A stretch of DNA of 64,000 nucleotides from the NCBI GenBank assembly GCA_017519975.1, contig JAFWRM010000047.1, forward strand, positions 62,001 through 126,000, in the 5' to 3' direction. The stretch is from Oscillospiraceae bacterium. GTDB lineage: Bacteria > Bacillota > Clostridia > Oscillospirales > Oscillospiraceae. Of this stretch, positions 1 through 64,000 are shown piece after piece. The translations under genes and the position numbers were made by a program. Numbering within the stretch: position 1 is the first letter of the stretch; the number at the start of each line of letters is the position of its first letter. The notes under the pieces were generated by a model. The model had not been told where the DNA came from, made no database searches, and saw only the letters and a program-made list of their open reading frames with translations.

Positions 1-425
1 GCGGAGGAGACCGAGTCGTTTTCGTTCACGACGGGGATGATGCCCCGCTCCAGCAGCACGTCGAAGGTGTTGGTCAGGTGTTCGGCGCGGGCGGGGTCCT
101 CCACGTCCTCCCCGGTGAGCAGGATCTGGGCGACGGAGGCGTTGTATTCGGAAAACAGCGTATCGTAAACGTGCATCATCCGGCACTGGCCGACGGCGGC
201 CGCCGCCTGCTTGACGCGCAGCTCCTTCGGGCGTTCCGTGAGCCCCATTTTGGCCGTGCCCACGGCGATGGCGCCGGAGGTGACCAGAATGATCTCGTGG
301 CCGGAGCCCTGAAGGTCGGCCAGGACCCGCGCGAGGCGTTCCATGGACCTCAGATCCATGGAGCCGGAATCGTGGGTGATGGTGGAAGTGCCGACTTTTA
401 CGACGATGCGTTGTTTTTTCAGCAT
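1..425 (-). CDS. proB: Glutamate 5-kinase, N-terminal part (cut by window edge)
   Basis: The first 141 codons of ProB, which phosphorylates the gamma-carboxylate of glutamate in the first step of proline synthesis in the cytoplasm. The reading starts MLKKQRIVVKVGTST, has the amino-acid-kinase motif VTSGAIAVG near residue 50, and ends in the family signature GIIPVVNENDSVSS at the window edge. Full-length proteins are about 260-370 residues, so whether a C-terminal PUA domain exists cannot be seen. The ATG at 425 is preceded by AGGAG at a good distance. It has its own promoter and diverges from the DUF1653 gene. Confidence 0.93.
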   Translation of the reverse strand, partial: MLKKQRIVVKVGTSTITHDSGSMDLRSMERLARVLADLQGSGHEIILVTSGAIAVGTAKMGLTERPKELRVKQAAAAVGQCRMMHVYDTLFSEYNASVAQILLTGEDVEDPARAEHLTNTFDVLLERGIIPVVNENDSVSS

Positions 426-455
426 GACTGTTCTCCTGACTGGTTATTATGAATA

Positions 456-484
456 ATTATACCATGCCCTGCGCTCCGTGAAAA
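456..484 (-). promoter_or_regulatory. Sigma-A-type promoter of proB
   Basis: On the minus strand TTTTCA (479-484) and TATAAT (456-461) are separated by 17 bases, and lie about 30 bases upstream of the proB start. The -10 is a perfect consensus. Confidence 0.6.
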
Positions 485-501
485 GAGCCGCGCGCCTTCT
501 C

Positions 502-530
502 TTGAGGGGAGGAAAGCGGCGTGGTATGAT
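502..530 (+). promoter_or_regulatory. Promoter of the DUF1653 gene
   Basis: TTGAGG (502-507) and TATGAT (525-530) have 17-base spacing and lie just upstream of the GTG start at 554. Confidence 0.55.
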
Positions 531-553
531 GATCACGGAAAGGGGGCTGCGTA

Positions 554-802
554 GTGGAATATGATCTGAAGCCGGGCGTCTACCGGCATTTCAAGGGCAA
601 CTGCTATCAGCTGCTGGGGCTGGCCCGCCACAGCGAAACGCTGGAATGGATGGTCGTCTACCGGGCGCTGTATGGGGAGGAGGGCCTATGGGTCCGTCCG
701 GCGGCCATGTGGTCGGAGACCGTCGAGCGCGGCGGAGTGACCGTGCCGCGCTTTACTTATCTGGGGGAAGCTCCAGCTGAAGATCCGCGGAGCGGATCGT
801 AA
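554..802 (+). CDS. DUF1653 family small protein
   Basis: An 82-residue protein with the DUF1653 pattern: KPGVYRHFKGNCYQLLGLARH near the N-terminus, then VVYRALYGEEGLWVRP. The family is small and of unknown biochemical role. The start is GTG, because the nearby ATG at 561 is out of frame; a GGGGG stretch upstream can serve as ribosome binding site. Its last 50 bases overlap the 3' end of the convergent Crp/Fnr gene. Confidence 0.85.
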   Translation: MEYDLKPGVYRHFKGNCYQLLGLARHSETLEWMVVYRALYGEEGLWVRPAAMWSETVERGGVTVPRFTYLGEAPAEDPRSGS

Positions 803-1442
803 ACCGGTTCTTGTGATAGTCCAGAAGGCCGTCCTGCTTCATTTTTCCCAGTTCCTTTGAAAGCGCGCTGCGGTCCACGCCGAGATAGTCCGCCAGCTGC
901 TGACGGTCGAAGGGAATGGTCAGATCTCTGGAGCCCTGCAGGTGCACCTCCCGGGACAGATAGCTGATCAGCCGGCCGCGGATGGTCTTGGAGGAGGTGT
1001 CCAGGATCCGCTGGGACAGCCGGATGTTCTTGCGGGAGGAGACGGTGACCAGATTGCGGATCACGTCCGTGTGACGCCCGCAGGGGGTGGGACAGGTGTG
1101 AAATACCTTCCGCACGTTCACGAACAGTACGCGGCTGTCCTTCACGGCAACGGCGTCCACCATCAGGGGCTCCTCCGGACAGCAGGCGTAGGATTCGGCA
1201 AATACGCCGCCGGGCCCCACCATGGCGAGAATGCTTTTCGTTCCCCACAGATCGTTGCTTTCGATCTGTACGGCGCCGGACAGCACGATGCCGATGTCCA
1301 CGTTCGTATCGCCCGTCAGATAGATCACGGAGCCGCGCGGGTATTCCGCCTCACGGAAGCCGAGGCAGGGGGCCATCGCCCGGATATCCTCCGGATCGAT
1401 GCCGCGGAACAGGAGCGTATCTGCCAGAAAATGAGGATCCAT
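753..1442 (-). CDS. Crp/Fnr family transcriptional regulator
   Basis: A 229-residue regulator with an N-terminal cyclic-nucleotide-type beta-barrel (about residues 15-125) and a C-terminal winged helix with the HTH stretch DRQQLADYLGVDRSALSKEL (about residues 182-202). It carries only a few cysteines (CCPEE, CPTPCG), so an oxygen-sensing Fe-S cluster is possible but not shown. ATG 1442 follows AAAGGA. The longer reading back to 1562 lacks a binding site and would overlap the divergent ferredoxin gene. The divergent Fe-S protein is the likely target; this is inferred from position only. Confidence 0.9.
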   Translation of the reverse strand: MDPHFLADTLLFRGIDPEDIRAMAPCLGFREAEYPRGSVIYLTGDTNVDIGIVLSGAVQIESNDLWGTKSILAMVGPGGVFAESYACCPEEPLMVDAVAVKDSRVLFVNVRKVFHTCPTPCGRHTDVIRNLVTVSSRKNIRLSQRILDTSSKTIRGRLISYLSREVHLQGSRDLTIPFDRQQLADYLGVDRSALSKELGKMKQDGLLDYHKNRFTIRSADLQLELPPDK

Positions 1443-1485
1443 GATGAATTCCTTTCGTGGTAATAACAACATATCGAACGGATTC

Positions 1486-1514
1486 ATTATAGTATGCTGT
1501 TTCCGTAAAGACAA
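1486..1514 (-). promoter_or_regulatory. Promoter of the Crp/Fnr gene
   Basis: On the minus strand TTGTCT (1509-1514), 17 bases, then TATAAT (1486-1491). The site lies in the 100-base divergent region, so an autoregulatory operator here would also affect the ferredoxin gene. Confidence 0.7.
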
Positions 1515-1542
1515 GAGATAAGCGTCAGAAACGGAGGAACGC

Positions 1543-2271
1543 ATGATGGTACGAAAGATCATTCACATTGACGAGGAAAAGTGCACGGGCTGCGGCCTGT
1601 GCGCGGACGCCTGCCATGAGGGAGCCATCGAGATGGTGGACGGCAAGGCCAGACTGACCCGGGAAGACTACTGCGACGGGCTGGGGGACTGCCTGCCCGC
1701 ATGCCCGGCAGGAGCTATCACCTTTGAAGAACGCGAGGCCCCCGCGTACGACGCCGCCGCCGTACAGGCGGCGAAAGCGGAGAAGAAGATCGGGGAACAT
1801 GTCCACGCGGAGGGCGGCTGTCCCGGCAGCCGGATGCGCATGATGGGCAGAAAGCAGCCGGAAGCGGCGGCTGCTGCTCCCGCGGCCGAGGGACCGGCCG
1901 TGTCCCGGCTGGGCCAGTGGCCGTGCCAGATCAAGCTGGTGCCGGAGCACGCGCCGTTCTTTGACGGGGCCAGGGTGCTGGTCGCCGCGGACTGCACGGC
2001 CTATGCTTACGCCTCCGTGCATGAGGATTTCATGAGGGGAAGGGTCACGCTGATCGGCTGCCCGAAGCTGGACGGCGTGGATTACAGCGAAAAGCTGGCG
2101 CGCATTCTGGCGGACAACGACGTCCGCAGCGTGACGGTGCTGCGGATGGAGGTGCCCTGCTGCGGCGGCCTGGAGTTTGCCGTGAAGAAGGCCCTGCAGG
2201 CGTCGGGAAAGATGATCCCCTGGCAGGTGGTCACCGTTTCCATCGACGGGAAGATCCTGGAAGAGACCTGA
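1543..2271 (+). CDS. 4Fe-4S ferredoxin-like electron-transfer protein
   Basis: A 242-residue protein with two [4Fe-4S] motifs at the N-terminus: CTGCGLCADAC (about residues 14-24) and CDGLGDCLPACPAGA (about 45-58). An alanine-rich linker follows (about 105-125), then a domain with CTAYAY, GCPK and PCCGG cysteines that could hold another metal centre. Such proteins are common in anaerobes beside an FNR-type regulator, often with Hcp. GGAGG precedes ATG 1543. It probably passes electrons or forms part of a nitrosative/oxidative stress response; the partner is unknown. Confidence 0.85.
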   Translation: MMVRKIIHIDEEKCTGCGLCADACHEGAIEMVDGKARLTREDYCDGLGDCLPACPAGAITFEEREAPAYDAAAVQAAKAEKKIGEHVHAEGGCPGSRMRMMGRKQPEAAAAAPAAEGPAVSRLGQWPCQIKLVPEHAPFFDGARVLVAADCTAYAYASVHEDFMRGRVTLIGCPKLDGVDYSEKLARILADNDVRSVTVLRMEVPCCGGLEFAVKKALQASGKMIPWQVVTVSIDGKILEET

Positions 2272-2274
2272 CGG

Positions 2275-2321
2275 AAGAAAAGCGGCCGGCGGAACAAAAC
2301 GTTCCGCCGGTCGCTTTTCTT
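2275..2321. terminator. Bidirectional intrinsic terminator
   Basis: A long hairpin whose arms are AAGAAAAGCG-CCGGCGGAAC and the complement, with A-rich and T-rich flanks. It serves both the ferredoxin gene (+) and the ABC-F gene (-), whose stop codon it touches. Confidence 0.9.
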
Positions 2322-4194
2322 ATTCCGCCAGTTCCATCCATTGCTCCATCAGCTCTTCCAGACGCGCGTTTTCGCGCTCGGAGGTCTCCTGCAGCTCGGT
2401 CAGGCGGACATAGTCCGTGGCGTTTTCCTGGATCTCCTGCTCGAGCCTGGCCAGCAGCGCCTCCTGATCGGCGATCTGCTTTTCCAGCCTTGCCATCGTG
2501 CGCTCCGCATTCCGGGGGCGGGCCGGCTTTTCCCTGGATGTTTTGGGCTGCTTTTCCTCCGCCGGCTTTTTCTCCGGCGGGCGGGCGGCCGGTCTTGCGT
2601 ACCTGGCCCGGTATTCGTCGTAGGTTCCCCGGAAATCGCGGATCGTTCCGTCGGCCAGTTCCCAGATGCGGGTGGCGAAACGATTGGTGAAATAACGGTC
2701 GTGGCTGACGAAGATCAGCGTGCCCTCGTAGGCCTCCAGCGCCTGCTCGATCCATTCGCGGGAGGCGATGTCCAGATGGTTGGTGGGCTCGTCCAGAACG
2801 AGCAGATTCAGCGTTTCCCCCATGAGGATGCACAGCTTCAGCCGGCTGCGCTCGCCGCCGGAAAGATCCTGCACGCGCTTGAAAACGTCCTCTCCGGAAA
2901 ATTTGAAGCTGCCCAGACGGTTCCGGGCCGTCTGCGGACTGCAGCCGGCCTCATACAGCATGGTGTCCAGCAGGGTGCGCTCCGGATGATCGAAGGTCAC
3001 GGCCTGCGGAAGGTACGCCGTCTTTACCTGAGGTCCGACGCGCACGTAGCCGGTATCCGGACGCAGCTGATTCAGAAGGATGCGAAGCAGCGTGGTTTTT
3101 CCGGTGCCGTTGTCGCCGATCAGGGCGATCCGCTCGCCGCCCTTGATCTGAAGCTCCGGAAGAGTGAACAGCGTCCGGCCGTCGTAGCTCTTGCTCAGTC
3201 CGCGGATCAGCATCACCTCGTCGGCGTCAAAGGCGGCCTCCCCGAACCCGGCCTTCATCGTTTTCTCCTTATCCGGCCGTTCCGTGGTCACCAGGCGTTC
3301 GATGCGGCTTTCGATGGCGAAGGCCTTTTTTACCAGCCGCTGGTTTCCGGTGCCCCACTGGTGCAGCCGGTCCGCGGCGGCCTGCAGCCGCTTTGCCTCC
3401 GCCTGCTCCGCCTCATAGCGCTTGAGCTGCAGCTCGTACCGGCGCTGCTTTTCCTCCGCGAAAAAGCTGTAGCTGCCGCTGTAGAACTCCGCCTTGCCGC
3501 CGACCAGCTCGATGATGCGGGTCACCGTGTTATCCAGAAAACGGCGGTCGTGGGAAATGGTGAGCACCGTCCCTTTGAAGTGGCTCAGGTAATCCTCCAG
3601 CCACTCCACGGCGTTCACGTCCAGATGGTTGGTGGGCTCGTCCAGCAGCAGGATGTCCGTCTTCTCCAGGATCAGGCGCGCCAGGTTCACGCGGGTCTGC
3701 TCTCCTCCGGACAGCGTGCGGAACAGCTGGCCCCGCTGGGCGGTCGGGATCCCCAGGCCGTTGGCCACGCGGTTTACCTCATGGTCCATGTCGTACCCGC
3801 CCAGGCGGCGGTATTCCTCCAGCAGACGGTCGTACTCCGGAGGGATGGCGCCGTCGGCGGCTTCCGCCATGCGCGCTTCCAGTTCGTCCAGACGCTTCCG
3901 GACGGCGAAAGCCCCGCGGAAGGCGTCGCGCAGCACGTCCTCCGCCGTGAACTGTGGGGGATAGACGGGAATCTGGGTGATCAGCCCCACGGGCTTGCCC
4001 GGGGCCAGGATCACGTCGCCCTCGTCGGACGTCAGCTCTCCGCAGATGATGCGGAACAGCGTGGTTTTGCCGGCGCCGTTTTTGCCGAGCAGGCCGACGC
4101 GCTCACCGCTGTTGATGTCGAAGGTCACGCCGTCCAGAATGTTTTCGCCCTCTTCAAACGCCTTTACGACATGCTGTACGGAGATGTCTATCAT
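2320..4194 (-). CDS. ABC-F family ATP-binding protein
   Basis: A 624-residue soluble protein with two ABC ATPase domains and no membrane segment. Walker A motifs are GKNGAGKTT (about residue 37) and GDNGTGKTT (about 360). Signatures are LSGGEQTRV and LSGGERSRL, and both Walker B regions read LLDEPTNHLD or LVLDEPTNHLD. An interdomain linker rich in charged residues and a C-terminal coiled coil (about 540-624) are typical of ABC-F proteins that act on the ribosome. Such proteins serve in translation rescue or antibiotic protection; which one cannot be told from sequence. ATG 4194 is preferred because AGGAGG lies 9 bases upstream, inside the longer reading that starts at 4218. Confidence 0.92.
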   Translation of the reverse strand: MIDISVQHVVKAFEEGENILDGVTFDINSGERVGLLGKNGAGKTTLFRIICGELTSDEGDVILAPGKPVGLITQIPVYPPQFTAEDVLRDAFRGAFAVRKRLDELEARMAEAADGAIPPEYDRLLEEYRRLGGYDMDHEVNRVANGLGIPTAQRGQLFRTLSGGEQTRVNLARLILEKTDILLLDEPTNHLDVNAVEWLEDYLSHFKGTVLTISHDRRFLDNTVTRIIELVGGKAEFYSGSYSFFAEEKQRRYELQLKRYEAEQAEAKRLQAAADRLHQWGTGNQRLVKKAFAIESRIERLVTTERPDKEKTMKAGFGEAAFDADEVMLIRGLSKSYDGRTLFTLPELQIKGGERIALIGDNGTGKTTLLRILLNQLRPDTGYVRVGPQVKTAYLPQAVTFDHPERTLLDTMLYEAGCSPQTARNRLGSFKFSGEDVFKRVQDLSGGERSRLKLCILMGETLNLLVLDEPTNHLDIASREWIEQALEAYEGTLIFVSHDRYFTNRFATRIWELADGTIRDFRGTYDEYRARYARPAARPPEKKPAEEKQPKTSREKPARPRNAERTMARLEKQIADQEALLARLEQEIQENATDYVRLTELQETSERENARLEELMEQWMELAE

Positions 4195-4225
4195 AGGGCG
4201 CGGCCTCCTTTCAGTCACAGAATTC

Positions 4226-4289
4226 AGCGCCGGGCGGGCAGGCCCGGCGCTGTCGCTCTCTTTTCAGGGAAACGGCGGCCGCCGTTTCC
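4226..4289. other. Two GC-rich palindromes downstream of fba
   Basis: A perfect 22-base palindrome (4268-4289, GGAAACGGCGG and complement) and a 9-bp stem with an 8-base loop (4226-4251). Neither is followed by a T-run in the direction of fba transcription, so they may be weak terminators or mRNA 3' stabilisers. Confidence 0.4.
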
Positions 4290-4301
4290 GACCGGCCTCA
4301 T

Positions 4302-5243
4302 TCAGATCTTGTCGTTGCTGCCCAGCACGGCGGTGATCTTGTGCCGGACCAGATCCCGGATGTTGTCCCGCCCGGGGGTCAGATATTTCCGGGGATCAAA
4401 GTCGGCCGGATTGGCCGCAAGGTGGGCCCTCACGCCGGCCGTCATCGCCAGGCGCAGGTCGGAATCGATGTTGATCTTGCACACGGCCATGGAGGCGGCC
4501 TTGCGCAGCATGTCCTCCGGAACGCCGATGGCGTCCGGCATGCTTCCGCCGTTGGCGTTGATCTGGGCCACGTACTCGGGGATCACGGAACTGGCGCCGT
4601 GAAGGACGATGGGAAAGCCGGGCAGACGCTCGGCCACCTTCTCCAGGATGTCGAAGCGGAGCTGAGGCTTCGTGCCGGGCTTGAACTTGTAGGCGCCGTG
4701 ACTGGTGCCGATGGCGATGGCCAGAGAGTCCACCCCGGTGCGGGCGACGAATTCCTCAACCTCCTCGGGGCGTGTATAGCTGCTGTCTTCCGGCCGGACG
4801 TTCACGTCGTCCTCAACGCCGGCCAGACGGCCCAGCTCACCCTCCACGACCACGCCGTGATCGTGGGCGTATTCCACAACCTGGCGGGTCAGGGCGATGT
4901 TGTCCTCAAAGCTGTGCTTGCTGCCGTCGATCATGACGCTGGTGAAGCCGCCGTCGATGCATCCCTTGCAGATCTCGAAGCTCTCGCCGTGGTCCAGATG
5001 GACGCAGATGGGCAGACCGGTGTCCGCCTCCGCCGCTTCGATCAGCTTCATCAGGTACACATGCTTGGCGTACTTTCTCGCGCCGGCGGAGACCTGGAGG
5101 ATCAGAGGGGACCGGCATTCGGCAGCGGCCTCGGTGATGCCCTGGATGATCTCCATGTTGTTTACGTTAAAAGCGCCGATGGCATATCCCTCGCGGTAGG
5201 CGCGCTCAAACATCTCAGTAGAAGTTACGATTGGCATCTGCAT
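4302..5243 (-). CDS. fba: Class II fructose-1,6-bisphosphate aldolase
   Basis: A 313-residue zinc-dependent aldolase that splits fructose-1,6-bisphosphate into dihydroxyacetone phosphate and glyceraldehyde-3-phosphate. Metal and substrate motifs are visible: LDHGESFE (about 83), DGSKHSFEDN (about 105), EGELGRLAG (about 135), AIGTSHGAYKF (about 178) and LHGASS (about 215). The start at 5243 (MQMPIV) leaves GGAAAGG six bases upstream; MPIV at 5237 is the alternative. It diverges from PPi-phosphofructokinase, so two consecutive glycolytic steps are encoded back to back. Confidence 0.95.
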   Translation of the reverse strand: MQMPIVTSTEMFERAYREGYAIGAFNVNNMEIIQGITEAAAECRSPLILQVSAGARKYAKHVYLMKLIEAAEADTGLPICVHLDHGESFEICKGCIDGGFTSVMIDGSKHSFEDNIALTRQVVEYAHDHGVVVEGELGRLAGVEDDVNVRPEDSSYTRPEEVEEFVARTGVDSLAIAIGTSHGAYKFKPGTKPQLRFDILEKVAERLPGFPIVLHGASSVIPEYVAQINANGGSMPDAIGVPEDMLRKAASMAVCKINIDSDLRLAMTAGVRAHLAANPADFDPRKYLTPGRDNIRDLVRHKITAVLGSNDKI

Positions 5244-5268
5244 GCACATCCTTTCCTGTGATATGTGT

Positions 5269-5296
5269 ATTCTACCATACGACGGGCGGTTTTCAA
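5269..5296 (-). promoter_or_regulatory. Promoter of fba
   Basis: Minus-strand TTGAAA (5291-5296), 16-base spacer, TAGAAT (5269-5274), about 26 bases upstream of the start. Confidence 0.65.
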
Positions 5297-5339
5297 AGGG
5301 AAAATCGCTCGGCCCGGCGGGGAAAAGGAAACGGGCGCA

Positions 5340-5368
5340 TTGCGCGGGGCCTCCGCCTGTGGTAAGAT
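5340..5368 (+). promoter_or_regulatory. Promoter of pfp
   Basis: TTGCGC (5340-5345), 17 bases, TAAGAT (5363-5368), then AAAGGAG and the start at 5404. Confidence 0.5.
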
Positions 5369-5403
5369 GACAGGGAAAGATCTCGGAGCAAAGGAGAATG
5401 CAC

Positions 5404-6669
5404 ATGGATAAGAGACAGCCCCTGCGGGGGGCCTGTGTGCTCGGACAGTCCGGCGGCCCCACCGCCGTCATCAACGCCAGCGCTTACGGCGTCATCCGAG
5501 CCGCGCTGGATGAACCCGCCATTACCGCCGTATACGGGGCGGATCACGGCATCACCGGCGTACTGAACGACATTCTGTACGACATGGGGCAGGAGGATCC
5601 CGAGGAACTGGAACTGCTGCTTCACACTCCGTCCTCGGAACTGGGATCCTGCCGGTACAAGCTGGCCGATCCGGAAAAGGATGATTCAGATTACCGCCGC
5701 ATTCTGGAGATCTTCCGGAAATACGATATCCGCTATTTCTTCTACAACGGCGGGAACGACAGCATGGATACCTGCAGCAAGATCAGCCGGTACATGAACA
5801 GCGTGGGCTATGAGTGCCGCGTGATGGGTGTGCCGAAGACCATCGACAACGATCTGTACGGCACGGATCACTGCCCCGGCTACGGAAGCGCCGCCCGGTA
5901 CATCGCCACCTCCGTGGCGGAGGTGAACCGGGATAACCGCGTGTATCCCACGGGCTCGGTCTGCATCATGGAGATCATGGGACGTCACGCCGGATGGCTG
6001 ACCGCCGCCGCCGCGCTGGCGGGAGAGTGCGGAGAGGCGCCCGATCTCATCTATCTGCCGGAGCGCCCCTTCGACAGGGAACGGTTCCTGAAGGACGTAG
6101 CGGACGTATACAACAGAAAGAACAGCTGCCTTGTCGCGGTGTCCGAAGGCGTGCGCTACGCCGACGGCACGTTCGTATCGGAGGCGAAGGAATCCTCCAC
6201 GGACGGATTCGGCCACGCGCAGCTGGGCGGCCTGGCCGCCATATTGGCGGACATGGTCAGACGGGAGCTCGGCTGCAAGGTTCGCGGCATCGAGCTGAGC
6301 CTTCTGCAGCGGGCCGGCGCGCATCTGGCCAGCGGGACGGACGTCGCGGAGGCGTACGCCGCCGGGCGGTTCGCGGTGGAAAGCGCCGTGGCCGGCGTTA
6401 CCGACAAGATGGTCGGATTCGTCAGGGATGAGGAGGACGGGAAGTATGTGTGCCGCTACGTGCTGCTCCCGCTGGAGACGGTCGCCAACGCCGAGAAGAA
6501 AGTGCCCGGGGAGTGGATCACCCCCGAGGGGAACGGCGTGACGGAGGATTTCATCCGCTACGCGCTGCCGCTGGTGGCCGGGGAGAACGATCGGAAGCAG
6601 ATCGGAGGTCTGCCGCGGTTCGCCCGGCTGAAAAAGATCCGGGCGGTACCTGCCGGGAAGGAGAGCTGA
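5404..6669 (+). CDS. pfp: Pyrophosphate-dependent 6-phosphofructokinase
   Basis: A 421-residue phosphofructokinase. The donor-site sequence is of the PPi type: GGNDSMDT (about residue 115) in place of the ATP-type GGDGS, and PKTIDND (about 141) with lysine where ATP enzymes have glycine. GQSGGPTAVIN at the N-terminus and MGRHAGWL (about 195) complete the family pattern. It makes glycolysis reversible and saves ATP, as is common in anaerobic Clostridia. Of two in-frame ATGs (5398, 5404) the second has the better distance from AAAGGAG. Confidence 0.93.
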   Translation: MDKRQPLRGACVLGQSGGPTAVINASAYGVIRAALDEPAITAVYGADHGITGVLNDILYDMGQEDPEELELLLHTPSSELGSCRYKLADPEKDDSDYRRILEIFRKYDIRYFFYNGGNDSMDTCSKISRYMNSVGYECRVMGVPKTIDNDLYGTDHCPGYGSAARYIATSVAEVNRDNRVYPTGSVCIMEIMGRHAGWLTAAAALAGECGEAPDLIYLPERPFDRERFLKDVADVYNRKNSCLVAVSEGVRYADGTFVSEAKESSTDGFGHAQLGGLAAILADMVRRELGCKVRGIELSLLQRAGAHLASGTDVAEAYAAGRFAVESAVAGVTDKMVGFVRDEEDGKYVCRYVLLPLETVANAEKKVPGEWITPEGNGVTEDFIRYALPLVAGENDRKQIGGLPRFARLKKIRAVPAGKES

Positions 6670-6715
6670 ACGGCGGAACACGCTGAAAGCGGTCACGAGG
6701 ATACGAGGAAATGAA

Positions 6716-6755
6716 AAGCAGGCCCATCCGCTCTGTGCGGATGGGCCTGCTTCCG
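6716..6755. terminator. Intrinsic terminator between pfp and aroK
   Basis: A perfect 16-bp stem (AAGCAGGCCCATCCGC and complement) with a 5-base loop, A-rich on the left and T-rich on the right, suited to both converging genes. Confidence 0.88.
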
Positions 6756-6764
6756 TTGTTTCAC

Positions 6765-7271
6765 TTACAGCTCGTTGGGCGGCACCTGCCGCAGGATCTC
6801 TTCGATCACGCCCTCGGGCGTCAGCCCGGAGCATGAGACCGTCACGTCCGCCCATTTCTCGTACAGAGGCGCGCGGACGGCGTATACGTCGTGGATCGTT
6901 TCCCCCGGGTTCATGGCGATGCCGCGGGTGGTGATGTTCCTGATGCGCCGTTCGATCTCGTCGGGGTCAAGCTTCAGATACACCACGACGCCGCTTTCAC
7001 GCAGATGCTCCATCGCACGGTCGCCGAAGATGGCGCTTCCGCCGGTGGCAATGACGCAGCGGCTCACGAACAGCCCGGAGATGACCCGGTTCTCCGTCTG
7101 GAGAAAGGCGTCGATGCCGTCCCGCTCGATGGTCTTGTACAGCAGCTCGCCGGTCTGCCCCTGTATGAGCAGGTCGCAGTCCACGAATCCGTATCCGATG
7201 GTCTTGGCCAGCAGCACGCCAACGGTGCTTTTGCCCGCACCGGGCATTCCGATGAGAACGATGTTGCGCAT
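6765..7271 (-). CDS. aroK: Shikimate kinase
   Basis: A 168-residue P-loop kinase, the usual length for shikimate kinase, which makes shikimate-3-phosphate in the aromatic amino acid pathway. It has Walker A GMPGAGKS (residue 8), DCDLLI (about 32), and ATGGSAIF (about 77) where classical enzymes have GGG. A lid region with RGIAMNPGETIHD and RAPLYEKWAD follows. It lies 24 bases downstream of mgtE on the same strand and may be cotranscribed. Confidence 0.88.
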   Translation of the reverse strand: MRNIVLIGMPGAGKSTVGVLLAKTIGYGFVDCDLLIQGQTGELLYKTIERDGIDAFLQTENRVISGLFVSRCVIATGGSAIFGDRAMEHLRESGVVVYLKLDPDEIERRIRNITTRGIAMNPGETIHDVYAVRAPLYEKWADVTVSCSGLTPEGVIEEILRQVPPNEL

Positions 7272-7295
7272 CCGGTAAAAATCCTTTCCTACAGT

Positions 7296-8651
7296 TTACA
7301 GGCCCAGCAGCATGCGGGCAAAGGCGAAATAGATCAGCAGACTCAGTGCGTCCACGATCGTCGTGATGAACGGGCTGGCCATGACGGCCGGGTCGAAGCC
7401 GATCTTCTTGGCAAGGATGGGCAGCGTGCAGCCCACCACCTTGGCGGTGAATACGGTGGCGACCAGTGTCAGGCAGACGACCAGCGAAACGGAAAAGCCC
7501 ACATGGTTGATCAGCATCAGCTTGGCAAAGTTCACGACGGCAAGCGCCACGCCGCACAGCACCGCCACGCGGACCTCCTTCCAGATGACCCGAAAAATGT
7601 CCGAAAATTCGATCTCATGCAGAGAAAGACCGCGGATGATGGTCACGGACGCCTGACCGCCGCTGTTGCCGCCCGTGTCCATCAGCATGGGCACGAAGGA
7701 GACCAGCACGATGCACGAGGCGAGAGCCCCCTCGAAATGGGTCAGGATGGACCCGGTGAAGGTGGCGGACACCATCAGGAGCAGCAGCCACGGGATGCGG
7801 CTTTTGAAAATGCTCCAGACGGACAGCTTCAGATAAGGCTTGTCCGAAGGCGTGATGGCGGCCATCTTTTCCATGTCTTCCGTGGCCTCGTCGGTCAGAA
7901 CGTCGATGGCGTCGTCAACGGTGACGATGCCGACCAGACGGCCTTCGCCGTCCACTACCGGCAGGGCGGTGAAGTCATATTTGGCGAAGCACTCGGCCAC
8001 GCTCTCCTGGTCCTCCTGAGTGGTGACGGAGATTACGTTGGGTTCCATGATCTGATCCATCGTATTGTCTTCGGGCGCGAGGATCAGGGAACGGATGGAT
8101 ACGGCGCCAATCAGACGCCGGCGTTCATCCGTGATGTAGCATACGTTGACGGTTTCCTTGTCGATGCCGGTACGGCGGATGTGCTTGATGGCGTCCTCGG
8201 TGGTCATGTCCGGCCGCAGCTCCACATACTCCGTGGTCATGATGCTGCCGGCGGAATCCTCCGGATATTTCAGCATCTCGTTGATCAGCCGTCGGGTCTC
8301 GGGCTCGGCCTGGGCAAGGATGCGCTTGACTACGTTGGACGGCATCTCTTCGACAAGGTCGACGGCGTCGTCCATGTACAGCTCGTCCACGATCTCCTTC
8401 AGCTCGCTGTCGGAGAAGCTGCGGATCAGGTCCTCCTGCACGTCGGGCTCCATCTCCACGAAAGTCTCCGCGGCAAGTTCCTTCGGCAGCAGGCGGAAGA
8501 GAAGGGAAATGCGGTTGTGGGGCAGTTCGGACAGCAGCGCCGCGATGTCCGCCCCGTTCAGAGTGACCAGGATATCCTTCAGAGTGCCGTATTTCTTGCT
8601 GTCCAGAAGCGCCTCGAGGGTCTGGGTCACTGTCGTTGTAATTTCTGCCAT
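7296..8651 (-). CDS. mgtE: Magnesium transporter MgtE
   Basis: A 451-residue Mg2+ channel. An acidic N-terminal superhelical domain (about 1-130) is followed by two CBS domains (about 135-255) that sense cytosolic Mg2+, then five membrane segments (from about 285). The pore signature PMLMDTGGNSGGQAS is at about 325. ATG 8651 follows AAGGAGG by a good distance. The gene sits behind an M-box leader with its own promoter, so expression should fall when Mg2+ is plentiful. Confidence 0.95.
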   Translation of the reverse strand: MAEITTTVTQTLEALLDSKKYGTLKDILVTLNGADIAALLSELPHNRISLLFRLLPKELAAETFVEMEPDVQEDLIRSFSDSELKEIVDELYMDDAVDLVEEMPSNVVKRILAQAEPETRRLINEMLKYPEDSAGSIMTTEYVELRPDMTTEDAIKHIRRTGIDKETVNVCYITDERRRLIGAVSIRSLILAPEDNTMDQIMEPNVISVTTQEDQESVAECFAKYDFTALPVVDGEGRLVGIVTVDDAIDVLTDEATEDMEKMAAITPSDKPYLKLSVWSIFKSRIPWLLLLMVSATFTGSILTHFEGALASCIVLVSFVPMLMDTGGNSGGQASVTIIRGLSLHEIEFSDIFRVIWKEVRVAVLCGVALAVVNFAKLMLINHVGFSVSLVVCLTLVATVFTAKVVGCTLPILAKKIGFDPAVMASPFITTIVDALSLLIYFAFARMLLGL

Positions 8652-8723
8652 GGTGTTCCTCCTTCTGAATGGGATGCCCGGGGATCCGGGCTCAGACAAG
8701 AGCAAGACACGAGCATAGCCGAA

Positions 8724-8819
8724 TCAGCCGGCGGTCACGAAGGACGCCGGATCTGCCCCGCCGCGGGGCGGCAGGGTACTTCGGCCGGGATTCGCGCCGT
8801 TACCGTTGTCAGCGTCCAT
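8724..8819 (-). CDS. Putative leader peptide between the M-box terminator and mgtE
   Basis: A 31-codon open frame starting MDADNGNGANPGRSTLP and ending FVTAG-stop, preceded by GAGGTG seven bases before its ATG. It lies in the mgtE mRNA between the riboswitch terminator and the mgtE start and contains five Pro and several Asp codons. Its last 18 bases (8723-8740) are identical, in the same frame, to the end of ackA (9157-9174). It may be a translated leader or a duplicated scrap of ackA; it resembles no family known to me. Confidence 0.35.
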   Translation of the reverse strand: MDADNGNGANPGRSTLPPRGGADPASFVTAG

Positions 8820-8843
8820 CGTTTTCACCTCACAGTGCAAAGA

Positions 8844-8878
8844 ATAAAAAAATACCGCGGCGGCAGGCGGCGCGGCAT
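8844..8878 (-). terminator. Riboswitch expression-platform terminator
   Basis: On the minus strand an 8-bp stem (ATGCCGCG with CGCGGTAT) and an 11-base loop run straight into seven Ts. It ends the M-box leader about 190 bases before mgtE. Confidence 0.75.
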
Positions 8879-8884
8879 CGAACA

Positions 8885-9043
8885 GGCAGATCCACCGTTC
8901 GAGCTTCAGCTTCGCAGGGCTTGAAGCTGCGTTGGATCATGCCTTGCTTTCGACAAGATCTGTTGGACCATCGCATGGTGTCTCCACCATTTTGCGGCAG
9001 CAGCCCGTATCCCTGCGGTAGCCTTGCCTACCGGATATCTTAC
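8885..9043 (-). ncRNA. M-box (ykoK) magnesium riboswitch aptamer
   Basis: The minus-strand leader contains the M-box core in order: GGTAGGCAAGGCTACC, then GGGCTGCTGCCGCAAAATGG, then GGAGACACCATGCGATGGTCC, followed by a long paired arm and the terminator. M-box RNAs fold around Mg2+ and stop transcription of Mg2+ importers. The placement upstream of mgtE fits. Boundaries are approximate and no covariance search was run. Confidence 0.85.
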
Positions 9044-9049
9044 CTTTTG

Positions 9050-9078
9050 ATTTTAGACTGAATCCGAGACCCTGTCAA
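9050..9078 (-). promoter_or_regulatory. Promoter of the M-box/mgtE transcript
   Basis: Minus-strand TTGACA (9073-9078), 17 bases, TAAAAT (9050-9055). The predicted start near 9043 coincides with the 5' side of the aptamer. Confidence 0.8.
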
Positions 9079-9112
9079 TTCAAAATCCCGGAAAAAGAAG
9101 CTATTTTTTACC

Positions 9113-9143
9113 GAAAAAAACCGCCCGCCGAAACGGCGGGCGG
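9113..9143 (-). terminator. Intrinsic terminator of ackA
   Basis: Minus-strand stem CCGCCCGCCG with a 3-base loop, followed by seven Ts, 15 bases after the ackA stop. Confidence 0.92.
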
Positions 9144-9157
9144 AAAGGAAACGGGGA

Positions 9158-10360
9158 TCAGCCGGCGGTCACGATGGCCAGAGCATCGCGGGCGATGACC
9201 AGCTCTTCGTTCGTGGGGATCACGTACACCTGTACGCGGCTGTCTTCCGCGGAGATCTTCTGAAGCTTTCCGCGGCAGTTGTTGGCCTCGGCGTCCAGCT
9301 TCACGCCCAGGAATTCCAGCCCCTTCAGGATGTTGGCGCGCACCTCGGGAGAATTCTCGCCGATGCCGGCGGTGAACACGATGCCGTCCAGACCGCCCAT
9401 GGCGGCGGCGTAGGCGCCGATGTACTTTCTCACCGCGTAGTTGAACATGTCCAGAGCCAGCTGAGCGCGCTCGTTGCCTTCGGCGGCAGCCTTGTCCAGA
9501 TCACGGAAGTCGGAGGAGACGCCGGAAACGGCCAGAACGCCGGACTTCTTGTTCAGCATGGTCAGAGTCTCGGAGACGCTGATGCCCTCAAGGTTGCTGA
9601 TGAATTCCACCACGGCGGGGTCGACGCTGCCGCAGCGGGTGCCCATGGGAACGCCCTCGAGAGGGGTCAGGCCCATGGAGGTATCGAAGCACTTGCCGTC
9701 CTTCACGGCGGCCATGGAGGAGCCGTTGCCCAGATGGCAGGTGACGATCCGGCTGCCTTCGACGGGCAGGCCCATTACGCGGATGGCTTCAGCGGAAACG
9801 TACCGGTGGGAGGTGCCGTGGAAGCCGTAGCGGCGTACGTGGTTCTCTTCATAGTATTTGTAGGGCACGGCGTACATGTAGCTGCTGGCCGGCATGGTCT
9901 GATGGAAGGCGGTGTCGAACACGGCGATCTGAGGCACGCCGGGCATGGCCTTCTCGCAGGCCTCGATGCCCATCAGGTTGGCGGGGTTGTGCAGAGGGCC
10001 GAGGGGGAAGCATTCGCGGATGGCGTCCTTGACGGCGTCCGTGACCAGCTGGCTGGCGATGAACTTGCTGCCGCCGTGCAGCACGCGATGACCGACGGCG
10101 CCGATCTCATCCATGCTGGCGACCACGCCGTACTCTTCGCTGACCAGCTTGTCCAGAACGGCAGCGATGGCTTCGCCGTGGGTGGGGAAGTCCATGTCGG
10201 AATCGAACACCGGCTTGCCGTTGCCCACCGGGGTGTGCTTCAGGTGGCCGTCGATGCCGATGCGTTCGCACAGGCCCTTGGCGATGATGGTCTCATTCTC
10301 CATGTCAAAGACCTGGTACTTCAGGGAGGAGCTCCCCGCGTTGATGACGAGAATTTTCAT
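9158..10360 (-). CDS. ackA: Acetate kinase
   Basis: A 400-residue enzyme, the usual length, that converts acetyl phosphate and ADP to acetate and ATP. The family signatures are present: ILVINAGSSSLKYQ (residues 3-16), HRVLHGG (about 91), HLGNGSSMAAVKDGK (about 208), and FTAGIGENSPEVR (about 328). The usual partner, phosphotransacetylase, is not next to it. It has a strong terminator. The upstream 100 bases are AT-rich with short repeats of ATTGCAATCATT, where the promoter must lie, although no clear -35 is seen. Confidence 0.96.
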   Translation of the reverse strand: MKILVINAGSSSLKYQVFDMENETIIAKGLCERIGIDGHLKHTPVGNGKPVFDSDMDFPTHGEAIAAVLDKLVSEEYGVVASMDEIGAVGHRVLHGGSKFIASQLVTDAVKDAIRECFPLGPLHNPANLMGIEACEKAMPGVPQIAVFDTAFHQTMPASSYMYAVPYKYYEENHVRRYGFHGTSHRYVSAEAIRVMGLPVEGSRIVTCHLGNGSSMAAVKDGKCFDTSMGLTPLEGVPMGTRCGSVDPAVVEFISNLEGISVSETLTMLNKKSGVLAVSGVSSDFRDLDKAAAEGNERAQLALDMFNYAVRKYIGAYAAAMGGLDGIVFTAGIGENSPEVRANILKGLEFLGVKLDAEANNCRGKLQKISAEDSRVQVYVIPTNEELVIARDALAIVTAG

Positions 10361-10484
10361 GCGTTCACAACCTCTTGATATAATATTTTGAATGATTTAC
10401 AATGATTGCAATAAAAAACATTCCGCATTATTTTAATACGGATCGCAGGGTTTTACAACAGTTTTTTCTGCGGAGGGATGCATT

Positions 10485-11696
10485 TTGCGCGCTGCCGGCA
10501 TAATCTGCGAATACGATCCTTTCCACCGCGGCCACCGGTACCAGATCGAACGGGTCCGGCACCTGCTGGGGCAGGACACCGCCGTGGTCTGCGCCATGAG
10601 CGGAAACTTTGTCCAGCGGGGCGGACCGGCCGTGATGAACAAGTTCGCGCGCGCCGCCGCTGCTGCGGCGGAGGGGGCGGACCTGGTGCTGGAACTGCCA
10701 ACGGCCGTGAGCCTGTCTTCCGCCGAGGGGTTCGCCTACGGCGCCGTCGCGCTGCTGGCCGCGGCCGGGGTCTGCCGCTATCTGTGCTTCGGGACGGAGA
10801 CGGAGGATCTGAACGCACTGGCGGGACTGGCGGAGATCCTGTGCAGCGGCGCCGCGGACGAAAGCATCCGGGCGATGATGAAGACCGGGGTGTCCTACGC
10901 GGAGGCGCGTCAGGAGGCGCTTCGGCGCCTGGCGGGTGAGAGCGCCGGGTGTCTGTCCTTTCCCAACAACATCCTCGGCGTGGAATACCTGAAGGCCATC
11001 TTCCGGCAGAAGGCTCCGCTGGAGCCCGTGCCGATCCTTCGGTCCGGCGGCAGCCACGGCGGCGAGGGCTGGAGCGGGAAGACCGTACGGGCCGCGCTGC
11101 TGACGGGCGGCGGCTGGAAGGATCTGGTGCCGGACAGCGCCCGCACCGTGGTCGAGGCGGAGCTGGAGGCCGGACGGGCGCCGGTATCCTGGAGGTCTCT
11201 GGAGCAGGCGGCGCTGTATCGGCTGCGAACCATGTCCCGCTTCGAATACGCCGGGCTTCCGGACGCGACGGAGGGCCTGGGCGACCGGCTGTGGAAGGCG
11301 GTGCGCCGGGCGGAAACGCTGGACGGCGTGCTGGAACTGGCCAAAACAAGAAGATACGCCATGTCCCGCCTGCGCCGCATGGTGACCTGTGCCTGGCTCG
11401 GGATCCGCGCGGGCGAAGGGAGAGAGCCGCTCTACCTGCGGGTGCTTGCCGCGGGGGAGCGGGGGCGCGCCCTGCTGGCGGAGATGAGGACCGCCGCCGC
11501 GCTGCCCGTGCTGGTGCGGTCGGACGAAGCCAGAAAGCTCCCGGAGGACGCACGGCGTGCGTTTGAGCGGGAGGCGGGATATACCGACCTCTATGTTCTG
11601 GGGTATCCGGAACCGGGGCAGCGGTCGTGCGGTTCGGACTGGACGGCGCGGCCCGTACGCAGCGGAGGCAGTGACCTCCGCGAAAAGGAAGGATGA
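10485..11696 (+). CDS. tmcAL: tRNA(Met) cytidine acetate ligase
   Basis: A 403-residue nucleotidyltransferase of the TmcAL (YlbM) family, which activates acetate with ATP to acetylate C34 of elongator tRNA(Met). The N-terminus AGIICEYDPFHRGHRYQI contains the HxGH nucleotidyl-transfer motif. SGNFVQRGGPAVM, FGTETED and SFPNNILGVEYLKA follow in family order. The start is TTG at 10485, eight bases after GGAGGG; the ATG at 10478 is in another frame. The gene diverges from ackA, a neat match since the enzyme consumes acetate. It overlaps or abuts murI. Confidence 0.92.
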   Translation: MRAAGIICEYDPFHRGHRYQIERVRHLLGQDTAVVCAMSGNFVQRGGPAVMNKFARAAAAAAEGADLVLELPTAVSLSSAEGFAYGAVALLAAAGVCRYLCFGTETEDLNALAGLAEILCSGAADESIRAMMKTGVSYAEARQEALRRLAGESAGCLSFPNNILGVEYLKAIFRQKAPLEPVPILRSGGSHGGEGWSGKTVRAALLTGGGWKDLVPDSARTVVEAELEAGRAPVSWRSLEQAALYRLRTMSRFEYAGLPDATEGLGDRLWKAVRRAETLDGVLELAKTRRYAMSRLRRMVTCAWLGIRAGEGREPLYLRVLAAGERGRALLAEMRTAAALPVLVRSDEARKLPEDARRAFEREAGYTDLYVLGYPEPGQRSCGSDWTARPVRSGGSDLREKEG

Positions 11697-11701
11697 GCGT
11701 C

Positions 11702-12475
11702 ATGCCCATTGGTTTTTTTGATTCCGGCCTTGGGGGCCTTACCGTACTGGAGAAGGCCCTGCGTATGATGCCGGACGAGGATTACGTGTATTACGCCGAT
11801 GAGGCGAACCTGCCCTACGGGGAGAAGACGCCGGAGCAGATCGCGCAGTTCGCACGCACGGCGGTGGAATGCCTGCGGAGCAGAGGCTGCAAGGCCGTGG
11901 TGATCGCGTGCAATACCGCCACCAGTGTGGCGGTGGAGGACCTGCGGCGCAGCTTTTCGCTGCCCATCGTCGGCATAGAGCCGGCGGTGAAGCCCGCAGT
12001 GGAACAGACCGGGCACCGACGCATCCTGGTGATGGCGACGCCCGTAACGATCCGGGAGAGCCGCCTGAAAGGGCTGATCGCCGCTCTGGACGCGGAGGAT
12101 TCGGTGGATCTGCTGGCCATGCCGGAGCTTGTGCGGTTCTGCGAACGGGAAGAGTACGATTCCCCGGCGGTGAGGGAGTATATCCGGAGCCGCCTTCAGG
12201 ATAAGGACCCGTCGGCCTATTCGGCCCTGGTGTTGGGATGCACGCATTTCAATCACTTCCGGTCGGTGCTGGGGGACTTTTTCCCTGAACCCGTGCGGAT
12301 CATCGACGGAAGCCTGGGTACGGCCCGGCGCCTGCAGGCGCTTCTGGAGGAGCGCGGCGTCCGGGGCGGCGGCACCGGGCGGGTGGAGTACGTGGTGACG
12401 GGCGGTGAGCCGGCACCGGAAGAACTGGTCGGGCGTGCCGGACGCCTGCTCGACCGGCTGAAACGGATGGAGTGA
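11702..12475 (+). CDS. murI: Glutamate racemase
   Basis: A 257-residue cofactor-independent racemase that makes D-glutamate for peptidoglycan. The substrate motif GFFDSGLGGLTVL is at the N-terminus. The catalytic cysteines lie in ACNTATS (about 70) and GCTHF (about 180). An ATG at 11693 overlaps the tmcAL stop, but AAGGAAGG touches it; ATG 11702 has a proper spacing of nine bases. Confidence 0.94.
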   Translation: MPIGFFDSGLGGLTVLEKALRMMPDEDYVYYADEANLPYGEKTPEQIAQFARTAVECLRSRGCKAVVIACNTATSVAVEDLRRSFSLPIVGIEPAVKPAVEQTGHRRILVMATPVTIRESRLKGLIAALDAEDSVDLLAMPELVRFCEREEYDSPAVREYIRSRLQDKDPSAYSALVLGCTHFNHFRSVLGDFFPEPVRIIDGSLGTARRLQALLEERGVRGGGTGRVEYVVTGGEPAPEELVGRAGRLLDRLKRME

Positions 12476-12478
12476 CCC

Positions 12479-13204
12479 ATGGCAGGCGATCTTGACAGAC
12501 TGAGGACCTACTGCGCCGATCTCGCGGCGAACAATAACCGGGCGTGGTTCCACGAGCACCACGACGAATACGACGCGGCAAGGGCGGATTTTGCCGAACT
12601 TCTGGAGCATCTTAGGTTCGCCGTGTGCCGCGCGGCGCCGGCGCTGGAGGCGGACGTGATGTACGCCCGCGTGAAGGACTGGACCTACCGCATCCCCCGG
12701 GACGCCCGCATTCCCCGTGACCTGCCGCCCTACAATCCCTCCTTCCGCGCCTACATCTCCGCCGACCGCCGCTCCATGCTGCCCATCGGCTATTTCCTTC
12801 ATATCGACGCGAAGGAGTGCTATTACGGGACCGGCGTATGGATGCCGGATACCGAGAAGACGAACCGGATACGGGACTATATCATGACGCACGCCGCACA
12901 GCTGGAGGAACTGCTGGATCATGCGGGCGTGGAGCTGCAGGGGGAAAAGGTGAAGACCATGCCCCGCGGTTATGAAAAGGACTGCCCGGGGGCGGAGTGG
13001 GTCCGCCATAAAAACTGGATGTTCTTTGAGGCTCTGCCGCAGCGCGCCCTGCAGAGCTTTGACGCCATGGCCCGGGCGGTGGAGACAATGACCGCCCGCT
13101 TTGAACCGGTGCGGCAGTTTCTCCTGACCGCCGCGACGGGGGAACAGAGTCGGTCCGAGCAGCTGGGGGTCTTCTTCAGCGACCGCTGGGGCGGTGAGCC
13201 ATGA
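12479..13204 (+). CDS. DUF2461 domain protein
   Basis: A 241-residue protein of the DUF2461 family, recognised by LAANNNRAWFHEHHDEYDAAR at the N-terminus, VKDWTYRIPRDARIPRDLPPYNPSFRAYIS in the middle, and PRGYEKDCPGAEWVRHKNW later. Function is unknown in the family. It starts three bases after the murI stop, and its own stop overlaps the next start by four bases, so all four genes from tmcAL form one operon. Confidence 0.85.
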   Translation: MAGDLDRLRTYCADLAANNNRAWFHEHHDEYDAARADFAELLEHLRFAVCRAAPALEADVMYARVKDWTYRIPRDARIPRDLPPYNPSFRAYISADRRSMLPIGYFLHIDAKECYYGTGVWMPDTEKTNRIRDYIMTHAAQLEELLDHAGVELQGEKVKTMPRGYEKDCPGAEWVRHKNWMFFEALPQRALQSFDAMARAVETMTARFEPVRQFLLTAATGEQSRSEQLGVFFSDRWGGEP

Positions 13205-13497
13205 AAGGGCTGATCGCCGGGGTCGGCCTGCTGCCGGTCCTGCTGCTGTGCTGGCTGCTGTTCTGGTCCGTCGTCGCGTTCGCGTGCTACGGGGCGGACA
13301 AGCGCCGGGCGAGGAAGGGACGGTTCCGCATCTCCGAGGCCGCGCTTCTCACCCTCGGCGCGATCGGAGGCGCCGCCGGAGCGCTGCTGGGCATGAGGGC
13401 TTTCCGCCACAAGACGAAGCACTGGTATTTCTGGGCGGTGAACGCGCTGGCGCTTCTGGTGCACGTCGTTCTCGTCGTGTGGCTGTGCATTCGATAA
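13201..13497 (+). CDS. DUF1294 membrane protein
   Basis: A 98-residue protein with three predicted membrane segments (about 6-26, 45-65, 77-96) and the DUF1294 signature YGADKRRARKGRFRISE followed by GGAAGALLGMRAFRHKTKHWYF. Function unknown. It is coupled to the DUF2461 gene through an ATGA overlap. Confidence 0.87.
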   Translation: MKGLIAGVGLLPVLLLCWLLFWSVVAFACYGADKRRARKGRFRISEAALLTLGAIGGAAGALLGMRAFRHKTKHWYFWAVNALALLVHVVLVVWLCIR

Positions 13498-13504
13498 AGA
13501 AAAG

Positions 13505-13550
13505 ACCGGGCGGTACACTCTGCGGTGAGTGTGTGCCGCCCGGTTTTATT
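13505..13550 (+). terminator. Terminator of the tmcAL-murI operon
   Basis: A 16-bp interrupted stem (ACCGGGCGG-ACACTC and complement) followed by TTTTATT. Confidence 0.88.
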
Positions 13551-13558
13551 CGAATCAA

Positions 13559-13592
13559 AAAGAAAAAGCCCTTCGAGAGGGCTTTTTCTTTA
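13559..13592. terminator. Bidirectional terminator at the end of the rubredoxin gene
   Basis: AAGAAAAAGCCC and its complement around a 7-base loop. It overlaps the rubredoxin stop codon on the minus strand. Confidence 0.85.
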
Positions 13593-13739
13593 CACGGGAT
13601 GAAAATCTTCCTTCGTCAGTCCGCAGACGGGGCATACCCAGGTGTCGGGAATGTCCTCGAAGGCGGTGCCGGGGGCGATGCCGCCGTCGGAATCGCCGAC
13701 CGCGGGATCATACACGTATCCGCATACGCATTCGTACAT
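13590..13739 (-). CDS. Rubredoxin
   Basis: A 49-residue protein starting [20 protein letters not shown], with [15 protein letters not shown] and [13 protein letters not shown]. These are the hallmarks of rubredoxin, a one-iron electron carrier in anaerobes that often feeds rubrerythrin or other peroxide-reducing enzymes. The second iron knuckle is normal (CPVCG), but the first reads C-V-C-G, one residue shorter than the usual CxxCG. AAGGAG precedes the ATG at 13739. It has its own promoter and terminator. Confidence 0.93.
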
Positions 13740-13799
13740 GGCGCTTCTCCTTTCTGACGCGTATTCAGGCCGGCTCAGACCGGCGTAACTGGTGGTTCC

Positions 13800-13828
13800 A
13801 GTATACGGGAAGGATCGGAGAAAAGCAA
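13800..13828 (-). promoter_or_regulatory. Promoter of the rubredoxin gene
   Basis: Minus-strand TTGCTT (13823-13828), 17 bases, TATACT (13800-13805). A short inverted repeat (GCCGG-CCGGC) lies in the 60-base leader. Confidence 0.6.
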
Positions 13829-13842
13829 GGAAAACGGCGGAT

Positions 13843-15108
13843 TTATCCGTCGGTCAGCGGATTTCCGAGAAACAGCTTTCCCTCCACCCGTTCGATCGAG
13901 AATTCTGTTGGCGCGGATACATACCCGGACAACACGGTGCCGTCTTCGTCTTCCTTCTCTTCCAGATGTACCGGATTGCCGATAAGACTGAATTCGGAGT
14001 TCAGGTTCCGCAGCTGCGTCGTGTGGCTGCTGGTTTCGTCGCTGATCCAGATGCCGCTGGGTTCCTCGTCCGTATCCCGGATCGTGAACTCTCCCGTTTT
14101 GGTATCGTACGTGACGTACTTGGCGATGGTGTTGCCTGAGGTGAATTCGATGGGAAGCACGGCGTCGATGAAGCGGGCTCTGTATTCTTCCTTCAGCGTG
14201 ACCGTCCGGCTCCAGTAAAGATCCGTGACCTCGCCGAAGGAGTTGGTCTGTGCCGAGATCCTTTCCGTTACGTCGAAGAAAGAATCGAAATTGTCCGCGG
14301 TGATCTCGACGGCCTCACCGGGATAATAGGAATAGTAGCGGTTGTCCCCCAGATTCAGCTGAACGGACAGGAAGGCGGCACCGTTCTGGGACGTCCGCTT
14401 CTGGAAGTACATCCCTCCGGCGTGCTCCCCGGCCTCGTCGTACAGGACCACGTCCCAGTTGTCCGGGATTCCGCCCTCGTACATGTCCCGCATGTAATCC
14501 TGATAAACATAGGTGTAGGAGGCGCCGTCCACCGTGACGGAACCGGCTTCGGTGATGGTCAGGGAGTCCGGCCATGCCTTTGCCGCGTCGTCCCTGTTCA
14601 CCAGCACCCACCTGCCCAGAATGACGGCGTCCAGTTCTTCAAAGCCGCCATTGAGATTCAGCTCTTCTACGACCTCACGGCGCATGAAGTCCTTTCCGGT
14701 GGACCGGCGGGAGAAGCGGCTGCCCTCCTCCGCGGGGATCAGCCCGGCCAGATTCAGTCCGTACACGCCGTCCGGATCCCGGTTGATGCGGAAGAAGTAG
14801 ACGAAAGAGCCGTTCTCCTCCTCCAGACGGAAAAAGCCGAGATCCGCCGTATCCGCGGTCCAGTGAAGCGTCCGACCGTTCACGTCGCAGGTGAAGTCCT
14901 CCTTCAGGATCAGCACGTCCTCCGTGTTGCCCGAAGAGACCCACTCTCCCAGACAGTCGCGGGCGGCGGCCGACAGAGAGGGAATGGCCGCCTGTTCCGT
15001 GCCGTCCTCTTCGTCGGGGATCTCCGGAGCGGCGTTTCCGCCGCAGGCGGACAGGAACAGGCACAGCGCCAGACACAGCGCTGTGATGCATGACCAGCGT
15101 TTTTTCAT
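13843..15108 (-). CDS. Secreted lipoprotein of unknown function
   Basis: A 421-residue protein with a lipoprotein signal (MKKRWSC, hydrophobic stretch, lipobox LSAC with Cys at about residue 21). An acidic linker and a beta-rich, aromatic-rich extracellular part follow. I recognise no catalytic motif. GTG/ATG choice is clear: AAGGAGG precedes ATG 15108. It lies 36 bases downstream of the COG0523 GTPase on the same strand and may share its transcript. Similar large lipoproteins of unknown role are common in gut Clostridia. Confidence 0.7.
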
Positions 15109-15144
15109 GGCAGGTTCCTCCTTGAAATGAACAATGACTCCCGG

Positions 15145-16206
15145 TCATTCACCGAGGTTGAAAAACTCCTTTTTAAAAATCAGAAGCTCCAGCTGATGCT
15201 TTTGGGACGCGGCGTCAACGGCCTCCGTGAGGATCGCGTCCAGCCGGGCGGCGGGACAGGACGCATTCGCGTTGATGACTACGGCGATCTCCGTGCACGG
15301 CCGGTCAAAGCGCCGCGTGATCTCCACCGGACGGTCCACGCCGAGCAGATCCACCTTGCCGAAATCGCCCTCCGGTCCCCAGGCCAGCAGCTTCAGGTGG
15401 GGGATCTCATGTCCGTCTGCCTTCATGTCCGCCTGGACCGCTCGCGCGACGTCCGCCAGATACTCCGTCCCGTCAAAATCGCTGCAGCACACCGTCGCGT
15501 GGTACTGCAGGTAGTATTCCGTCAGCTGATCCATGGCGTTCTGAAGGTCGCTGTCGTCGTAATCGATGGCGGGGTGACGAAGAGACGCGCGGCCTGTGCG
15601 CATGGCACAGGCAAGCTCTTCCACTCCCTCGCCCGTCGCGGCACTGATGCGGATGACCTCCGCGTCCGGATACTGCTCTGCCAGCCAGCCGCGGAGCTGT
15701 TCCGCCTCCGCCGGAGACAGCAGATCACATTTATTCAGAACGATCAGATCGGCCTCCATCAGCTGCGCGCGCAGGATGTGCGCCATGTCGCCGCCCGCTT
15801 CGAGCCGCAGCAGCTCAGCGTTCCGGGGCTCGATGAGCACCGTAAACGGAGCCAGCTCATACTGCCCGGGATAGTCCCGGATCAGCCCGTGATATACGTG
15901 TTCCAGAGCTCCGACGCCGAAGCCCGGGATATCCGAAACTACGAGCTGACATCCGTCGTCGTAATACCCGTTCAGCCGGGCTGTCAGAACGTCGTGGCAG
16001 AAGCAGATGCACTCGTCGGTGATCTCCGATGAGTTCACGCCGCTGAGACTGGCCAGACGGTGATCGGCCAGAGTTACGCCCTCGCCCAGATCGTTGGAGA
16101 TCATGGCGGCTTTTCCGTATTTTTCCGCATAAAGCTTCGTCAGCGCCATCATGGTCGTGGTCTTTCCAGAACCGAGAAAGCCGCTGAATACCGCGAATAT
16201 CTTCAA
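15145..16206 (-). CDS. COG0523 (CobW/G3E-type) P-loop GTPase
   Basis: A 353-residue G3E-family GTPase with Walker A FSGFLGSGKTTT at the N-terminus, a switch region SNDLGEG, DIPGFG as Walker B (about 95), and NKCD for guanine specificity (about 160). Where many COG0523 metal chaperones have CxCC, this one has ECICFCH (about 68), a plausible metal site. Members insert or hand over Zn, Co or Ni, or reactivate corrinoid proteins; the client is unknown here. The start is probably TTG at 16206 (MKIFAVFSG); another TTG at 16215 sits too close to AAAGGA. Confidence 0.82.
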   Translation of the reverse strand: MKIFAVFSGFLGSGKTTTMMALTKLYAEKYGKAAMISNDLGEGVTLADHRLASLSGVNSSEITDECICFCHDVLTARLNGYYDDGCQLVVSDIPGFGVGALEHVYHGLIRDYPGQYELAPFTVLIEPRNAELLRLEAGGDMAHILRAQLMEADLIVLNKCDLLSPAEAEQLRGWLAEQYPDAEVIRISAATGEGVEELACAMRTGRASLRHPAIDYDDSDLQNAMDQLTEYYLQYHATVCCSDFDGTEYLADVARAVQADMKADGHEIPHLKLLAWGPEGDFGKVDLLGVDRPVEITRRFDRPCTEIAVVINANASCPAARLDAILTEAVDAASQKHQLELLIFKKEFFNLGE

Positions 16207-16250
16207 GTGATTCAATTCCTTTCAGTTGCCGTCGATCAGAACTATCCGCT

Positions 16251-16268
16251 GCGGAAAGCGCTTTCCGC
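16251..16268. repeat. Perfect 18-base palindrome in the COG0523 leader
   Basis: GCGGAAAGCGCTTTCCGC is fully self-complementary and lies about 26 bases after the predicted transcription start of the GTPase gene and 45 bases before its start codon. It could be an operator or an RNA hairpin. Confidence 0.5.
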
Positions 16269-16300
16269 CTTCCGCGCGTTGCCGGTTTTCTGTCCGTAAT

Positions 16301-16329
16301 ATATTAAAAGGCGGGAGCGGTTCCGTCAA
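16301..16329 (-). promoter_or_regulatory. Promoter of the COG0523 GTPase gene
   Basis: Minus-strand TTGACG (16324-16329), 17 bases, TAATAT (16301-16306). Confidence 0.65.
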
Positions 16330-16370
16330 GCGCCGGCCTGCAGGGCGACGGCGTTCGTGGAACCTCGCGA

Positions 16371-16399
16371 TTGCATTTTTGAGCACGGAATAGTATAAT
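16371..16399 (+). promoter_or_regulatory. Promoter of the 16443 lipoprotein gene
   Basis: TTGCAT (16371-16376), 17 bases, TATAAT (16394-16399), followed by a 44-base leader with AAAGGAGG. Confidence 0.8.
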
Positions 16400-16442
16400 A
16401 ATACGCGCATTTGAATTTCTTTGAGGAAAAAGGAGGTACCCA

Positions 16443-17813
16443 ATGAAGAGAAAAACAACGATCGAGCGCCTGGCGGCGGCAGTACTGTGCCTTGTGCTGA
16501 TGCTTGGACTCACGGCCTGCGGCGGGAAGACCGCTCCGGAACCGGAAAATCAGGAAAAACAGGAGGAGCAGCAGGCGGCTGCCTCTGAAAGGCTCAGGGG
16601 GATCTTTGAAGCGCTGATCGCGCCGGATTCCTATTATACCCAGTCCAAGCAGTCGATGGCGGAATATTATCCCGAGGTAGAATACGGTGAGGAACTTGGC
16701 ACGGATCGCTTTACGATCTCCGTCAAAGCGAACGGAAACGAGTACGTCCAGGACGGGAGCTGGGAATTCGTCGAGGACGGCGATTATCTGACGGCTGAAA
16801 TCAGAAATGATGATTTTGCCGGCGCCATGTACCTGATGGTCGTGGGTGACGCGATAGGGGAGTATTTCGGCATGGAACCGGAACTGGTCACCGGCTACAT
16901 GAACGGTGTCAGCATTCTGGAGATCGAGAACGACAATTTCAGCGCGACCGAGGATGAGGCCAGCGGGACCGTCAGCTGCAGGCTGAACATCAGCGGCCCC
17001 TGGGATATGAAGGAACTGGATTCCATGGTGCTGAACGAAGAGATCATGGACAGCGAACCCCTGACTTCGGAATTTGTCAGCCAGACGGGCAGCGTAGGCA
17101 GGATCCGCATGATCGCCAACGGCTCCGTGGATGATTACACCATGCTGTTTGCCGAATTCGGCGGGTTGGACGACGTGGCTTATCAGTCCGTCGTGAACAT
17201 GGTCAGTCTCCGGAAACCCGCGGGCTGGGAGGCGTTCGTCGCCGACTTTACCGAACTGAAAGCGCTGGAGACGGAAAACTATTCCGTGACTATCGACCCC
17301 GACGCCGCGATCGTCGAAGAGATGATGGGAGAGAAGAGCGACAGGTTCAGCTATCTGCTGGTGCGCTTCGGCTCGGGACAGCCCGAGGAGGAAGAGACCA
17401 TGGCTTTCGTCCCGGACGCGGATATTTTCGCGGACTTCTATTTCCGCGTGATCGGCGGAGTTGAGGCGGGCACCGCGGGTTCGCAGCTGGCCCAGGCCCA
17501 GGGCGCCTGCGACGTGCTGGGGTTTGCCGCGGGCAATGAGCTGTGGGCGGCGGACGTAGATACGCTGCGGGCCAACATGCTGGAGGCCTGGAACAGCCTG
17601 ACGGACGAGGAGCGGGCCGCCTTTGACGCGAACTTCCCGAACGCCGACGCGCTGCTGAAGGGCTGTTTCGAGGACTGGGAGGCCAACCGGGGTGTTTTTG
17701 ACGACGCCGGCGTGGTCGAAACGATGGAAGAACTCCTGAGCGATGAGACCGCGCGGCAGTCCTGGGACGTGCTGAGCGCCAACACCTGGACGCTGGGCAA
17801 CGCCGACGAGTGA
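16443..17813 (+). CDS. Secreted lipoprotein of unknown function
   Basis: A 456-residue acidic protein with a lipoprotein signal peptide (positive N-terminus, hydrophobic run, lipobox LTAC with Cys near residue 27). A Glu/Gln-rich linker (about 30-50) comes next, then a long extracellular region with many Tyr, Asp and Glu residues. No enzyme motif is recognised. The C-terminal 130 residues look helical and may bind a peptide or substrate. AAAGGAGG lies upstream of ATG 16443. It is transcribed alone, between its own promoter and terminator. Confidence 0.75.
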   Translation: MKRKTTIERLAAAVLCLVLMLGLTACGGKTAPEPENQEKQEEQQAAASERLRGIFEALIAPDSYYTQSKQSMAEYYPEVEYGEELGTDRFTISVKANGNEYVQDGSWEFVEDGDYLTAEIRNDDFAGAMYLMVVGDAIGEYFGMEPELVTGYMNGVSILEIENDNFSATEDEASGTVSCRLNISGPWDMKELDSMVLNEEIMDSEPLTSEFVSQTGSVGRIRMIANGSVDDYTMLFAEFGGLDDVAYQSVVNMVSLRKPAGWEAFVADFTELKALETENYSVTIDPDAAIVEEMMGEKSDRFSYLLVRFGSGQPEEEETMAFVPDADIFADFYFRVIGGVEAGTAGSQLAQAQGACDVLGFAAGNELWAADVDTLRANMLEAWNSLTDEERAAFDANFPNADALLKGCFEDWEANRGVFDDAGVVETMEELLSDETARQSWDVLSANTWTLGNADE

Positions 17814-17861
17814 GGATCTCCGCCGCAGCCGACGGCGAGGCGGTTAAGAACAGAGAAAAAA

Positions 17862-17895
17862 GACCATCGGAGACATGGTCATGGCTCCGATGGTC
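17862..17895 (+). terminator. Hairpin after the lipoprotein gene
   Basis: An 11-bp stem (GACCATCGGAG and complement) around a 12-base loop, followed by an AT-rich run. It lies 49 bases after the stop codon. Confidence 0.65.
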
Positions 17896-17933
17896 ATAGA
17901 TTATTTGCGTGACAAAAGCGAAACGCCGGGGGT

Positions 17934-18170
17934 TCAGAACATGGTTTCCTCCTCGTTTTCGTAAAGGGCGTCGTTGAGGCGGTGCACGTCCCACTTCTCC
18001 TTGATGGCGAACATGATCACGGCGTCGCGCCGCACCTTCGGATACAGAGTGGCAAAGCTGTTCCGCAGCAGCAGAGCCTGGGTCTCCTCCAGACTGCAGC
18101 CGAGCCCGATGCACAGGCAGATCATGCGGTCTCTCGAAGGGGAACGGCTTCCGTATCTTGGCAGAACTGA
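17934..18170 (-). pseudogene. Remnant of an HTH regulator: C-terminal domain only
   Basis: The frame from ATG 18125 gives 63 residues, MICLCIGLGCSLEETQALLL through LNDALYENEEETMF. This matches the C-terminal helical domain of a widespread clostridial protein group that begins with an XRE helix-turn-helix. The frame stays open upstream and still reads RSPSRDRM before the ATG, as in full-length relatives. No HTH follows further upstream, so the 5' part has been lost. A short functional protein is less likely because no ribosome binding site precedes ATG 18125. Confidence 0.55.
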
Positions 18171-18210
18171 AAATTGAAGAAAGGCGCGGACAGGATCCGT
18201 GCATTTGGAG

Positions 18211-18233
18211 GGGAGGCCCGCTCGGGGCCTCCC
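18211..18233. repeat. GC-rich hairpin
   Basis: GGGAGGCCC and its complement around a 5-base loop, followed on the plus strand by TTCCTG. No gene clearly ends here, so its role is unclear. Confidence 0.4.
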
Positions 18234-18398
18234 TTCCTGCGTTCCATGGAGCGGCGCGGATTATGCAGGCTGTTAATGGTTGCTGGAAGCGGAAATGGTT
18301 ATAATCCCTCAGTAGAAAGGGCCGCTGCCCGGCGGACAAGCGGCGAAAACTGGAAAAAGAGGTTTTAAGAATGAGAAAGATCATTAGTGATTGATGAA
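18234..18398. other. Intergenic stretch without a recognised gene
   Basis: It contains a -10-like TTATAAT at 18298-18304 and, after AAGAGG, a seven-codon frame (ATG 18371, MRKIISD-stop). Nothing larger is open with a ribosome binding site. This probably represents decayed sequence together with the HTH remnant to its left. Confidence 0.4.
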
Positions 18399-18419
18399 TG
18401 TACACTCGTTTGTACACTC
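18399..18419. repeat. Tandem TGTACACTC repeat
   Basis: TGTACACTC occurs twice (18399-18407 and 18411-18419), 12 bases apart, each copy holding the palindrome TGTACA. It could be a regulator site, but no promoter is evident beside it. Confidence 0.45.
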
Positions 18420-18423
18420 AATG

Positions 18424-18463
18424 CAGAAAGAAAAAGAAGGAGCAGGATTTTTCCTACTCCTTC
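18424..18463 (-). terminator. Terminator of the rubrerythrin gene
   Basis: Minus-strand hairpin GAAGGAG-AGGA and complement (18436-18463) followed by a T-rich run (18424-18435). Confidence 0.85.
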
Positions 18464-18489
18464 AATGATGTAGTATTTAAGCGGTTTTC

Positions 18490-19059
18490 TTACTTTCCGA
18501 AGTATCTCTTCAGCAGACCCGCGAAGGCCTTGCCATGTCTGGCCTCGTCGCGGGCCATCTCATGGATGGTGTCGTGCAGGGCGTCCAGATTGTACTTCTT
18601 GCACAGCTTGGCAAGGTCGGTCTTGCCCTGGGTGGCGCCGTTCTCGGCGTCAACGCGCATCTGCAGGTTCTTCTGCGTGCTGTCGGTGATCACTTCGCCC
18701 AGAAGCTCGGCAAACTTCGCCGCGTGCTCAGCCTCCTCATAGGCCGCCTTCTCCCAGTACAGGCCGATCTCGGGATAGCCTTCCCTATGGGCCACGCGGG
18801 CCATGGCCAGGTACATGCCGACTTCGGAGCACTCGCCCTCAAAGTTGGAGCGAAGACCGTCGATGATCTCCTTCTGAACGTCCTCGGGAACGTCCACGCC
18901 GAAGGACTTGCCCACGCCGACTACGTGCTCAGCGGCCCAGACCATGTCGCCGGCCTGTTCGTTGAACTTGCTGGCAGGAGCCTTGCAGATCGGGCAGACC
19001 TCGGGGGGATTCTCGCCCTCATAAACGTAACCGCAGACGCTGCATACCCACTTTTTCAT
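18490..19059 (-). CDS. rbr: Reverse rubrerythrin (peroxide reductase)
   Basis: A 189-residue protein with the rubredoxin domain first ([10 protein letters not shown] at residues 6-15 and [11 protein letters not shown] at about 22-32). A ferritin-like di-iron domain follows, with [24 protein letters not shown] and [10 protein letters not shown]. This order is opposite to classical rubrerythrin and defines the reverse type, which reduces H2O2 and O2 with electrons from NADH-linked carriers in anaerobes. The rubredoxin encoded at 13.6 kb could belong to the same defence. GGAGG lies nine bases before ATG 19059. Confidence 0.95.
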
Positions 19060-19101
19060 AATATGTTACCTCCATTAAGTATTAGTTCTCTGTGCTGCCG
19101 T

Positions 19102-19581
19102 TCAGCGGCCCCGGCGGCGGCTGGAGCGGTGCTCGTACTGGGCGACGCCCGCCATCTTGCTGTCGGAGACCTGCATGAATTTTTTCAGCTTGTCCTCAAA
19201 GGCCTCATCGTTGGATTTTCTGGGGACATAGACTTCGGGCTGTCCGCCGGCGGCGGCAGGACGCGAAGGAGCGGTACTGCGATCCGCCTGCGGCCGCGGC
19301 CGCGGGGGCCTGTCTCCGCGCGGCGCCTGCCGGGTACCTTCCGGCCGCGGAAGCGCCTGCTTGATGGACAGGTTCAGACGGCCGTTCTCATCGATCCGGA
19401 TGACCTTGACCGTGACCTCCTGCCCGACGGACAGATGCTCGCTGACGTCGTTGACAAATGTGTTGGCGATCTCCGAGATGTGGACCAGCCCGGAACGGCC
19501 GGGGGCGATGCTGACAAAAGCCCCGAATTTGGTAATGCCCGTTACCTTACCTGTAGTGATGAGTCCTGGTTCAAGCTCCAT
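19102..19581 (-). CDS. S1 RNA-binding domain protein (YabR-like)
   Basis: A 159-residue protein with an N-terminal S1 domain (GLITTGKVTGITKFGAFVSI, GLVHISEI, VKVIRIDENGRLNLSIKQA; about residues 6-75). A basic, proline/arginine-rich tail ends in SSRRRGR. It probably binds RNA or the ribosome. It lies directly downstream of the DivIC-like gene, the same order as divIC-yabR in Bacillus. ATG 19581 is chosen because family members start with a short lead before the S1 fold; an in-frame ATG at 19605 is possible. Confidence 0.85.
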   Translation of the reverse strand: MELEPGLITTGKVTGITKFGAFVSIAPGRSGLVHISEIANTFVNDVSEHLSVGQEVTVKVIRIDENGRLNLSIKQALPRPEGTRQAPRGDRPPRPRPQADRSTAPSRPAAAGGQPEVYVPRKSNDEAFEDKLKKFMQVSDSKMAGVAQYEHRSSRRRGR

Positions 19582-19643
19582 AAAAACCGTTTTTCCCTCT
19601 CCCATTATAGATATGATATACATACGCCCGATCCCGCAGACGG

Positions 19644-19922
19644 TCAGTCGTTGGAATCGTAGTACACTTTTTCATCGGGGCGGACAAAGCCCCAGTATTT
19701 TCGGGCGATGTTCCCGATCACGTCGTCGTCGTTCTGATGGTCCACATAGTATTCCAGTTCCGCATTCTCGATCTCCAGCTCCGCGGCCCTTGCGTGCAGG
19801 GCTTCGATCTCCGTCCGCAGTTCTTCGGTTTTGGAACGGATGGTCACGGTGGAAACTACGGCGAACAGCAGGATCAGAACGAGGACGAGTTTGGTTATGA
19901 AATCAGCCCGTTTCAGTTTCAT
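19644..19922 (-). CDS. divIC: FtsB/DivIC-type septum formation protein
   Basis: A 92-residue bitopic membrane protein: short basic cytoplasmic tail, one membrane segment (about 10-28), a coiled coil (about 30-60), and a C-terminal motif ARKYWGFVRPDEKVYYDSND typical of DivIC/FtsB. It acts at the division septum with DivIB/FtsQ and FtsL. The S1-domain gene follows 20 bases after the DivIC stop codon. Confidence 0.88.
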   Translation of the reverse strand: MKLKRADFITKLVLVLILLFAVVSTVTIRSKTEELRTEIEALHARAAELEIENAELEYYVDHQNDDDVIGNIARKYWGFVRPDEKVYYDSND

Positions 19923-19960
19923 AAGGCGGATCCTTCCCGATTCTCATTGTCTTTCTCTAT

Positions 19961-19989
19961 ATAATACAGCAAATCCGCAGGGTTGAAAA
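19961..19989 (-). promoter_or_regulatory. Promoter of the divIC gene
   Basis: Minus-strand TTTTCA (19984-19989), 17 bases, TATTAT (19961-19966). Confidence 0.5.
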
Positions 19990-20053
19990 GATGGTTTCTC
20001 CGTATTTTTTAGGGATTTTCCCTTTTTCCCGGAAAATGGAACGGAGCGCCGCG

Positions 20054-20083
20054 TTGACAGGCCAAGGGCACCGTGTGTAGAAT
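20054..20083 (+). promoter_or_regulatory. Promoter of the amidohydrolase operon
   Basis: TTGACA (20054-20059), 18 bases, TAGAAT (20078-20083). Confidence 0.7.
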
Positions 20084-20135
20084 GGAACGGCCTTGCGGCG
20101 GAATGCTGCCGGAAGGGCAGAAGGAGGAAGGACCC

Positions 20136-21008
20136 ATGACGAACCAATGTTCCGACATATATGAATGCCACTGCCACGTGGCGCTGGACGGCGTGGATTA
20201 CCGAAACGCGCGGGAGCGTCACCGGGGCGGGCCCGACGAAGCCTGGGTGCGCGGCGTGCTGGATGCGTACCGCCGTGCCGGCATCCGCTACGTACGTGAC
20301 GGGGGAGATAAATGGGGTGCTTCCGCCCTGGCCCGACGGCTGGCGGGGGAATACGGGATCGAATACGCCTCGCCCGTCTTTCCCATTTTCAGAAAAGGCG
20401 ATTACGGCGCCTTCATCGGCGTGCCCTACGAGACGGTGAGCGACCTGAGGGAGCTCGTCGCCCGGGTGCGTGCCGAAGGCGGCGGCTTTGTGAAGATGAT
20501 GGGCTCAGGCATCATGGATTTTGACCGCTACGGAGTGATCACCGGCTTCGTGCCGGACCGGAGCGAGCTGGATGAACTGGTGCGGATCGCCCACGGAGAG
20601 GGCCTGCCGGTGATGATGCACATGAACAGCGCCGACGGGATCCTGCGGGCGGTGGACGCCGGCGTGGACAGCATTGAACACGGCAATTACGCCGACCGGC
20701 GGGCGCTGGCGGCCATGGCGGACGCCGGCTGCCTGTGGGTGCCAACCATCAGCGCGACGGTGAACCTGATGGGGAAGGGGCTGTTTGACGAAGACGCCCT
20801 GGGGAAGATCCTGGAGATGCAGCGCACGGCCATTCTCCTGGGGCACAGCCTGGGCGTGACGATCGCGTGCGGAAGCGACGCAGGCGCCTCCTGCGTGATG
20901 CACGCGGAAGCGTCGCTGCAGGAAGCGCGGCGGCTCAGCGACCTGCTGGGCAGCTGGGAACCGCTGCGGCGCGGGCAGGAAAAGCTGCGCTCGAGGTTCC
21001 CGGGATGA
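20136..21008 (+). CDS. Metal-dependent amidohydrolase
   Basis: A 290-residue TIM-barrel hydrolase. ECHCHVALDG near the N-terminus is the first metal motif (HxH). FVKMMGSG (about 126) holds the lysine that bridges metals in many members. MMHMN (about 168), SIEHGNY (about 184) and CGSDAGASC (about 247) supply further His and Asp ligands. The substrate is unknown. AAGGAGG precedes ATG 20136. It is followed after 26 bases by the DUF362 ferredoxin gene. Confidence 0.85.
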   Translation: MTNQCSDIYECHCHVALDGVDYRNARERHRGGPDEAWVRGVLDAYRRAGIRYVRDGGDKWGASALARRLAGEYGIEYASPVFPIFRKGDYGAFIGVPYETVSDLRELVARVRAEGGGFVKMMGSGIMDFDRYGVITGFVPDRSELDELVRIAHGEGLPVMMHMNSADGILRAVDAGVDSIEHGNYADRRALAAMADAGCLWVPTISATVNLMGKGLFDEDALGKILEMQRTAILLGHSLGVTIACGSDAGASCVMHAEASLQEARRLSDLLGSWEPLRRGQEKLRSRFPG

Positions 21009-21034
21009 CTCCGGGCGGAAGGGAGAGAGAGAAA

Positions 21035-22186
21035 ATGACGGACGTTTCCATCGCCCCCTGCGCAAGCTACGACCGGGCGGAGGTGAAGCGGGCGCTGCGT
21101 CAGGTGCTGGAACCGCTGGGCGGCCTGGACTGGGTCCGGGAGGGGATGACCGTTGCCGTCAAGGCGAATCTGGTGGCGGCTCTCCGTCCGGAAAAGGCGG
21201 CTACGACTCATCCCGCCATGCTGGCGGCCCTCACGGAACTTCTGAGGGAGCGCGGCGCCCGAGTGGTGATCGGGGACAGCCCCGGAGGCGTTTTTAACAT
21301 AATTTATGTAAACCGGGTATACGCCGCTGCCGGCCTGAAGGAAGCGGAGGAGGCCGGGGCGGAACTGAACCGGGATTTCACGGAGAAGCAGAGCGCGAAC
21401 CCGGAGGGCCGGGTGCTGAAGGAACTGACCTATACGGCATGGCTGGATCAGGCGGACGCGATCATCGACTTCTGCAAGCTCAAGGCGCACGGAATGATGG
21501 GCATGAGCGGAGCGGCGAAGAACATGTTCGGCGTCGTTCCGGGCACGATGAAGCCGGAATATCATTTCCGCTTTCCCGACCATGAGGATTTTGCCGACAT
21601 GATCGTCGATCTGGATGAGCGCTTCCGTCCAAGGCTTTGCCTGGCCGACGCGGTGATCGGCATGGAAGGCAACGGGCCGACGGCGGGAACGCCGAGGATG
21701 CTGGGGTTCGTGGCGGCCGCGGAGTCGCCCCACAGGCTGGATCAGGTGTGCGCAGGGATCCTGGGGCTGGAGGAGGACGCCGTGCCGACCCTGCGGGCGG
21801 CAAAGCGCCGGGGCCTGATCCCGCCCAGCGCGGCGCAGCTGACGGTCAGCGGAGATCCCGCCGCGTTCGTCGCGCGGGGATTCCGGCATGTGGCGGAGAC
21901 CCGAAGCCTGCTGTTCGCCGGGGATGGGAAAAATCCCTTCCTGCGCGTGTTCTCCGCGTTCGCGGGAAAAGCGCTCCGCACGAAGCCGAAGGTGGCGAAA
22001 GCGGAATGCGTGGGCTGCGGCGTATGCCGGAACACGTGTCCGGCAAAGGCCGTCACGATCGTAAGAGGAAAGGCCGTCATCGACCGGAGCGCCTGCATCC
22101 GCTGCTTCTGCTGTCAGGAATTCTGCCCCAGAGGAGCCATGAAAGTGCACCGGACGCTGCTGGCCCGTGTGGCGGGACGCGTGTGA
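21035..22186 (+). CDS. DUF362 and 4Fe-4S ferredoxin fusion protein
   Basis: A 383-residue protein with an N-terminal DUF362 domain (VAVKANLVAALRPEKAATTHPAM, GDSPGGVFN, CKLKAHGMMGMSGAAKNMFG) and two C-terminal [4Fe-4S] motifs, CVGCGVCRNTC (about 324) and CIRCFCCQEFCP (about 352). The family is typical of anaerobes and its reaction is unknown. It lies in an operon with an amidohydrolase upstream and Tex downstream. Confidence 0.87.
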   Translation: MTDVSIAPCASYDRAEVKRALRQVLEPLGGLDWVREGMTVAVKANLVAALRPEKAATTHPAMLAALTELLRERGARVVIGDSPGGVFNIIYVNRVYAAAGLKEAEEAGAELNRDFTEKQSANPEGRVLKELTYTAWLDQADAIIDFCKLKAHGMMGMSGAAKNMFGVVPGTMKPEYHFRFPDHEDFADMIVDLDERFRPRLCLADAVIGMEGNGPTAGTPRMLGFVAAAESPHRLDQVCAGILGLEEDAVPTLRAAKRRGLIPPSAAQLTVSGDPAAFVARGFRHVAETRSLLFAGDGKNPFLRVFSAFAGKALRTKPKVAKAECVGCGVCRNTCPAKAVTIVRGKAVIDRSACIRCFCCQEFCPRGAMKVHRTLLARVAGRV

Positions 22187-22223
22187 ACGCACAGAGAAAA
22201 AGTCGAAGATAACGGAGGAAACG

Positions 22224-24371
22224 ATGGATATGATCGCACAGGCGCTGGCGCGGGAACTGGACCGGCCGGCGCAGATGGTCCAGAACGTGATCGATCTGTT
22301 GGACGCCGGCAACACGATCCCGTTCATTGCGCGCTACCGCAAGGAGGCCCACGGCGCCATGGACGACACCGTCCTGCGCCGGCTGGAGGAGCGGCTGCGC
22401 TATCTGCGCAATCTGGAGCAGAGGAAGCAGGAGATCTGCCGGCTCATCGAAGCGCAGGGACAGCTGACCGAGGATCTTTCCGGCGCCATCGAACGGGCGG
22501 AGACCCTGTCGGCGCTGGAAGACCTTTACCGTCCGTACCGCCCGAAACGGAGGACGCGGGCCTCCGCCGCGAAGGAGAAGGGGCTGGATGAGCTCGCCCG
22601 GGCGATCCTGCTGCAGCCGGATCGGGAGCCGCGCTCTCTGGCCGGGACGTACGTCAGTGAGGAAAAGGGGGTCACGGACGAGGACCAGGCGCTGGCCGGC
22701 GCGTCCGACGTGATCGCGGAGATGATCAGCGACTCCGCGGAGAACCGAAGGAGCATGCACGCGCTGATCCGGAAAACGGGGGTCCTCCGCGTACAGGCGG
22801 CAAAGGACGAAGACAGCGTGTACCGGCAGTACTATGATTTTTCCCGGCCGGTATCGCGTCTGCAGGGGCATCAGATCCTGGCGATCAACCGCGGGGAAAA
22901 GGAAGGCTTCCTGAAGGTCGCCCTGCTGCTGGACCGCGATACGGCGCTGGGGGAGATATCCTCCGGACTGGTACGCGGAGGAGCGCGGAACGCGGCGTTC
23001 CTCAACGCGGCCGTTGCCGACGGGTACGACCGCCTGCTGTTTCCCAGCGTGGAGACGGAGACGAGAGCGGCCCTTACGGACGCGGCGGACGAAGGGGCGA
23101 TCCGCAACTTCGCCCTGAACCTGCGGCCGCTGCTGATGGCGCCCCCGGTGAAGGGCAGCGTGACCATGGGCCTCGATCCCGGATACCGCATGGGCTGCAA
23201 GGTGGCCGTGGTGGATCCCACCGGAAAGGTGCTGGATACGGCCGTGGTATATCCGACCCACGGTGAAAAGCAGCGGGCCGACTGCATCCGCACTCTGGCC
23301 GGACTGATCCGGCGGCATGGGGTCCGGCATATCGCCATCGGCAACGGCACGGCTTCCCGGGAGACCGAGCAGATGACGGCGGAGCTGCTGCGGCAGTGCC
23401 CGGGCGTCAGCTACATGGTCGTCAGCGAGGCGGGAGCCAGCGTGTACAGCGCCAGCCCTCTGGCGGCGGAGGAATTCCCGCAGTACGACGTGAATCTGCG
23501 GTCCGCCGTTTCCATTGCGCGCAGGCTCCAGGATCCGCTGGCGGAGCTGGTGAAGATCGACCCGAAGGCCATCGGCGTGGGGCAGTATCAGCATGACATG
23601 CCCCAGAAACGGCTGGAGGAGAGTCTGAACGCCGTCGTGGAGGACTGCGTGAACGCCGTCGGGGTGGATCTCAACACGGCGTCCCCGTCCCTGCTGCGCC
23701 GGGTCAGCGGACTCACCGCGGCCACGGCGAAGAACATCGCCGCCTACCGCGAGCAGAACGGAGCGTTCACCTCTCGCAGCCAGCTGCTGGAGGTGCCCAA
23801 GCTGGGGCCGAAGGCCTACGAGCAGTGCGCCGGCTTTCTGCGCGTGCCCGAGAGCCGTTCGGTGCTGGACAATACGGCCGTGCATCCCGAAAGCTACGAG
23901 GCGGCCCGGAGGTTGCTGTCGCTCTGCGGCTATACCGAGCAGGACGTGAAGGAGGGCCGGATCGTCGAACTGCCGCGCCGTCTGAAGGAGCGCGGCGAGG
24001 AACGGACGGCCGGGGAGTGCGGCGTCGGCCTGCCCACGCTGCAGGATATCGCCGCCGAGCTGGCAAAGCCGGGCCGGGATCCCCGCGACGAGCTGCCGCC
24101 GCCGGCCTTCCGCACGGACGTTCTGGAGCTGAAGGATCTGAAGCCGGGAATGGTGCTCAGCGGCACGGTGCGCAACGTGATCGATTTCGGCGCATTCGTG
24201 GATATCGGCGTCCATGAGGACGGACTGGTGCATATTTCCGAGATCTGCGACCGTTATCTCCGCCATCCCAGCGAAGCGGTGAGCGTCGGCGACGTCGTCC
24301 GGGTGGTGGTGCTTTCGGTGGATGAAAAGAGAAAACGGATCTCTCTGAGCATGAAGCAGGTGACCTCCTGA
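22224..24371 (+). CDS. tex: Tex-family RNA-binding protein
   Basis: A 715-residue Tex protein: N-terminal helical region with TIPFIARYRKEAHGAMDD (about 30), a YqgF/RNase-H-like domain starting TMGLDPGYRMGCKVAVVD (about 313), tandem helix-hairpin-helix motifs (NTASPSLLRRVSGLTAATAKNI and VPKLGPKAYEQCAGFLRV) and a C-terminal S1 domain (MVLSGTVRNVIDFGAFVDIGVHEDGLVHISEI). Tex binds nucleic acid and associates with transcription in other bacteria. GGAGG lies eight bases before ATG 22224. Confidence 0.95.
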   Translation: MDMIAQALARELDRPAQMVQNVIDLLDAGNTIPFIARYRKEAHGAMDDTVLRRLEERLRYLRNLEQRKQEICRLIEAQGQLTEDLSGAIERAETLSALEDLYRPYRPKRRTRASAAKEKGLDELARAILLQPDREPRSLAGTYVSEEKGVTDEDQALAGASDVIAEMISDSAENRRSMHALIRKTGVLRVQAAKDEDSVYRQYYDFSRPVSRLQGHQILAINRGEKEGFLKVALLLDRDTALGEISSGLVRGGARNAAFLNAAVADGYDRLLFPSVETETRAALTDAADEGAIRNFALNLRPLLMAPPVKGSVTMGLDPGYRMGCKVAVVDPTGKVLDTAVVYPTHGEKQRADCIRTLAGLIRRHGVRHIAIGNGTASRETEQMTAELLRQCPGVSYMVVSEAGASVYSASPLAAEEFPQYDVNLRSAVSIARRLQDPLAELVKIDPKAIGVGQYQHDMPQKRLEESLNAVVEDCVNAVGVDLNTASPSLLRRVSGLTAATAKNIAAYREQNGAFTSRSQLLEVPKLGPKAYEQCAGFLRVPESRSVLDNTAVHPESYEAARRLLSLCGYTEQDVKEGRIVELPRRLKERGEERTAGECGVGLPTLQDIAAELAKPGRDPRDELPPPAFRTDVLELKDLKPGMVLSGTVRNVIDFGAFVDIGVHEDGLVHISEICDRYLRHPSEAVSVGDVVRVVVLSVDEKRKRISLSMKQVTS

Positions 24372-24408
24372 TCCCACCGGTCGATGGAGAAGACCGAAAC
24401 AGACGAAA

Positions 24409-24449
24409 AGCGCCTCCGGGCCGCTTCAGCGAAGCGGCCCGGAGGCGCT
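24409..24449. terminator. Long hairpin between tex and the phosphatase gene
   Basis: A perfect 19-bp stem (AGCGCCTCCGGGCCGCTTC and complement) with a 3-base loop, between two converging genes. A-rich on the left. Confidence 0.85.
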
Positions 24450-24468
24450 GAATTACAGGGGGCAGGAA

Positions 24469-25062
24469 TTATTTGTTGAAGCACAGCAGAATGGTGCGGC
24501 TGCCCGGACGGGAGGGATCCAGCTCAAACGCGGAATAACAGCCGTGCCGGTTGTAAAACAGATCGAACCGCTCCTGAGGAACGCCGAGAAGGTGGGTGAC
24601 GATGGCCGCCAGCGGCCCGTTGTGCGCCACGATGGCGGCGTCTTCTCCGCACCGCAGCACGGCGTCCAGCCCGGCTGTGGCCCGGAGGCACACCTGAGCA
24701 AAGCTCTCCCCGCCCTCCGGCAGAAATCCGTACCAGCCGTGCATGACGGCGTCCATGACCTCAGGATGCTCTGCCTCCATGGTCGGAAAGTCCATGTTCT
24801 CATAACGGCCCATGTCCTGCTCCATGACCTCCGGCAGAGGAAGAATGTCCACGCCGCGGCCGGCAAAGCAGATCTCTGCGGTTTCCCGTGCACGCATGAG
24901 AGGGCTGCTGTAGCAGACGGAGACGGGATTTTCCGCCATCTTGTCCCGCACCTGGGCGGCCTGTTCACGGCCCAGTTCGGTGAGCGGGTAATCGCTCCTG
25001 CCGAAAAGCAGACGCTTCTGGTTGCCGACGGATTCTCCGTGGCGGATCAGATAAAGCTTCAT
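24469..25062 (-). CDS. Histidine phosphatase (phosphoglycerate-mutase superfamily)
   Basis: A 197-residue enzyme with the catalytic LIRHGESVGN at the N-terminus, SSPLMRARETAE (about 53), EQDMGRYENMDF (about 80) and IVAHNGPLAA (about 143). It may act as a phosphoglycerate mutase-like phosphatase or on another phosphate ester; the substrate cannot be told. GGGAGG precedes ATG 25062. Confidence 0.9.
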   Translation of the reverse strand: MKLYLIRHGESVGNQKRLLFGRSDYPLTELGREQAAQVRDKMAENPVSVCYSSPLMRARETAEICFAGRGVDILPLPEVMEQDMGRYENMDFPTMEAEHPEVMDAVMHGWYGFLPEGGESFAQVCLRATAGLDAVLRCGEDAAIVAHNGPLAAIVTHLLGVPQERFDLFYNRHGCYSAFELDPSRPGSRTILLCFNK

Positions 25063-25094
25063 TGCCGTCCTCCCGTTCATGGTTTTCTGCCGCT

Positions 25095-25123
25095 ATTCTA
25101 CAAACGGAAAGCGGTGGTGTCAA
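25095..25123 (-). promoter_or_regulatory. Promoter of the histidine phosphatase gene
   Basis: Minus-strand TTGACA (25118-25123), 17 bases, TAGAAT (25095-25100). Confidence 0.8.
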
Positions 25124-25140
25124 GAAAGCGAACCTGCGGT

Positions 25141-25169
25141 TTGACACAGCAGGCGGATGGTGCTAAAAT
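25141..25169 (+). promoter_or_regulatory. Promoter of the acyltransferase-like gene
   Basis: TTGACA (25141-25146), 17 bases, TAAAAT (25164-25169). It is back to back with the divergent phosphatase promoter, -35 boxes 18 bases apart. Confidence 0.8.
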
Positions 25170-25202
25170 GTGAACAAACTTTGAACGAACCGAGGCGCTC
25201 CC

Positions 25203-26054
25203 ATGAGACCTGACGGATATAAAGTAAAAAACGCGGATCCCATGTACATGCTGATCCCGCATTTTCTCACCAGACGCTACGACGCGATGAACATGACCAC
25301 ACTGGAGATCCCGGTGGAACCAATGAAGGCGTATATCAACGCCAAACGCCGGGAGGGCGTCCAGCTGAGCCATGTGGGGCTGGTGCTGGCGGCTTTCGTG
25401 CGGACGGTGGCGGAATTCCCGCTGCTGAACCGTTTCATCGGCGGCAAGAAGGTCTATCAGCACAAGGATATCACCGTTTCCATGGTGGTGCTCCGCCCCG
25501 GAGGGGGAGACGTCATGTCCAAGCTCTATTTTGAGCCGGAGGACGACGTGTTCGAGGTTCAGAAGAAGATCGATGAGTTTGTGGACGATAACCGCGTGAA
25601 TGAGGATCAGCTGCTGGACAAGGCGATGAAGATCCTGCTGCACATTCCCGGACTGATGGGCTTCGCCATCGGCGTGCTTCGTTTCATGGACCGGCACGGC
25701 CTGCTGCCCAACTCTCTCGTGAAGGTGAGCCCCTTCCACGCGAGCCTGCTGATCTCCAATCTGGCCAGCATCCGCGGCAACGCGATCTTCCACCACGTGT
25801 ACGATTTCGGCACCACCAGCATCGCCCTGACGATGGGTACGCAGAAGGAAGAGCCTAAACGCGGCCCCGGAGGCGCGGTGGGCTTTGAACGCTGCATCCC
25901 CATGGGCGTCGTCATGGACGAACGCATCTGCAACGGGCTGTATTTCTCCCAGGCGTTTTCAAGGTTCAAAAGCTATCTTGCGGATCCTGCGAAGCTGGAA
26001 GGGAAACCGGATTTTGAAGTTCTGACGATGAAGCAGGCGTCGGAACTGTCCTGA
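25203..26054 (+). CDS. E2/CAT-like acyltransferase fold protein without the catalytic HxxxD
   Basis: A 283-residue protein that matches the catalytic domain of 2-oxoacid dehydrogenase E2 subunits and chloramphenicol acetyltransferase. It lacks lipoyl and peripheral-binding domains. Family features are HVGLVLAAFVRTVAEFPLLNRFI, KDITVSMVV, PFHASLLISNLASI and DFGTTSIALTMG. At the active site, where relatives have HxxxDG, it reads MDERICNG: histidine and aspartate are replaced by Glu and Asn. It may therefore bind an acyl-CoA or partner without acyl transfer, or use other residues. It stands alone with its own promoter. Confidence 0.75.
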   Translation: MRPDGYKVKNADPMYMLIPHFLTRRYDAMNMTTLEIPVEPMKAYINAKRREGVQLSHVGLVLAAFVRTVAEFPLLNRFIGGKKVYQHKDITVSMVVLRPGGGDVMSKLYFEPEDDVFEVQKKIDEFVDDNRVNEDQLLDKAMKILLHIPGLMGFAIGVLRFMDRHGLLPNSLVKVSPFHASLLISNLASIRGNAIFHHVYDFGTTSIALTMGTQKEEPKRGPGGAVGFERCIPMGVVMDERICNGLYFSQAFSRFKSYLADPAKLEGKPDFEVLTMKQASELS

Positions 26055-26068
26055 ATACTGAGCGCACG

Positions 26069-26098
26069 CGGCGGTCGCCTTCGGGCGGCCGCCGTTTT
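26069..26098 (+). terminator. Terminator of the acyltransferase-like gene
   Basis: CGGCGG-CGCC and complement around a TTCG tetraloop, then TTTTCT. Confidence 0.85.
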
Positions 26099-26105
26099 CT
26101 GTTGC

Positions 26106-26134
26106 TGGACAAGGCGCCGGCGTTCGTGTATAAT
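26106..26134 (+). promoter_or_regulatory. Promoter of the L,D-transpeptidase gene
   Basis: TGGACA (26106-26111), 17 bases, TATAAT (26129-26134). Confidence 0.65.
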
Positions 26135-26173
26135 CGCACGGCGGCCGTGAGCCGCACGAAAGGATAGATCGGT

Positions 26174-27058
26174 ATGAAGAATCATCACGATCCGGCATCG
26201 AAGGCCGTGCCGGCACTTCAGAGCGGGAAACAGACCGGAGGGGACGGCAGGAGACCCGGGGGAAGAACAGGGAAAACAGGAAGAGCATGTCTGACTCTGA
26301 TGATCGTTCTGCTTCTGCTGCTTGGGTGTGCGGGATGCTCCTTCAATATCAGCCAGCCCCTGCATCCCTCCTCTGAGGACTACCGGCCGGCGCCGACGGA
26401 GACAGACGCTGAGGACGCGGGGCAGGAGCAGGGTTCCGCTCCCGGGGAAGACGACGACCAGGAGATGGTGGCTCCGGAGGAGCAGGAGGCGGCGGAAAAC
26501 AGCGCCTCCACCGGCAACGCCGTACGCACGGACGGCGAATACTATATCAAGGTGAACTGTCAGATGAACACCGTCACGGTGTACGGCAGGGACGGAGACG
26601 GCGCTTATACTCAGCCCCTGCGTGCCATGATCTGCTCCACCGGTCCGGATACGCCTCAGGAGGGCGTTTACGACATTGCCTGGATGAAAAGCTGGGACTG
26701 GCTGAGTCTGTTCGGCAACGTATACGGCTGCTATGTGACCCAGATCGACGGGAACATCCTGTTCCATTCGGTGCCGTATCTGACGATGTACGACCGCGGA
26801 TCTCTGGAGTACTGGGAGTACGACCGACTGGGAACAGCGGCCTCCATGGGATGCGTACGGCTGCAGGTGGCCGACGCCAAATGGATCTACGACAACCGGG
26901 ATGAGATCGCGGGAGTGGAATTCTACAGTTCCGACGTGGCGGGCCCGCTGGGGAAGCCGGATCTGGTCCCCATTGGCAGCGACCGGGAACGGCGTGGCTG
27001 GGATCCCACCGACCCGGATGAGGCAAACCCCTGGCATACGACAGCTGAAAACGGATGA
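26174..27058 (+). CDS. L,D-transpeptidase (YkuD domain), membrane-anchored
   Basis: A 294-residue cell-wall enzyme. A basic tail of about 38 residues precedes a hydrophobic segment ending in LLLGCAGCSF, so it may be a lipoprotein or a signal-anchored protein. An acidic low-complexity stalk spans about 65-115. The YkuD domain starts at YYIKVNCQMNTVTVY (about 123). Its catalytic part has LFHSVPY with the conserved His and AASMGCVRL with the nucleophilic Cys; the usual SHGC is SMGC here. It should cross-link peptidoglycan or attach proteins to it. Confidence 0.88.
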   Translation: MKNHHDPASKAVPALQSGKQTGGDGRRPGGRTGKTGRACLTLMIVLLLLLGCAGCSFNISQPLHPSSEDYRPAPTETDAEDAGQEQGSAPGEDDDQEMVAPEEQEAAENSASTGNAVRTDGEYYIKVNCQMNTVTVYGRDGDGAYTQPLRAMICSTGPDTPQEGVYDIAWMKSWDWLSLFGNVYGCYVTQIDGNILFHSVPYLTMYDRGSLEYWEYDRLGTAASMGCVRLQVADAKWIYDNRDEIAGVEFYSSDVAGPLGKPDLVPIGSDRERRGWDPTDPDEANPWHTTAENG

Positions 27059-27065
27059 AACGAAG

Positions 27066-27095
27066 GATGGCCCCCGGCAGAAGCCGGAGGCCATC
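27066..27095. terminator. Bidirectional terminator
   Basis: GATGGCC-CCGGC and complement around AGAA, between the converging transpeptidase and ABC exporter genes. Confidence 0.75.
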
Positions 27096-27111
27096 TTATG
27101 TCTGTTACGGT

Positions 27112-28917
27112 TTATTCCGCGCTCTCTTCGATCCGCATGGCCTCGCACAGGGCGGCGTAGCGGCCGGACGCGGCCAGAAGCTCCTCGTGCGTGCCCCGCT
27201 CTACGATCTTTCCGTCGTCAACGACGAGGATCAGGTCCGCGCGGCGGATGGTGGACAGGCGGTGGGCGATGATGAAGCTGGTCCTGCCGTGCAGAGCCCT
27301 GTCGATGGCGGACTGGATCAGCGCTTCCGTTTCGGTGTCGATGCTGGAAGTGGCTTCGTCCAGAACAAAGATGGCCGGATCGGCCAGCAGAGCCCGGGCA
27401 AAGGAGATCAGCTGCTTTTCACCGGTGGACAGGCGGTCGCCGCCCTCGCCGACGGGCTCGTCGTAGCCTCCGGGCAGACGTTCCGCCACCCGGTCGGCGG
27501 AGACCATGCGCGCGGCCTCGCGCACCTGATCGTCCGTGGCGTCCAGCCTTCCGTAGCGGATGTTGTCCGCCAGAGAACCGGAGAACAGGTGGGGATCCTG
27601 CAGTACGTAGCCCAGGGAGGAGTGCAGCCACAGCTGGCTGCGGTCACGGCTGTCCTTGCCGTCGATGAGCACGCGGCCCTCCGTCGGTTCGTAGAAGCGG
27701 CACACCAGATTGACCAGGGTGGATTTTCCCGCGCCCGTTTCGCCCACGAGAGCCACGGTGGTACCGGCGGGCACGTGCAGGCAGAAATCCTCCAAAATGT
27801 AATTCGAACTGTCCGGATACCGGAACCAGACGTGGTCGAAGGTGACGTCGCCCCGGATGGGTTCCCAGTTCTCCGTTTTCGGCTCAAAGCTGTCGCCGTA
27901 CACGCGCACCACGTCCTCCCGGTCGGTGATGGCGCTTTTCTCGCTCAGCAGGTCGTTCACGCGCTCCATGCACACCTGCGCGGTGTTCAGGTCGGTGATG
28001 ACGGAGGCGGCCTCCACGATGGGGTTGATGATGGACACGGCGTAGGTGATGAAAGCGGAAAGCACGCCGTAATTGATGGAGCCGTCCATCACCGCGCGGC
28101 CGCCCGTGTGCAGCACGCCGGCCACCGCGACGTATCCGCAGAACATGACCAGCGGCATAAGAAAGGCGGCGAGATGGGACCGGCGGACGCTGCGGTGATA
28201 CATCTCCTTTGTGAGGACGGAAAAATCACGGCAGTTGTCCTCTTCGATTACCAGAGTCTTGCTCGTTTTGGCACCGGTGATGCCCTCGTTGTAGGCGCCG
28301 GTGATGCGGCTGTTGATGGCGCGGACGTGGCGGTTCAGCACCAGGATCTTCCGCTGGAACAGCCAGGTGAGAACGCCTACCACGGGGATCAGGCACAGCA
28401 GAAGCAGGGCCAGCTTCCGGTCAAGGATGAACATGCTGACGAAGGCGGCCACGATATAGCAGATGTGCCAGAGAAAATTGATGATGCCCCACGCGATCAT
28501 GCCGCTGATGCGGTCGGTATCCGACATCACGCGAGACAGCAGATTGCCGACGGAGTGGGTGCTGTAATACGAGACGGACAGCTGCTGCAGATGATAGAAG
28601 CAGGCTCTTTTGAGCTTCTGGCCAAGGCGTATCTCCAGCACGAGGGCGTTGCGGCAGTACACGATCACGCCCACGCCGCCGATGGCGAGAACGGCAAAGA
28701 AGGCAAGAACGAAGGGCACGATGCCGTCCGTTGAGCGTGGGATGACGAAATGGTTCACGGCGTAGCTGGTGAACAGAGGGTAGACGGACTCGCCCACGGA
28801 AGATAGCAGCATGAAGCCGACGATGAGGGCGGCGGTGAGCCGCAGCTCCTTCAGAAAGGGAAAGATGCGCTTCCACGCCCCCGGCCGGAAGGTGGAGTTC
28901 ATGGTCTCGTCGTTCAT
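27112..28917 (-). CDS. ABC exporter half-transporter B (consensus ATPase site)
   Basis: A 601-residue fused exporter: six membrane segments in the first 320 residues, then an ATPase domain with Walker A GETGAGKST (about 388), a Q-loop LQDPHLFSG, signature LSTGEKQLIS and Walker B FVLDEATSSID with the catalytic Glu. The signature reads LSTGE instead of LSGGQ. It overlaps the upstream half-transporter by four bases (ATGA), so the two should form a heterodimer that exports drugs, lipids or peptides. AAGGAGG precedes ATG 28917. Confidence 0.93.
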   Translation of the reverse strand: MNDETMNSTFRPGAWKRIFPFLKELRLTAALIVGFMLLSSVGESVYPLFTSYAVNHFVIPRSTDGIVPFVLAFFAVLAIGGVGVIVYCRNALVLEIRLGQKLKRACFYHLQQLSVSYYSTHSVGNLLSRVMSDTDRISGMIAWGIINFLWHICYIVAAFVSMFILDRKLALLLLCLIPVVGVLTWLFQRKILVLNRHVRAINSRITGAYNEGITGAKTSKTLVIEEDNCRDFSVLTKEMYHRSVRRSHLAAFLMPLVMFCGYVAVAGVLHTGGRAVMDGSINYGVLSAFITYAVSIINPIVEAASVITDLNTAQVCMERVNDLLSEKSAITDREDVVRVYGDSFEPKTENWEPIRGDVTFDHVWFRYPDSSNYILEDFCLHVPAGTTVALVGETGAGKSTLVNLVCRFYEPTEGRVLIDGKDSRDRSQLWLHSSLGYVLQDPHLFSGSLADNIRYGRLDATDDQVREAARMVSADRVAERLPGGYDEPVGEGGDRLSTGEKQLISFARALLADPAIFVLDEATSSIDTETEALIQSAIDRALHGRTSFIIAHRLSTIRRADLILVVDDGKIVERGTHEELLAASGRYAALCEAMRIEESAE

Positions 28918-30740
28918 TCGCGCACCTCCTTCTCCGTGTGCCCCGCCTGGATCTCATAAGTCCGGCGGTAGATGCCGTCGTGGGCCATCAGTTCCCGGTG
29001 GGAACCGATCTCCGCCACCTGTCCGTCTTCCAGGACCAGGATGGTGTCGGCGTTCATCAGGGTGCTGATGCGGTGAGACACCAGGATCACCGTGCTGGTG
29101 CCGGTGCCGGTCCTCAGCGCCTCACGGATGCGGGCGTCCGTCTGCATGTCCAGGTTGGACATGCTGTCGTCAAAAATGACGATGGGGCTCTGCAGGATCA
29201 GCGTGCGCGCCATGGCCACCCGCTGCTTCTGACCGCCGGACAGGGTGACGCCCCGCTCGCCTACGACGGTGTCGTAGCCGTCGGGGAAGGACTGAATGTC
29301 TCCGTCCACAGCCGCCGTCTCGGCGGCGCGGCGGATCTTTTCCCGGTCGCCCGTGCGGGCGGCGATGTCGATGTTCTCGGCAATGGTCTTGGAAAACAGG
29401 AAAGGCTCCTGCAGGATCAGACCCACGCCGCGGCGCAGGTGCGCGTTGTTGATATCCCTTATGTCCGCGTCTCCGATACGGATGGAACCGCCGCCTTCCG
29501 GCAGATCGTACAGACGATTGAGCAGATACGTCAGCGTGGATTTGCCGCTGCCCGTGCCGCCGAGGATCCCGAAAACGCTGCCGGCGGGCACGGTGAAGCT
29601 CACGTCTTTCAGTACGGGACGGCCGTCGTAGCTGAAGGTGACGTGGTCGAACGTGATGTCGCGATCCATGGGAGGCGTCAGGTTTTTCGGGGGATCCTGC
29701 TCGGTCGGCGCTTCCAGCACGTCGCTGATGCGCTTGAGAGCTACGCCCGTGCGGCTCATCTCGGACAGCACGTGCCCCACGGACCGGACGGGCCCGCCGA
29801 GGGTCTGAGTGTAGCTGATGAACACCAGAAGTACGCCCAGGGTGATGCGGCCTTTCGCGACGAGCAGGGCGCCGACGGACACTACGGCCAGCAGCTGCAG
29901 GCCGGATACGATGTCCCCCAGCCCCCAGAACACGCCCAGCGTATAGCCCATGCGCACCCATTTGCCGGCGTAGGCGTCGTTCTTTTCATCGAAGGTCTTC
30001 ATCTCGTGACGCTCTCTGCCGAACGCACGCACCACGCGCACGCCCGTCAGATTCTCCTGAACGCGGACCATGAGTTCGCCTTCCGCCTCGTCGCATTCCA
30101 TGAAGCGGTGGTACGCCCGGCGGTAGAAGAAAACGGAATAAAGGATGATGATCGGAACGAACACGCCGCACACCGCGGCCATCACCGTATCCAGCGTGAA
30201 CATGATGATGAATCCGGAGATCAGCAGAATGGCGGTGCGCAGCAGCTGGATCAGCTGCTGCTGAATGAAGCTGCGGGTTGTCTCCACGTCAGAAGTGCAG
30301 CGCTGGATGATATCGCCGGTCAGGTTCTCCGTATGCCAGGAAAAGGGGAGAAACTGCACGTGGCGGAACAGCGTGTTCCTCAGCCGAAGGATGAAGGATT
30401 CCGTCCCGCGCGCGAGAGACACCCGGGACAGGTAGTTGAGCAGACCGGAGATCAGCGCGCACAGGGCGACGGCGCAGGCACAGAGGATGAAGTGCTGCCG
30501 CATGTTTTCCGCCCCGCGGAACGGGGCGAGGAACAGCCCGGCCAGCCGGGGAACGTCCGCGTCCAGCCCGCCGATGACGTTGTCCACCGTGAAGCCCACT
30601 ACCTGGGGCAGTATGAAATTGAACACGATGCTGAGGGCTGCGCAGACGATGGCGGCGGCGAACAGCAGCCGGGAGCCTGCGGAGAACCGCAGCAGCAGAG
30701 GAATGGCGGCCGAGCCGCTTCGTTTCTTTTCCGTTTTCAT
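28914..30740 (-). CDS. ABC exporter half-transporter A (degenerate ATPase site)
   Basis: A 608-residue exporter subunit with six membrane segments (about 20-310). The ATPase domain has Walker A GGTGSGKST, signature LSGGQKQRV and Walker B VIFDDSMSNLD, in which the catalytic Glu is Asp. Such a degenerate site is the rule in one half of heterodimeric exporters of the BmrCD/TM287-288 type. ATG 30740 follows GGGAGG. The promoter lies about 90 bases upstream. Confidence 0.92.
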   Translation of the reverse strand: MKTEKKRSGSAAIPLLLRFSAGSRLLFAAAIVCAALSIVFNFILPQVVGFTVDNVIGGLDADVPRLAGLFLAPFRGAENMRQHFILCACAVALCALISGLLNYLSRVSLARGTESFILRLRNTLFRHVQFLPFSWHTENLTGDIIQRCTSDVETTRSFIQQQLIQLLRTAILLISGFIIMFTLDTVMAAVCGVFVPIIILYSVFFYRRAYHRFMECDEAEGELMVRVQENLTGVRVVRAFGRERHEMKTFDEKNDAYAGKWVRMGYTLGVFWGLGDIVSGLQLLAVVSVGALLVAKGRITLGVLLVFISYTQTLGGPVRSVGHVLSEMSRTGVALKRISDVLEAPTEQDPPKNLTPPMDRDITFDHVTFSYDGRPVLKDVSFTVPAGSVFGILGGTGSGKSTLTYLLNRLYDLPEGGGSIRIGDADIRDINNAHLRRGVGLILQEPFLFSKTIAENIDIAARTGDREKIRRAAETAAVDGDIQSFPDGYDTVVGERGVTLSGGQKQRVAMARTLILQSPIVIFDDSMSNLDMQTDARIREALRTGTGTSTVILVSHRISTLMNADTILVLEDGQVAEIGSHRELMAHDGIYRRTYEIQAGHTEKEVRE

Positions 30741-30783
30741 ATGACCTCCCGCCGGCCGGAGCGCCGGCAGATCCCATAAATAT

Positions 30784-30811
30784 CCGGGCATCGGTCACAG
30801 ACCGTGCCCGG
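30784..30811. repeat. Hairpin in the leader of the ABC exporter operon
   Basis: CCGGGCA-CGGTC and complement around a 3-base loop, downstream of the promoter and 44 bases before the start codon; the minus strand has six Ts just before it. It may affect mRNA stability or attenuation. Confidence 0.45.
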
Positions 30812-30828
30812 AAAAAAGACCGTGCGCC

Positions 30829-30857
30829 AGTATATCACGGATCGGAGGAAAAGAAAA
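30829..30857 (-). promoter_or_regulatory. Extended -10 promoter of the ABC exporter operon
   Basis: Minus-strand TGATATACT (TATACT at 30829-30834) with a weak TTTTCT -35 (30852-30857) at 17 bases. Confidence 0.5.
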
Positions 30858-30892
30858 CACCGCAATTCGATGCTTCGCAAAAGGAGAGAAAC

Positions 30893-32149
30893 TCAGGATA
30901 TCCTTTGCACCGGCTCCGGTTCCGCAAGACGGACCGGAGCGGGAAGCACGGCTTCCCGGCACAGACCGTGGCGGATCTCCTTCCACTCGCCGGTCCTGCG
31001 GAGAAGGGATGCGGCCTGCAGAGGCGCCCAGGAGGCCATGAAAACGGGAAACAGCAGGATGCCGGGCAGCATGCGCCTCAGGTCCAGCTTCTCGCTCAGG
31101 GTCAGGAAAAGGCCGAACAGCGCCATGCCGAGGAAGCTCGCGACGGCCGCCGGCCAGAGAGAGGAAAGGGCGGAAGGCAGCGTCCCTCCGCAGACGGCCG
31201 CCGACAGAAGCAGAAGGGCGGGGAGAAGGGAAACGGCCTGTGCGAACGGAAAGCAGAGAAACGCGAGCATGTCCGCCGTGCGGAGACGGCGGCACCGGGG
31301 CAGTGCGCGCGCAAGGCGAGGCACATGCAGCTCCGCCACGCTCATGATCCCGCTGCACCAGCGCCTCCGCTGGGTCAGGGATACCCGGAAGGAGACCGGG
31401 GATTCATCGTAGGTGACGGCTTCGGGGACCCACCAGACCCTTTCGCCGGCTTCCGCGCACAGGGCGGCGAATTCGGCGTCCTCCGCAATGGTCCGCGTCT
31501 GCCATCCTCCCAGGCGGAAGAGCACGTCGCGGTGGACGGCAAAGCCGGTGCCGACCAGACGGGCGGACAGGCCGAGCGCGGCCCGGGGGCGGTTGAAGAA
31601 CAGGTCCGTCATCCGGTGGTACAGAGCGTAGCAGCCGGCAACGGCGGAATCGTAGGGGTTCTGTGCGCGCAGCCGGCCCTTGGCCACCCTCGCGCCCGCC
31701 AGGAAGGCGTCGTTCATGCGGGCCAGAAACTCCGGATCGACGGCGTTGTCCGCATCGAACACGCAGAACACGTCGTATCGGCCGCCCAGAAGCCGGCCGA
31801 TGGCCTGCCGCAGGGCGTCCCCCTTGCAGCGGACGGTGCCGGCGCACCGCAGGATCTTCGCGCCGGCCGCGCGGGCGGCGGCCTCGGTGCCGTCGGTGCA
31901 GTTGTTGGGGATCACGTACACGTCGAATAGTTCCCGCGGATAGTTCTGCTGCAGCAGCTTCTGCACGGTCCGGCCGATGACCGCCTCCTCGTTGCGCGCG
32001 GGAAGCAGGCACGCGAAGCGCAGGGACGGCGCCCGGCGGGCGTACGAGGGAGGCCTTTTCGGGAAGAACAGCGCGACGGTCAGGAACCATACGCTGAGAA
32101 CGCGCAGGAGCAGCCCGAGGATGAGGGCGGCAGTCTGAAGGATCGTCAT
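30893..32149 (-). CDS. Membrane glycosyltransferase family 2
   Basis: A 418-residue processive-type GT2 enzyme. One N-terminal membrane segment (about 8-28) leads to a GT-A domain with LLPARNEEAVIG (about 48), VFDADNAVD carrying the DxD (about 130), AEDAEFAAL (about 220) and QRRRWCSG (about 257). At least three C-terminal membrane segments follow (about 290-385). It could build a cell-surface polysaccharide or glycolipid. It diverges from the two-component system, and CTTAAG repeats lie between them, so the response regulator may control it. AAGGAGG precedes ATG 32149. Confidence 0.87.
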   Translation of the reverse strand: MTILQTAALILGLLLRVLSVWFLTVALFFPKRPPSYARRAPSLRFACLLPARNEEAVIGRTVQKLLQQNYPRELFDVYVIPNNCTDGTEAAARAAGAKILRCAGTVRCKGDALRQAIGRLLGGRYDVFCVFDADNAVDPEFLARMNDAFLAGARVAKGRLRAQNPYDSAVAGCYALYHRMTDLFFNRPRAALGLSARLVGTGFAVHRDVLFRLGGWQTRTIAEDAEFAALCAEAGERVWWVPEAVTYDESPVSFRVSLTQRRRWCSGIMSVAELHVPRLARALPRCRRLRTADMLAFLCFPFAQAVSLLPALLLLSAAVCGGTLPSALSSLWPAAVASFLGMALFGLFLTLSEKLDLRRMLPGILLFPVFMASWAPLQAASLLRRTGEWKEIRHGLCREAVLPAPVRLAEPEPVQRIS

Positions 32150-32196
32150 GTCATTTCCTCCTTTTTGATGTCATGGCCGCATCGTAGCAGACGCTG

Positions 32197-32262
32197 CTTA
32201 AGATTGAGCGGCGGAGAAACTTAAGATTTTCATAAGCCGCCCGTTCTTAGGAAAATCTTAAG
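32197..32262. promoter_or_regulatory. Probable response-regulator operator array
   Basis: CTTAAGATTGAG (32197-32208), CTTAAGATTTTC (32220-32231) and its exact inverse GAAAATCTTAAG (32251-32262). Half sites also recur as direct repeats 11 bases apart: CTTAAG/CATAAG from 32220 and TCTTAG/TCTTAA from 32245. One-turn spacing is typical of OmpR/PhoB-family binding. The array lies between the divergent glycosyltransferase and two-component genes. Confidence 0.65.
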
Positions 32263-32292
32263 GAACTTGCCCTGTTTCTTTTAATCATTCGC

Positions 32293-32301
32293 TGATATAA
32301 T
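32293..32301 (+). promoter_or_regulatory. Extended -10 promoter of the two-component operon
   Basis: TGATATAAT with no good -35. The operator array ends 31 bases upstream, as expected for an activated promoter. Confidence 0.55.
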
Positions 32302-32324
32302 CGGCCGTGAGGTGAGGAAAGATG

Positions 32325-33026
32325 ATGAACATCCTCGTCTGCGACGACGAAAAGGATATCGTGTCGGCGCTGAAGATCTATCTGTCCGGGGAGGACTACC
32401 GGGTGTTTGAGGCGGCCGACGGCAGGGAAGCCCTGGAAATCGTGCGAAAGAATGAGATACATCTGATCCTGATGGACGTGATGATGCCGAGAATGGACGG
32501 CATCACCGCAACGGCGGCCCTCCGGGAGATCACCAACGCCCCGATCCTGATGCTGACGGCGAAGGGTGAGAGCGCGGACAAGATCCTCGGCCTGAACGTC
32601 GGGGCGGACGACTACATTACCAAGCCGTTCGATCCGGCGGAGGTCCTGGCCCGCGTGCGTTCCCATCTGCGCCGGTACACGAGGCTGGGCGCCCGTCCTG
32701 CGGAGGAGAAGAAGAACGTCTGGTCCGTGGGCCCGGTCACGCTGGACGAGGAGGCCGTGGCCGTCACGGTGGATGGGGAGCCCGTCACGCTGACGCCCAT
32801 CGAGTTCAACATCCTGCGGCTGCTGATCAGTCATCCCGGCCGGGTGTACTCCTCCGCCCAGATCTACGAGCAGGTGTGGAACGAGAGCGCCGTGGGGGTG
32901 GAGAACGCGGTGAGCGTGCACATCCGGCACCTGCGGCAGAAGATAGAGATCGACCCGTCGGAGCCCCGCTACCTGAAGGTGGTATGGGGGCTCGGATACA
33001 AGATGGAAGGAGGAAAGGAGCGATGA
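32325..33026 (+). CDS. OmpR-family response regulator
   Basis: A 233-residue regulator with an N-terminal receiver domain (CDDEKD, phospho-acceptor Asp in LILMDVMMP at about 51, LTAKGE, YITKPFDPAE) and a C-terminal winged helix (LTPIEFNILRLLISHPGRVYSS, VSVHIRHLRQKIE, VWGLGYKM). An ATG at 32322 is one codon earlier. Its stop overlaps the sensor kinase start by four bases. Confidence 0.94.
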   Translation: MNILVCDDEKDIVSALKIYLSGEDYRVFEAADGREALEIVRKNEIHLILMDVMMPRMDGITATAALREITNAPILMLTAKGESADKILGLNVGADDYITKPFDPAEVLARVRSHLRRYTRLGARPAEEKKNVWSVGPVTLDEEAVAVTVDGEPVTLTPIEFNILRLLISHPGRVYSSAQIYEQVWNESAVGVENAVSVHIRHLRQKIEIDPSEPRYLKVVWGLGYKMEGGKER

Positions 33027-34912
33027 AGGGAGAACCGCTGTCCCACCGGATGTGGGCCAAGGCGGCGGCGTACGTGCTGCTGACGGCCTTCGCCGTGCTC
33101 CTGGTCGCCTGCGCCGCAGGGATATGGATCCTCTGGGCGGAAGGGTTCTACGGCCACCCGACAGCTGAGAGCCTGAAGGAGGAGCAGTTCCGGAACGCGT
33201 GCATGTCCGCGGCGGACGACCTCGTCGCAAAGGGCGTTCTGGGTTATCCGCACTGGGAGAATACCGGAAACGCACGCTACCTTCTGCTGGATCATTCCGG
33301 AGCGGAGCTGTGGCGCAGCGAAGGATACGACGCCGCGTACGCCGGACCGTACGCCTGGTCCTTTGTCTTCCGCTGGACGGAATACGACGACGGATACACG
33401 TGTGCCGTTTACATGAGAGATGAGGGGACCGGAGCGGAGGCGCTGGAGGACACCGATTATATCGTCAGGACCTGCGTGGATCCGGAGCTGCCCGTCCAGG
33501 ACGGCTTCTGGTGGATGGCGCGGGGGATCGACCTGCTGTGGAGCCTTCGGATCGCGATCTATCCGATCGCCGTGGCGCTGCTCACGGCCGTGGTCGGCTG
33601 CTTCGTGTTTCTCATGTGCGGCGCCGGACACCGGGCCGGCCTTCCAGGGATCACGCCCGGCTACCTGTACCGGGTGCCCTTTGACGTGATGACCGCCGTT
33701 GCGGCCGGCGCCGTCATCCTGTGCGCGGTGCTGATCTCGGAATCGCGGTTTGAGCCGCTCCTGGCCGCCCTGCCCATCGTGGCCGCGCCTGTCGTCACCG
33801 GCTGGTGCGCCTCCTTCGCCATGCGCGTCAAGGTCGGCGGCTGGTGGAAGAACACGCTGATCTGGCGGATCCTGCGTCTGGTGTGGATCGTTCTGCGCGG
33901 GATCGGACGCGTGATCCGCGGGATCCCGCTGGTGTGGAAGACGGCGCTGGCCGCCGTTGCCGTCAGCTTCATCGAGCTGCTGTGGATGGCCGGTTTCCGC
34001 CGCGACGGGGACGTGTTCTTCTCCCTGTGGTTCATCGAGAAGGCCGTACTGATCGCCGCGGTGCTGTACCTGGCACTGGTCATGAAGCGCCTGCAGCGGG
34101 GCGGAGAGGCCCTGGCGCGTGGAGATCTCGCGTATCATACGGATACCCGGGGCATGCTCTGGGATTTCCGACGTCACGGGGAGGATCTGAACAGCATCGG
34201 TACCGGGATGAGCGCGGCCGTCGAGGAGCGGATGAAGAGCGAGCGGATGAAAACGGAACTGATCACCAACGTCTCCCACGACATCAAGACGCCCCTCACG
34301 AGCATCGTCAACTATGTGGATCTGCTGACAAAGACCGAAGATCCGACGAAGGCCAGAGAATATCTGGAGGTCCTGGAGCGCCAGGCCCGCCGGATGAAGA
34401 AGCTGACGGAGGATCTGGTGGAGATGTCCAAGGCGGCGTCCGGCACCGTTGAGGTGAAAACGGGGCGGTACAGCGTGAACGAACTGCTCGGCCAGGCCCT
34501 GGGAGAGTACCGCGACCGGCTGGTCAGCGCCGGCGTGGAGCCGGTGCTGACCCTGCCGGAGGGCGACCTGCGGATCCTTGCCGACGGGAAGCTGACCTGG
34601 CGCATACTGGATAATCTGTTTTCCAACGTCTGCAAGTACGGCCAGAAGGGGACGAGATTCTATGTCGGCGCCGGCCGGGAGGAAGACATGGTGCGCCTCA
34701 GCTTCCGAAACATTTCACACGATCCGCTGAACACGCCGGCGGACGAGCTCATGGAGCGCTTCGTCCGCGGGGACAGCGCCCGCGGAGGCGAAGGCAGCGG
34801 CCTTGGGCTGAACATAGCGAAAAGCCTTGCCGAACTTCAGGGGGGAAAACTGGAACTGTTCGTGGACGGGGATCTGTTCAAGGCGGAAGTGGTGCTTCCG
34901 GCGGCGGACTGA
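33023..34912 (+). CDS. Sensor histidine kinase
   Basis: A 629-residue membrane kinase. One membrane segment near residues 12-35 is followed by an extracellular region of about 140 residues, then a block of several membrane segments (about 180-355) unlike a simple HAMP sensor. The H-box NVSHDIKTPLTS has the phospho-acceptor at His419, and N, G1 and G2 boxes follow (NLFSNVCKYG, EGSGLGLNIA). The input signal is unknown; a cell-envelope stress is likely given the divergent glycosyltransferase. Confidence 0.92.
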   Translation: MKGEPLSHRMWAKAAAYVLLTAFAVLLVACAAGIWILWAEGFYGHPTAESLKEEQFRNACMSAADDLVAKGVLGYPHWENTGNARYLLLDHSGAELWRSEGYDAAYAGPYAWSFVFRWTEYDDGYTCAVYMRDEGTGAEALEDTDYIVRTCVDPELPVQDGFWWMARGIDLLWSLRIAIYPIAVALLTAVVGCFVFLMCGAGHRAGLPGITPGYLYRVPFDVMTAVAAGAVILCAVLISESRFEPLLAALPIVAAPVVTGWCASFAMRVKVGGWWKNTLIWRILRLVWIVLRGIGRVIRGIPLVWKTALAAVAVSFIELLWMAGFRRDGDVFFSLWFIEKAVLIAAVLYLALVMKRLQRGGEALARGDLAYHTDTRGMLWDFRRHGEDLNSIGTGMSAAVEERMKSERMKTELITNVSHDIKTPLTSIVNYVDLLTKTEDPTKAREYLEVLERQARRMKKLTEDLVEMSKAASGTVEVKTGRYSVNELLGQALGEYRDRLVSAGVEPVLTLPEGDLRILADGKLTWRILDNLFSNVCKYGQKGTRFYVGAGREEDMVRLSFRNISHDPLNTPADELMERFVRGDSARGGEGSGLGLNIAKSLAELQGGKLELFVDGDLFKAEVVLPAAD

Positions 34913-34934
34913 GCGTCCGTCCGCGGAAATACGG

Positions 34935-34977
34935 ACCGGGGACGGAAGGCCTGTGGCGGCTTCCCTCCCCGGTTTTC
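34935..34977 (+). terminator. Terminator of the two-component operon
   Basis: ACCGGGGA-GGAAG and complement, then TTTT. Confidence 0.8.
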
Positions 34978-35027
34978 ACGCTTTTTCGGAAAAACCGCTG
35001 TTTTCCGGTTATTTTTTCCCCGGGATG

Positions 35028-35036
35028 TGATATAAT
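35028..35036 (+). promoter_or_regulatory. Extended -10 promoter of the P-type ATPase gene
   Basis: TG at 35028-35029 and TATAAT at 35031-35036; no convincing -35 box. Confidence 0.5.
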
Positions 35037-35071
35037 CCCATGATGAAGTATGCTTGAAACGGGGTGACCGT

Positions 35072-37564
35072 GTGAGATCCTCAGACAGCGAACAGCTGAA
35101 CAGAGTGCTTCCCCGCATCGAGACCGAAGCGGATCTGGGGCTGACGGAAGCCCAGGCAAGGGAGCGGAAGGAGAACGGATACGCCAACGTGACGCCGGGC
35201 TCCGCCAGCCGCACGGTGGGGCAGATCGTTGTCTCCAACGTCTGCACCTATTTCAACCTGATCTTTCTGATCCTGGCGGTGCTGATCGTGCTTGTGGGCT
35301 CCTACAACGATCTGATGTTCGTGCCCATCATCATCATCAATACGCTGATCGGCATCGTGCAGGAGATCCGCAGCAAGAGGATGACGGATAAGCTGAACCT
35401 CATGACGGCGCCGAAGGCGATCCTGATACGGGATGGGCGGCAGGTGACCGTGCCCGTGGAGGACGCGGTGCGCGACGACGTGGCCTGCTTCCTGCCCGGC
35501 AGCCAGATCTACGCGGACGGACTGGTCCTGGACGGCGAGTGCCAGGTGAACGAGGCCATGGTCACCGGAGAAGCGGACGAGATCAACAAGAAGCCAGGCG
35601 ATACACTGCTGTCCGGAAGCTTCGTCGTATCCGGTCAGTGCCGCGCCAGGCTGGAGAAGGTGGGGCCGGATTCCTTTGCCGCGCGTCTCACCAACGAGGC
35701 CAAGAAGAATAAGAGAAGAAAGAAATCCGAGATGCTGCGGGCGCTCAACCGGCTGCTGACGGTCATCGGCATTCTGATCATTCCCATGGGCGTCGGCATG
35801 TTCCTGCAGCAGACGCGCCTGCTGGGGCTCCCCACAAAGGACGCGGTGGTCGCCACCGTAGGCGCCATGATCGGGATGATCCCAGAGGGACTGTTCCTTC
35901 TGGTAAGCGTGGCCCTGGTGGTCAGCGTGATGCGTCTGGCCCGCAGGAAGACGCTGGTCCATGAGATGGGATGCATCGAATCGCTGGCCAGAGTGGACGT
36001 GCTGTGCGTGGATAAGACGGGCACCATCACCGAAAACAAGATGACGGTGGAGGATGTCGTCCCCCTGCAGCCGGAGCGGTACGATGAGGACTGGATCCGG
36101 AGCCTGATGAACGACTACGTGGGGAACATGGGGGCGGACAACAACACCATGGACGCCATGCAGCGCTATTTCACGGGTGAGCAGCGGCGCACGGCCGAGC
36201 ATGTGCAGACCTTCTCCTCCGTGGAGAAGTACAGCGGCGTTACGTTCACCGGCGGGCAGACCTTTGTCGTCGGTGCGCCGGAGTTCATCATGCGGGAAAG
36301 GTACGCAGAGATCCGTGAGACCGCGGAACGGTATTCCGAGCAGGGGTGCCGTGTGGTGCTTCTGGCTCGCTATCAGGGGGAGCTGACCGGCGGACCGCTG
36401 ACGGGATCGGCGGAACCCATTTCCCTGATCCTGCTGTCCAACAAGATCCGGCAGGAAGCCCCGGCTACCTTCGAGTTCTTCCGGAAGCAGGGCGTGAAGA
36501 TCATCGTCATCTCCGGAGATAATCCCGTCACTGTTTCCCGCATCGCCGCCGAGGCGGGGATCGAGGGGGCGGAACGGTACGTGGACGCCTCCACGCTGAA
36601 TACCGAGAGAAAGCTTCTGCGTTCCGTGCAGGATACCATAGTTTTCGGCCGGGTAACGCCGGAAAAGAAGCGCAAGCTGATCCAGGCCCTGAAGCGCCAG
36701 GGTCATACCGTGGCCATGACCGGAGACGGCGTGAACGACATCCTCGCGATGAAGGAGGCCGACTGCAGCGTGGCCATGGCCTCCGGCAGCGAAGTAGCCT
36801 CCCAGGTGGCCCAGCTGGTGCTGATGGATTCGCGCTTTTCCGCCATGCCCTCCGTGGTCATGGAGGGCCGCCGGGTCATCAACAATATCGAGCGGTCCTC
36901 CGCACTGTTCCTCGTGAAAAACATCTTTTCGTTCATGCTTGCCATCGCGGCGCTGGCGCTCACCATGGCCTACCCGCTTGCTCCGTCGCAGCTGTCGCTG
37001 GTCAATATGACCACCATCGGCATCCCGTCCTTCGTGCTCGCACTGGAATTCAACAAGGACATGGTGAAGGGAAAATTCCTGAAAAGCGTGCTGCTGCGGG
37101 CCTTCCCCGGCGGCGTGACGGATTTCGCCGTCGTGCTCGGGGCCATGTTCCTCTGCCGGGTCATGAAGTTCGAGCCTCAGGTGCAGGGCACGATGGCGGC
37201 GCTTCTGATGGCCTTTGTGGGGTTTATGATGGTCTTCCACACCTGCCGGCCGTTCAACTCCATCCGACGCGTGCTGATGGTGTTCGTGGTTCTGATGTTT
37301 GCCGGGTGCGCTGTCGTGCTTCCCGGTCTGTTCAGCCTTGCCCCGATCCCGGGAAAGGCCGCGTGGCTCACCGTCGCACTCATGGCGGCGTCCGTGCCTG
37401 TATTTCTGCTGCTGCAGCAGCTGTCCTACGCGCTTGGGGCGAAGCGTCCGCCGAAGATCGATCTCAGACGCCTTTCCGGCCTGATCGCCGGGAGGAAGGG
37501 GAAGAAAAGACGGCCCGCCTCCGCGGAGGAAACGCCGCTGGATCAGGAGTACCCGGAGGAGTAA
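35072..37564 (+). CDS. P-type cation-transporting ATPase (CtpE-like)
   Basis: An 830-residue P-type ATPase. The actuator domain has VTGEADE (about 163). PEGLFLLVSVAL (about 272) is the ion-binding membrane helix M4. The phosphorylated Asp lies in CVDKTGTIT (about 315), the hinge in MTGDGVND (about 551). Ten membrane helices are expected and a basic, acidic-ended cytoplasmic tail follows. It resembles the CtpE group linked to Ca2+ transport; Mg2+ or other cations are possible. The start is probably GTG 35072 after GGGGTGA; TTG 35054 is in frame. Confidence 0.9.
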   Translation: MRSSDSEQLNRVLPRIETEADLGLTEAQARERKENGYANVTPGSASRTVGQIVVSNVCTYFNLIFLILAVLIVLVGSYNDLMFVPIIIINTLIGIVQEIRSKRMTDKLNLMTAPKAILIRDGRQVTVPVEDAVRDDVACFLPGSQIYADGLVLDGECQVNEAMVTGEADEINKKPGDTLLSGSFVVSGQCRARLEKVGPDSFAARLTNEAKKNKRRKKSEMLRALNRLLTVIGILIIPMGVGMFLQQTRLLGLPTKDAVVATVGAMIGMIPEGLFLLVSVALVVSVMRLARRKTLVHEMGCIESLARVDVLCVDKTGTITENKMTVEDVVPLQPERYDEDWIRSLMNDYVGNMGADNNTMDAMQRYFTGEQRRTAEHVQTFSSVEKYSGVTFTGGQTFVVGAPEFIMRERYAEIRETAERYSEQGCRVVLLARYQGELTGGPLTGSAEPISLILLSNKIRQEAPATFEFFRKQGVKIIVISGDNPVTVSRIAAEAGIEGAERYVDASTLNTERKLLRSVQDTIVFGRVTPEKKRKLIQALKRQGHTVAMTGDGVNDILAMKEADCSVAMASGSEVASQVAQLVLMDSRFSAMPSVVMEGRRVINNIERSSALFLVKNIFSFMLAIAALALTMAYPLAPSQLSLVNMTTIGIPSFVLALEFNKDMVKGKFLKSVLLRAFPGGVTDFAVVLGAMFLCRVMKFEPQVQGTMAALLMAFVGFMMVFHTCRPFNSIRRVLMVFVVLMFAGCAVVLPGLFSLAPIPGKAAWLTVALMAASVPVFLLLQQLSYALGAKRPPKIDLRRLSGLIAGRKGKKRRPASAEETPLDQEYPEE

Positions 37565-37580
37565 GCGGGATCCCTTATCC

Positions 37581-37609
37581 TTGCAATTTCATGCGTCCTG
37601 TGATATGGT
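37581..37609 (+). promoter_or_regulatory. Promoter of the 37660 membrane protein gene
   Basis: TTGCAA (37581-37586), 17 bases, TATGGT (37604-37609) with an upstream TG. Confidence 0.6.
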
Positions 37610-37659
37610 AGTGCCATTCATGCGGCAGGGACGCATCACATGTGAAGGAGTGCCTGACT

Positions 37660-38145
37660 ATGGCTTTGTTTCAACGGAAAGAACCTACCACCCCCAGCGG
37701 GAAGGCGCGGCAGTCTCTGCTCGGGATGATCGCCCGCCTCGGCTGCTGCGCGTATCTGATCTACACCGTCGTAACGCTGTTCCGGCAGTCCTCCGCCGAT
37801 ACGGGCGGAGTTCCGCAGCCCATTGCCATCATCCTGGCGGTCGTCATGGGCGTAGCGGCGCTGTTCTTTTCCGCCATTACGCTGAAGCGGTTCTTCATCG
37901 GACTGAAGAATGAAGACTACAGCATGCACAAGTATTATGCGGAGGATCTGGCCAAGCTGGGCCTGCGGATGAATGAGTTCGGCGAGTACGTGCCCATTGA
38001 GGCCCCGGAGGACGAAGGCGCCGATGAGGAAGTGGAGCCGGCGCAGGAAGAGGGATCCGACGCGGAACAGGACGAAGAATTTCCGTCGGAAGAGGAGCCT
38101 GCCGAAGAAGAGCCTGAGGAAGAGGACCTCGGCGAAACCGAATAA
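37660..38145 (+). CDS. Small membrane protein with acidic tail, function unknown
   Basis: A 161-residue protein: basic N-terminus, two predicted membrane segments (about 22-42 and 55-78), then a cytoplasmic region and a tail from about 115 that is almost all Glu, Asp, Pro and Ala. I recognise no family. GAAGGAG lies nine bases before ATG 37660. The downstream hairpin and rlmD follow on the same strand. Confidence 0.75.
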   Translation: MALFQRKEPTTPSGKARQSLLGMIARLGCCAYLIYTVVTLFRQSSADTGGVPQPIAIILAVVMGVAALFFSAITLKRFFIGLKNEDYSMHKYYAEDLAKLGLRMNEFGEYVPIEAPEDEGADEEVEPAQEEGSDAEQDEEFPSEEEPAEEEPEEEDLGETE

Positions 38146-38150
38146 TGCAG

Positions 38151-38187
38151 AAACATCCATGTCTCGACTCTTCAGGCATGGATGTTT
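38151..38187 (+). terminator. Hairpin between the membrane protein gene and rlmD
   Basis: An 11-bp stem (AAACATCCATG and complement) with a 15-base loop, followed by GTTT. It starts five bases after the stop codon, so it is either a terminator or a partial attenuator of rlmD. Confidence 0.6.
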
Positions 38188-38210
38188 GTTTAAGGAGAAA
38201 CGGTGACAGC

Positions 38211-39575
38211 ATGAAAAAGAACGACATTCTGCGAGGAACGATCACTGGTTACACTTCGGAGGGGCAGGGCGTATGCCGGCTGGAGGGCCGCGCCGTATTC
38301 GTGAAAAACGCGCTGGCGGGGGAAGAGGCGGACGTGCGGATCCTGAAGGCGTCAAATACGGCGGTATACGGGAAGATCGAAAAACTGATAAGCCCATCCC
38401 CGGAAAGATGCGAACCGGCGTGCGTCAGCGCCGCGTCCTGCGGTGGCTGTGCTCTGATGCACATGTCGTACGCGGAGGAACTGCGGATGAAGCAGGCCAG
38501 AGTGGACGACGCTCTGCGCAGGATCGGCGGATTGGATCTGAAAACGTCGTGCATCCACGGCAGCGGTCAGCAGCTTCGTTACCGGAACAAGGCGATCTAC
38601 AACGTCGGGACGCGGAACGGTGAAGCGGTCACTGGTTTCTACCGGCGCCATACGCACGAGGTCGTTCCCTGCCGGGAGTGCCTCATCCAGGCGCCGTATG
38701 CCGATAAGGCGGCCGCGGTCACCCGGCAATGGATGGAACGCTTCCGCGTGCCTGCTTATGATGAGCGGACGGGGGAGGGACTGGTGCGAAGGGTCTTTGC
38801 CCGGTACGCCTTCGGAACGGGCCAGGGGCAGGCCGTGCTTGTAACGGCGAAGGAGGAAGTGCCCCATCTTGAGAACTGGACGGAAATGATCCGGGAGGAA
38901 TGTCCGGAATCGCGCAGCGTCGTGCTGAACGTGAACGGCACCCGTGGCAATACGGTGCTGGGCGGTCGGTTCCGCACGCTCTGGGGGTCGGATACGATCG
39001 AGGAGATCATCTGCGGGCTGCGTTTCCGTCTGTCACCGCGCAGCTTCTGTCAGATCAACATCCCGCAGGCACAGCGCCTGTATGAAAAGACACTGGAATT
39101 TGCCGGTCTCAGCGGGGCGGAAACGGCCCTTGACCTGTACTGCGGAACGGGAACCATCAGCCTCTGCCTGGCTGCGCAGGCGGGTCGGGTCATCGGCGCG
39201 GAGATCGTGCCGGAAGCGGTGGAAGACGCCAGAAGGAACGCGGCTGAAAACGGTGTAAACAACGCGGAGTTCATCTGCGCGGACGCCGGACAGGCGGCGG
39301 CCTGGCTGAGGGAGCGGGGAACTCAGGCGGATGTCGCGGTGGTGGATCCGCCCAGAAAGGGGCTGGCGCCTGACGTGATCGAAACACTCGCCGGCATGGG
39401 ACCTCACCGTATTGTGTACGTTTCCTGTGACCCTGGAACGCTGGCGCGGGATCTGAAGCATTTTGAAGGACTGGGATACCGCGCGGAGCAGGCTGAGGCG
39501 TTCGACATGTTTCCCAGAACAAGTCACGTGGAGACAGTAGTATTGATGACGAGGACCGGCACCGGAAACGGCTGA
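38211..39575 (+). CDS. rlmD: 23S rRNA (uracil-5-)-methyltransferase, RlmD/RumA family
   Basis: A 454-residue SAM-dependent m5U RNA methyltransferase. An N-terminal TRAM domain (about 1-60) precedes an iron-sulphur motif CEPACVSAASCGGC (about 68). The methyltransferase part has FCQINIPQAQRLYEKTLE, LDLYCGTGTISL (SAM site, about 308), VVDPPRKGL (about 378) and the catalytic Cys in YVSCDPGTLARDL (about 402). AAGGAG precedes ATG 38211 by 13 bases, a long distance. It is the last host gene before the AT-rich cargo. Confidence 0.93.
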   Translation: MKKNDILRGTITGYTSEGQGVCRLEGRAVFVKNALAGEEADVRILKASNTAVYGKIEKLISPSPERCEPACVSAASCGGCALMHMSYAEELRMKQARVDDALRRIGGLDLKTSCIHGSGQQLRYRNKAIYNVGTRNGEAVTGFYRRHTHEVVPCRECLIQAPYADKAAAVTRQWMERFRVPAYDERTGEGLVRRVFARYAFGTGQGQAVLVTAKEEVPHLENWTEMIREECPESRSVVLNVNGTRGNTVLGGRFRTLWGSDTIEEIICGLRFRLSPRSFCQINIPQAQRLYEKTLEFAGLSGAETALDLYCGTGTISLCLAAQAGRVIGAEIVPEAVEDARRNAAENGVNNAEFICADAGQAAAWLRERGTQADVAVVDPPRKGLAPDVIETLAGMGPHRIVYVSCDPGTLARDLKHFEGLGYRAEQAEAFDMFPRTSHVETVVLMTRTGTGNG

Positions 39576-39589
39576 AATGTACTGAAATA

Positions 39590-39642
39590 AAGGGATTCCG
39601 AGGTTTGCCCCCAAAAACCGGCGGCGGCCCGGAATCCCTTTC
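39590..39642 (+). terminator. Hairpin after rlmD
   Basis: AAAGGGATTCCG and complement enclose 29 bases containing CCCCCAAAAACC. The T-rich sequence after it fits a terminator. The AT-rich cargo begins just beyond. Confidence 0.7.
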
Positions 39643-39815
39643 AAACTTTTTCACTATCTATCCTGCACACCGAAAATGCCGAAACGCGAGGCTACGGGTT
39701 AGATAACTGCGTGGCGAGGCTACAGGTTAGATAGTAGAATGACTGAATAATGATAGTGGAATCCTCTATAAGAATTATTTTCTCTTCCGTTCACAGATTA
39801 TTTGAGGCTTGTTCG
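39643..39815. other. Junction between host chromosome and cargo region, no gene seen
   Basis: About 170 bases that switch from GC-rich to AT-rich sequence. It holds the GCGAGGCTAC repeats but no open frame with a ribosome binding site, no tRNA and no recognisable att core. Confidence 0.5.
39686..39733. repeat. Tandem GCGAGGCTACnGGTTAGATA repeat
   Basis: Two 20-base copies (39686-39705 and 39714-39733) differ at one base and lie 28 bases apart. A third related copy, CGAGGCTACCCGTTAGA, occurs in a hairpin at 47765-47781 in the prophage. Confidence 0.7.
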
Positions 39816-39844
39816 TTGACTTTCTGAAGGTAAAATGCTATAAT
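39816..39844 (+). promoter_or_regulatory. Promoter of the HTH-methyltransferase pair
   Basis: TTGACT (39816-39821), 17 bases, TATAAT (39839-39844). Confidence 0.8.
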
Positions 39845-39902
39845 AATGCTACTGTTATGACTGTGTTTTGCCAGAGATCATGACTTTGAATTGAGGTGTA
39901 CG

Positions 39903-40139
39903 ATGAGTATTGCAAATGAAATTAAGGACATTCGGCAGAGTTGCTTTTTCAGTCAGAACTCTTTTGCCGAAGAACTCGGTGTTTCATACTCTACTGTTAA
40001 TCGTTGGGAAACCGGGAAGACCGTTCCCAATTGCTCAATGATGAGAAAAATAGTAGATTTTTGTAAGAAGCACGATCTGGATTACCAGAAAGTCGATGAG
40101 GCTTGGAAGGAGATAAAAAATGGCGTTGACCCATATTGA
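39903..40139 (+). CDS. XRE-type helix-turn-helix regulator of the restriction-modification locus
   Basis: A 78-residue protein with an HTH fold: FFSQNSFAEELGVSYSTVNRWETGKTVPN (about 14-42). ATG 39903 follows GAGGTG. Its end overlaps the methyltransferase start by 20 bases, so translation is coupled. It is probably a controller of the modification gene or of the whole locus. Confidence 0.85.
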   Translation: MSIANEIKDIRQSCFFSQNSFAEELGVSYSTVNRWETGKTVPNCSMMRKIVDFCKKHDLDYQKVDEAWKEIKNGVDPY

Positions 40140-41289
40140 CTGTTTCAGCGGACCAGGTGGAATATGTACTGGTTTACACGCTGCCGGTTTTGAAACGCTG
40201 ATTGCTATAGAATTCATAAAAAGCTGTGTTGATACGTACTCTGCTAATCACCCAGAGGTTCATGTTATCCATTCAGATATCCGCGATGTAACTGCAGAGC
40301 AGATTTTACCTTATATTCCCGAAAACGGTGTCGATTTAGTAACCTCAGGAATGCCGTGTGAAACATTCTCTACTGCGGGAAATTCATCTCGTGCCGCGTA
40401 TGACGATAGGCAGTTCTTGTTCCGAGAAGGAATTAGAATTGCAAAAATAGCAAATGCGAGAATGATTCTATTTGAGAATGTTCCAATGATTACAACTAAG
40501 CGTATTGCGAAAGATTCCAAAAAGCTGGTTCTTGATGTGCTGAAGGAGGAACTGGCAGAAGCGGGATACAAAAACTACAAACAGTTCATCATTGATGCTG
40601 AAAAATATGGAGTTCCTCAAAAAAGAAAGCGTTTCTTTATCTTGGCATCGAAAGAACCTACAGATGAAATCTCAGCACCGAAACCAACAACATCAGTAGA
40701 TGTTACCGTCGAAGATGCCTTTTGCGACATTCCTCCCGTAGAAGCAAACACTTGGACAGAGAATCCGAACTATCTTCCTGGTAAGTCATCTGCGTACACG
40801 AGACTAATGCAAGATGATCATTTCTGGAGAAGAGAAACCAAGGAACACAAACTCCTGAATCATCTTCCGATGAACCATAGAGCTTATATTATTGAGCGCT
40901 TTCATATACTCCGGCAGGGAGAAGGACTCAAAGGTCTTTTTGCTCGGCTTGAGCCAGATGAGTTAGAGTCTTTGCAAAAAAGGAAAGTTGTTCCAAAGGT
41001 TGTCTATGTAAAGAGAAACTACCGGCTGCGATGGGATGAGGCAAGCCCAACGGTAACCAGTCATGCTTTGGATGAATTTGTACATCCAGAACAGGACAGA
41101 GCCCTTACAGTTCGTGAGTGCGCACGGTTGCAGAGTTTCCCGGATTCATATGATTTTGTCGGGGGTCCCTACTTAGTTGCCCACGACGATCGTTCTCAAC
41201 AAGATAAGTATGAGCAAATAGGTGACGCCGTACCGCCTTTAGTTGCCTACGCCTGGGGAATGCACATCAGAGAAATACTACATAAATAA
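40120..41289 (+). CDS. DNA (cytosine-5) methyltransferase
   Basis: A 389-residue m5C methylase. Motif I is HIDCFSGPGGICTGL (4-18). Motif IV is SGMPCETFS with catalytic Cys79, and PCE takes the place of the usual PCQ. Motif VI is FENVP (about 122), motif VIII QKRKRFFIL (about 167), motif IX RECARLQSFPDSYDF (about 331) and motif X QIGDAVPPLVA. Low GC marks it as foreign. It faces the endonuclease gene across a shared terminator, a usual arrangement for a type II system. Confidence 0.93.
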   Translation: MALTHIDCFSGPGGICTGLHAAGFETLIAIEFIKSCVDTYSANHPEVHVIHSDIRDVTAEQILPYIPENGVDLVTSGMPCETFSTAGNSSRAAYDDRQFLFREGIRIAKIANARMILFENVPMITTKRIAKDSKKLVLDVLKEELAEAGYKNYKQFIIDAEKYGVPQKRKRFFILASKEPTDEISAPKPTTSVDVTVEDAFCDIPPVEANTWTENPNYLPGKSSAYTRLMQDDHFWRRETKEHKLLNHLPMNHRAYIIERFHILRQGEGLKGLFARLEPDELESLQKRKVVPKVVYVKRNYRLRWDEASPTVTSHALDEFVHPEQDRALTVRECARLQSFPDSYDFVGGPYLVAHDDRSQQDKYEQIGDAVPPLVAYAWGMHIREILHK

Positions 41290-41291
41290 GG

Positions 41292-41323
41292 AATCGGAGT
41301 CAGTGTGATTACTGGCTCCGATT
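41292..41323. terminator. Bidirectional terminator between methylase and endonuclease genes
   Basis: AATCGGAG-CAG and complement around eight bases, flanked by TTATTATTA. Confidence 0.85.
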
Positions 41324-41327
41324 ATTA

Positions 41328-42221
41328 TTAATCAAATAGATGTTCAGATTCGTGGAAGTACTCGCCGAATTCTTTGACGTGAATCTTGGGGAATCTATCA
41401 TTTAGCTCTCTGTATTTTTCAGGCATATCAAGATAGTATGCACGTGTAATCTGAGCCACAAAGAGTTGATAATTCATCCACTGGTTTGGGACGCAGGTAA
41501 TATCAATAGACATATTCTTCCCCAGATTAGTTTCTCCTATGCATGTAAGAAGGCAAAAGAAGCGGCCCACTCCAAATGCACCATCCAGTATCCTTTGCTG
41601 TGCCCACACCTCAACGACCCGCTCACGTGTGGAGGTTTTCACAGGAATATGTAATTTGGGTCTACCTGGTCCAAGATTAAAGATAAAATCTGTTGGTAAG
41701 GAAATGGATTCTCCATCCAATTCAACCGCATTCATCTGCGTGGATGGGTTTATCCCAAGATGTCTTGCATAAAGATGCCCAATCAGTTTTTCAAAATATG
41801 CGCCAGCATTATTCTTTAGTCCCGGAAGCGTGTCAGCACAAGTGCAGTAATTCATCGCAATTACATAAAGTGCAGTTGTTATATCTCTGGCAGGCTGATT
41901 TGCAATTGTTTGAGAAGAAACATTTTCCCAAAACACATCCACTTTAGAATTGCCATCTGCATCTGTAGAGATGCCCTCGTTATATAGATCAATATTGACC
42001 GGGCGAGACTTCTTTCCATTATTGTGCGAAAAAAGGACATAGTTTTTCCCTCGAGCAGTTGCATTACTGGTTAAGGGAAGTCTCTGCATCGCACTCGCTT
42101 CAACTTGACATAGGTCATTGATTTCTTTAAACAATGCCGTTATACCGGGATCAAGTGGTGATGCGCTGAACAGTCGTTTCATGGCATCAAACTTGGATTG
42201 TATGGTTCTTCCATCTGGCAT
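41328..42221 (-). CDS. Probable type II restriction endonuclease
   Basis: A 297-residue protein. The stretch SLPTDFIFNLGPGRPKLHIPVKTSTRERVVEVWAQQR (split here only for reading: PTDFIF, then IPVKTSTRERV) resembles a PD-(D/E)xK nuclease core, with Asp in a beta strand and Lys in VKT. It ends with HVKEFGEYFHE. The position facing a cytosine methylase supports the call. It is the last gene of a minus-strand run that begins with the ABC-3C genes, 35 bases after the small HTH gene. ATG 42221 follows GTGAGG. Confidence 0.7.
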   Translation of the reverse strand: MPDGRTIQSKFDAMKRLFSASPLDPGITALFKEINDLCQVEASAMQRLPLTSNATARGKNYVLFSHNNGKKSRPVNIDLYNEGISTDADGNSKVDVFWENVSSQTIANQPARDITTALYVIAMNYCTCADTLPGLKNNAGAYFEKLIGHLYARHLGINPSTQMNAVELDGESISLPTDFIFNLGPGRPKLHIPVKTSTRERVVEVWAQQRILDGAFGVGRFFCLLTCIGETNLGKNMSIDITCVPNQWMNYQLFVAQITRAYYLDMPEKYRELNDRFPKIHVKEFGEYFHESEHLFD

Positions 42222-42256
42222 TTTGATATACCTCACTTTCAGCCTTAATCACATTA

Positions 42257-42460
42257 TTAATCGTCTACGGTTTCAAGAATATCTTCGATGTGGCAGTTCA
42301 GCGTTTCACAGATTTTTAGAAGCACATCCGTTGTAATATTGGCCCCCTTGCCGAGTTTCGCAATGGACGCAGCGCTAACGCCGGCCGCCTCTTTTAAATC
42401 CATCTTTGTCATGTTCTTGTCGATCAACAGTTTCCACAGTTTGTTGTAACTGATTCGCAT
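42257..42460 (-). CDS. Small HTH regulator upstream of the endonuclease
   Basis: A 67-residue XRE/Cro-type protein: MTKMDLKEAAGVSAASIAKLGKG contains the helix-turn-helix and the end reads LNCHIEDILETVDD, as in YozG-like regulators. GGAGG precedes ATG 42460. It lies between the ATPase gene (20-base gap) and the endonuclease gene, so it may delay or limit nuclease expression. Confidence 0.88.
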   Translation of the reverse strand: MRISYNKLWKLLIDKNMTKMDLKEAAGVSAASIAKLGKGANITTDVLLKICETLNCHIEDILETVDD

Positions 42461-42480
42461 TTTGATACCTCCGTGTATGC

Positions 42481-43083
42481 TTATTTCACATCGTTCAAGA
42501 ATCCATATCTGCCGGCTTCGAGTCCCTTGGTAAAGGTGATGACATTTGCGCCGGAACCTTCATAATCAAGAGCGGGAATATGCATCATATTTTCAAGGAT
42601 AATTATCTGCCCGTCGCTCTGGTGATTGATGAAATACTTGAAAAGCGCAGTTCTCATGCTTTCCGGCGCAGCGTCCGTTACGCCCTGGTCAAGTCCAAGC
42701 AACGGCGTATCGATTACCACGAAGCCGGGATTGTATTTTGCGTACGCCTCCATGTACCGACGGAATGTGAGTGCAACGACAGTATTGAGATAAGAGCAGT
42801 ACCCCTGCCCGTGAATATCTGCCTTTTTGTGACCGTTTACTTCAACATCAAAATCCTTCATGTTGAACCGTGCCGTGGTTAGATTGTCATAGGCACATTC
42901 GATCAAGGCGTCTTTCAGCATCTGATCGATCCGCTCTTGGAATTCATCGCCAAAGTATTCTTTGGGGTGATACTCGATTTGTGTTTCGTCCTCGCTGGGA
43001 AGCTCTCTCAAATCCGTTTCCCAACTGGAAGCAAAATCATCGATAACGCTGAGTTCCTGTTTTATCTGAATGAATGCGCGGTA
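42481..43083 (-). CDS. SMC/ABC-type ATPase, C-terminal half (after a frameshift)
   Basis: The frame that continues the upstream ATPase after a one-base shift. It reads YRAFIQIKQELSVIDDFASS and then the internal ATG at 43011. It carries an ABC-signature-like region SYLNTVVALTFRRYM and the Walker B PGFVVIDTPLLGLDQG. No ribosome binding site precedes ATG 43011. Together with 43062-44288 it would make one protein of about 600 residues. Either the gene is broken in this strain, the base is a sequencing error, or frameshifting occurs. Confidence 0.7.
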   Translation of the reverse strand, partial: YRAFIQIKQELSVIDDFASSWETDLRELPSEDETQIEYHPKEYFGDEFQERIDQMLKDALIECAYDNLTTARFNMKDFDVEVNGHKKADIHGQGYCSYLNTVVALTFRRYMEAYAKYNPGFVVIDTPLLGLDQGVTDAAPESMRTALFKYFINHQSDGQIIILENMMHIPALDYEGSGANVITFTKGLEAGRYGFLNDVK

Positions 43084-44288
43084 ACGTTCAAGGATTCCCG
43101 CAATGCATCTGCCTTCGGCTGCAGCTCGTTTTCGATCATGGCTTCGATGCTGTCGCGCTTTGCCTGAAGCTCCTTCAGAGCCGCCTCGATTTCAGCCTTT
43201 TCCGCTTCGAGGTCTTTTTCTGTTTCGGCAAGACCGTCCATCTGAAGGGTTATTCTGTCAAGTTCAGCCTGTGCAGAATCAATATATGATTTCTTGTCCC
43301 GAGAAGGCAGTTTGCCATCGCAGAACGGGCACACCTGGTTCTTCGGGACGTGTCCCATCTCGACTTCGCCGTTAACGATAAAAGAAAGCCTCTTCACATC
43401 AGAAACATACTGCGTTCTGAGGGCTGCGTAGCGTGACTTCAGAAGGTCGCATTCGGCGGCGCGACTTTGTAACCGCAGAATCTGTCCGAGCAGTTCACGG
43501 CTCTGATCAACGGCCGCGGAGATTTGAGTCTCCGTGCTTTGAAGGCTGTTAATGATGTCCTGCATCGTCTGTTCAACATCGACACCATCAAAGGCACTCA
43601 AACTTTCAAGCAACCCTTTGCGCTTATCCGTAACAGCCTGTATTTTTCTGTTGACATATTCTTCGACTGCCTTTTTCCGGGCGACGCGTATTTCTTTTTT
43701 TGTTTGAGCATCCGCTTCGCCGAAATCCTGTCCGAACAGCAGATACAGCAACGCCGAAAGCAAGGCGGTACGATCCGTGGCCTGTTCCGGCTCGATGATG
43801 GATTTCTCCTTTGCAATATCGGCTACATGGAACAACAGCACATGAAGGAATGTACGCCAGGTCAGCCGCTTCTTTTCAAAATTCTTATTCTTTATAACGA
43901 AGTGTTCACCCTCTATCCCGATTGAGTCCAGAAGTAGATCACTCAATATGGGGAGAGGGTCTTTTTTGTTTGTAGGCTTTAAATCGTATTTACCGCTTTC
44001 AAAGCCGGGAACGTCGGTGACAACATCGACCTGGTTTTTGCCCAAAACACGCGTGATTGTAATGTTGCCCTTGCCCGTATGAAGGGAGATTTCAATGGTA
44101 TCATATCCGAGGCTTTCATCAAAAGGCTTCGCCTTACTGCCAAAGCAGAAATCGATGCACTTGATGATGCAGGTCTTGCCGGTATTCGATCTCCCTTGAA
44201 TGATGTTCAATCCGGGGCGGAGGTCGATTACAGAATCGGTTTTGCCGCTGCCTTTAGCGACCACCTTGGTAATATAGAATTCTCCCAT
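43062..44288 (-). CDS. SMC/ABC-type ATPase of an ABC-3C system, N-terminal half
   Basis: A 408-residue product with Walker A GLNIIQGRSNTGKTCIIKCID (about 29-49). A long coiled coil (about 190-390) is interrupted by a zinc hook CPFCDGKLP (about 320), as in Rad50-like ATPases. It stops at 43062 in AHSFR-stop, while the next frame carries the missing Walker B and signature regions. It starts two bases after the middle-component stop. In ABC-three-component systems this ATPase senses an intruder or DNA state and controls the effector; that role is inferred from the family. Confidence 0.82.
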   Translation of the reverse strand: MGEFYITKVVAKGSGKTDSVIDLRPGLNIIQGRSNTGKTCIIKCIDFCFGSKAKPFDESLGYDTIEISLHTGKGNITITRVLGKNQVDVVTDVPGFESGKYDLKPTNKKDPLPILSDLLLDSIGIEGEHFVIKNKNFEKKRLTWRTFLHVLLFHVADIAKEKSIIEPEQATDRTALLSALLYLLFGQDFGEADAQTKKEIRVARKKAVEEYVNRKIQAVTDKRKGLLESLSAFDGVDVEQTMQDIINSLQSTETQISAAVDQSRELLGQILRLQSRAAECDLLKSRYAALRTQYVSDVKRLSFIVNGEVEMGHVPKNQVCPFCDGKLPSRDKKSYIDSAQAELDRITLQMDGLAETEKDLEAEKAEIEAALKELQAKRDSIEAMIENELQPKADALRESLNVTAHSFR

Positions 44289-44290
44289 CG

Positions 44291-44737
44291 CTACCTCCTT
44301 AACGACTGCACGGCTTTGCCGCTGATTTCTTTCAAAATTGCCGAGTCACTTTTCCGGGCATATTTTTTATGTACGGTTTCTGCGATAGCTAAATACTGAT
44401 CTTTGTAATCGGATTCAAGGGTTCCGATATACTTGCGTCCGGCTGCGGTCAGCTTGTACAGGAAACCTCCTTCAGTTCGATTGACGGCGATAAGCCCATC
44501 CAGTACAAACATCTTGATGCCTTCCGAACATACAGCCCGCTTGGAGGATAGTTCGCTGAAGCTGTAACTGTTATCTCCGTGCAGGTTCCGATCAGATACT
44601 TCAAAATCTTTTCCGTATATGGTCATAAAGTCGTATGCTGAAAGGCGGTCAATTGTCATACCACCGGAACGAATGATGGAGAGAACAAGCATCGCACGTA
44701 GCCCGGTTTCAAACGGAGTGTTGAAAAGATCATTCAT
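44291..44737 (-). CDS. ABC-3C middle component (winged-helix, MC2-like)
   Basis: A 148-residue protein starting MNDLFNTPFETGLRAMLVLS, with DRLSAYDFMTIYGKDF and a winged-helix-like region EGIKMFVLDGLIAVNRTEGGFLYKLTAAGRKYIG. The pattern fits the small middle component that sits between effector and ATPase in ABC-3C systems. It overlaps the end of the upstream gene by eight bases and is followed directly by the ATPase gene. Confidence 0.78.
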   Translation of the reverse strand: MNDLFNTPFETGLRAMLVLSIIRSGGMTIDRLSAYDFMTIYGKDFEVSDRNLHGDNSYSFSELSSKRAVCSEGIKMFVLDGLIAVNRTEGGFLYKLTAAGRKYIGTLESDYKDQYLAIAETVHKKYARKSDSAILKEISGKAVQSLRR

Positions 44738-45443
44738 CGATATTCACCCACGATTTAATCGTCCCGTCATTCACCAGGATATGGCAGATGCCTTTCTTTT
44801 CAAGATTTGCTATCAGACCGATTATGTTCATAAACGAGGATTTTGAAAGCGTAATGTTTGTAACCTTATCAAGTACTGCGAGGAGGCGGTCGTATCCGCT
44901 TGTGTGGCGATCATCATAGAGTGTGTCAGAAATGCCATCATAAGCATCCGTTTTTAGCGCCTGAAACTGTTTATCGCCGTCAGAAAAGACCTCACGCACC
45001 GAACGATGGACGCTTTCTGCGCTATAGTAGGCTTTGCGCTGTTCTGCAAAGTTTCTGCGAAGGGTGTTGGACAAGGTTCCTATTGTGTCTGGCGTCACGA
45101 CACCGTTGATTTTTTCTGCGTACACTTCGCACAGCGCGTTTACATACGGAAGCTCCTGCGGGGAAATACTGCTCTGCGGCGTAAGCTGAACCGGCAGTTT
45201 AACCTCTTCGGTTCCGAGGTAAATGATCCGGGTTGTGCTGTCATATCTGGTTGGCGTGAGGGGGACGAAGGGAACGCCGTTCTCGTCCTCGGTAGGAGAA
45301 CCTTGATTCTCAATAACTGTAACATTCAAATTCTCTACATGATCCGCATGAACCGAACGATCCCCATACTGATTCACTTGAGTAATCGATGCACCGGCAG
45401 ACGGGACTGCCGGAACAGATCCCTTTTGTATTTCATTTGCCAT
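44730..45443 (-). CDS. ABC-3C C-terminal-domain protein (CTD7-like) with NQYGD tag
   Basis: A 237-residue protein. The body from about residue 75 reads IIYLGTEEVKLPVQL, LPYVNALCEVYAEKINGV, YYSAESVHRSVREVFSDG, DAYDGISDTLYDD and KKGICHILVNDGTIKSWV, which fits the CTD7 group of ABC-three-component systems. Classical members carry an effector domain in front; here there is only a short N-terminal tail with VNQYGDRSVHADHVENLNV (about 22-40). The same tag ends the protein encoded just upstream, so the effector may be split off. ATG 45443 follows GGAGG by eight bases. Confidence 0.75.
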   Translation of the reverse strand: MANEIQKGSVPAVPSAGASITQVNQYGDRSVHADHVENLNVTVIENQGSPTEDENGVPFVPLTPTRYDSTTRIIYLGTEEVKLPVQLTPQSSISPQELPYVNALCEVYAEKINGVVTPDTIGTLSNTLRRNFAEQRKAYYSAESVHRSVREVFSDGDKQFQALKTDAYDGISDTLYDDRHTSGYDRLLAVLDKVTNITLSKSSFMNIIGLIANLEKKGICHILVNDGTIKSWVNIDE

Positions 45444-45457
45444 ACGCATTACCTCCG

Positions 45458-46468
45458 TTACAGTTTCAAATTCTCGACGTGATCAATGTGAACGGGATGA
45501 TCCCCATATTGATTTACTATGGTTTGATGTACAACTTTTTTATCCACCGTTGCGGCACCTGATGGATCTTCGCCATCCACGACCTCCGCTTCGGCACTAT
45601 CGGACTCATCTTCGGATGAATCCGCCTTTTTATTATTCCGCCGTATTTGTTCGGCGAGCTGATGTTCAGCGGCTCCGAAAACTTCTGCCATTATTCGACC
45701 GGTGTTTAAAATGGCATTATCAATTACTTCACGATCAGTTGGCTCCTCTTGCGTAGCATCTGCAGGATTTAGTAAAGAAGCGTCTGTAGTAGGAACGGAG
45801 AGGTCTGTATCAATGTTTATTGCTGAAATCACGCTCCCGATATCGCTATTGAATTTCCATTCGGTGTTAGAACCTGCCTGAGAATACCAAGCAGTAAAAG
45901 TTGCTTTGCCGGATTCGCAATCAGGACAATTGCATATGACGTAATTTATTACACTCAATAGAAACGGCAACAGCATAATCTGCTGTGCTTCATGTAGCTG
46001 TTTTACCGGAATACAATCGGAATGGCTGACCGCTATTAAGGTTTCGCCATCGACAGACGTATCTTTCTGCATTGTTTCAATCAAAGCTGAAACCAACCAC
46101 ACGCACTTATCCTTATTCAAATATCTCTCTATAAACCCTGCTGTCCGCTTGAGGAGGCAGGGCTTATTTGTTTGATACAGATTTTGAAATGCGGAGCGTG
46201 TGGCTGCTTTTGTAAAAGGAACATAGTCGCCGGTGCTGTCATCGCATTTTTTAAAGTTGGTCGCGCACTTGTTCAGAGTCGTCCCTGCAACCGAAGAGAA
46301 GTCTTCACCTGTGACTATGTAGATAAGTCCGGCGTAAACACCGGGAATCGTTAAACCGTCTGATCCGCCGTTCAGCTTATTTCTCGCCTTCTGGCGCGGC
46401 TTTCTTGCTTCGAGCAGCAGGTCGAAGAGAATACCTCCGCAAAGGTGTGGCACCGGATTTGGGGTCAT
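45458..46468 (-). CDS. First gene of the ABC-3C operon, unknown helical protein with C-terminal NQYGD tag
   Basis: A 336-residue protein I do not recognise. It is mainly helical, with a cysteine pair CNCPDCESG (about 190) that could bind zinc. A charged Glu/Asp/Ser-rich linker (about 285-312) leads to VNQYGDHPVHIDHVENLKL at the C-terminus, matching the N-terminal tag of the next protein. I infer that it is the separate effector or sensor of the system, docked through the tags. AAGGAGG lies eight bases before ATG 46468. Confidence 0.65.
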   Translation of the reverse strand: MTPNPVPHLCGGILFDLLLEARKPRQKARNKLNGGSDGLTIPGVYAGLIYIVTGEDFSSVAGTTLNKCATNFKKCDDSTGDYVPFTKAATRSAFQNLYQTNKPCLLKRTAGFIERYLNKDKCVWLVSALIETMQKDTSVDGETLIAVSHSDCIPVKQLHEAQQIMLLPFLLSVINYVICNCPDCESGKATFTAWYSQAGSNTEWKFNSDIGSVISAINIDTDLSVPTTDASLLNPADATQEEPTDREVIDNAILNTGRIMAEVFGAAEHQLAEQIRRNNKKADSSEDESDSAEAEVVDGEDPSGAATVDKKVVHQTIVNQYGDHPVHIDHVENLKL

Positions 46469-46488
46469 CTCTATAACCTCCTTCAAAA

Positions 46489-46517
46489 TTAGTAACCTTA
46501 CACCGCCTTAGTAACCT
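46489..46517. repeat. Direct repeat in the ABC-3C operon leader
   Basis: TTAGTAACCT occurs at 46489-46498 and 46508-46517, 19 bases apart, just upstream of the ribosome binding site of the first gene. A candidate operator for one of the two HTH proteins. Confidence 0.6.
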
Positions 46518-46625
46518 CAAAGAGCTATTTTGTGATGTTGACAGGAACCTTATCTACTTTAGGGTTTTAGTTGTAGATGAGGCGAAGGCGGTAATGGGGA
46601 GAAATCCGAGATTTACACTTCATCC

Positions 46626-46643
46626 AGTATAACACAAAAGTGT
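46626..46643 (-). promoter_or_regulatory. Promoter and inverted-repeat operator of the ABC-3C operon
   Basis: Minus-strand extended -10 TGTTATACT (TATACT at 46626-46631) is overlapped upstream by ACACaaaaGTGT (46632-46643). The -35 is poor. The arrangement suggests repression. The transcript would carry a leader of about 150 bases. Confidence 0.5.
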
Positions 46644-46731
46644 GAAAAATTCTACCCCTTTTACAGAATTCGTTTCTGCGGATGTGAAATTCCCCTCATC
46701 AATTATGAAAATAACATTCGGAGGCAATATC

Positions 46732-46914
46732 ATGACCAGACTGGATTGGCAGATAAACATCGAAAACATGGCCGGGAGTGTAGCGGCGAAGTACGGCAAT
46801 TCGGTGGTGGCGTCGGTGTTCAGACGGTACGACGCGACCTGCTTTGAGGATCTGAACCCCGCTTACTACAGCGAGGTCTTCGGGGATCTGATGCAAATCG
46901 ACGAGGATGGTTAA
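46732..46914 (+). CDS. Small conserved element protein, unknown function
   Basis: A 60-residue protein, MTRLDWQINIENMAGSVAAK, then SVFRRYDATCFEDLNPAYYSEVFGDL and an acidic end. Similar short proteins occur in clostridial prophages and integrative elements; no role is known to me. GGAGG lies seven bases before ATG 46732. It is the first prophage gene to the right of the cargo, on the opposite strand from the ABC-3C operon. Confidence 0.75.
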   Translation: MTRLDWQINIENMAGSVAAKYGNSVVASVFRRYDATCFEDLNPAYYSEVFGDLMQIDEDG

Positions 46915-46929
46915 GCGCCGACGCAGACC

Positions 46930-47222
46930 CACCTCCGCTTAACCTTATATATGTTTGAACGTCGAGCTGACGGCACGGGTGCCGCGCTGTCACCTGGGCG
47001 CTCAAAGCCCAAATAATACATCTCGAAGTCGAGTGCGCATTAGACGGCGGGATGCAATAGCGAGTTCAGGACACGGTGATGAAGACCGTGTTTGGAGACC
47101 GAATTGCACCCACCTTAGTTTCTTGCGCTCTTTTTTTCGGAACGGGGCCTGTGTGGATTCGGAAAACGCAGGCTCCTTTTGCATTCCGCTGTCGGTCCAC
47201 CCGCAGAAAGGAATGCAAAAAT
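46930..47222 (+). ncRNA. Structured leader RNA before the sigma-like gene
   Basis: About 290 bases without a gene but full of pairing. GGGATGCAAT (47049-47058) can pair with ATTGCACCC, enclosing the hairpin ACACGG-CCGTGT. A T-run near 47130 resembles a terminator tail. GGGGCCTG with CAGGCTCC then TTTT forms an attenuator-like hairpin. Finally TTTTGCATTCC (47177-47187) pairs perfectly with GGAATGCAAAA (47210-47220), which overlaps the ribosome binding site of the gene at 47223. No known riboswitch class was recognised. Confidence 0.5.
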
Positions 47223-47756
47223 ATGAAACTGAGAATCCGTTATGACGAAGCCTACCAGGTGCTTGACCTGGACGAGCAGGCAACAGAACAGCTGTGGGTC
47301 TCCCTTGACCTTGAGGGTGAGGGACTCACGCAGGAAGAGCGTGAGAAGCGTATCCAGGAAGCCTTCGACGCGAAGTACAACCGCCCGGAATACAACAACT
47401 GGCGCAAGCTGAACCGCCACAGGGGCGAGTCGAAGGCGAAACCCGGCAAGGACGAGACCGAGGACGATATCGACTCCTCCGAACCGCTCATGAGCGAAGT
47501 CGCTGATGACCGTATCTTCCGGCAGGACGAACTTTCCCGCGAGGAGCGGGAGCAGCATGAAGCTATCTGCGAGTGGGTCCGCAGTGTACTGGCGGACAAG
47601 CCCAAGTGGGCGGAGGCGTTTGTCGCGGTACATATGGACGGTGTGCCTACGAAGGATTACGCGGCTTCCCTCGGTGTCGACCCCACTACGGTGACGCACT
47701 GGCTGCGCCGCGCAGAAAAAAAGTTGAGGGAAAATTATAAAAACCGTCAGTTTTGA
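47223..47756 (+). CDS. Sigma-factor-like phage regulator
   Basis: A 177-residue protein with a conserved N-terminal segment (ATEQLWVSLDLEGEGLTQEERE, RPEYNNWRKLNRHRG, PLMSEVADDRIFRQDELS). A C-terminal sigma region-4-type helix-turn-helix follows, VPTKDYAASLGVDPTTVTHWLRRAEKKLRENY. Close relatives in clostridial mobile elements are annotated as sigma-70-like. It may direct host polymerase to element promoters such as the repeated motif at 59.5 and 60.8 kb; that link is a guess. Confidence 0.78.
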   Translation: MKLRIRYDEAYQVLDLDEQATEQLWVSLDLEGEGLTQEEREKRIQEAFDAKYNRPEYNNWRKLNRHRGESKAKPGKDETEDDIDSSEPLMSEVADDRIFRQDELSREEREQHEAICEWVRSVLADKPKWAEAFVAVHMDGVPTKDYAASLGVDPTTVTHWLRRAEKKLRENYKNRQF

Positions 47757-47761
47757 CCTCC

Positions 47762-47796
47762 TGCCGAGGCTACCCGTTAGAGGGTGACCTCGGCAA
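47762..47796 (+). repeat. Hairpin with third copy of the CGAGGCTAC-GTTAGA motif
   Basis: TGCCGAGG and CCTCGGCA form an 8-bp stem whose loop starts with CTACCCGTTAGAGG. Fifteen of the seventeen motif positions agree with the two copies near 39.7 kb. It separates the sigma-like gene from the next gene. Confidence 0.65.
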
Positions 47797-47819
47797 ATCT
47801 TTACAAGGAGGTCGTTTGA

Positions 47820-48179
47820 ATGAGAAACGATACGAAAAATCAGAAGCCGTTCCGTCCGCTCGTTTACATCTGCTCCCCGTTCTCCGGGGACGTGGACGGC
47901 AACACGGAACGCACCAGGCAGTTCTGCCGTTTTGCGCTGGAGAACGGACAGATCCCGCTTGCGCCGCACCTTATGTTTCCGCAGTTCGTAAATGACTCCG
48001 ACCCGGAAGAGCGTGACCTTGCCCTGTTCATGGACGTCGTGCTGATGGGCAAGTGCCAGGAGGTGTGGGTGTTCGGCGACGTAATCTCGGAAGGCATGGG
48101 TGTGGAGATCGAGACGGCGAAGCGCCGCAGACAGCCGATACGGTATTTCAATGAAAACTGCGAGGAGGTAACGGCATGA
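47820..48179 (+). CDS. DUF4406-like nucleoside deoxyribosyltransferase-fold protein
   Basis: A 119-residue protein: VYICSPFSGDVDGNTERTRQFCRFALEN, PLAPHLMFPQFVND, and VWVFGDVISEGMGVEIETAKR. The fold is that of nucleoside 2-deoxyribosyltransferases (SPFSG, and a Glu in SEGMGVEIE). It may process nucleotides for the phage. AAGGAGG precedes ATG 47820, and its end overlaps the next gene by four bases. Confidence 0.8.
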   Translation: MRNDTKNQKPFRPLVYICSPFSGDVDGNTERTRQFCRFALENGQIPLAPHLMFPQFVNDSDPEERDLALFMDVVLMGKCQEVWVFGDVISEGMGVEIETAKRRRQPIRYFNENCEEVTA

Positions 48180-48799
48180 ACGGACTGAAAGCAATCGAGA
48201 CCGAATACAAGGGATACCGCTTCCGTTCCCGCCTTGAGGCGCGGTGGGCCGTGTTCTTCGATGCCTGCGGGGTCAAATGGGAATATGAGCCGGAGGGCTA
48301 TGACCTCGGTGACGGCACATATTATCTGCCGGACTTCCTGCTCCACGGCGTGACGGTAAACCATGCCACCTACGCTGAAAACTGCGATATCTACGTTGAG
48401 GTCAAAGGGCAGATGAACGATGCCGATGCGGACAAGATCAAACGGTTCGCCGAGGCGGGTATGCCGGAGGACGGTATGTGCGGTCTGTCAAAGACTCCCG
48501 TCCTTGTGGTCGGCAACATCCCCTGGGGCGAGACCTTCTACGGTCTGCTCGATGATATCCAAAGTGAAGCGTACAACGATCACCACGGGTGGCCGAACTA
48601 CTATAACTTTGAAACCATCGACGGTGACTACTTCGCCGCATATCCCGGCATCGACAGAAACGGCGGTTTTCAGCTGTTCGGAGACGATTCCGGCTATCTC
48701 GGTGACATGAACCGCGGCGCGACGCTGAAAGCCTATGCCGCTGCAAGGCAGGCAAGATTTGAATACGGCGAAACGCCGCGAGTAAGGAGGTTCAGATGA
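48176..48799 (+). CDS. Phage PD-(D/E)xK endonuclease-like protein
   Basis: A 207-residue protein with YRFRSRLEARWAVFFDACGVKWEYEPEGYDL, YLPDFLL and IYVEVKGQMND. These give the order E, D, ExK of a PD-(D/E)xK nuclease core. Such proteins are common in replication modules of phages of Firmicutes. Overlaps of four bases on both sides show translational coupling. Confidence 0.8.
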   Translation: MNGLKAIETEYKGYRFRSRLEARWAVFFDACGVKWEYEPEGYDLGDGTYYLPDFLLHGVTVNHATYAENCDIYVEVKGQMNDADADKIKRFAEAGMPEDGMCGLSKTPVLVVGNIPWGETFYGLLDDIQSEAYNDHHGWPNYYNFETIDGDYFAAYPGIDRNGGFQLFGDDSGYLGDMNRGATLKAYAAARQARFEYGETPRVRRFR

Positions 48800-49620
48800 T
48801 GAAGCCTGTTTTGATTACGAAAGAAGAATACGGACAGTTCTGCTACAACAAAATCAAGCCCGTTCCGGTACTGGACGAGATTCATCTTCAAGCTGACGAG
48901 TGGCATCGTCTTCAGGAGGCATTTAATGACGGCGGTGTGCCGTATATCCTGGATTATCTGACACATCCCGCCTTACCTTCGTTCCGTCTTGTACTCGAAA
49001 GCACAGGAGAATGGCCGCTCATGAACATCAGCGTGATTCCGCCGGATTTATGTGGTGTTAAGGGCTGGTATTTGAAGGATGGCGGATATGCCAAAGCAGC
49101 AATGTGCGTCAGAATCTCCTCGCCGGGTATTCCTTCGGAGGTCATTGTGGCGCTCGGCGGAGACTATGATGAGATCCTCGGCAGATACATTTTCTTTTCA
49201 GACTTCGTCGTTCATAAGCCGGATTGTGTTCCCGGCAATATGGCGTGCGGTTTGGCATGGCAGGCTTTCTATATCGTACAGGACATCCTGACAAACAGAC
49301 CGGAAATCCTTCGATATAAAACAATGATCCGCCGTCAGGAAAACCACGGCAAGGGCAAAAGCCACAACCACCGCCATAAGACCAAGGCGGTCAAGATCAT
49401 CACGATTGACCCGGACGGACTTGAATCCTGTCTGCGTTCAATCAACGGCAGAAAATGCACCTGCCCATGCTGGGGTGTGATCGGTCATTGGCGTCAGTAT
49501 AAGTCCGGCAAGCGGGTATGGGTTAATGCCTATCTGAAAGGATCGGAACGCGCCAATGCCGGGAAATACGTGAAAAAGGAATACGAACTTTATATAGACG
49601 GAGGTGACTGTAATGCGTGA
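48796..49620 (+). CDS. Phage protein of unknown function
   Basis: A 274-residue protein between the nuclease and VapE genes. A lysine/histidine-rich patch GKGKSHNHRHKTKAVK (about 192-207) and a final domain with CTCPCWGVIGHWRQYKSGKRVWVNAYLKG are the only striking parts. No family is recognised. The next start codon lies inside its 3' end. Confidence 0.7.
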   Translation: MMKPVLITKEEYGQFCYNKIKPVPVLDEIHLQADEWHRLQEAFNDGGVPYILDYLTHPALPSFRLVLESTGEWPLMNISVIPPDLCGVKGWYLKDGGYAKAAMCVRISSPGIPSEVIVALGGDYDEILGRYIFFSDFVVHKPDCVPGNMACGLAWQAFYIVQDILTNRPEILRYKTMIRRQENHGKGKSHNHRHKTKAVKIITIDPDGLESCLRSINGRKCTCPCWGVIGHWRQYKSGKRVWVNAYLKGSERANAGKYVKKEYELYIDGGDCNA

Positions 49621-51958
49621 TCTTGCCATTTCCTACGGCAACAGCCGGCAGGCGAAAAAGTGGGTGAACAAGACCATCACCTTTGATGCTCTGAAGGAGC
49701 GGCTGAAGACGACCATCCGCACAACGGAATCCGCCGAAGAATACGCGAAAATGTCCAAGGCGCAGAGGGACGCCGCGAAAGACCACGGCGGCTTTGTGGG
49801 CGGAACGCTGAAAGGCGGCCGCCGCAAGATCGACACCGTGGAGCTGCGTTCCATGATTGCCCTGGACGGCGACCGCATCGACAAAGCCTTCCTCGATAAT
49901 TACGAAACCATCGCGCCGTATACCTCCGTGCTGTACACCACCCACAGCAGCACGGAGGATTCTCCACGTGTCCGCATTATTTTCCCCATGACCCGCGACG
50001 TCTCCTCCGAGGAATTCGTGGCGGTATCCCGCTACGTGGCGCAGGCGCTCGGCATCGACTTTTTCGACGAGTGCAGCTATCAGCCGAATCAGCTGATGTA
50101 CTGGCCGTCTACGCCGCAGAACGGAGTGTTCGTATATAAAGAAACAGATAAAGGGTGGCTCGACCCGGACACGATCCTGACCGCACACCCGGAATGGACG
50201 GATCCCACACGGCTTCCGACCTCCTCCCGCGAGAGCAAGGCGAACACGGTCACACAGCAGAAGGTGCAGGATCCGCTGTCGAAGGACGGCGTGGTCGGTC
50301 TGTTCAACAGGGTCTTCTTCCCTGTGACGAAGGCGCTGGAGGCGTTCCTCTCCGACATCTATGAGCCGACCGACAATCCGAACCGCTGGCATCTGATCGA
50401 GTCGCGCAGCATCGCCGGCGTGGAGATCAAGGAGGACAGATTCGTTTACAGCCACCACGCCAAGGATCCCGCGTACCTCAAGCTCTGCAACGCATTTGAC
50501 ATCGTCCGCATCCACAAGTTCGGCGACGATGACGACAAAACTTCCTTCCGCGCCATGTGCGACTTCGCCATGCAGCAGGAGGACGTGAAGCTGCTTGCCG
50601 CCAACGAGCGCCTTGCCGAAGCGGAGGCGGACTTCACCGCCGGGGACGATGACTGGAAGAAACGGCTCAAATATCAGCCGCGGACGAGCCTGCTCGAAAA
50701 CAGCGTGTACAACCTCAATCTGATCCTCGCCAACGACCCGGACTTCCGCAACTTCGCCTTCAATGACATGGCGAACCGCATCCAGGTCACGGGGCCTTTG
50801 CCGTGGGATCGGCCGAAGGGCAACCAGTTCTGGCGCGACGCGGACACGGCGCAGCTCAAGTCCATCATCGACATCCGCTATCTGCCGTTTTCGAGCCGGA
50901 ACCACGATGTCGCGTTCACGAAAGCCGCCGACGACAGGCACTTCCACCCCGTGAGGGACTACCTCGACAGCCTTCCCGCCTGGGACGGCGTAAAGCGCGT
51001 GGAGACCCTTTTCATCAAATATCTGAAAGCCGACGATACCGACTACGTCCGCGCCGTGACCAGAAAGACCTTCGCTGCGGCGGTGGCGCGTATCTACGTC
51101 CCCGGCATCAAGTTCGACTGCGTTCCCGTGCTTGACGGCGACCAGGGCATCGGCAAAAGTACCATCGTCAAAGACCTCGTCACGTCCGAATACTACTCCG
51201 AAACCCTGTCGCTGACCGACATGGACGACAAGTCCGGCGCGGAGAAACTGCAGGGGTTCTGGGTCATCGAGATCGGCGAGCTTGCCGGCATGAAGAAGGC
51301 TGACATCGAGAAGGTCAAGGCGTTCCTCTCCACTTCCGATGACAAGTACCGCCCCTCATACGGCAAGGTGGTCGAAAGCCATCCGCGCCAGTGCGTCATC
51401 ATCGCTACGGTCAACGGCGAGAGAGGGTATCTGCGCGACATCACCGGCAACCGCCGCTTCTGGATCATCAAGGTGCATCAGAAGAGGCAGAAAAAAGCCT
51501 GGAGCTTCGATGAGGATTTCCGGGCGCAGTTCTGGGCGGAGGCAAAGGCGATATGGCAGTCCGGCGAGACGCTTTATCTGGAGGGCGGCATCCTTGACGA
51601 CGCGGAAGAGGCGCAGCGCGGCGCTATGGAGGCGGACGAGCGCGTCGGCATCATCGAGGAGTACCTCAACACGCCGCTGCCGGACGGCTGGGACGATATG
51701 GATCTGTACGCCCGCCGGAGCTATCTCAGCGGCACGGAGTTCGGCACTCCAGAACACAAGGGAAAGACAGTCCGCGCGGAGGTCAGCAATGCGGAGATAT
51801 GGTGCGAGTGCTTCGGCAAGTCGAAGGAGGATCTGAAGCCTTCCGACAGCTACGCCATTGCCGCCATGATGTCCCAGGTTCCCGGGTGGGAGCGAACCGA
51901 ACGGATCAGGCGTCAGCCTCTGTACGGCAGGCAGCGTCTGTACGTCAGAAGCACGTAA
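49613..51958 (+). CDS. VapE-type primase/helicase (virulence-associated E family)
   Basis: A 781-residue replication protein. An N-terminal primase-like region has DGDRIDKAFL and YTTHSSTEDSPRVRIIFP. The C-terminal VapE helicase domain has VPVLDGDQGIGKSTIVKDLV (Walker A, about 505), EIGELAGMKKADIEKVKAFLS and RQCVIIATVNGERGYLRDITGNRRFW. It probably starts or restarts phage DNA replication. GGAGG lies eight bases before ATG 49613; the GTG at 49604 is less likely. Confidence 0.92.
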   Translation: MRDLAISYGNSRQAKKWVNKTITFDALKERLKTTIRTTESAEEYAKMSKAQRDAAKDHGGFVGGTLKGGRRKIDTVELRSMIALDGDRIDKAFLDNYETIAPYTSVLYTTHSSTEDSPRVRIIFPMTRDVSSEEFVAVSRYVAQALGIDFFDECSYQPNQLMYWPSTPQNGVFVYKETDKGWLDPDTILTAHPEWTDPTRLPTSSRESKANTVTQQKVQDPLSKDGVVGLFNRVFFPVTKALEAFLSDIYEPTDNPNRWHLIESRSIAGVEIKEDRFVYSHHAKDPAYLKLCNAFDIVRIHKFGDDDDKTSFRAMCDFAMQQEDVKLLAANERLAEAEADFTAGDDDWKKRLKYQPRTSLLENSVYNLNLILANDPDFRNFAFNDMANRIQVTGPLPWDRPKGNQFWRDADTAQLKSIIDIRYLPFSSRNHDVAFTKAADDRHFHPVRDYLDSLPAWDGVKRVETLFIKYLKADDTDYVRAVTRKTFAAAVARIYVPGIKFDCVPVLDGDQGIGKSTIVKDLVTSEYYSETLSLTDMDDKSGAEKLQGFWVIEIGELAGMKKADIEKVKAFLSTSDDKYRPSYGKVVESHPRQCVIIATVNGERGYLRDITGNRRFWIIKVHQKRQKKAWSFDEDFRAQFWAEAKAIWQSGETLYLEGGILDDAEEAQRGAMEADERVGIIEEYLNTPLPDGWDDMDLYARRSYLSGTEFGTPEHKGKTVRAEVSNAEIWCECFGKSKEDLKPSDSYAIAAMMSQVPGWERTERIRRQPLYGRQRLYVRST

Positions 51959-51971
51959 CGAACACGCACGA

Positions 51972-52071
51972 CACAACCATTTCCCCTTATATTCAAAACG
52001 GCTTTTACAAAACCGGAAGCAGAAACCGTGAGCGCGAACACGCGCGTAGTAAATATAGGGGGAAAGTTGTG
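51972..52071. repeat. Long imperfect inverted repeat after vapE
   Basis: CACAAC-TTTCCCC-TATATT at 51972-51993 and its complement at 52052-52071 enclose about 58 bases containing a smaller CGGCTTTT-AAAACCG hairpin. It is the only gap of this size in the replication module, so it may be an origin-like site or a transcript structure. Confidence 0.5.
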
Positions 52072-52104
52072 CCTGCTGTGACCTGTGACAGACGGAGGCA
52101 GACA

Positions 52105-52386
52105 GTGAATGAAAAGACTATCGAGAGAAAACTCGTAAAAACGGCGAAAAAAATGGGAGGTATCGCGCTGAAGTTCGTATCTCCCGGCTTTGACGGAGTG
52201 CCGGACCGTATCGTTCTCTTTCCCGGAGGCTGTGCCGGGTTTGTGGAACTGAAAAGCCCCGGCAGAACCATGCGTCCCCTGCAGGTCAGACGGAAGAGGC
52301 AGCTGGAAAGCCTCGGCTTCAAGGTCTTCTGCGTGGACGGGACGGAACAGATCGAGGAGGTACTCAATGCGATACGAACCCCATGA
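52105..52386 (+). CDS. VRR-NUC domain nuclease
   Basis: A 93-residue stand-alone VRR-NUC protein: NEKTIERKLVKTAKKMGGIALKF, PGFDGVPDRIVLFPGG and FVELKSPGRTMRPLQVRRKRQLESLGF give the D, ExK nuclease signature. It probably acts in phage DNA repair or recombination beside the SNF2 helicase. The start is GTG 52105 after GGAGG. It overlaps the helicase gene by 20 bases. Confidence 0.9.
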   Translation: MNEKTIERKLVKTAKKMGGIALKFVSPGFDGVPDRIVLFPGGCAGFVELKSPGRTMRPLQVRRKRQLESLGFKVFCVDGTEQIEEVLNAIRTP

Positions 52387-53719
52387 ATATCAGACATACG
52401 CGACGCGGTTCATCCTGTCGCACCCCATAGCGGCGGTTCTGCTTGAAATGGGTCTCGGCAAGAGCGTGATCACGCTGACGGCGCTTTACGACCTGTGTCT
52501 CGACAGCTTCCTTATACGGAAAGTGCTTGTGATCGCCCCGCTGCGGGTGGCGCGGGACACCTGGCCTTCGGAAATAAGGAAATGGGATCACCTGGACGGA
52601 CTGACGTATTCCGTCGCGGTCGGAACGGAGGCAGAACGGAAAGCGGCGCTCATGCAGAAGGCTTCCGTGTACATCATCAACCGCGAGAACGTGGACTGGC
52701 TCGTGAACAAAAGCGGTCTGCCGTTCGATTTCGACATGATCGTCATCGACGAGCTTTCGTCCTTCAAATCGTGGCAGGCGAAGCGGTTCAAAAGCCTTCT
52801 GAAGGTCAGGCCGCACGTAAAGCGCGTTGTGGGACTGACGGGAACGCCGTCGTCGAACGGACTCATGGATCTGTGGGCGCAGTTCCGTCTGCTCGATCTC
52901 GGAAAACGGCTCGGACGGTACATCACGCATTACCGGAACGCCTTCTTCACCCCGGACAAGCGGAACGGCGAGGTCGTGTTCAGCTACAAGCCTCTCCCCG
53001 GCGCGGAGGAACGGATATACGCGCAGATATCGGATATAACGATCAGCATGAAATCCTGTGACTACCTCAAACTGCCGGAATGCGTCATAAACGCCGTCCC
53101 CGTTTATATGAACGAACAGGAACAGGCCGTATACGACACTTTCAAAGAGGATATGACGGCAAAAATCAGAGGCAAGGAGATCGACGCAGCCAACGCCGCC
53201 GTTCTCGCCGGCAAGCTGCTCCAGATGGCGAACGGCGCGGTCTATGACGAGGATAAAAACAGCCATTACATCCATGACCGCAAACTCGACGCCCTGGAGG
53301 ATCTCATTGAAGGCGCGAACGGCAAGCCCGTGCTGATCGCCTACTGGTATCAGCATGACGCGGAGCGGATAAAGGCGAGATTCCCTGTGAGGGAGATAAA
53401 GACATCGAAGGATATCGATGACTGGAATGCGGGAAGGATTTCTGCGGCGGTCATCCACCCGGCCTCGGCGGGACACGGTCTGAATCTCCAGTCCGGCGGT
53501 TCCACGCTCATATGGTTCGGTCTCACATGGAGCCTTGAGCTGTATCAGCAGACGAACGCCCGCCTTCACCGCCAGGGACAGAAGGATACGGTCATTATCC
53601 ATCATATAATCACCGCCGGCACGATCGACGAGGACGTCATGAAGGCGCTCCGCAAAAAGGAGCGGACACAGAACGCGCTCATCGACGCAGTCAAGGCGAA
53701 TCTGGGGGATTCTGTATGA
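52367..53719 (+). CDS. Phage SNF2-type DNA helicase
   Basis: A 450-residue superfamily 2 helicase. Q-like PHEYQTYATRFIL, Walker A LEMGLGKSVIT (about 28), motif Ia VIAPLRVARDTW, motif II VIDELSSFK (DExx variant DELS, about 126), motif III GLTGTPSSN, and motifs V-VI HPASAGHGLNLQSGG and QTNARLHRQGQKD are all present. It is paired with a VRR-NUC nuclease, a frequent phage combination. Confidence 0.92.
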   Translation: MRYEPHEYQTYATRFILSHPIAAVLLEMGLGKSVITLTALYDLCLDSFLIRKVLVIAPLRVARDTWPSEIRKWDHLDGLTYSVAVGTEAERKAALMQKASVYIINRENVDWLVNKSGLPFDFDMIVIDELSSFKSWQAKRFKSLLKVRPHVKRVVGLTGTPSSNGLMDLWAQFRLLDLGKRLGRYITHYRNAFFTPDKRNGEVVFSYKPLPGAEERIYAQISDITISMKSCDYLKLPECVINAVPVYMNEQEQAVYDTFKEDMTAKIRGKEIDAANAAVLAGKLLQMANGAVYDEDKNSHYIHDRKLDALEDLIEGANGKPVLIAYWYQHDAERIKARFPVREIKTSKDIDDWNAGRISAAVIHPASAGHGLNLQSGGSTLIWFGLTWSLELYQQTNARLHRQGQKDTVIIHHIITAGTIDEDVMKALRKKERTQNALIDAVKANLGDSV

Positions 53720-53934
53720 CCGACCCCTGGGAAAGCCTCGCAAACGCGATCGTCCTGCAGGCTGTGAAGGATTACCGCGAAGCGAGAAAAAAGCACAGAA
53801 AACGGCCGAAGAACGAAGACGCGAAGCTCATGATAGCGGATTGTGAGGCATTCTTCCGTTCCGACTGGTTCAGGGATCTCACCGAACTCGACGGCGAGAT
53901 GCTGTTACGGAAATTACAGGAGGAAGAAATATGA
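53716..53934 (+). CDS. Small phage protein
   Basis: A 72-residue basic-then-acidic protein, MTDPWESLANAIVLQAVKDY, KKHRKRPKNEDAK, CEAFFRSDWFRDLTELDGEML. Related proteins are found in this place in many prophages of Firmicutes, function unknown. It overlaps both neighbours by four bases. Confidence 0.8.
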   Translation: MTDPWESLANAIVLQAVKDYREARKKHRKRPKNEDAKLMIADCEAFFRSDWFRDLTELDGEMLLRKLQEEEI

Positions 53935-54356
53935 CATCAAAAGAATACCTCAGACAGGCCTACCGTCTCGACCACCGGATCAATTCCGACATCGAGGAGA
54001 TGGAGCGTCTGCGCGATATGGCGGGAAGCGTCTCCTCTCCAAGCCTGGAGGAGCGGCATAATCCGAACCGTCCCACGGAAGCGCCCTTTGTGCGGTGCAT
54101 CATGCGGGTCATGGAACTGGAGGAGAAAATCAACGCCGAGATCGACAGGCTCGTTGCGCTGAAGGAGCAGATGCGCGGCGTCATCGACACTGTTCGCGAC
54201 AAGGACGAACAGATGGTTCTCCGATACCGCTATATCCACAACATGACCTGGGAGCAGATCGGGGACGAACTCCACGCCGACAAATCCACGGTCAGACGGT
54301 GGCACGGCTCCGCCCTGCAGCACGTCATCATGCCGGAAGACCCAATCGTTATCTGA
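53931..54356 (+). CDS. DUF1492/ArpU-type late-gene regulator
   Basis: A 141-residue protein with an N-terminal coiled coil and a C-terminal sigma-like helix-turn-helix, VLRYRYIHNMTWEQIGDELHADKSTVRRWHGSALQ. Proteins of this group sit just before the packaging genes and are thought to control late transcription. The promoter with TAAGCACC repeats that starts 14 bases after its stop is the obvious target. Confidence 0.85.
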   Translation: MTSKEYLRQAYRLDHRINSDIEEMERLRDMAGSVSSPSLEERHNPNRPTEAPFVRCIMRVMELEEKINAEIDRLVALKEQMRGVIDTVRDKDEQMVLRYRYIHNMTWEQIGDELHADKSTVRRWHGSALQHVIMPEDPIVI

Positions 54357-54370
54357 AACATGCAACGGTT

Positions 54371-54421
54371 TAAGCACCTTTGAGCAGAGATAAGCACCCA
54401 CCGTTTATGTTATGATATAAT
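54371..54421 (+). promoter_or_regulatory. Probable activated late promoter
   Basis: TAAGCACC occurs at 54371-54378 and 54391-54398, 20 bases apart, the second copy in place of a -35 box. Extended -10 TGATATAAT ends at 54421. No consensus -35 exists, as expected for an activator-dependent promoter. Confidence 0.65.
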
Positions 54422-54444
54422 CAGCGAAAAGCAGAATGAACCGA

Positions 54445-54475
54445 GCCTCATGGGGTCTTCCCCGTGGGGCTTTTC
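54445..54475 (+). terminator. Terminator directly after the late promoter
   Basis: An 11-bp stem with three G-T pairs (GCCTCATGGGG and CCCCGTGGGGC) and a 4-base loop, then TTTTCT. It begins about 17 bases after the expected transcription start, so late transcription would need readthrough or antitermination. Confidence 0.7.
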
Positions 54476-54500
54476 TCATGCGCGGAAACGGAGGAAAGCT

Positions 54501-54587
54501 ATGGGCTACAGACAGGTGGGCTGGCTCGAACAGTGCTGGTACATCATCAGATACAAGCTCCGTGAATTGTTCCGCAGACGGAGGTGA
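54501..54587 (+). CDS. 28-residue phage miniprotein
   Basis: GGAGG followed six bases later by ATG gives MGYRQVGWLEQCWYIIRYKL and a basic end RELFRRRR-stop, an amphipathic, membrane-seeking helix. It ends five bases before the HNH start codon. A strong ribosome binding site and position support expression; function unknown. Confidence 0.6.
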   Translation: MGYRQVGWLEQCWYIIRYKLRELFRRRR

Positions 54588-54591
54588 CGCC

Positions 54592-54945
54592 ATGCCGAGA
54601 AAACCACGCAGGCCATGCGGTCACCCCGGCTGTCCGAGGCTTGCCGTTGAGGGCGGTCAGTACTGCGAGGAGCATACGAAGACGGAGCGCGACCGCTACA
54701 ACAGATACGAACGCGCCCCGGACATAAACAAGAAGTACGGCAGAGCCTGGAAAAGAATCCGTGACCGCTACGCGGCGGCGCATCCCCTCTGTGAGATGTG
54801 CCTCAAGGAAGGGCGGCTGACCCCTGTGGAGGAAGTCCATCATATTCTTCCCATCTCACAGGGCGGCGACCACAGGCAGAGCAATCTGATGAGCCTCTGC
54901 CAGTCCTGCCACACGAAACTGCACCGCGAACTGGGCGACCGGTAG
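54592..54945 (+). CDS. HNH endonuclease of the packaging module
   Basis: A 117-residue HNH nuclease: zinc-finger-like CGHPGCPRLAVEGGQYCEEH at the N-terminus, then CEMCLKEGRLTPVEEVHHILPISQGGDHRQSNLMSLCQSCHTKLH with the catalytic His pair and a CxxC pair. HNH proteins next to terminase genes are needed for cos cleavage in HK97-like phages. GGAGG precedes ATG 54592. Confidence 0.92.
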   Translation: MPRKPRRPCGHPGCPRLAVEGGQYCEEHTKTERDRYNRYERAPDINKKYGRAWKRIRDRYAAAHPLCEMCLKEGRLTPVEEVHHILPISQGGDHRQSNLMSLCQSCHTKLHRELGDR

Positions 54946-55057
54946 GGGCGGTCAAATCTCTGCGGCTGTGTCCTCGGGCAGCGGCCTGGGGTCACGTGCG
55001 CGAAAAAAGCGATTTCAAAAGGGTAATTAAAGGTCCCGGCGCATTGGAGGTGAGAAA
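54946..55057. other. Probable cos/packaging region
   Basis: A 112-base gap in an otherwise packed gene array, between the HNH and small terminase genes. It holds GGGGCGG, GGGCAGCGGCC and GCGCGAAAAAAGCG. Cohesive-end sites lie here in HNH-terminase phages, so this is the best candidate; the exact nick positions cannot be read. Confidence 0.45.
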
Positions 55058-55606
55058 GTGCCGACAAAATCCAACAACACAGGCGGGCGCGGAGGCGCGA
55101 GACCCGGTGCGGGAAGGAAGAAAACCGCTGTCAAAGAGAAAGCCGAAAACGGCAATCCCGGCGGCAGACGGCTTGAAGTCCTGGATATTCCCGAAGTCGA
55201 GGGTGTCGATATGCCGAAGCCCCATGATTTTCTCTCAGCCGAACAGCGGGACGGAAGTCAGCTGCAGGCGGAAGAGATCTATACCGAGACCTGGGAGTGG
55301 CTGAAGAAGATCGGCTGCGCCTCAAAAGTCTCGCCCCAACTTCTGGAGCGGTACGCCATGTGTTCGGCGCGGTGGATACAGTGCGAGGAGATGACCAACA
55401 AGATGGGCTTCCTCTCCAAGCATCCCACTACGCAGAAACCGATACCGTCTCCATTCATCAATATCGGCATCAACTACATGAACCAGGCCGTGCGGCTGTG
55501 GAACGAGATCTTCCAGATCGTGAAGGAAAACTGCTCCACGGACTACGGCGAGGTCTCCCCGCAGGACGACCTCATGGAAAGATTGCTTCGGGCAAGGAAA
55601 GGATGA
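55058..55606 (+). CDS. terS: Small terminase subunit, P27 family
   Basis: A 182-residue protein starting with a Gly/Arg/Lys-rich DNA-contacting tail (GGRGGARPGAGRKKTAV). A helical region follows, with ETWEWLKKIGCASKVSPQLLERYAMCSARWIQCEE and SPFINIGINYMNQAVRLWNEIFQIV as in P27-like small terminases. It recognises phage DNA for packaging. The start is GTG 55058 after GGAGG. The large subunit lies 5.7 kb away, with the methylation module in between. Confidence 0.9.
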   Translation: MPTKSNNTGGRGGARPGAGRKKTAVKEKAENGNPGGRRLEVLDIPEVEGVDMPKPHDFLSAEQRDGSQLQAEEIYTETWEWLKKIGCASKVSPQLLERYAMCSARWIQCEEMTNKMGFLSKHPTTQKPIPSPFINIGINYMNQAVRLWNEIFQIVKENCSTDYGEVSPQDDLMERLLRARKG

Positions 55607-55611
55607 AGATC

Positions 55612-56400
55612 ATGTTTGAAAAAGTAAATCCCTCGCACCCCGACAAGGTGGCCGACCGCATTGCCGGTGCGCTTGTCGACCTGGCTTATACAAAAGAGGA
55701 AAAGCCGAAGATCGCCGTGGAGGTTCTGATCGGCCACGGAGTCTGCAATATCATCGCGGAGACCTCTGTCCATATTACGGATGAAGAGGCGGCTGCCATC
55801 GTTCACCGCATTGCCGGAGAGCGTATTCTGTCGAATTATGTCGAAGTCCCGCAGGATGCGCATCTCGCCGACAACCAGGCGGACGGGATCCACTGCGGCG
55901 ACAACGGCATCTTTAAGGGGATGCCCGTCACAGCGGAACAGCGCCGGCTGACGGACATCGCAAAGTTCCTTTACGGCGTATACGGCTGCGACGGCAAGTA
56001 CATCCTTGACTGCGACAGGCTCATCATCTGCCAGAGCAATGCGGAAAGCGGCCATCTGCGCGAGACCTACCCGGATGCCGAGGTCAATCCCCTGGGCGAC
56101 TGGACCGGCGGCACGGACGTGGATACCGGCGCGACGAACAGAATGCTCGGCTCGGACATGGCGGATTCCGTTACGGGCGGCGGTCTGCACGGCAAGGATC
56201 TGTCGAAAGCCGACGTCAGCGTGAATGTGTACGCATGGCTGAAAGCACAGGAAACGAGACAGCCCGTGGAACTGTGCTGCGCCATCGGCGACGATACCGT
56301 GGACGGCAGACCATATGCGGAAATCGTCGAAATCTGTCGGAACTTCATCGACAGCGTCGGCGGCTTTGAGAAGTTCGCGGAATGGGGGCTGGTGCGATGA
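55612..56400 (+). CDS. metK: Short phage-encoded S-adenosylmethionine synthetase homologue
   Basis: A 262-residue relative of MetK, which makes SAM from ATP and methionine. Cellular enzymes have about 390 residues. Recognisable parts are NPSHPDKVADRIAGALVD at the N-terminus, the stretch GHGVCNIIAETSVHITD, and GGGLHGKDLSKADVSVNVYAW, the phosphate-binding and catalytic segment. ATG 55612 has the better spacing from AAGGAAAGG than ATG 55603. It overlaps the ParB-methylase gene by four bases and should supply SAM to the two methylases that follow. Confidence 0.82.
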   Translation: MFEKVNPSHPDKVADRIAGALVDLAYTKEEKPKIAVEVLIGHGVCNIIAETSVHITDEEAAAIVHRIAGERILSNYVEVPQDAHLADNQADGIHCGDNGIFKGMPVTAEQRRLTDIAKFLYGVYGCDGKYILDCDRLIICQSNAESGHLRETYPDAEVNPLGDWTGGTDVDTGATNRMLGSDMADSVTGGGLHGKDLSKADVSVNVYAWLKAQETRQPVELCCAIGDDTVDGRPYAEIVEICRNFIDSVGGFEKFAEWGLVR

Positions 56401-57653
56401 AAACGACCACGGAAATGAAACTCGTCCCCATAGCGAAACTCGTCCCTTATGTGAATAACGCAAGAACGCACTCCCCGGAGCAGATCCTCAAACTGAGGTC
56501 TTCCCTGCGGGAGTTCGGTTTTATAAATCCCGTAATCATCGACCGCGAGTACGGCGTCATCGCCGGACACGGACGCATCCTTGCAGCGAAGGAGGAAGGC
56601 ATCACGGAGGTGCCGTGCGTCTTCGCCGACCACCTTACCGAAGCCCAGAAGAAAGCGTACATCATCGCGGACAACCGCATGGCAATGGACGCGGGATGGG
56701 ACGAGGAGCTTCTGCGCGTGGAGATCGAGGCACTGCAGGCGGCGGACTTCGACCCGCTGCTCACCGGCTTCGATGAAGCGGAACTCGCCGGCCTGTTTTC
56801 GGACGGCAGTGATAAAGATGTAAAGGATGACGGCTTCGACCTCACCGCCGCCCTTGAGAAGGCTTCCTTCGTGGAGCGCGGTGACGTGTGGACGGTCGGA
56901 AAGCACCGCCTCGTCTGCGGCGACGCGACAAGCGCGGATGACGTCGCTCTGCTCATGAACGGCAAGAGGGCAAACCTTCTGCTGACCGATCCTCCCTACG
57001 GAGTCTCCTTCAAAAGCTCGGACGGGCTGACCATTCAGAACGACAGCCTCAAAAACGAGGAGTTCTACACCTTCCTGCTGTCGGCGTTCAAAGCCGCGGC
57101 GGATCACATGGAGAAAGGCGGTGCGGCGTATGTGTTCCACGCCGACACCGAGGGGCTGAATTTCCGCAGGGCTTTCACCGATGCGGGCTTCCATCTCGCC
57201 GGGTGCTGCATCTGGGTCAAGGACAGTCTTGTCCTCGGACGCTCGGATTATCAGTGGCAGCATGAACCCGTGCTGTACGGCTTCCTTCAGAACGGAAAGC
57301 ACGCCTGGTACTCCGACCGCAAGCAGACGACGGTATGGCAGTTCGCCAAGCCGAAACACAACGAAAACCATCCGACCTCCAAGCCGCTCGACCTTCTCGG
57401 CTATCCCATCGGCAACTCCACCCAGGAAAATGCCGTCATACTGGATACCTTCGGCGGCAGCGGCAGCACGATGATGGCGTGTGAGCAGATGAACCGCGTC
57501 TGCCATATGATGGAACTCGATGAAAAATACGCATCCGTTATCCTACGCAGGGCTGTCGAAAACGGCATTGCCCCGGAGGATATTTTTGTGGAGCGCGGCG
57601 GTGAAACGATCCCGTACTCCGACCTTGTAAAGGAGGTCGCTGCCGATGAGTGA
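56397..57653 (+). CDS. ParB-domain and adenine/cytosine-N DNA methyltransferase fusion
   Basis: A 418-residue protein. An N-terminal ParB-like domain (VPYVNNARTHSPEQILKLRSS, GFINPVIIDREYGVIAGHGRILAAKE; about 12-100) is fused to a beta-class methylase with LLTDPPYGVSF (motif IV DPPY, about 196) and VILDTFGGSGSTMMACEQM (motif I, about 346). HPTSKPLDLLG lies just before. It should methylate adenine N6 or cytosine N4 in phage DNA. Coupled to metK upstream and overlapping the m5C methylase downstream by eight bases. Confidence 0.92.
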   Translation: MKTTTEMKLVPIAKLVPYVNNARTHSPEQILKLRSSLREFGFINPVIIDREYGVIAGHGRILAAKEEGITEVPCVFADHLTEAQKKAYIIADNRMAMDAGWDEELLRVEIEALQAADFDPLLTGFDEAELAGLFSDGSDKDVKDDGFDLTAALEKASFVERGDVWTVGKHRLVCGDATSADDVALLMNGKRANLLLTDPPYGVSFKSSDGLTIQNDSLKNEEFYTFLLSAFKAAADHMEKGGAAYVFHADTEGLNFRRAFTDAGFHLAGCCIWVKDSLVLGRSDYQWQHEPVLYGFLQNGKHAWYSDRKQTTVWQFAKPKHNENHPTSKPLDLLGYPIGNSTQENAVILDTFGGSGSTMMACEQMNRVCHMMELDEKYASVILRRAVENGIAPEDIFVERGGETIPYSDLVKEVAADE

Positions 57654-59442
57654 ACATCTGACGCTCGGCAGCCTGTTTGACGGCTCCGGCGGCTTTCCGC
57701 TGGGCGGACTGATCTCCGGCATAGAGCCTCTGTGGGCTTCGGAGATCGAGCCGTTTCCAATCCGCGTGACCACAAAACGGCTGCCTTTCATGAAACACTA
57801 CGGTGACGTATCGAAACTGGACGGCGCGAAACTGCCGCCCGTGGATATCATCACGTTCGGAAGTCCGTGCCAGGACATGAGCGTGGCCGGACGGAGGGCG
57901 GGTCTGGACGGCTCCCGCTCGAACCTTTTCTATGAAGCCGTCCGAATCGCGAAAGAAATGAGGGAAGCTACCAATGGACGATATCCGACCTGGCTGTGCT
58001 GGGAAAACGTGCCCGGTGCCTTCTCGTCGAACGGCGGCAGCGACTTCAAAGCCGTCCTCGACGAGATCCGCAAAATCAAAGACCCCGAAGCTGATACTCC
58101 TCGACCTGCGAGGTGGCCGAACGCCGGATGCGTCCTGGCAGACGATCACTCAATCGCATGGCGGGTATTTGATGCTCAATACTGGGGAGTCCCCCAACGC
58201 AGAAAACGCATCTACCTTGTCGCAGATCTTGCAGGTCAGCGTGCCGGAAAAATACTGTTTGAGTCAGAAGGCCTGTCTGGGTATACTCCGCAGGGCTTCC
58301 GCTCGTGGCAAGGATCTGCCGGGACTGCTGAAGAAGGCTCTCATCCGGCAGGCATCGGCACAGACGGCTACAACGGCGCAATAGATACAGTTGCCGCCAC
58401 CCTCGGCGTGAACTGCGGCATGTCCACAGGTCGAAACGGGGTTATGGTTCTGGAAAATCATCCTGCCGACAGCCGTGTCACGCTATCAGACAACGGAAAG
58501 GTGCAGACGCTTACCTCCCGGATGGGGACCGGCGGCAACAACGTGCCTCTCGTCATGAAGATCCGCTGCGGATGCGAGGGCGGCGGCAAGGGTCCGCTCA
58601 TCCAGACGGACAAGTCTGCAACACTTGCTACGAACAATGACCAGACGCTTTTCGTACCCGCCGTGTTCGGCATTTGCTCCAAGGACTCCAATGCCATGAA
58701 ATCGGATAATCCGAACAGCGGCTTTTATAAGGCGGACACCACGCGCACGCTCGACGCGAACGGCGGCAATCCATCCTGCAACCAGGGCGGCATGGCCGTC
58801 GTGGCGCTTGAGGGCAACGGCGCGAGACCGTCCCATCAGGGCTGCGGCTATTCCGAAGAGGACGTCAGCTTCACGCTGAACGCGACGGAACAGCACGGCA
58901 TCGCTTACGGCATCGACCGTGCAGCGTACAACCAGGGACAGGGCGCGAAGTTCAACCCCTGCATCGAATCCGAACTTGAGCCGCCGATGGTGGCAAGAGG
59001 CCCCGGCGCTGTAGCGCATCCCGTCTACTCCACGAGCAAGAACTCCTACCACACCACGGCGGAGGAGGATATCGTCAACACGCTTGTGGCTACGGACTAT
59101 AAAGATCCGCCGACCGTGACGGAAGAACCTTACTATATCGTCCGCAGGCTGACTCCGACCGAATGCGCGAGACTCCAGGGCTTCCCTGACTGGTGGTGCG
59201 CGGATCTCGGCACGGAGAAGCCGTCCGGAGAGGACGTTGCCTTCTGGCGGGAGGTCTTTGAAACGCACCGTGCGGTCACGGGCTCCGCTTCCAAACCTAA
59301 GACGGACGCGCAGATCGTGAAGTGGCTGAAAGAACCTCACGCCGACTCTGCCGAATACAAGCTGTGGGGCAATGGCGTGGCGCTCCCGTGCGTCTGTTTC
59401 GTCCTCGCGGGGATCGTGTATTATAACCAGCTACAGAACTGA
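57646..59442 (+). CDS. Phage DNA (cytosine-5) methyltransferase with large insert
   Basis: A 598-residue m5C methylase. Motif I is LGSLFDGSGGFPLGG (7-21), motif IV TFGSPCQDMS with catalytic Cys about 75, ENVPGAF (about 124), motif VIII QRRKRIYLV (about 185). A Gly- and Thr-rich insert (about 205-500) comes before motifs IX and X (RRLTPTECARLQGFPDWW and LWGNGVALP). The insert should hold the target-recognition part. It completes a metK-methylase-methylase module. Confidence 0.92.
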   Translation: MSEHLTLGSLFDGSGGFPLGGLISGIEPLWASEIEPFPIRVTTKRLPFMKHYGDVSKLDGAKLPPVDIITFGSPCQDMSVAGRRAGLDGSRSNLFYEAVRIAKEMREATNGRYPTWLCWENVPGAFSSNGGSDFKAVLDEIRKIKDPEADTPRPARWPNAGCVLADDHSIAWRVFDAQYWGVPQRRKRIYLVADLAGQRAGKILFESEGLSGYTPQGFRSWQGSAGTAEEGSHPAGIGTDGYNGAIDTVAATLGVNCGMSTGRNGVMVLENHPADSRVTLSDNGKVQTLTSRMGTGGNNVPLVMKIRCGCEGGGKGPLIQTDKSATLATNNDQTLFVPAVFGICSKDSNAMKSDNPNSGFYKADTTRTLDANGGNPSCNQGGMAVVALEGNGARPSHQGCGYSEEDVSFTLNATEQHGIAYGIDRAAYNQGQGAKFNPCIESELEPPMVARGPGAVAHPVYSTSKNSYHTTAEEDIVNTLVATDYKDPPTVTEEPYYIVRRLTPTECARLQGFPDWWCADLGTEKPSGEDVAFWREVFETHRAVTGSASKPKTDAQIVKWLKEPHADSAEYKLWGNGVALPCVCFVLAGIVYYNQLQN

Positions 59443-59482
59443 TTTTTCTACAGTTATTCTACCTGCGAATACGTGAAAACCC

Positions 59483-59519
59483 CTTGCTATTTCGGGGCTT
59501 TAGAGTGATATATGTACTA
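59483..59519 (+). promoter_or_regulatory. Repeated promoter-like element, copy 1
   Basis: CTTG-TATT-CGGG-TT-AGAGTGATATAT-ACTA, 37 bases, with TTGCTA and GATATA 17 bases apart. It ends 26 bases before the gene at 59546. The second copy (60815-60851) agrees at 30 of 37 positions. Confidence 0.6.
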
Positions 59520-59545
59520 CCGAAAAAACAAGGAGGTTTTCCCGA

Positions 59546-60361
59546 ATGGAAATCAGATTCAACGTAACGGGATCGGAGCGCAAGCGCCTGGTCCAGACCA
59601 TCGCAAGGACCCTTGAGGTCAAAGCGAAGTATCTCGGAATGCCGAGCATGGCATACGAGATCGACACCTACACCGTCGACAAAGACGGCACGCTGTCCTT
59701 CAGCGACAGGAATGACACCGAAGAGGTGGAACGGCTTCTCGAAGCGGTCTTTGCAGAGGGCTTCGAGTGCGAACCCCGCGAAGGGTTCACCGGGGAAAGC
59801 GGCGCTGCGGCGGATGAAGCCGCGGGGCTTACGGTAGGCGTACCGCTCGACAAGGTGAACGCCGGCAACCTTACCAGGCTGCTTGAGGCAAAGGGCGGTC
59901 TTATCAGAAAGGCGCTGGGCGTCGAAGACATCCGCATCAAGATAAAGGACGACCGCGTGGAATTCCCCTGGTTCACGGACCTGCCTTCGCCGGATGAGGT
60001 CAAAGCGTACACGCATTTCATCGCGGCGCTCTGCGAGATGAGCAGGAACGCGGTAAGGGTGACGGCGAAGGAAAAGGAAGTCGACAACGAGAAATACGCT
60101 TTCCGCTGCTTCCTTCTGCGCCTCGGCTTCATCGGCGAGGAGTTCAAAACGGAACGGAAGATCCTGCTGAAGAACCTTTCCGGCTCCTCGGCTTTCAAGA
60201 GCGGTGCGAAAAAGGAATACGCGCCCGGTCTTGATCCGGTCCCCACGCCGGAGAACACGGTGCCTTTCGATGTGGAAGAAGCGAAAAGACGGCTGCAGGA
60301 CCCCGCCGTGCAGGCGGAGATCAGGGCGATCATCAACGGAGAGGAAGGTGACGCGGAATGA
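59546..60361 (+). CDS. Conserved element protein, often called virulence-related
   Basis: A 271-residue protein with two parts: an N-terminal domain (MEIRFNVTGSERKRLVQTIA, GMPSMAYEIDTYTVDKDGTLSF, about 1-75) and a domain with GLIRKALGVEDIRIKIKDDRVEFPWF (about 118-150). A helical region follows that ends in a terminal acidic segment. It is a frequent cargo of clostridial prophages and conjugative elements; the molecular role is unknown. AAGGAGG precedes ATG 59546. It overlaps the DUF4314 gene. Confidence 0.75.
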   Translation: MEIRFNVTGSERKRLVQTIARTLEVKAKYLGMPSMAYEIDTYTVDKDGTLSFSDRNDTEEVERLLEAVFAEGFECEPREGFTGESGAAADEAAGLTVGVPLDKVNAGNLTRLLEAKGGLIRKALGVEDIRIKIKDDRVEFPWFTDLPSPDEVKAYTHFIAALCEMSRNAVRVTAKEKEVDNEKYAFRCFLLRLGFIGEEFKTERKILLKNLSGSSAFKSGAKKEYAPGLDPVPTPENTVPFDVEEAKRRLQDPAVQAEIRAIINGEEGDAE

Positions 60362-60591
60362 TGCCTTTCATTTCACAGTCTGCGCTGCTCCGGCTGCGTG
60401 AGATCTACAAACCCGGCACAAGGGTCGAACTTGTAAAAATGGACGATATCCAGGCGCCGCCTCCGGGTACGCGCGGAACCGTCCGCGGAGTCGACGACAT
60501 CGGCTCGATCATGGTGAGCTGGGATACGGGCGGAAGCCTGTCGGTGGCTTACGGCGAAGACGTCTGCAGGGTGGTGAGCGAAGATGACTGA
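60358..60591 (+). CDS. DUF4314 protein
   Basis: A 77-residue protein with the DUF4314 pattern YKPGTRVELVKMDDIQAPPPGTRGTVRGVDDIGSIMVSWDTGGSLSVAYG (read as: PGTRVELVKMDD, PPPGTRGTVRGVDD, VSWDTGGSL). It has an SH3-like beta fold by appearance. It is common in phages and mobile elements, function unknown. Overlaps both neighbours. Confidence 0.88.
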   Translation: MMPFISQSALLRLREIYKPGTRVELVKMDDIQAPPPGTRGTVRGVDDIGSIMVSWDTGGSLSVAYGEDVCRVVSEDD

Positions 60592-60763
60592 CAAGGTAAA
60601 GGAACAGATCCTCGCCGTCCGGGACACGGGGCTGACCAATATGTTCGACCTCCGCGCCGTGCAGCGCATCGCGTATGAGATGGATTTCTACGAACTGGTG
60701 ACTTTCATCGAGGAGGAGAAAGCCGCGTATGTGCGGTTCATCCTCACCGGCGAAACGGAATAA
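60584..60763 (+). CDS. DUF5049 small protein
   Basis: A 59-residue protein, MTDKVKEQILAVRDTGLTNM, FDLRAVQRIAYEMDFYELVTF and an acidic end. It matches the DUF5049 pattern often found directly after DUF4314 in phages and plasmids of Clostridia. It overlaps the DUF4314 gene by eight bases. Confidence 0.85.
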   Translation: MTDKVKEQILAVRDTGLTNMFDLRAVQRIAYEMDFYELVTFIEEEKAAYVRFILTGETE

Positions 60764-60814
60764 CGTACACAGTTTCCGAGCCGGATATTTGTGCAGTATA
60801 TTTCGCTGAAATGA

Positions 60815-60851
60815 CTTGATATTCCGGGCGTTCAGAGTGATATATACACTA
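60815..60851 (+). promoter_or_regulatory. Repeated promoter-like element, copy 2
   Basis: TTGATA and GATATA 17 bases apart inside the same 37-base block as 59483-59519, ending 24 bases before the gene at 60876. Confidence 0.6.
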
Positions 60852-60875
60852 ACAAAACGAACGGAGGACGAACCG

Positions 60876-61157
60876 ATGACCATCAACGAAGCCATGAGAA
60901 AGTACAGACTGCCGAACCCCTCGACCCCGGAGGATCTGGAGACCGGCTGGAGCAAGGTGCTGACCTTCGGAGACAGAGTCCTGCTTGCCGGACACTACTA
61001 CAACGGCGTGAACAAGCCCTGCTTCTTCGCAGCGGTTTACGAATTCCTCGACGATGAGGAGAAGCACGACTGCGAAAGCGCCGTCGGCCTATACGCGGCA
61101 AGCGAGGTCGAGTTCGAGGATGACGGACACGCCATTGCCTGGGCGATGAAGCAGTAA
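60876..61157 (+). CDS. Small conserved phage protein
   Basis: A 93-residue acidic protein, MTINEAMRKYRLPNPSTPED, then DRVLLAGHYYNGVNKPCFFAAVYEFLDDEE and a final EFEDDGHAIAWAMKQ. It is not recognised as a named family. GGAGG precedes ATG 60876, and copy 2 of the repeated promoter-like block lies upstream. Confidence 0.75.
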   Translation: MTINEAMRKYRLPNPSTPEDLETGWSKVLTFGDRVLLAGHYYNGVNKPCFFAAVYEFLDDEEKHDCESAVGLYAASEVEFEDDGHAIAWAMKQ

Positions 61158-61184
61158 ACAACGGTAACCGAATACCCGCGGGAC

Positions 61185-61251
61185 ATGAGCCTAACGGCTC
61201 TGTTCCTCGTTATGAAGGGTCTCGCCGACAGCGGCGGAGGCTCATTTTTTA
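61185..61251 (+). terminator. Branched terminator-like structure before the large terminase gene
   Basis: ATGAGCC (61185-61191) pairs with GGCTCAT (61239-61245), directly followed by TTTTTT. The enclosed 47 bases contain a smaller GCCgacaGCGGC hairpin. An alternative is GAGCC-taac-GGCTC on the 5' side alone, so two exclusive folds exist, as in an attenuator. Confidence 0.6.
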
Positions 61252-61274
61252 TGCTTTTCTGAAAGGAGGACGCC

Positions 61275-62876
61275 ATGCGGAAACTGAAAAAGTACACCCC
61301 CACAAGGTTCATGGCGGAGACCTCCCGTTACGACAAGGCCGCAGCGGACTACGCGGTCATGTTCATAGAGTCCCTCTGCCACACCAAAGGCACTTGGGCG
61401 GGAAAGCCGTTCGAGCTTATCGACTGGCAGGAGCAGATCGTCCGCGACCTGTTCGGCGTTCTTAAGGAGAACGGATACCGCCAGTTCAATACGGCGTACA
61501 TCGAGATTCCGAAGAAACAGGGCAAATCGGAACTGGCCGCCGCCATCGCGCTTCTCCTAACCTGCGGAGACGGCGAGGAACGCGCCGAGGTGTACGGCTG
61601 CGCCGCCGACCGCAACCAGGCGAAGATCGTCTTTGACGTCGCCGTGGATATGGTGCGGTTCTGTCCGGCGCTCTCCAAGCGCGTGAAAATACTGGAGTCG
61701 CAGAAAAAGCTCGTCTACAAGCCGACCAACAGTTCCTACCAGGTGCTGTCGGCGGACGTGGCGAACAAGCACGGCTTCAACACCCACGGCGTCATTTTCG
61801 ACGAGCTGCACACGCAGCCGAACCGGAAGCTGTTCGACGTCATGCTCCAGGGCTCCGGCGACGCGAGGATGCAGCCGCTGTACTTCCTTATAACCACGGC
61901 GGGCAACGATACCAACTCCATCTGCTGGGAGGTGCATCAGAAAGCCATCGATATCCAGGAGGGGCGCAAGCACGATCCGACCTTCTACTCCGTGATATAC
62001 GGGGCGAAGGAGGACGAGGACTGGACAGACCCCAAAGTGTGGAAAAAGGCGAACCCGTCCCTCGGCATCACGGTCGGCATCGACAAGGTGAAAGCCGCCT
62101 GCGAATCCGCGATACAGAACCCCGGCGAGGAGAACGCCTTCCGGCAGCTCCGCCTCAATCAGTGGGTCAAGCAGTCGGTCAGATGGATGCCGATGGAAAA
62201 ATGGGACGCCTGCGCGTTTCCCGTTTCCGAGGACGACCTGGAAGGGCGTGTCTGCTACGGCGGACTCGACCTCTCCTCCACAACGGACATCACGGCGTTC
62301 GTCCTGGTGTTCCCGCCCGGAGACGAGGACGGCAGGTACGCCGTTCTTCCGTACTTCTGGGTGCCGGAGGAAACGCTCGAACAGCGTGTTCGGCGCGACC
62401 ACGTTCCGTATGACCTGTGGGAGCGGCAGGGCTTTATCATGACCACGGAGGGCAATGTCGTTCACTACGGCTACATCGAAAAGTTCATCGAGAGCCGGGG
62501 CGATCGCTTCAACATCCGCGAGATCGCCTTCGACAGATGGGGCGCTGTTCAGATGGTGCAGAACCTTGAGAACATGGGCTTCACGGTAGTTCCTTTCGGA
62601 CAGGGCTTCAAGGATATGTCGCCGCCCACGAAAGAGCTGATGAAGCTGACCCTTGAGCAGAAGATCGCCCACGGCGGGCATCCCGTCCTGCGGTGGATGA
62701 TGGACAACATCTACATTCGCACCGACCCCGCCGGAAACATCAAGGCGGACAAGGAGAAATCAACCGAAAAGATAGACGGAGCCATAGCGACCATCATGGC
62801 TCTTGACCGCGCCATCCGGTGCGGCGCTGATTCGACCGAGAGCGTATACGATACGCGCGGTCTTTTATTTTTGTGA
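61275..62876 (+). CDS. terL: Large terminase subunit
   Basis: A 533-residue packaging motor. The ATPase part has FNTAYIEIPKKQGKSELAAAIALLL (Walker A, about 78), VIFDELHTQ (Walker B, about 173) and a coupling motif LITTAGND. The nuclease part has YGGLDLSSTTDITAF (first acidic residue, about 322), AFDRWGA and DGAIATIMALDRA near the end. It belongs to the Terminase_1 (HK97/phiC31-like) group. GAAAGGAGG precedes ATG 61275. Confidence 0.95.
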   Translation: MRKLKKYTPTRFMAETSRYDKAAADYAVMFIESLCHTKGTWAGKPFELIDWQEQIVRDLFGVLKENGYRQFNTAYIEIPKKQGKSELAAAIALLLTCGDGEERAEVYGCAADRNQAKIVFDVAVDMVRFCPALSKRVKILESQKKLVYKPTNSSYQVLSADVANKHGFNTHGVIFDELHTQPNRKLFDVMLQGSGDARMQPLYFLITTAGNDTNSICWEVHQKAIDIQEGRKHDPTFYSVIYGAKEDEDWTDPKVWKKANPSLGITVGIDKVKAACESAIQNPGEENAFRQLRLNQWVKQSVRWMPMEKWDACAFPVSEDDLEGRVCYGGLDLSSTTDITAFVLVFPPGDEDGRYAVLPYFWVPEETLEQRVRRDHVPYDLWERQGFIMTTEGNVVHYGYIEKFIESRGDRFNIREIAFDRWGAVQMVQNLENMGFTVVPFGQGFKDMSPPTKELMKLTLEQKIAHGGHPVLRWMMDNIYIRTDPAGNIKADKEKSTEKIDGAIATIMALDRAIRCGADSTESVYDTRGLLFL

Positions 62877-62892
62877 TCGGAGGTGACGCGAT

Positions 62893-64000
62893 ATGGGTAT
62901 TTTCAGCGGTCTGTTCAAATCGAGAGACAAGCCCAAAGACAGCACGGCGGGTTCCCGTTTCGCTTTTTACATGGGAGGCACGACTGCCGGCAAGACGGTG
63001 ACCGAGCGGAGCGCCATGCAGATGACGGCGGTGTATTCCTGCGTCCGCATCCTCGCAGAGGCCATCGCGGGTCTGCCGGTGCATCTGTACCGCTACCGCG
63101 ATGACGGCGGCAAGGAAAAAGCAGTCGACCATCCGCTGTACCGTCTGCTCCACGACGAACCGAACCCGGAGATGAGTTCCTTCGTGTTCCGGGAAACGCT
63201 GATGACGCATCTTCTGCTGTGGGGCAACGCCTACGCGCAGATCATACGCAACGGCCGCGGAGAAGTTATCGCGCTGTATCCGCTGATGCCGAACAAGATG
63301 ACCGTTGACCGTGATGACAAGGGGCAGCTTTTCTACCGCTACCAGATGTCCACGGACGAGGCCGGCGGAAAAAACGAGACGGTGATCCTTTCGCCTTCGG
63401 ACGTGCTGCACGTTCCGGGACTCGGCTTTGACGGTCTTGTCGGCTACAGTCCCATCGCAATGGCGAAAAACGCCATCGGTCTTGCCATCGCCACGGAGGA
63501 ATACGGTAGCAAGTTCTTCGCCAACGGCGCGGCTCCGAGCGGCGTGCTTGAACATCCCGGCACGATCAAGGATCCGCAGAGGGTCCGCGAGTCCTGGATG
63601 AGCCAGTTCGGCGGTTCGCAGAACAGCGGCAAGATCGCGGTGCTTGAGGAGGGACTCAAGTACACGCCTATTTCCATATCCCCGGAGCAGGCGCAGTTTC
63701 TTGAGACGCGCAAGTTCCAGATCAACGAGATCGCCCGTATTTTCCGTGTGCCGCCGCATATGCTGGCGGATCTGGAGAAGTCGAGCTTTTCAAATATAGA
63801 ACAGCAGTCACTTGAGTTCGTGAAGTATACCCTCGACCCCTGGGTGATCCGGTGGGAGCAGTCCATACAGCGGACACTTCTGTCGCCTTCGGAGAAGAAG
63901 GAATACTTCGTGAAATTCAATGTGGAAGGTCTCCTGCGCGGCGACTATCAGAGCCGTATGAACGGCTACGCCACGGCAAGGCAGAACGGCTGGATGTCCG
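62893..64000 (+). CDS. Phage portal protein, HK97 family (cut by window edge)
   Basis: The first 369 residues of a portal protein: MQMTAVYSCVRILAEAIAGLPVHLY, EMSSFVFRETLMTHLLLWGNAYAQIIR, DVLHVPGLGFDGLVGYSPIAMA, FFANGAAPSGVLEHPG and ARIFRVPPHMLADLEKSSFSNIEQQSLEF are typical of HK97-type portals, twelve-subunit rings through which DNA enters the head. GGAGG precedes ATG 62893. The frame is open at the window end; protease and capsid genes should follow. Confidence 0.95.
   Translation, partial: MGIFSGLFKSRDKPKDSTAGSRFAFYMGGTTAGKTVTERSAMQMTAVYSCVRILAEAIAGLPVHLYRYRDDGGKEKAVDHPLYRLLHDEPNPEMSSFVFRETLMTHLLLWGNAYAQIIRNGRGEVIALYPLMPNKMTVDRDDKGQLFYRYQMSTDEAGGKNETVILSPSDVLHVPGLGFDGLVGYSPIAMAKNAIGLAIATEEYGSKFFANGAAPSGVLEHPGTIKDPQRVRESWMSQFGGSQNSGKIAVLEEGLKYTPISISPEQAQFLETRKFQINEIARIFRVPPHMLADLEKSSFSNIEQQSLEFVKYTLDPWVIRWEQSIQRTLLSPSEKKEYFVKFNVEGLLRGDYQSRMNGYATARQNGWMS

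What the first reader, a model, noticed from the sequence alone, without database searches (positions are those of the whole stretch)
41328..46468. ABC-three-component system fused in one operon with a restriction endonuclease
Six genes run on the minus strand with gaps of 2 to 35 bases or overlaps: tagged protein, CTD7-like protein, middle component, zinc-hook ATPase, HTH protein, endonuclease. The methylase partner of the endonuclease lies opposite with its own HTH gene. Linking an ABC-3C conflict system to restriction in one transcript suggests a two-layer defence in which nuclease action and the ATPase switch are co-regulated. ABC-3C components are recognised from published families; the linkage is read from this sequence.
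Basis: partly seen in the sequence, partly recalled or inferred. Interest (0 to 1): 0.88.

Follow-up and report, generated by a model that had tools for sequence, protein, structure and literature searches.

The report
Mix-and-match prophage defence cassette
A viral genome resting in a bacterium's chromosome carries, at its end, a row of defence genes that includes a DNA-damage-type sensor and a DNA-cutting enzyme, joined through one small regulator gene; related viruses carry the same joint with other sensors and other cutters, although in this genome the sensor's motor gene appears to be broken.

Summary
Minus-strand genes 46486-41328 are a tagged helical protein, LmuA CTD6 (not CTD7), LmuC/MC2, LmuB, a 67-aa HTH and a type II REase; a C5 methylase is convergent behind a terminator-like hairpin. 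ABC-3C is Lamassu. LmuB is broken by a one-base frameshift near 43086, so the Lamassu half is probably inactive here.

The linkage recurs. Another genome (L022) has the same order. Of 47 non-redundant Lamassu loci with this HTH, 36 have an R-M or BREX gene among the next three genes, from many unrelated families. A closely related prophage (L077) matches the window until the HTH stop codon, then carries a different gene; another contig (L139) carries the window's REase and methylase without Lamassu. The junction is thus mapped from both sides. The N-terminal part of the tagged protein is swapped too. In related prophages the HTH also follows a RecD-like helicase or an apparent NACHT protein.

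But the same prophage slot holds R-M about as often without Lamassu (19 of 27) as with it (3 of 5). Co-regulation is plausible; functional coupling is unproven. Verdict: a real, modular prophage cassette, a new variant of known systems.

The parts
45458..46486 (-). Tagged N-domain gene (342 aa as listed; likely ATG start at 46468, 336 aa): helical domain of unknown function, residues about 7-217, linker, C-terminal tag
   Evidence: no Pfam/PADLOC/NCBIfam function; homologues L021-L023, L135 fused to an NTPase, L281 beside a helicase; AF2 pLDDT 61, no PDB match at E 0.001
45461..45535 (-). C-terminal tag VVHQTIVNQYGDHPVHIDHVENLKL; two predicted strands at low confidence
   Evidence: shared by six distinct split-LmuA loci (window, L021, L022, L023, L069, L077)
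44730..45449 (-). LmuA C-terminal domain protein (CTD6) without an N-terminal effector domain
   Evidence: PF20282 3.3e-34; LmuA PDLC03857 6.8e-69; the six best PDB fold matches are Lamassu entries, though weak, E 0.17 to 1.0
45321..45383 (-). N-terminal tag TQVNQYGDRSVHADHVENLNV of the CTD6 protein, similar to the tag of the upstream gene
   Evidence: disordered in the monomer model
44291..44737 (-). LmuC / middle component MC2
   Evidence: PF20288 1.8e-42; LmuC 1.6e-50
43062..44288 (-). LmuB (Rad50/SMC-like ATPase), N-terminal part, Walker A and CxxC motif
   Evidence: PDLC03867 positions 1-403, 6.3e-150
42481..43011 (-). LmuB C-terminal part, out of frame with the N-part (single-base gap near 43086 relative to L077)
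   Evidence: PDLC03867 positions 434-603, 1.2e-76
42257..42460 (-). Small Cro/C1-type HTH (67 aa), the constant junction gene
   Evidence: PF13443 4.9e-19; in 37 of 48 LmuB clusters; the match to L077 ends at its stop codon
41328..42236 (-). Type II restriction endonuclease, homologous to PDB 6ekr
   Evidence: PDLC03502 1.1e-23; 6ekr_A 9.9e-24
41292..41323 (+). Terminator-like hairpin between the convergent methylase and endonuclease genes
40120..41289 (+). C5-cytosine DNA methyltransferase, convergent partner of the endonuclease
   Evidence: PF00145 7.4e-57; MTase_II 1.4e-107
39891..40139 (+). HTH_3 regulator gene overlapping the methylase start
   Evidence: PF01381 8.9e-10; also covered by the L022 match down to 39903
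46626..46644 (-). Candidate operon promoter/operator: -10-like TATACT beside an imperfect palindrome CACACTTTTGTG (CACAGTTCTGTG in L077), seen by eye
   Evidence: sequences printed; lead only
38145..39575 (+). Flanking rlmD/rumA-type RNA uracil methyltransferase gene; a gene of this family flanks the cassette in seven related loci
   Evidence: PF05958 in the window protein and in L024; the other six by BLAST cluster: L027, L028, L030, L055, L060, L085
46642..64000 (+). Prophage backbone (helicase/primase, HNH, small and large terminase)
   Evidence: PHROGs on ten of its ORFs; 95% and 86% identical to contig L077 in 52000-49613 and 48802-46625

Best explanation
The locus is one version of a modular anti-phage cassette at the end of a temperate phage. 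A small HTH gene is the fixed joint. Upstream sits an exchangeable ATPase machine, here a split Lamassu: LmuB, LmuC, an LmuA CTD protein, and a separate N-domain protein that probably docks through a shared NQYGD tag. Downstream sits an exchangeable restriction gene whose methylase lies convergent, probably under its own control. Because the R gene follows the HTH closely on the same strand, R and the ATPase machine are probably made from one message under HTH control, while M is made independently. R-M cuts unmodified incoming DNA. A working Lamassu copy would sense DNA ends or abnormal DNA and switch on its N-domain effector when restriction is not enough. Shown here: gene content, recurrence, breakpoints, swaps, frameshift. 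Inferred: one transcript, HTH regulation, tag docking, order of action. In this genome LmuB is frameshifted, so probably only R-M works.
For: Identity to L077 is 93% from within the tagged gene through LmuB and ends at the HTH stop (42257), then the downstream genes differ; L139 shares window 42222-40099 (REase plus MTase) with no LmuB and no HTH of this family in its 11.4 kb. Of 34 alignable close pairs with this HTH, 21 lose DNA identity within 35 nt of the HTH end (my count; pairs share members). HTH in 37 of 48 clusters; R-M/BREX within three genes in 36 of 47; gap of 35 nt or less in 31 of 43, overlap in 13; upstream control 0 of 80 genes with an R-M model. Eleven type II REase families, one of them by a weak match, plus types I, IIG, III and BREX; 25 changes of downstream type on the LmuB tree. 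HTH and LmuB distances correlate, rho 0.41, 0 of 999 permutations as high. The same N-domains occur with Lamassu, with an apparent NACHT and with a RecD-like helicase, followed by the HTH.
Against: No RNA or phenotype data. The slot control shows R-M in 19 of 27 same-family slots without Lamassu, so adjacency alone does not show cooperation. The HTH family occurs in 76 of 147 genomes of the order, often ahead of R-M genes without Lamassu, so it may be an R-M gene that Lamassu merely abuts. 11 of 47 HTH loci have no recognised R-M behind. Of the 34 close pairs, 13 do not break at the HTH end: 9 share the next gene or the whole R-M, 1 breaks 48 nt beyond, 1 inside the HTH, 2 inside LmuB. Downstream type is also partly inherited (25 changes against 30.7 in shuffles). 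Six distant Lamassu loci have no annotated HTH behind LmuB, one of them has type I R-M nearby. LmuB is broken here.
Confidence: 0.6

Rival explanations
1. Cargo hotspot without cooperation: the end of this prophage family is simply a landing site for defence genes. R-M is the commonest cargo, Lamassu another, and tight packing reflects compact phage genomes; the two systems act independently. This can be true together with the modular reading above and differs from it only in function.
For: R-M in 19 of 27 slots without Lamassu versus 3 of 5 with it; Druantia, SNF2-PLD, DUF4268 and recombinase genes also occur behind the HTH; R-M also free on small plasmids and in L139.
Against: The HTH is retained through many R-M swaps and first genes of many families are placed on the same strand within 35 nt or overlapping, which random cargo would not require; 0 of 80 upstream genes match an R-M model.
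Confidence: 0.5
2. Break relay: restriction turns sequence and methylation recognition into DNA ends, and LmuB, a Rad50/SMC-like end sensor, reads those ends and fires the N-domain effector. Any cutter can therefore be plugged in.
For: Recognised partners are mostly DNA-cutting or DNA-modifying systems of unrelated specificity; Lamassu DNA-end sensing is stated in PMC12904381 (passages) and end or hairpin sensing is discussed in PMC10586767 (section 10 read); RloC, a PrrC homologue, responds to DNA breaks (PMC12707154, passages).
Against: No direct test; the slot control shows that R-M does not need Lamassu there; this Lamassu is broken.
Confidence: 0.25
3. Guardian model as in PrrC or PARIS: the ATPase module senses inhibition or loss of the linked R-M and then aborts infection.
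For: Precedent in PMC12707154 passages (PrrC inside a type I locus, PARIS); genes closely packed on one strand.
Against: R-M partners are unrelated in sequence and swapped, so a direct protein guard is hard to keep.
Confidence: 0.08
4. Decaying remnant, for this genome only: the Lamassu part is a dead passenger and only R-M is maintained. Compatible with the modular reading.
For: Frameshift; L013, L032, L066/L098, L068 and L071 also have LmuB in pieces.
Against: L077, L021, L022 and L023 have LmuB in one long ORF. Explains this genome, not the recurrence. A sequencing or assembly error is not excluded.
Confidence: 0.55

Closest known systems
Lamassu / ABC-3C / DdmABC
   Same: LmuB with hook motif, MC2 LmuC, LmuA C-terminal domain; order A-C-B
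   Different: LmuA split into an N-domain gene and a CTD6 gene with shared tags; HTH and R-M at the operon end; no known enzymatic effector; LmuB frameshifted here
Type II R-M of the 6ekr kind (that 6ekr is Kpn2I is recalled)
   Same: REase homologous to 6ekr; convergent REase and C5 methylase as on the plasmid L140
   Different: R gene placed behind a Lamassu-HTH row instead of standing alone
PrrC / RloC coupled to type I R-M
   Same: a second, abortive layer encoded with R-M (PMC12707154 passages)
   Different: no anticodon nuclease found; three-part Lamassu complex; many R-M types
RptR-R-M-DarTG island (PMC12255303 passages)
   Same: small DNA-binding regulator shared by R-M and another defence system in one island
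   Different: there the regulator is the first gene and was shown to repress the promoter; here the HTH is the fifth gene and untested

Membership tests
Lamassu (ABC-3C) | SMC/Rad50-like LmuB family | tested here: met
   PDLC03867 6.3e-150 and 1.2e-76 for the two parts
Lamassu (ABC-3C) | intact LmuB reading frame | tested here: not met
   single-base gap near 43086 relative to L077
Lamassu (ABC-3C) | middle component LmuC/MC | tested here: met
   MC2 1.8e-42
Lamassu (ABC-3C) | LmuA C-terminal domain | tested here: met
   CTD6 3.3e-34; weak fold matches to Lamassu entries
Lamassu (ABC-3C) | effector domain fused to the CTD in one LmuA | tested here: not met
   split genes in window, L021-L023, L077
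Lamassu (ABC-3C) | recognised effector enzyme | tested here: inconclusive
   no family or fold match for the N-domain; model of low confidence
   CTD6 is the only CTD family hit
Type II restriction-modification | REase plus methylase pair | tested here: met
   same pair in L022 and L139, distant pair in L140
Type II restriction-modification | shared recognition site | not testable with these tools
   needs an assay; 6ekr homology gives only a guess
R-M control (C) protein | small HTH that regulates R | tested here: inconclusive
   HTH at 42257-42460 has no Control_protein hit, but genes of the family often precede R-M genes
PrrC/RloC-type R-M guardian | anticodon nuclease effector | tested here: not met
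   no such domain named
PrrC/RloC-type R-M guardian | activation by R-M inhibition or DNA breaks | not testable with these tools
   needs experiment

The most novel reading that the evidence does not exclude
An HTH-anchored combinatorial immune cassette: interchangeable N-domains (effectors or adaptors) plug into interchangeable ATPase machines (Lamassu via a short tag, NACHT by fusion, RecD-like helicase via a C-terminal region), and all are placed ahead of the same HTH and an interchangeable cutter. The cutter's DNA ends are the signal that the ATPase reads, so restriction is the sensor front-end of an abortive system.
Probability: 0.2. Interest if true: 0.88.

Novelty: new variant of a known kind. 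Interest (0 to 1): 0.62.

Why it matters
It gives a natural series of closely related prophages in which the ATPase core and HTH are constant while the effector domain and the restriction enzyme vary. That lets one ask directly whether restriction and an SMC-type abortive system cooperate, what the HTH controls, and what the unassigned N-domains do, since the same N-domains occur with three ATPase types. It also warns that adjacency in prophage defence slots is not evidence of cooperation unless a slot control is made.

Tried and rejected
Tried without result: fold search of the N-domain protein (model pLDDT 61, no PDB match at E 0.001); PDB sequence search of the N-domain profile, the CTD6 protein, and the NACHT-like and Rad50-like upstream proteins (no hit); conserved operator across the five closest operons (a palindrome by eye in two only); REase relatives in 290 other genomes of the class (none); N-domain relatives in the same set (one weak match, judged chance); REase in phage records (none).

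Rejected: CTD7 (CTD6 found); VanU for the HTH (89.8 bits, cutoff 150); programmed frameshift in LmuB (L077 and other relatives are in one frame); HTH as a gene of the R-M module only (the match with L077 ends at the HTH stop and L139 lacks it), although the wider family also precedes R-M alone, so it is best called a joint; the claim that R-M enrichment behind Lamassu proves cooperation (slot control).

Rows dropped and biases: the two scans are seeded by peptide patterns, so they see part of the relatives; loci with LmuB ORF under 450 aa left out of the cluster counts; loci with under 300 nt or under 1.4 kb downstream left out; near-duplicates collapsed. Loci L010-L016, found first, are not in those counts: an HTH of this family follows LmuB in L011, L013, L014 and L015; a transposase gene follows in L012; the record of L010 ends at LmuB; L016 was not examined for this. 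Of 29 HTH neighbour loci other than the window, 5 with a longer, fused HTH frame were not given. One mis-chained LmuA was removed; of the 47 loci, 41 contributed 81 upstream genes and 80 were scanned. In one search the bins for W/L077 and L061/L043 were out of register (different HTH start codons) and are not used. R-M class labels are mine, spread over BLAST clusters from family hits. The upstream BLAST control (1 of 177) used a database drawn from downstream genes, so one search is the less biased one. In one search the profiles were likewise built from Lamassu-linked R-M genes, duplicates were removed only when a 2-kb stretch was identical, and 3 of the 19 R-M calls (L155, L203, L281) are BLAST-only. 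The plasmid annotation used is incomplete by its own description.
Full report
What is in the sequence. The minus-strand row is real. Pfam and PADLOC name them: CTD6 (3.3e-34) and LmuA; MC2 (1.8e-42) and LmuC; LmuB (6.3e-150 and 1.2e-76 for the two halves); HTH_26; REase_II. This is Lamassu, which PMC10586767 (passages, and sections 9 and 10 read) treats as including ABC-3C and DdmABC. The endonuclease matches PDB 6ekr at 9.9e-24 (that 6ekr is Kpn2I is recalled). The methylase is a C5 enzyme, convergent, with its own HTH_3 gene and a terminator-like hairpin between M and R.

The break. Aligned to L077, which has LmuB in one 602-aa frame, the window has one single-base gap near 43086. Whether it is a mutation or an assembly error cannot be told here. 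LmuB in pieces occurs elsewhere (L013, L032, L066/L098, L068, L071).

Where it sits. 46.6-64 kb is prophage (terminases, helicase/primase, HNH; ten ORFs scanned). GC drops from about 0.60 to 0.39-0.51 over 39.5-47 kb. The other flank is an rlmD/rumA-type gene; a gene of that family flanks the cassette in seven related loci (Pfam on L024; the others by BLAST cluster). So the cassette lies at the end of a prophage, probably the attachment end; the attachment sites were not mapped.

Recurrence. One scan of the species-genome collection gave 58 loci and one of viral contigs gave 30. After clustering LmuB at 90%, 53 clusters remain; 48 have at least 300 nt downstream and 37 of those carry the HTH directly behind LmuB. 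By LmuB cluster and downstream genes there are 69 non-redundant loci; 60 have 1.4 kb or more; 47 have the HTH; in 36 of 47 an R-M or BREX gene is among the next three genes. The 11 others carry a serine recombinase (3), SNF2-PLD (3), Druantia DruA, DUF4268, HhH-GPD plus unknown, or unknown genes (2). Without the HTH, 6 of 13 have R-M; four of these six (L033, L087, L088, L101) have a different small gene in its place, HTH_17 by Pfam in L033. The first gene behind the HTH is on the same strand in 43 of 47, within 35 nt in 31 of 43, overlapping in 13; these counts include first genes that are not R-M. A methylase is convergent within four genes in 24 of the 36. The R genes belong to unrelated families: nine PADLOC REase_II models in relatives (one, PDLC03530, only weakly), the window's own model, BstXI by Pfam, and type IIG, type I, type III and BREX. 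Upstream of the operon, 0 of 80 genes match an R-M model.

Breakpoints. Window and L077 share the backbone (95% and 86%), differ in the N-part of the tagged gene (46625-45664), share 45664-42257 at 93%, and the match ends at the HTH stop codon. L139 shares window 42222-40099, that is REase plus methylase, without LmuB or an HTH of this family. In one search, 34 pairs of loci with this HTH align well over LmuB; by my count identity ends within 35 nt of the HTH end in 21, further downstream in 10 (9 of these share the next gene or all of the R-M), inside the HTH in 1 and inside LmuB in 2; pairs share members and are not independent. In the group with the other small gene, 8 of 10 pairs end within 16 nt of that gene's end. 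Binned identity stays near the LmuB level through the HTH and then drops to chance in the eight pairs in register. L022 shares the whole order at 72% (window 45539-39903). On the LmuB tree the coarse downstream type needs 25 changes over 61 labelled tips, against 30.7 on average when labels are shuffled (as low in 0 of 200), so it is both inherited and often exchanged (quick tree with long branches). Nine LmuB clusters hold more than one downstream set.

Split LmuA and tags. In the window, L021, L022, L023 and L077 LmuA is two genes. The upstream protein ends in (V/I)HQT(I/V)VNQYGDHP(V/I)HI(D/N)HVENLKL and the CTD6 protein begins with a related VNQYGD tag; the pair is also present in L069. The upstream tag is two predicted strands at low confidence. 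Docking is inference. Three plasmid Lamassu loci (L141-L143) have a separate gene annotated restriction endonuclease in the same upstream position, beside a full-length LmuA gene, which mildly favours an effector role.

Beyond Lamassu. In the same prophage family, 32 non-redundant slots with 4 kb or more were read: LmuB in 5 (HTH in 4 of them), HTH without LmuB in 9, R-M alone in 11, nothing recognised in 7. In a wider set (any anchor, 2.5 kb or more) 20 loci, 16 after my manual collapse, have the HTH without LmuB; seven of the 16 have another module tightly upstream: a helicase with RecD similarity (tested on L281) plus a separate N-domain gene in L155, L158, L267 and L281; an apparent NACHT fused to an N-domain in L215 (and L135, another contig); a Rad50-like ATPase in L212 and L244. 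NACHT and Rad50-like are read by eye from sequence; no PDB match. The window's N-domain recurs with the helicase (L281, 38%, 2e-65) and with the NACHT (L135, 41%, 4e-50); the L077 N-domain recurs with both (L155, L267, L158, L215) and inside fused LmuA (L090). The downstream genes of L267 are an REase like that of L025/L091 and a C5 methylase.

The control that limits the claim. R-M occupies the slot in 19 of 27 loci without LmuB (16 by profile, 3 by BLAST only) and in 3 of 5 with it. The HTH family is in 76 of 147 genomes of the order; of the 30 loci fetched, about 1.5 kb each side, only the window's own has LmuB. Of 24 neighbour genes scanned, Pfam gives C5 methylase 5, N6_Mtase 4, D12 2, ResIII/HsdR 2, MvaI_BcnI 1 and YhcG nuclease 1, so up to 15 if these fall on different proteins. 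So R-M does not need Lamassu there. What remains in favour of coupling is the arrangement: same strand, short gaps, HTH kept through many swaps, methylase convergent. Six distant Lamassu loci on plasmids have no annotated HTH behind LmuB; one, L143, has type I R-M about 1.4 kb downstream.

Mechanism. Most likely: R and Lamassu are co-expressed under the HTH, M is separate, and the layers act in sequence. A relay in which restriction ends trigger LmuB fits published end sensing (PMC12904381 passages) but is untested. Precedents for R-M linked abortive systems are PrrC, RloC and PARIS (PMC12707154 passages); a small regulator shared by R-M and another defence system is RptR (PMC12255303 passages).

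Literature. The searches (listings only) showed no title or abstract describing Lamassu-HTH-R-M cassettes, tags or swaps; PMC12839542 and PMC10853773 do not use the word Lamassu in the text held. The primary ABC-3C paper (doi 10.1093/nar/gkaa726) and the Lamassu structure paper (PMC12663957) are not held; from memory the former's abstract says such ABC systems act independently or together with R-M, so the link as such may be in print.

Noticed in passing
L135:5998-8854: Viral contig in which the window's N-domain is fused to an apparent NACHT NTPase (by eye), followed by the same HTH and by N6-methylase-like genes (by eye).
   Followed up: partly
L281, L267, L158, L155: A 910-934 aa RecD-like helicase with a separate N-domain gene replaces Lamassu ahead of the HTH; its partner proteins share a C-terminal region of about 130 aa that may be the docking element.
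   Followed up: partly
L075:9992-12736: Lamassu and HTH directly followed by BrxA of a BREX system.
   Followed up: no
L018:13566-14684: PIN-domain gene (PIN_12) between the hsdM-like and hsdS genes behind Lamassu-HTH.
   Followed up: no
L023:12024-12689 and its BLAST cluster (15 members): A gene with a marginal HhH-GPD glycosylase match (L023, just under the Pfam cutoff) is often the first gene behind the HTH, mostly with a C5 methylase nearby.
   Followed up: no
L141-L143: Plasmid Lamassu loci with a gene annotated restriction endonuclease overlapping the start of LmuA.
   Followed up: partly
window 55297-59442: The prophage carries a SAM-synthetase-like ORF, a ParB/N4-N6 methylase-like ORF and a second C5 methylase-like ORF in a row (read by eye).
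   Followed up: no
window 8884-9042 (-): M-box magnesium riboswitch (Rfam, 112 bits).
   Followed up: no
window 53606-53693 (-): ARAGORN tRNA-Lys call inside and antisense to a phage helicase gene, possibly false.
   Followed up: no

Follow-up and report, generated by a model that had tools for sequence, protein, structure and literature searches.

Covariation among homologues shows that the leader immediately 5′ of the first gene of the prophage's long rightward block in the window (the whole 64,000-nt stretch analyzed here) belongs to a real, conserved, and uncatalogued family of structured RNAs in the phage leaders of Bacillota. More than 100 phage and genome records from Bacillota contain the RNA, and compensatory mutations preserve its shape among them. 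Its most likely role is that of a cis-acting switch of termination and translation where the operon begins, and it probably determines whether expression of the phage genes continues or is halted at their start. Two features, both read from aligned sequences, are new here: the loop of a terminator-like hairpin (P4) is complementary to, and covaries with, a core strand (strand A) that also closes the long stem P2, and the loop of hairpin P1 is a palindrome of changing sequence, at least 6 nt long in 98% of distinct sequences as against 14% of letter shuffles.

The RNA spans approximately 46967–47220, between a small ORF that ends at 46914 and the gene start at 47223, and its conserved unit begins near 46967–46996, at a variable 5′ hairpin, rather than at 46930. 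Folding of 46930–47240 (311 nt) yields −122.9 kcal/mol, compared with −93.6 ± 5.3 in 100 dinucleotide shuffles (z −5.5), none of which folds as well, and all of the stems named in the sequence-only reading are present in the sequence and in this fold. The long-range stem described there, GGGATGCAAT/ATTGCACCC, is P2, in which 47049–47058 pair with 47103–47111 around one bulged A. In 44 of 51 homologues, the 45 nt immediately 5′ of the core are more stably folded than their mononucleotide shuffles (p ~1e-8). A fixed promoter was rejected, as −10-like boxes lie at inconsistent distances from the RNA. Small ORFs (MTRxDWQINIEN.. or MAKxTKQTS..) sit directly 5′ of the RNA in the window (46732–46914) and at the homologous loci L002, L005, L036, L047, L049, and L103. 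Separately, a conserved stretch, GTAACCAATCGAGGAGC..CCGGAGTTATCTA..TAACTCCGGCTTTTT, lies 5′ of the RNA and after the preceding gene in L014, L026, L041, L076, L079, and L109, with two copies in L079, and may represent either another uncatalogued RNA family or a family of terminators.

Table 1 Features of the leader RNA and its first gene in the window.
Feature	Position	Strand	Sequence and parts	Support or relation
5′ hairpins	46967–47010	+	CTGACGGCACGGGTGCCGCGCTGTCAC and GGGCGCTCAAAGCCC	Adjoin core upstream; position kept, sequence variable
Core RNA with terminator-like hairpin	47020–47178	+		R1 104.9 bits, E 1.3e-25; the window is an R1 training sequence
P1 hairpin	47028–47045	+	Palindromic loop TGCGCA, 47034–47039	Column pairs 11–39 and 14–37 significant (phylogeny-aware null)
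P2 long stem	47046–47114	+	GGCGGG-A-TGCAAT / ATTGCACCCACC, bulged A	Encloses P3
P3 hairpin	47064–47097	+	ACACGG/CCGTGT; strands 47064–47077 / 47085–47097	Strongest covariation in the RNA
Strand A	47099–47105	+	CCGAATT	Overlaps top of P2; complementary to P4 loop
Strand 3	47124–47137	+	TGCGCTC + U7	Could pair with P1 5′ strand (candidate long-range helix P1′)
P4 terminator-like hairpin	47144–47180	+	Strands 47144–47154 / 47166–47176, then TTTT (short U tail); loop GATTCGG, 47156–47162	94% of cells paired; double changes
P5 hairpin	47177–47220	+	Perfect 11-bp stem 47177–47187 / 47210–47220; sequesters Shine–Dalgarno AAAGG, 47207–47211	Double changes, columns 190–228 and 191–227
First gene (177 aa)	47223–47756	+	ATG at 47223; C-terminal sigma-70 region-4 helix-turn-helix	PF08281, E 3.6e-6, residues 130–168

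Distant blastn matches to the leader came from Streptococcus phage Javan630 and Erysipelothrix phage phi1605, a second blastn query added Ruminococcus phage NatCom_38182, and a two-part pattern search returned 46 viral and 56 GTDB contigs. A covariance model of 159 positions built from 45 sequences (R1) recovers all 46 of the pattern-matched viral loci and 47 of the 56 from GTDB; the counts include training sequences, and some DNA is present in both the viral and the GTDB records. Loci named Gammaproteobacteria, Rhizobiales, Gallionella, and Salipiger are among the nine that R1 misses. Among sampled genomes, R1 matches 10 of 398 for the phylum and 5 of 295 for the order, with the window's own genome counted in both, and these matches include copies without the search pattern. 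Two further viral scans contributed 32 divergent members, and a third viral-contig pattern gave no matches. The named hosts are Clostridia, Negativicutes, Erysipelotrichia, and Bacilli, and a search for plasmid-borne copies found none. In the copy at L099 (857–1014), the sequence 5′ of P1 strand 2 is unrelated and the 3′ part is intact, which suggests a recombination breakpoint inside the RNA; the downstream frame also looks unrelated.

Across 51 nested pairs in 48 leaders, 88.8% are paired, and double-change cells number 152, compared with 51 in column shuffles and 24–39 with slid partners. Under a phylogeny-aware, R-scape-like null in which substitutions of 51 diverse members are re-placed along a FastTree tree, 10 of 39 nested pairs are significant after Bonferroni correction (two in P1, one in P2, five in P3, and two in P4), and in a stricter all-pairs version only four pairs pass, all of them in P3. 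In P2, column pair 50–140 changes from G-C to A-T in 16 of 51 sequences; the other P2 pairs hardly vary, in part because they were prescribed by the search pattern, and their constancy tells little in the first set. Copies found free of the pattern change consistently in P2, with GGGATACAT/ATGTACCC in L116 and AAAGGATAC/GTACCTT in L120. The proposal of a cis-positioned structured RNA with a terminator-like hairpin and a sequestered ribosome binding site is thus borne out by homologues that show compensatory changes in P1–P5 and keep both hairpins. A plain terminator, or the end of the upstream gene, is ruled out because the core, P4, and P5 are conserved as one unit with compensatory changes.

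Strand A, which reads GAAGATG in most copies, connects P3 to the CACCC of P2. Paired with the P4 loop of its own sequence, it forms a mean of 7.4 contiguous pairs at −11.6 kcal/mol, compared with 6.2 and −9.6 for the best of 5000 swaps among 51 diverse sequences, swaps that ignore relatedness. In the phylogeny-aware test, one column pair of this contact (134–202) is significant and one more is borderline. The CCGAATT/GATTCGG pairing of the window is replaced by CTGATGCAC/GTGCATCAG in L047, GCGACGATG/CATCGTCGC in L109, TAGAAGTAC/GTACTTCTA in L120, and TCTGATGT/ACATCAGA in L126, and in L047, L105, and L038 the complementarity extends into the P4 stem. L038 is a near-majority copy with an altered P4 loop, and here complementarity is retained in a new register, AGATGCACC/GGTGTATCT. 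Strand A also makes up the uppermost part of P2, so that P2 and the contact with the P4 loop have about three pairs in common. At least five U are found in the 8 nt after P4 in 40 of 51 homologues, and the U tail is weak or absent in 11 of 51 copies.

It is mainly because strand A has these two partners that we read the leader as a switch. Strand A would pair either with the 5′ strand of P2 or with the P4 loop; capture of the loop during synthesis of P4 would hinder completion of the terminator and let the polymerase enter the long operon, and retention of strand A in P2 would allow P4 to form and transcription to stop. We infer that termination may be controlled at P4 via strand A and translation via P5, with the ribosome-binding-site hairpin acting as a second brake on the first gene, and we consider this the best overall explanation, with a probability of roughly 55%. 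Candidate triggers would be a protein, a metabolite, the state of RNA polymerase, or RNA dimerization. Because strand A pairs with P4 loop nucleotides only in most copies, it could also dock on the finished terminator, through a kissing or tertiary contact, and not prevent P4. In predicted stability, the P4 hairpin (approximately −18 kcal/mol) exceeds the strand A duplex (approximately −12 kcal/mol).

The palindromic loop of P1 sits on a stem that is GTC/GAC in the window and GTCC/GGAC or GCCT/AGGC elsewhere. The loop sequence varies (ATGGCCAT, ATGCGCAT, TAGCGCTA, TTGCAA, GGCGCGCC, and GGTCGACC) while palindromy is kept, and one covarying pair is significant in the phylogeny-aware test. A kissing-loop dimer is one reading of the palindrome and a DNA operator is another; a search for repeated operator copies in the window found none beyond the single site. 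The P1 5′ strand (GTCCGAG..) is also complementary to strand 3 near TGCGCCCATTTTCGGAC. For this helix, P1′, the swap test gave 0 of 5000, with swaps that ignore relatedness, and no column pair is significant in the phylogeny-aware test on 51 diverse members. As the two tests disagree, P1′ was rejected as a proven helix and is treated as a candidate only. Two copies of GGAC lie 3′ of GTCC, an arrangement that is suggestive of a P1′ exchange. Part of the core is conserved in sequence as well (e.g., UGCGCYCAUUUU).

Two pairs of P5 have undergone double changes, one in 14 sequences and the other in 20; the hairpin averages −18.3 kcal/mol in homologues, and a complete reading frame begins shortly 3′ of it in 64 of 68 loci. 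The claim that the leader controls the phage's own polymerase factor is less well supported. The first-gene protein carries a C-terminal sigma region-4 fold but lacks a recognizable region 2: in its AlphaFold model (mean pLDDT 75), the local Foldseek match to solved sigma factors is good over region 4 only, and of the two regions expected of a sigma factor, 2 and 4, the protein shows the latter alone. Judged from these predictions, the product is only partly sigma-like, with a region-4 helix-turn-helix and interchangeable N-termini. Among 64 complete downstream proteins, 58 fall in one BLAST-linked group and those of L042, L112, L120, and L125 form a separate group, the N-termini are unrelated between loci, and in L118 a Rha regulator replaces the sigma-r4-like gene behind the same RNA. 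Because the N-termini are swapped between phages and Rha appears in L118 while the RNA stays, the link to a polymerase factor is weakened and the RNA looks tied to the operon head rather than to any one such factor.

The same protein comparison bears on whether the sigma-r4-like product might bind its own leader or the ribosome-binding-site hairpin. Such autoregulation would fit the single large group of downstream proteins and the conserved hairpin over the ribosome binding site, but it fits poorly with the unrelated N-termini, the four proteins in a separate group, and the pairing of Rha with the same RNA, and we think it highly improbable. A riboswitch, in which the conserved P1/P2 core would bind a small ligand and P4 and P5 would serve as the expression platform, has the usual layout in its favor, as the near-invariant core with a bulged A is joined to an alternative pairing and a terminator-like hairpin. 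The genes that follow, however, are phage regulators with no metabolic theme, and no Rfam riboswitch matches the RNA, so that this reading is unlikely.

A stronger rival concerns the operon beyond P4. The first gene begins a run of genes in one direction that includes a VapE-type helicase/primase; reading the ORF translations by eye adds a VRR-NUC-like nuclease, an SNF2-like helicase, an HNH nuclease, terminase subunits, and DNA methyltransferases. (ARAGORN also places a tRNA-Lys(ttt) at 53606–53693 on the minus strand, antisense in the end of the SNF2-like helicase gene at 52367–53719, which may be a false positive.) In Javan630, the RNA heads a block of approximately 42 kb in which nearly every gene has the same orientation, and 10 of 36 in-sense hairpin-U sites lie in intergenic gaps (expected ~2.6, p 1.6e-4); in phi1605 the figure is 7 of 31 (p 0.004). 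This excess fits a need for antitermination without proving it. It is possible, if doubtful, that the RNA is itself a processive antiterminator that needs no protein, a Gram-positive analogue of HK022 put or Tn916 canT, whose core would stay on RNA polymerase and make it ignore P4 and later operon terminators. The retention of the RNA while the downstream protein changes, even to Rha, the sequence conservation in part of the core, and the precedent of RNA antiterminators in phages and mobile elements (canT, PMC11658703; conAn2, PMC8955417; put, PMC9378689) all favor this. Against it, the terminator counts are crude, the contrast between sense and antisense sites is not significant (Fisher p 0.17 in Javan630 and 0.08 in phi1605), terminators also mark the ends of suboperons, a simple scan found no enrichment of terminator-like sites in the window operon, and R1 detects no relation to put, canT, or conAn2. 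A bolder form is an improbable one: the RNA would act on the whole rightward operon in many temperate Bacillota phages, dimerization through kissing palindromic P1 loops would make the switch responsive to the copy number of the transcript or genome, and the core would be the docking site of the first terminator hairpin.

No Rfam family matches the leader. At gathering thresholds, Rfam 15 finds nothing at the leader, and its only match in the whole window is an M-box magnesium riboswitch elsewhere (8884–9042, minus strand, 112 bits). The leader alone at E ≤ 10 gave two chance hits, and ten divergent homologous loci gave nothing relevant. With no match in these scans, a known riboswitch, T-box, EAR, or other Rfam family was rejected, in agreement with the sequence-only reading, which matched the leader to no known riboswitch. 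The lambda N leader carries nutL and then an RNase III hairpin over the N ribosome binding site. In our RNA, as in that leader, an early RNA control element precedes a hairpin that masks the ribosome binding site of the first regulator gene, but no boxA/boxB arrangement is recognizable by eye, and the downstream protein is not N-like. No description of the RNA was found among open-licence papers. A metagenome survey from 2021 (PMC8040213) mentions 28 candidate RNAs in the vicinity of integrase, sortase, or phage domains, and it is possible that the leader RNA is an unnamed entry among them.

Up to an E value of 10, R1 has no match in HK022 (put), in the Tn916-like element of pCF10 with its canT region included, or in positions 1–50000 of pLS20 (conAn2). 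This excludes close homology rather than common function, so that these RNAs are functional analogues at most. HK022 putL and putR are likewise structured RNAs in phage early-operon leaders, 5′ of terminators, and they act with no cognate protein, as the leader RNA may (PMC9378689). A defining trait of put is direct antitermination through the zinc-binding domain of RNA polymerase beta'; put has ~70 nt and two stem-loops, whereas the leader RNA has ~160–250 nt, the P4-loop pairing, and the ribosome-binding-site hairpin. Like our RNA, canT belongs to Bacillota mobile elements, where it heads a long operon and has a sigma-like gene close by (PMC11658703); it lies 3′ of that gene and the leader RNA 5′ of its own. 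Both conAn2 and the B. subtilis EAR RNA are leader RNAs that pass polymerase through terminators in long Gram-positive operons (PMC8955417), a role that our RNA might share; the Rfam scan of the leader gave no relevant match.

The leader thus defines a widespread, uncatalogued RNA situated where expression of the long gene block is likely to be controlled in temperate phages. These are phages of gut Clostridia, streptococci, enterococci, and Erysipelothrix, and include the resistance-carrying phi1605. Phage antitermination has mostly been worked out in lambdoid coliphages. If the RNA does pass polymerase through terminators alone or with a simple trigger, Gram-positive phages would possess an RNA-based solution of their own, and a searchable element would become available for annotating prophages and studying their induction.
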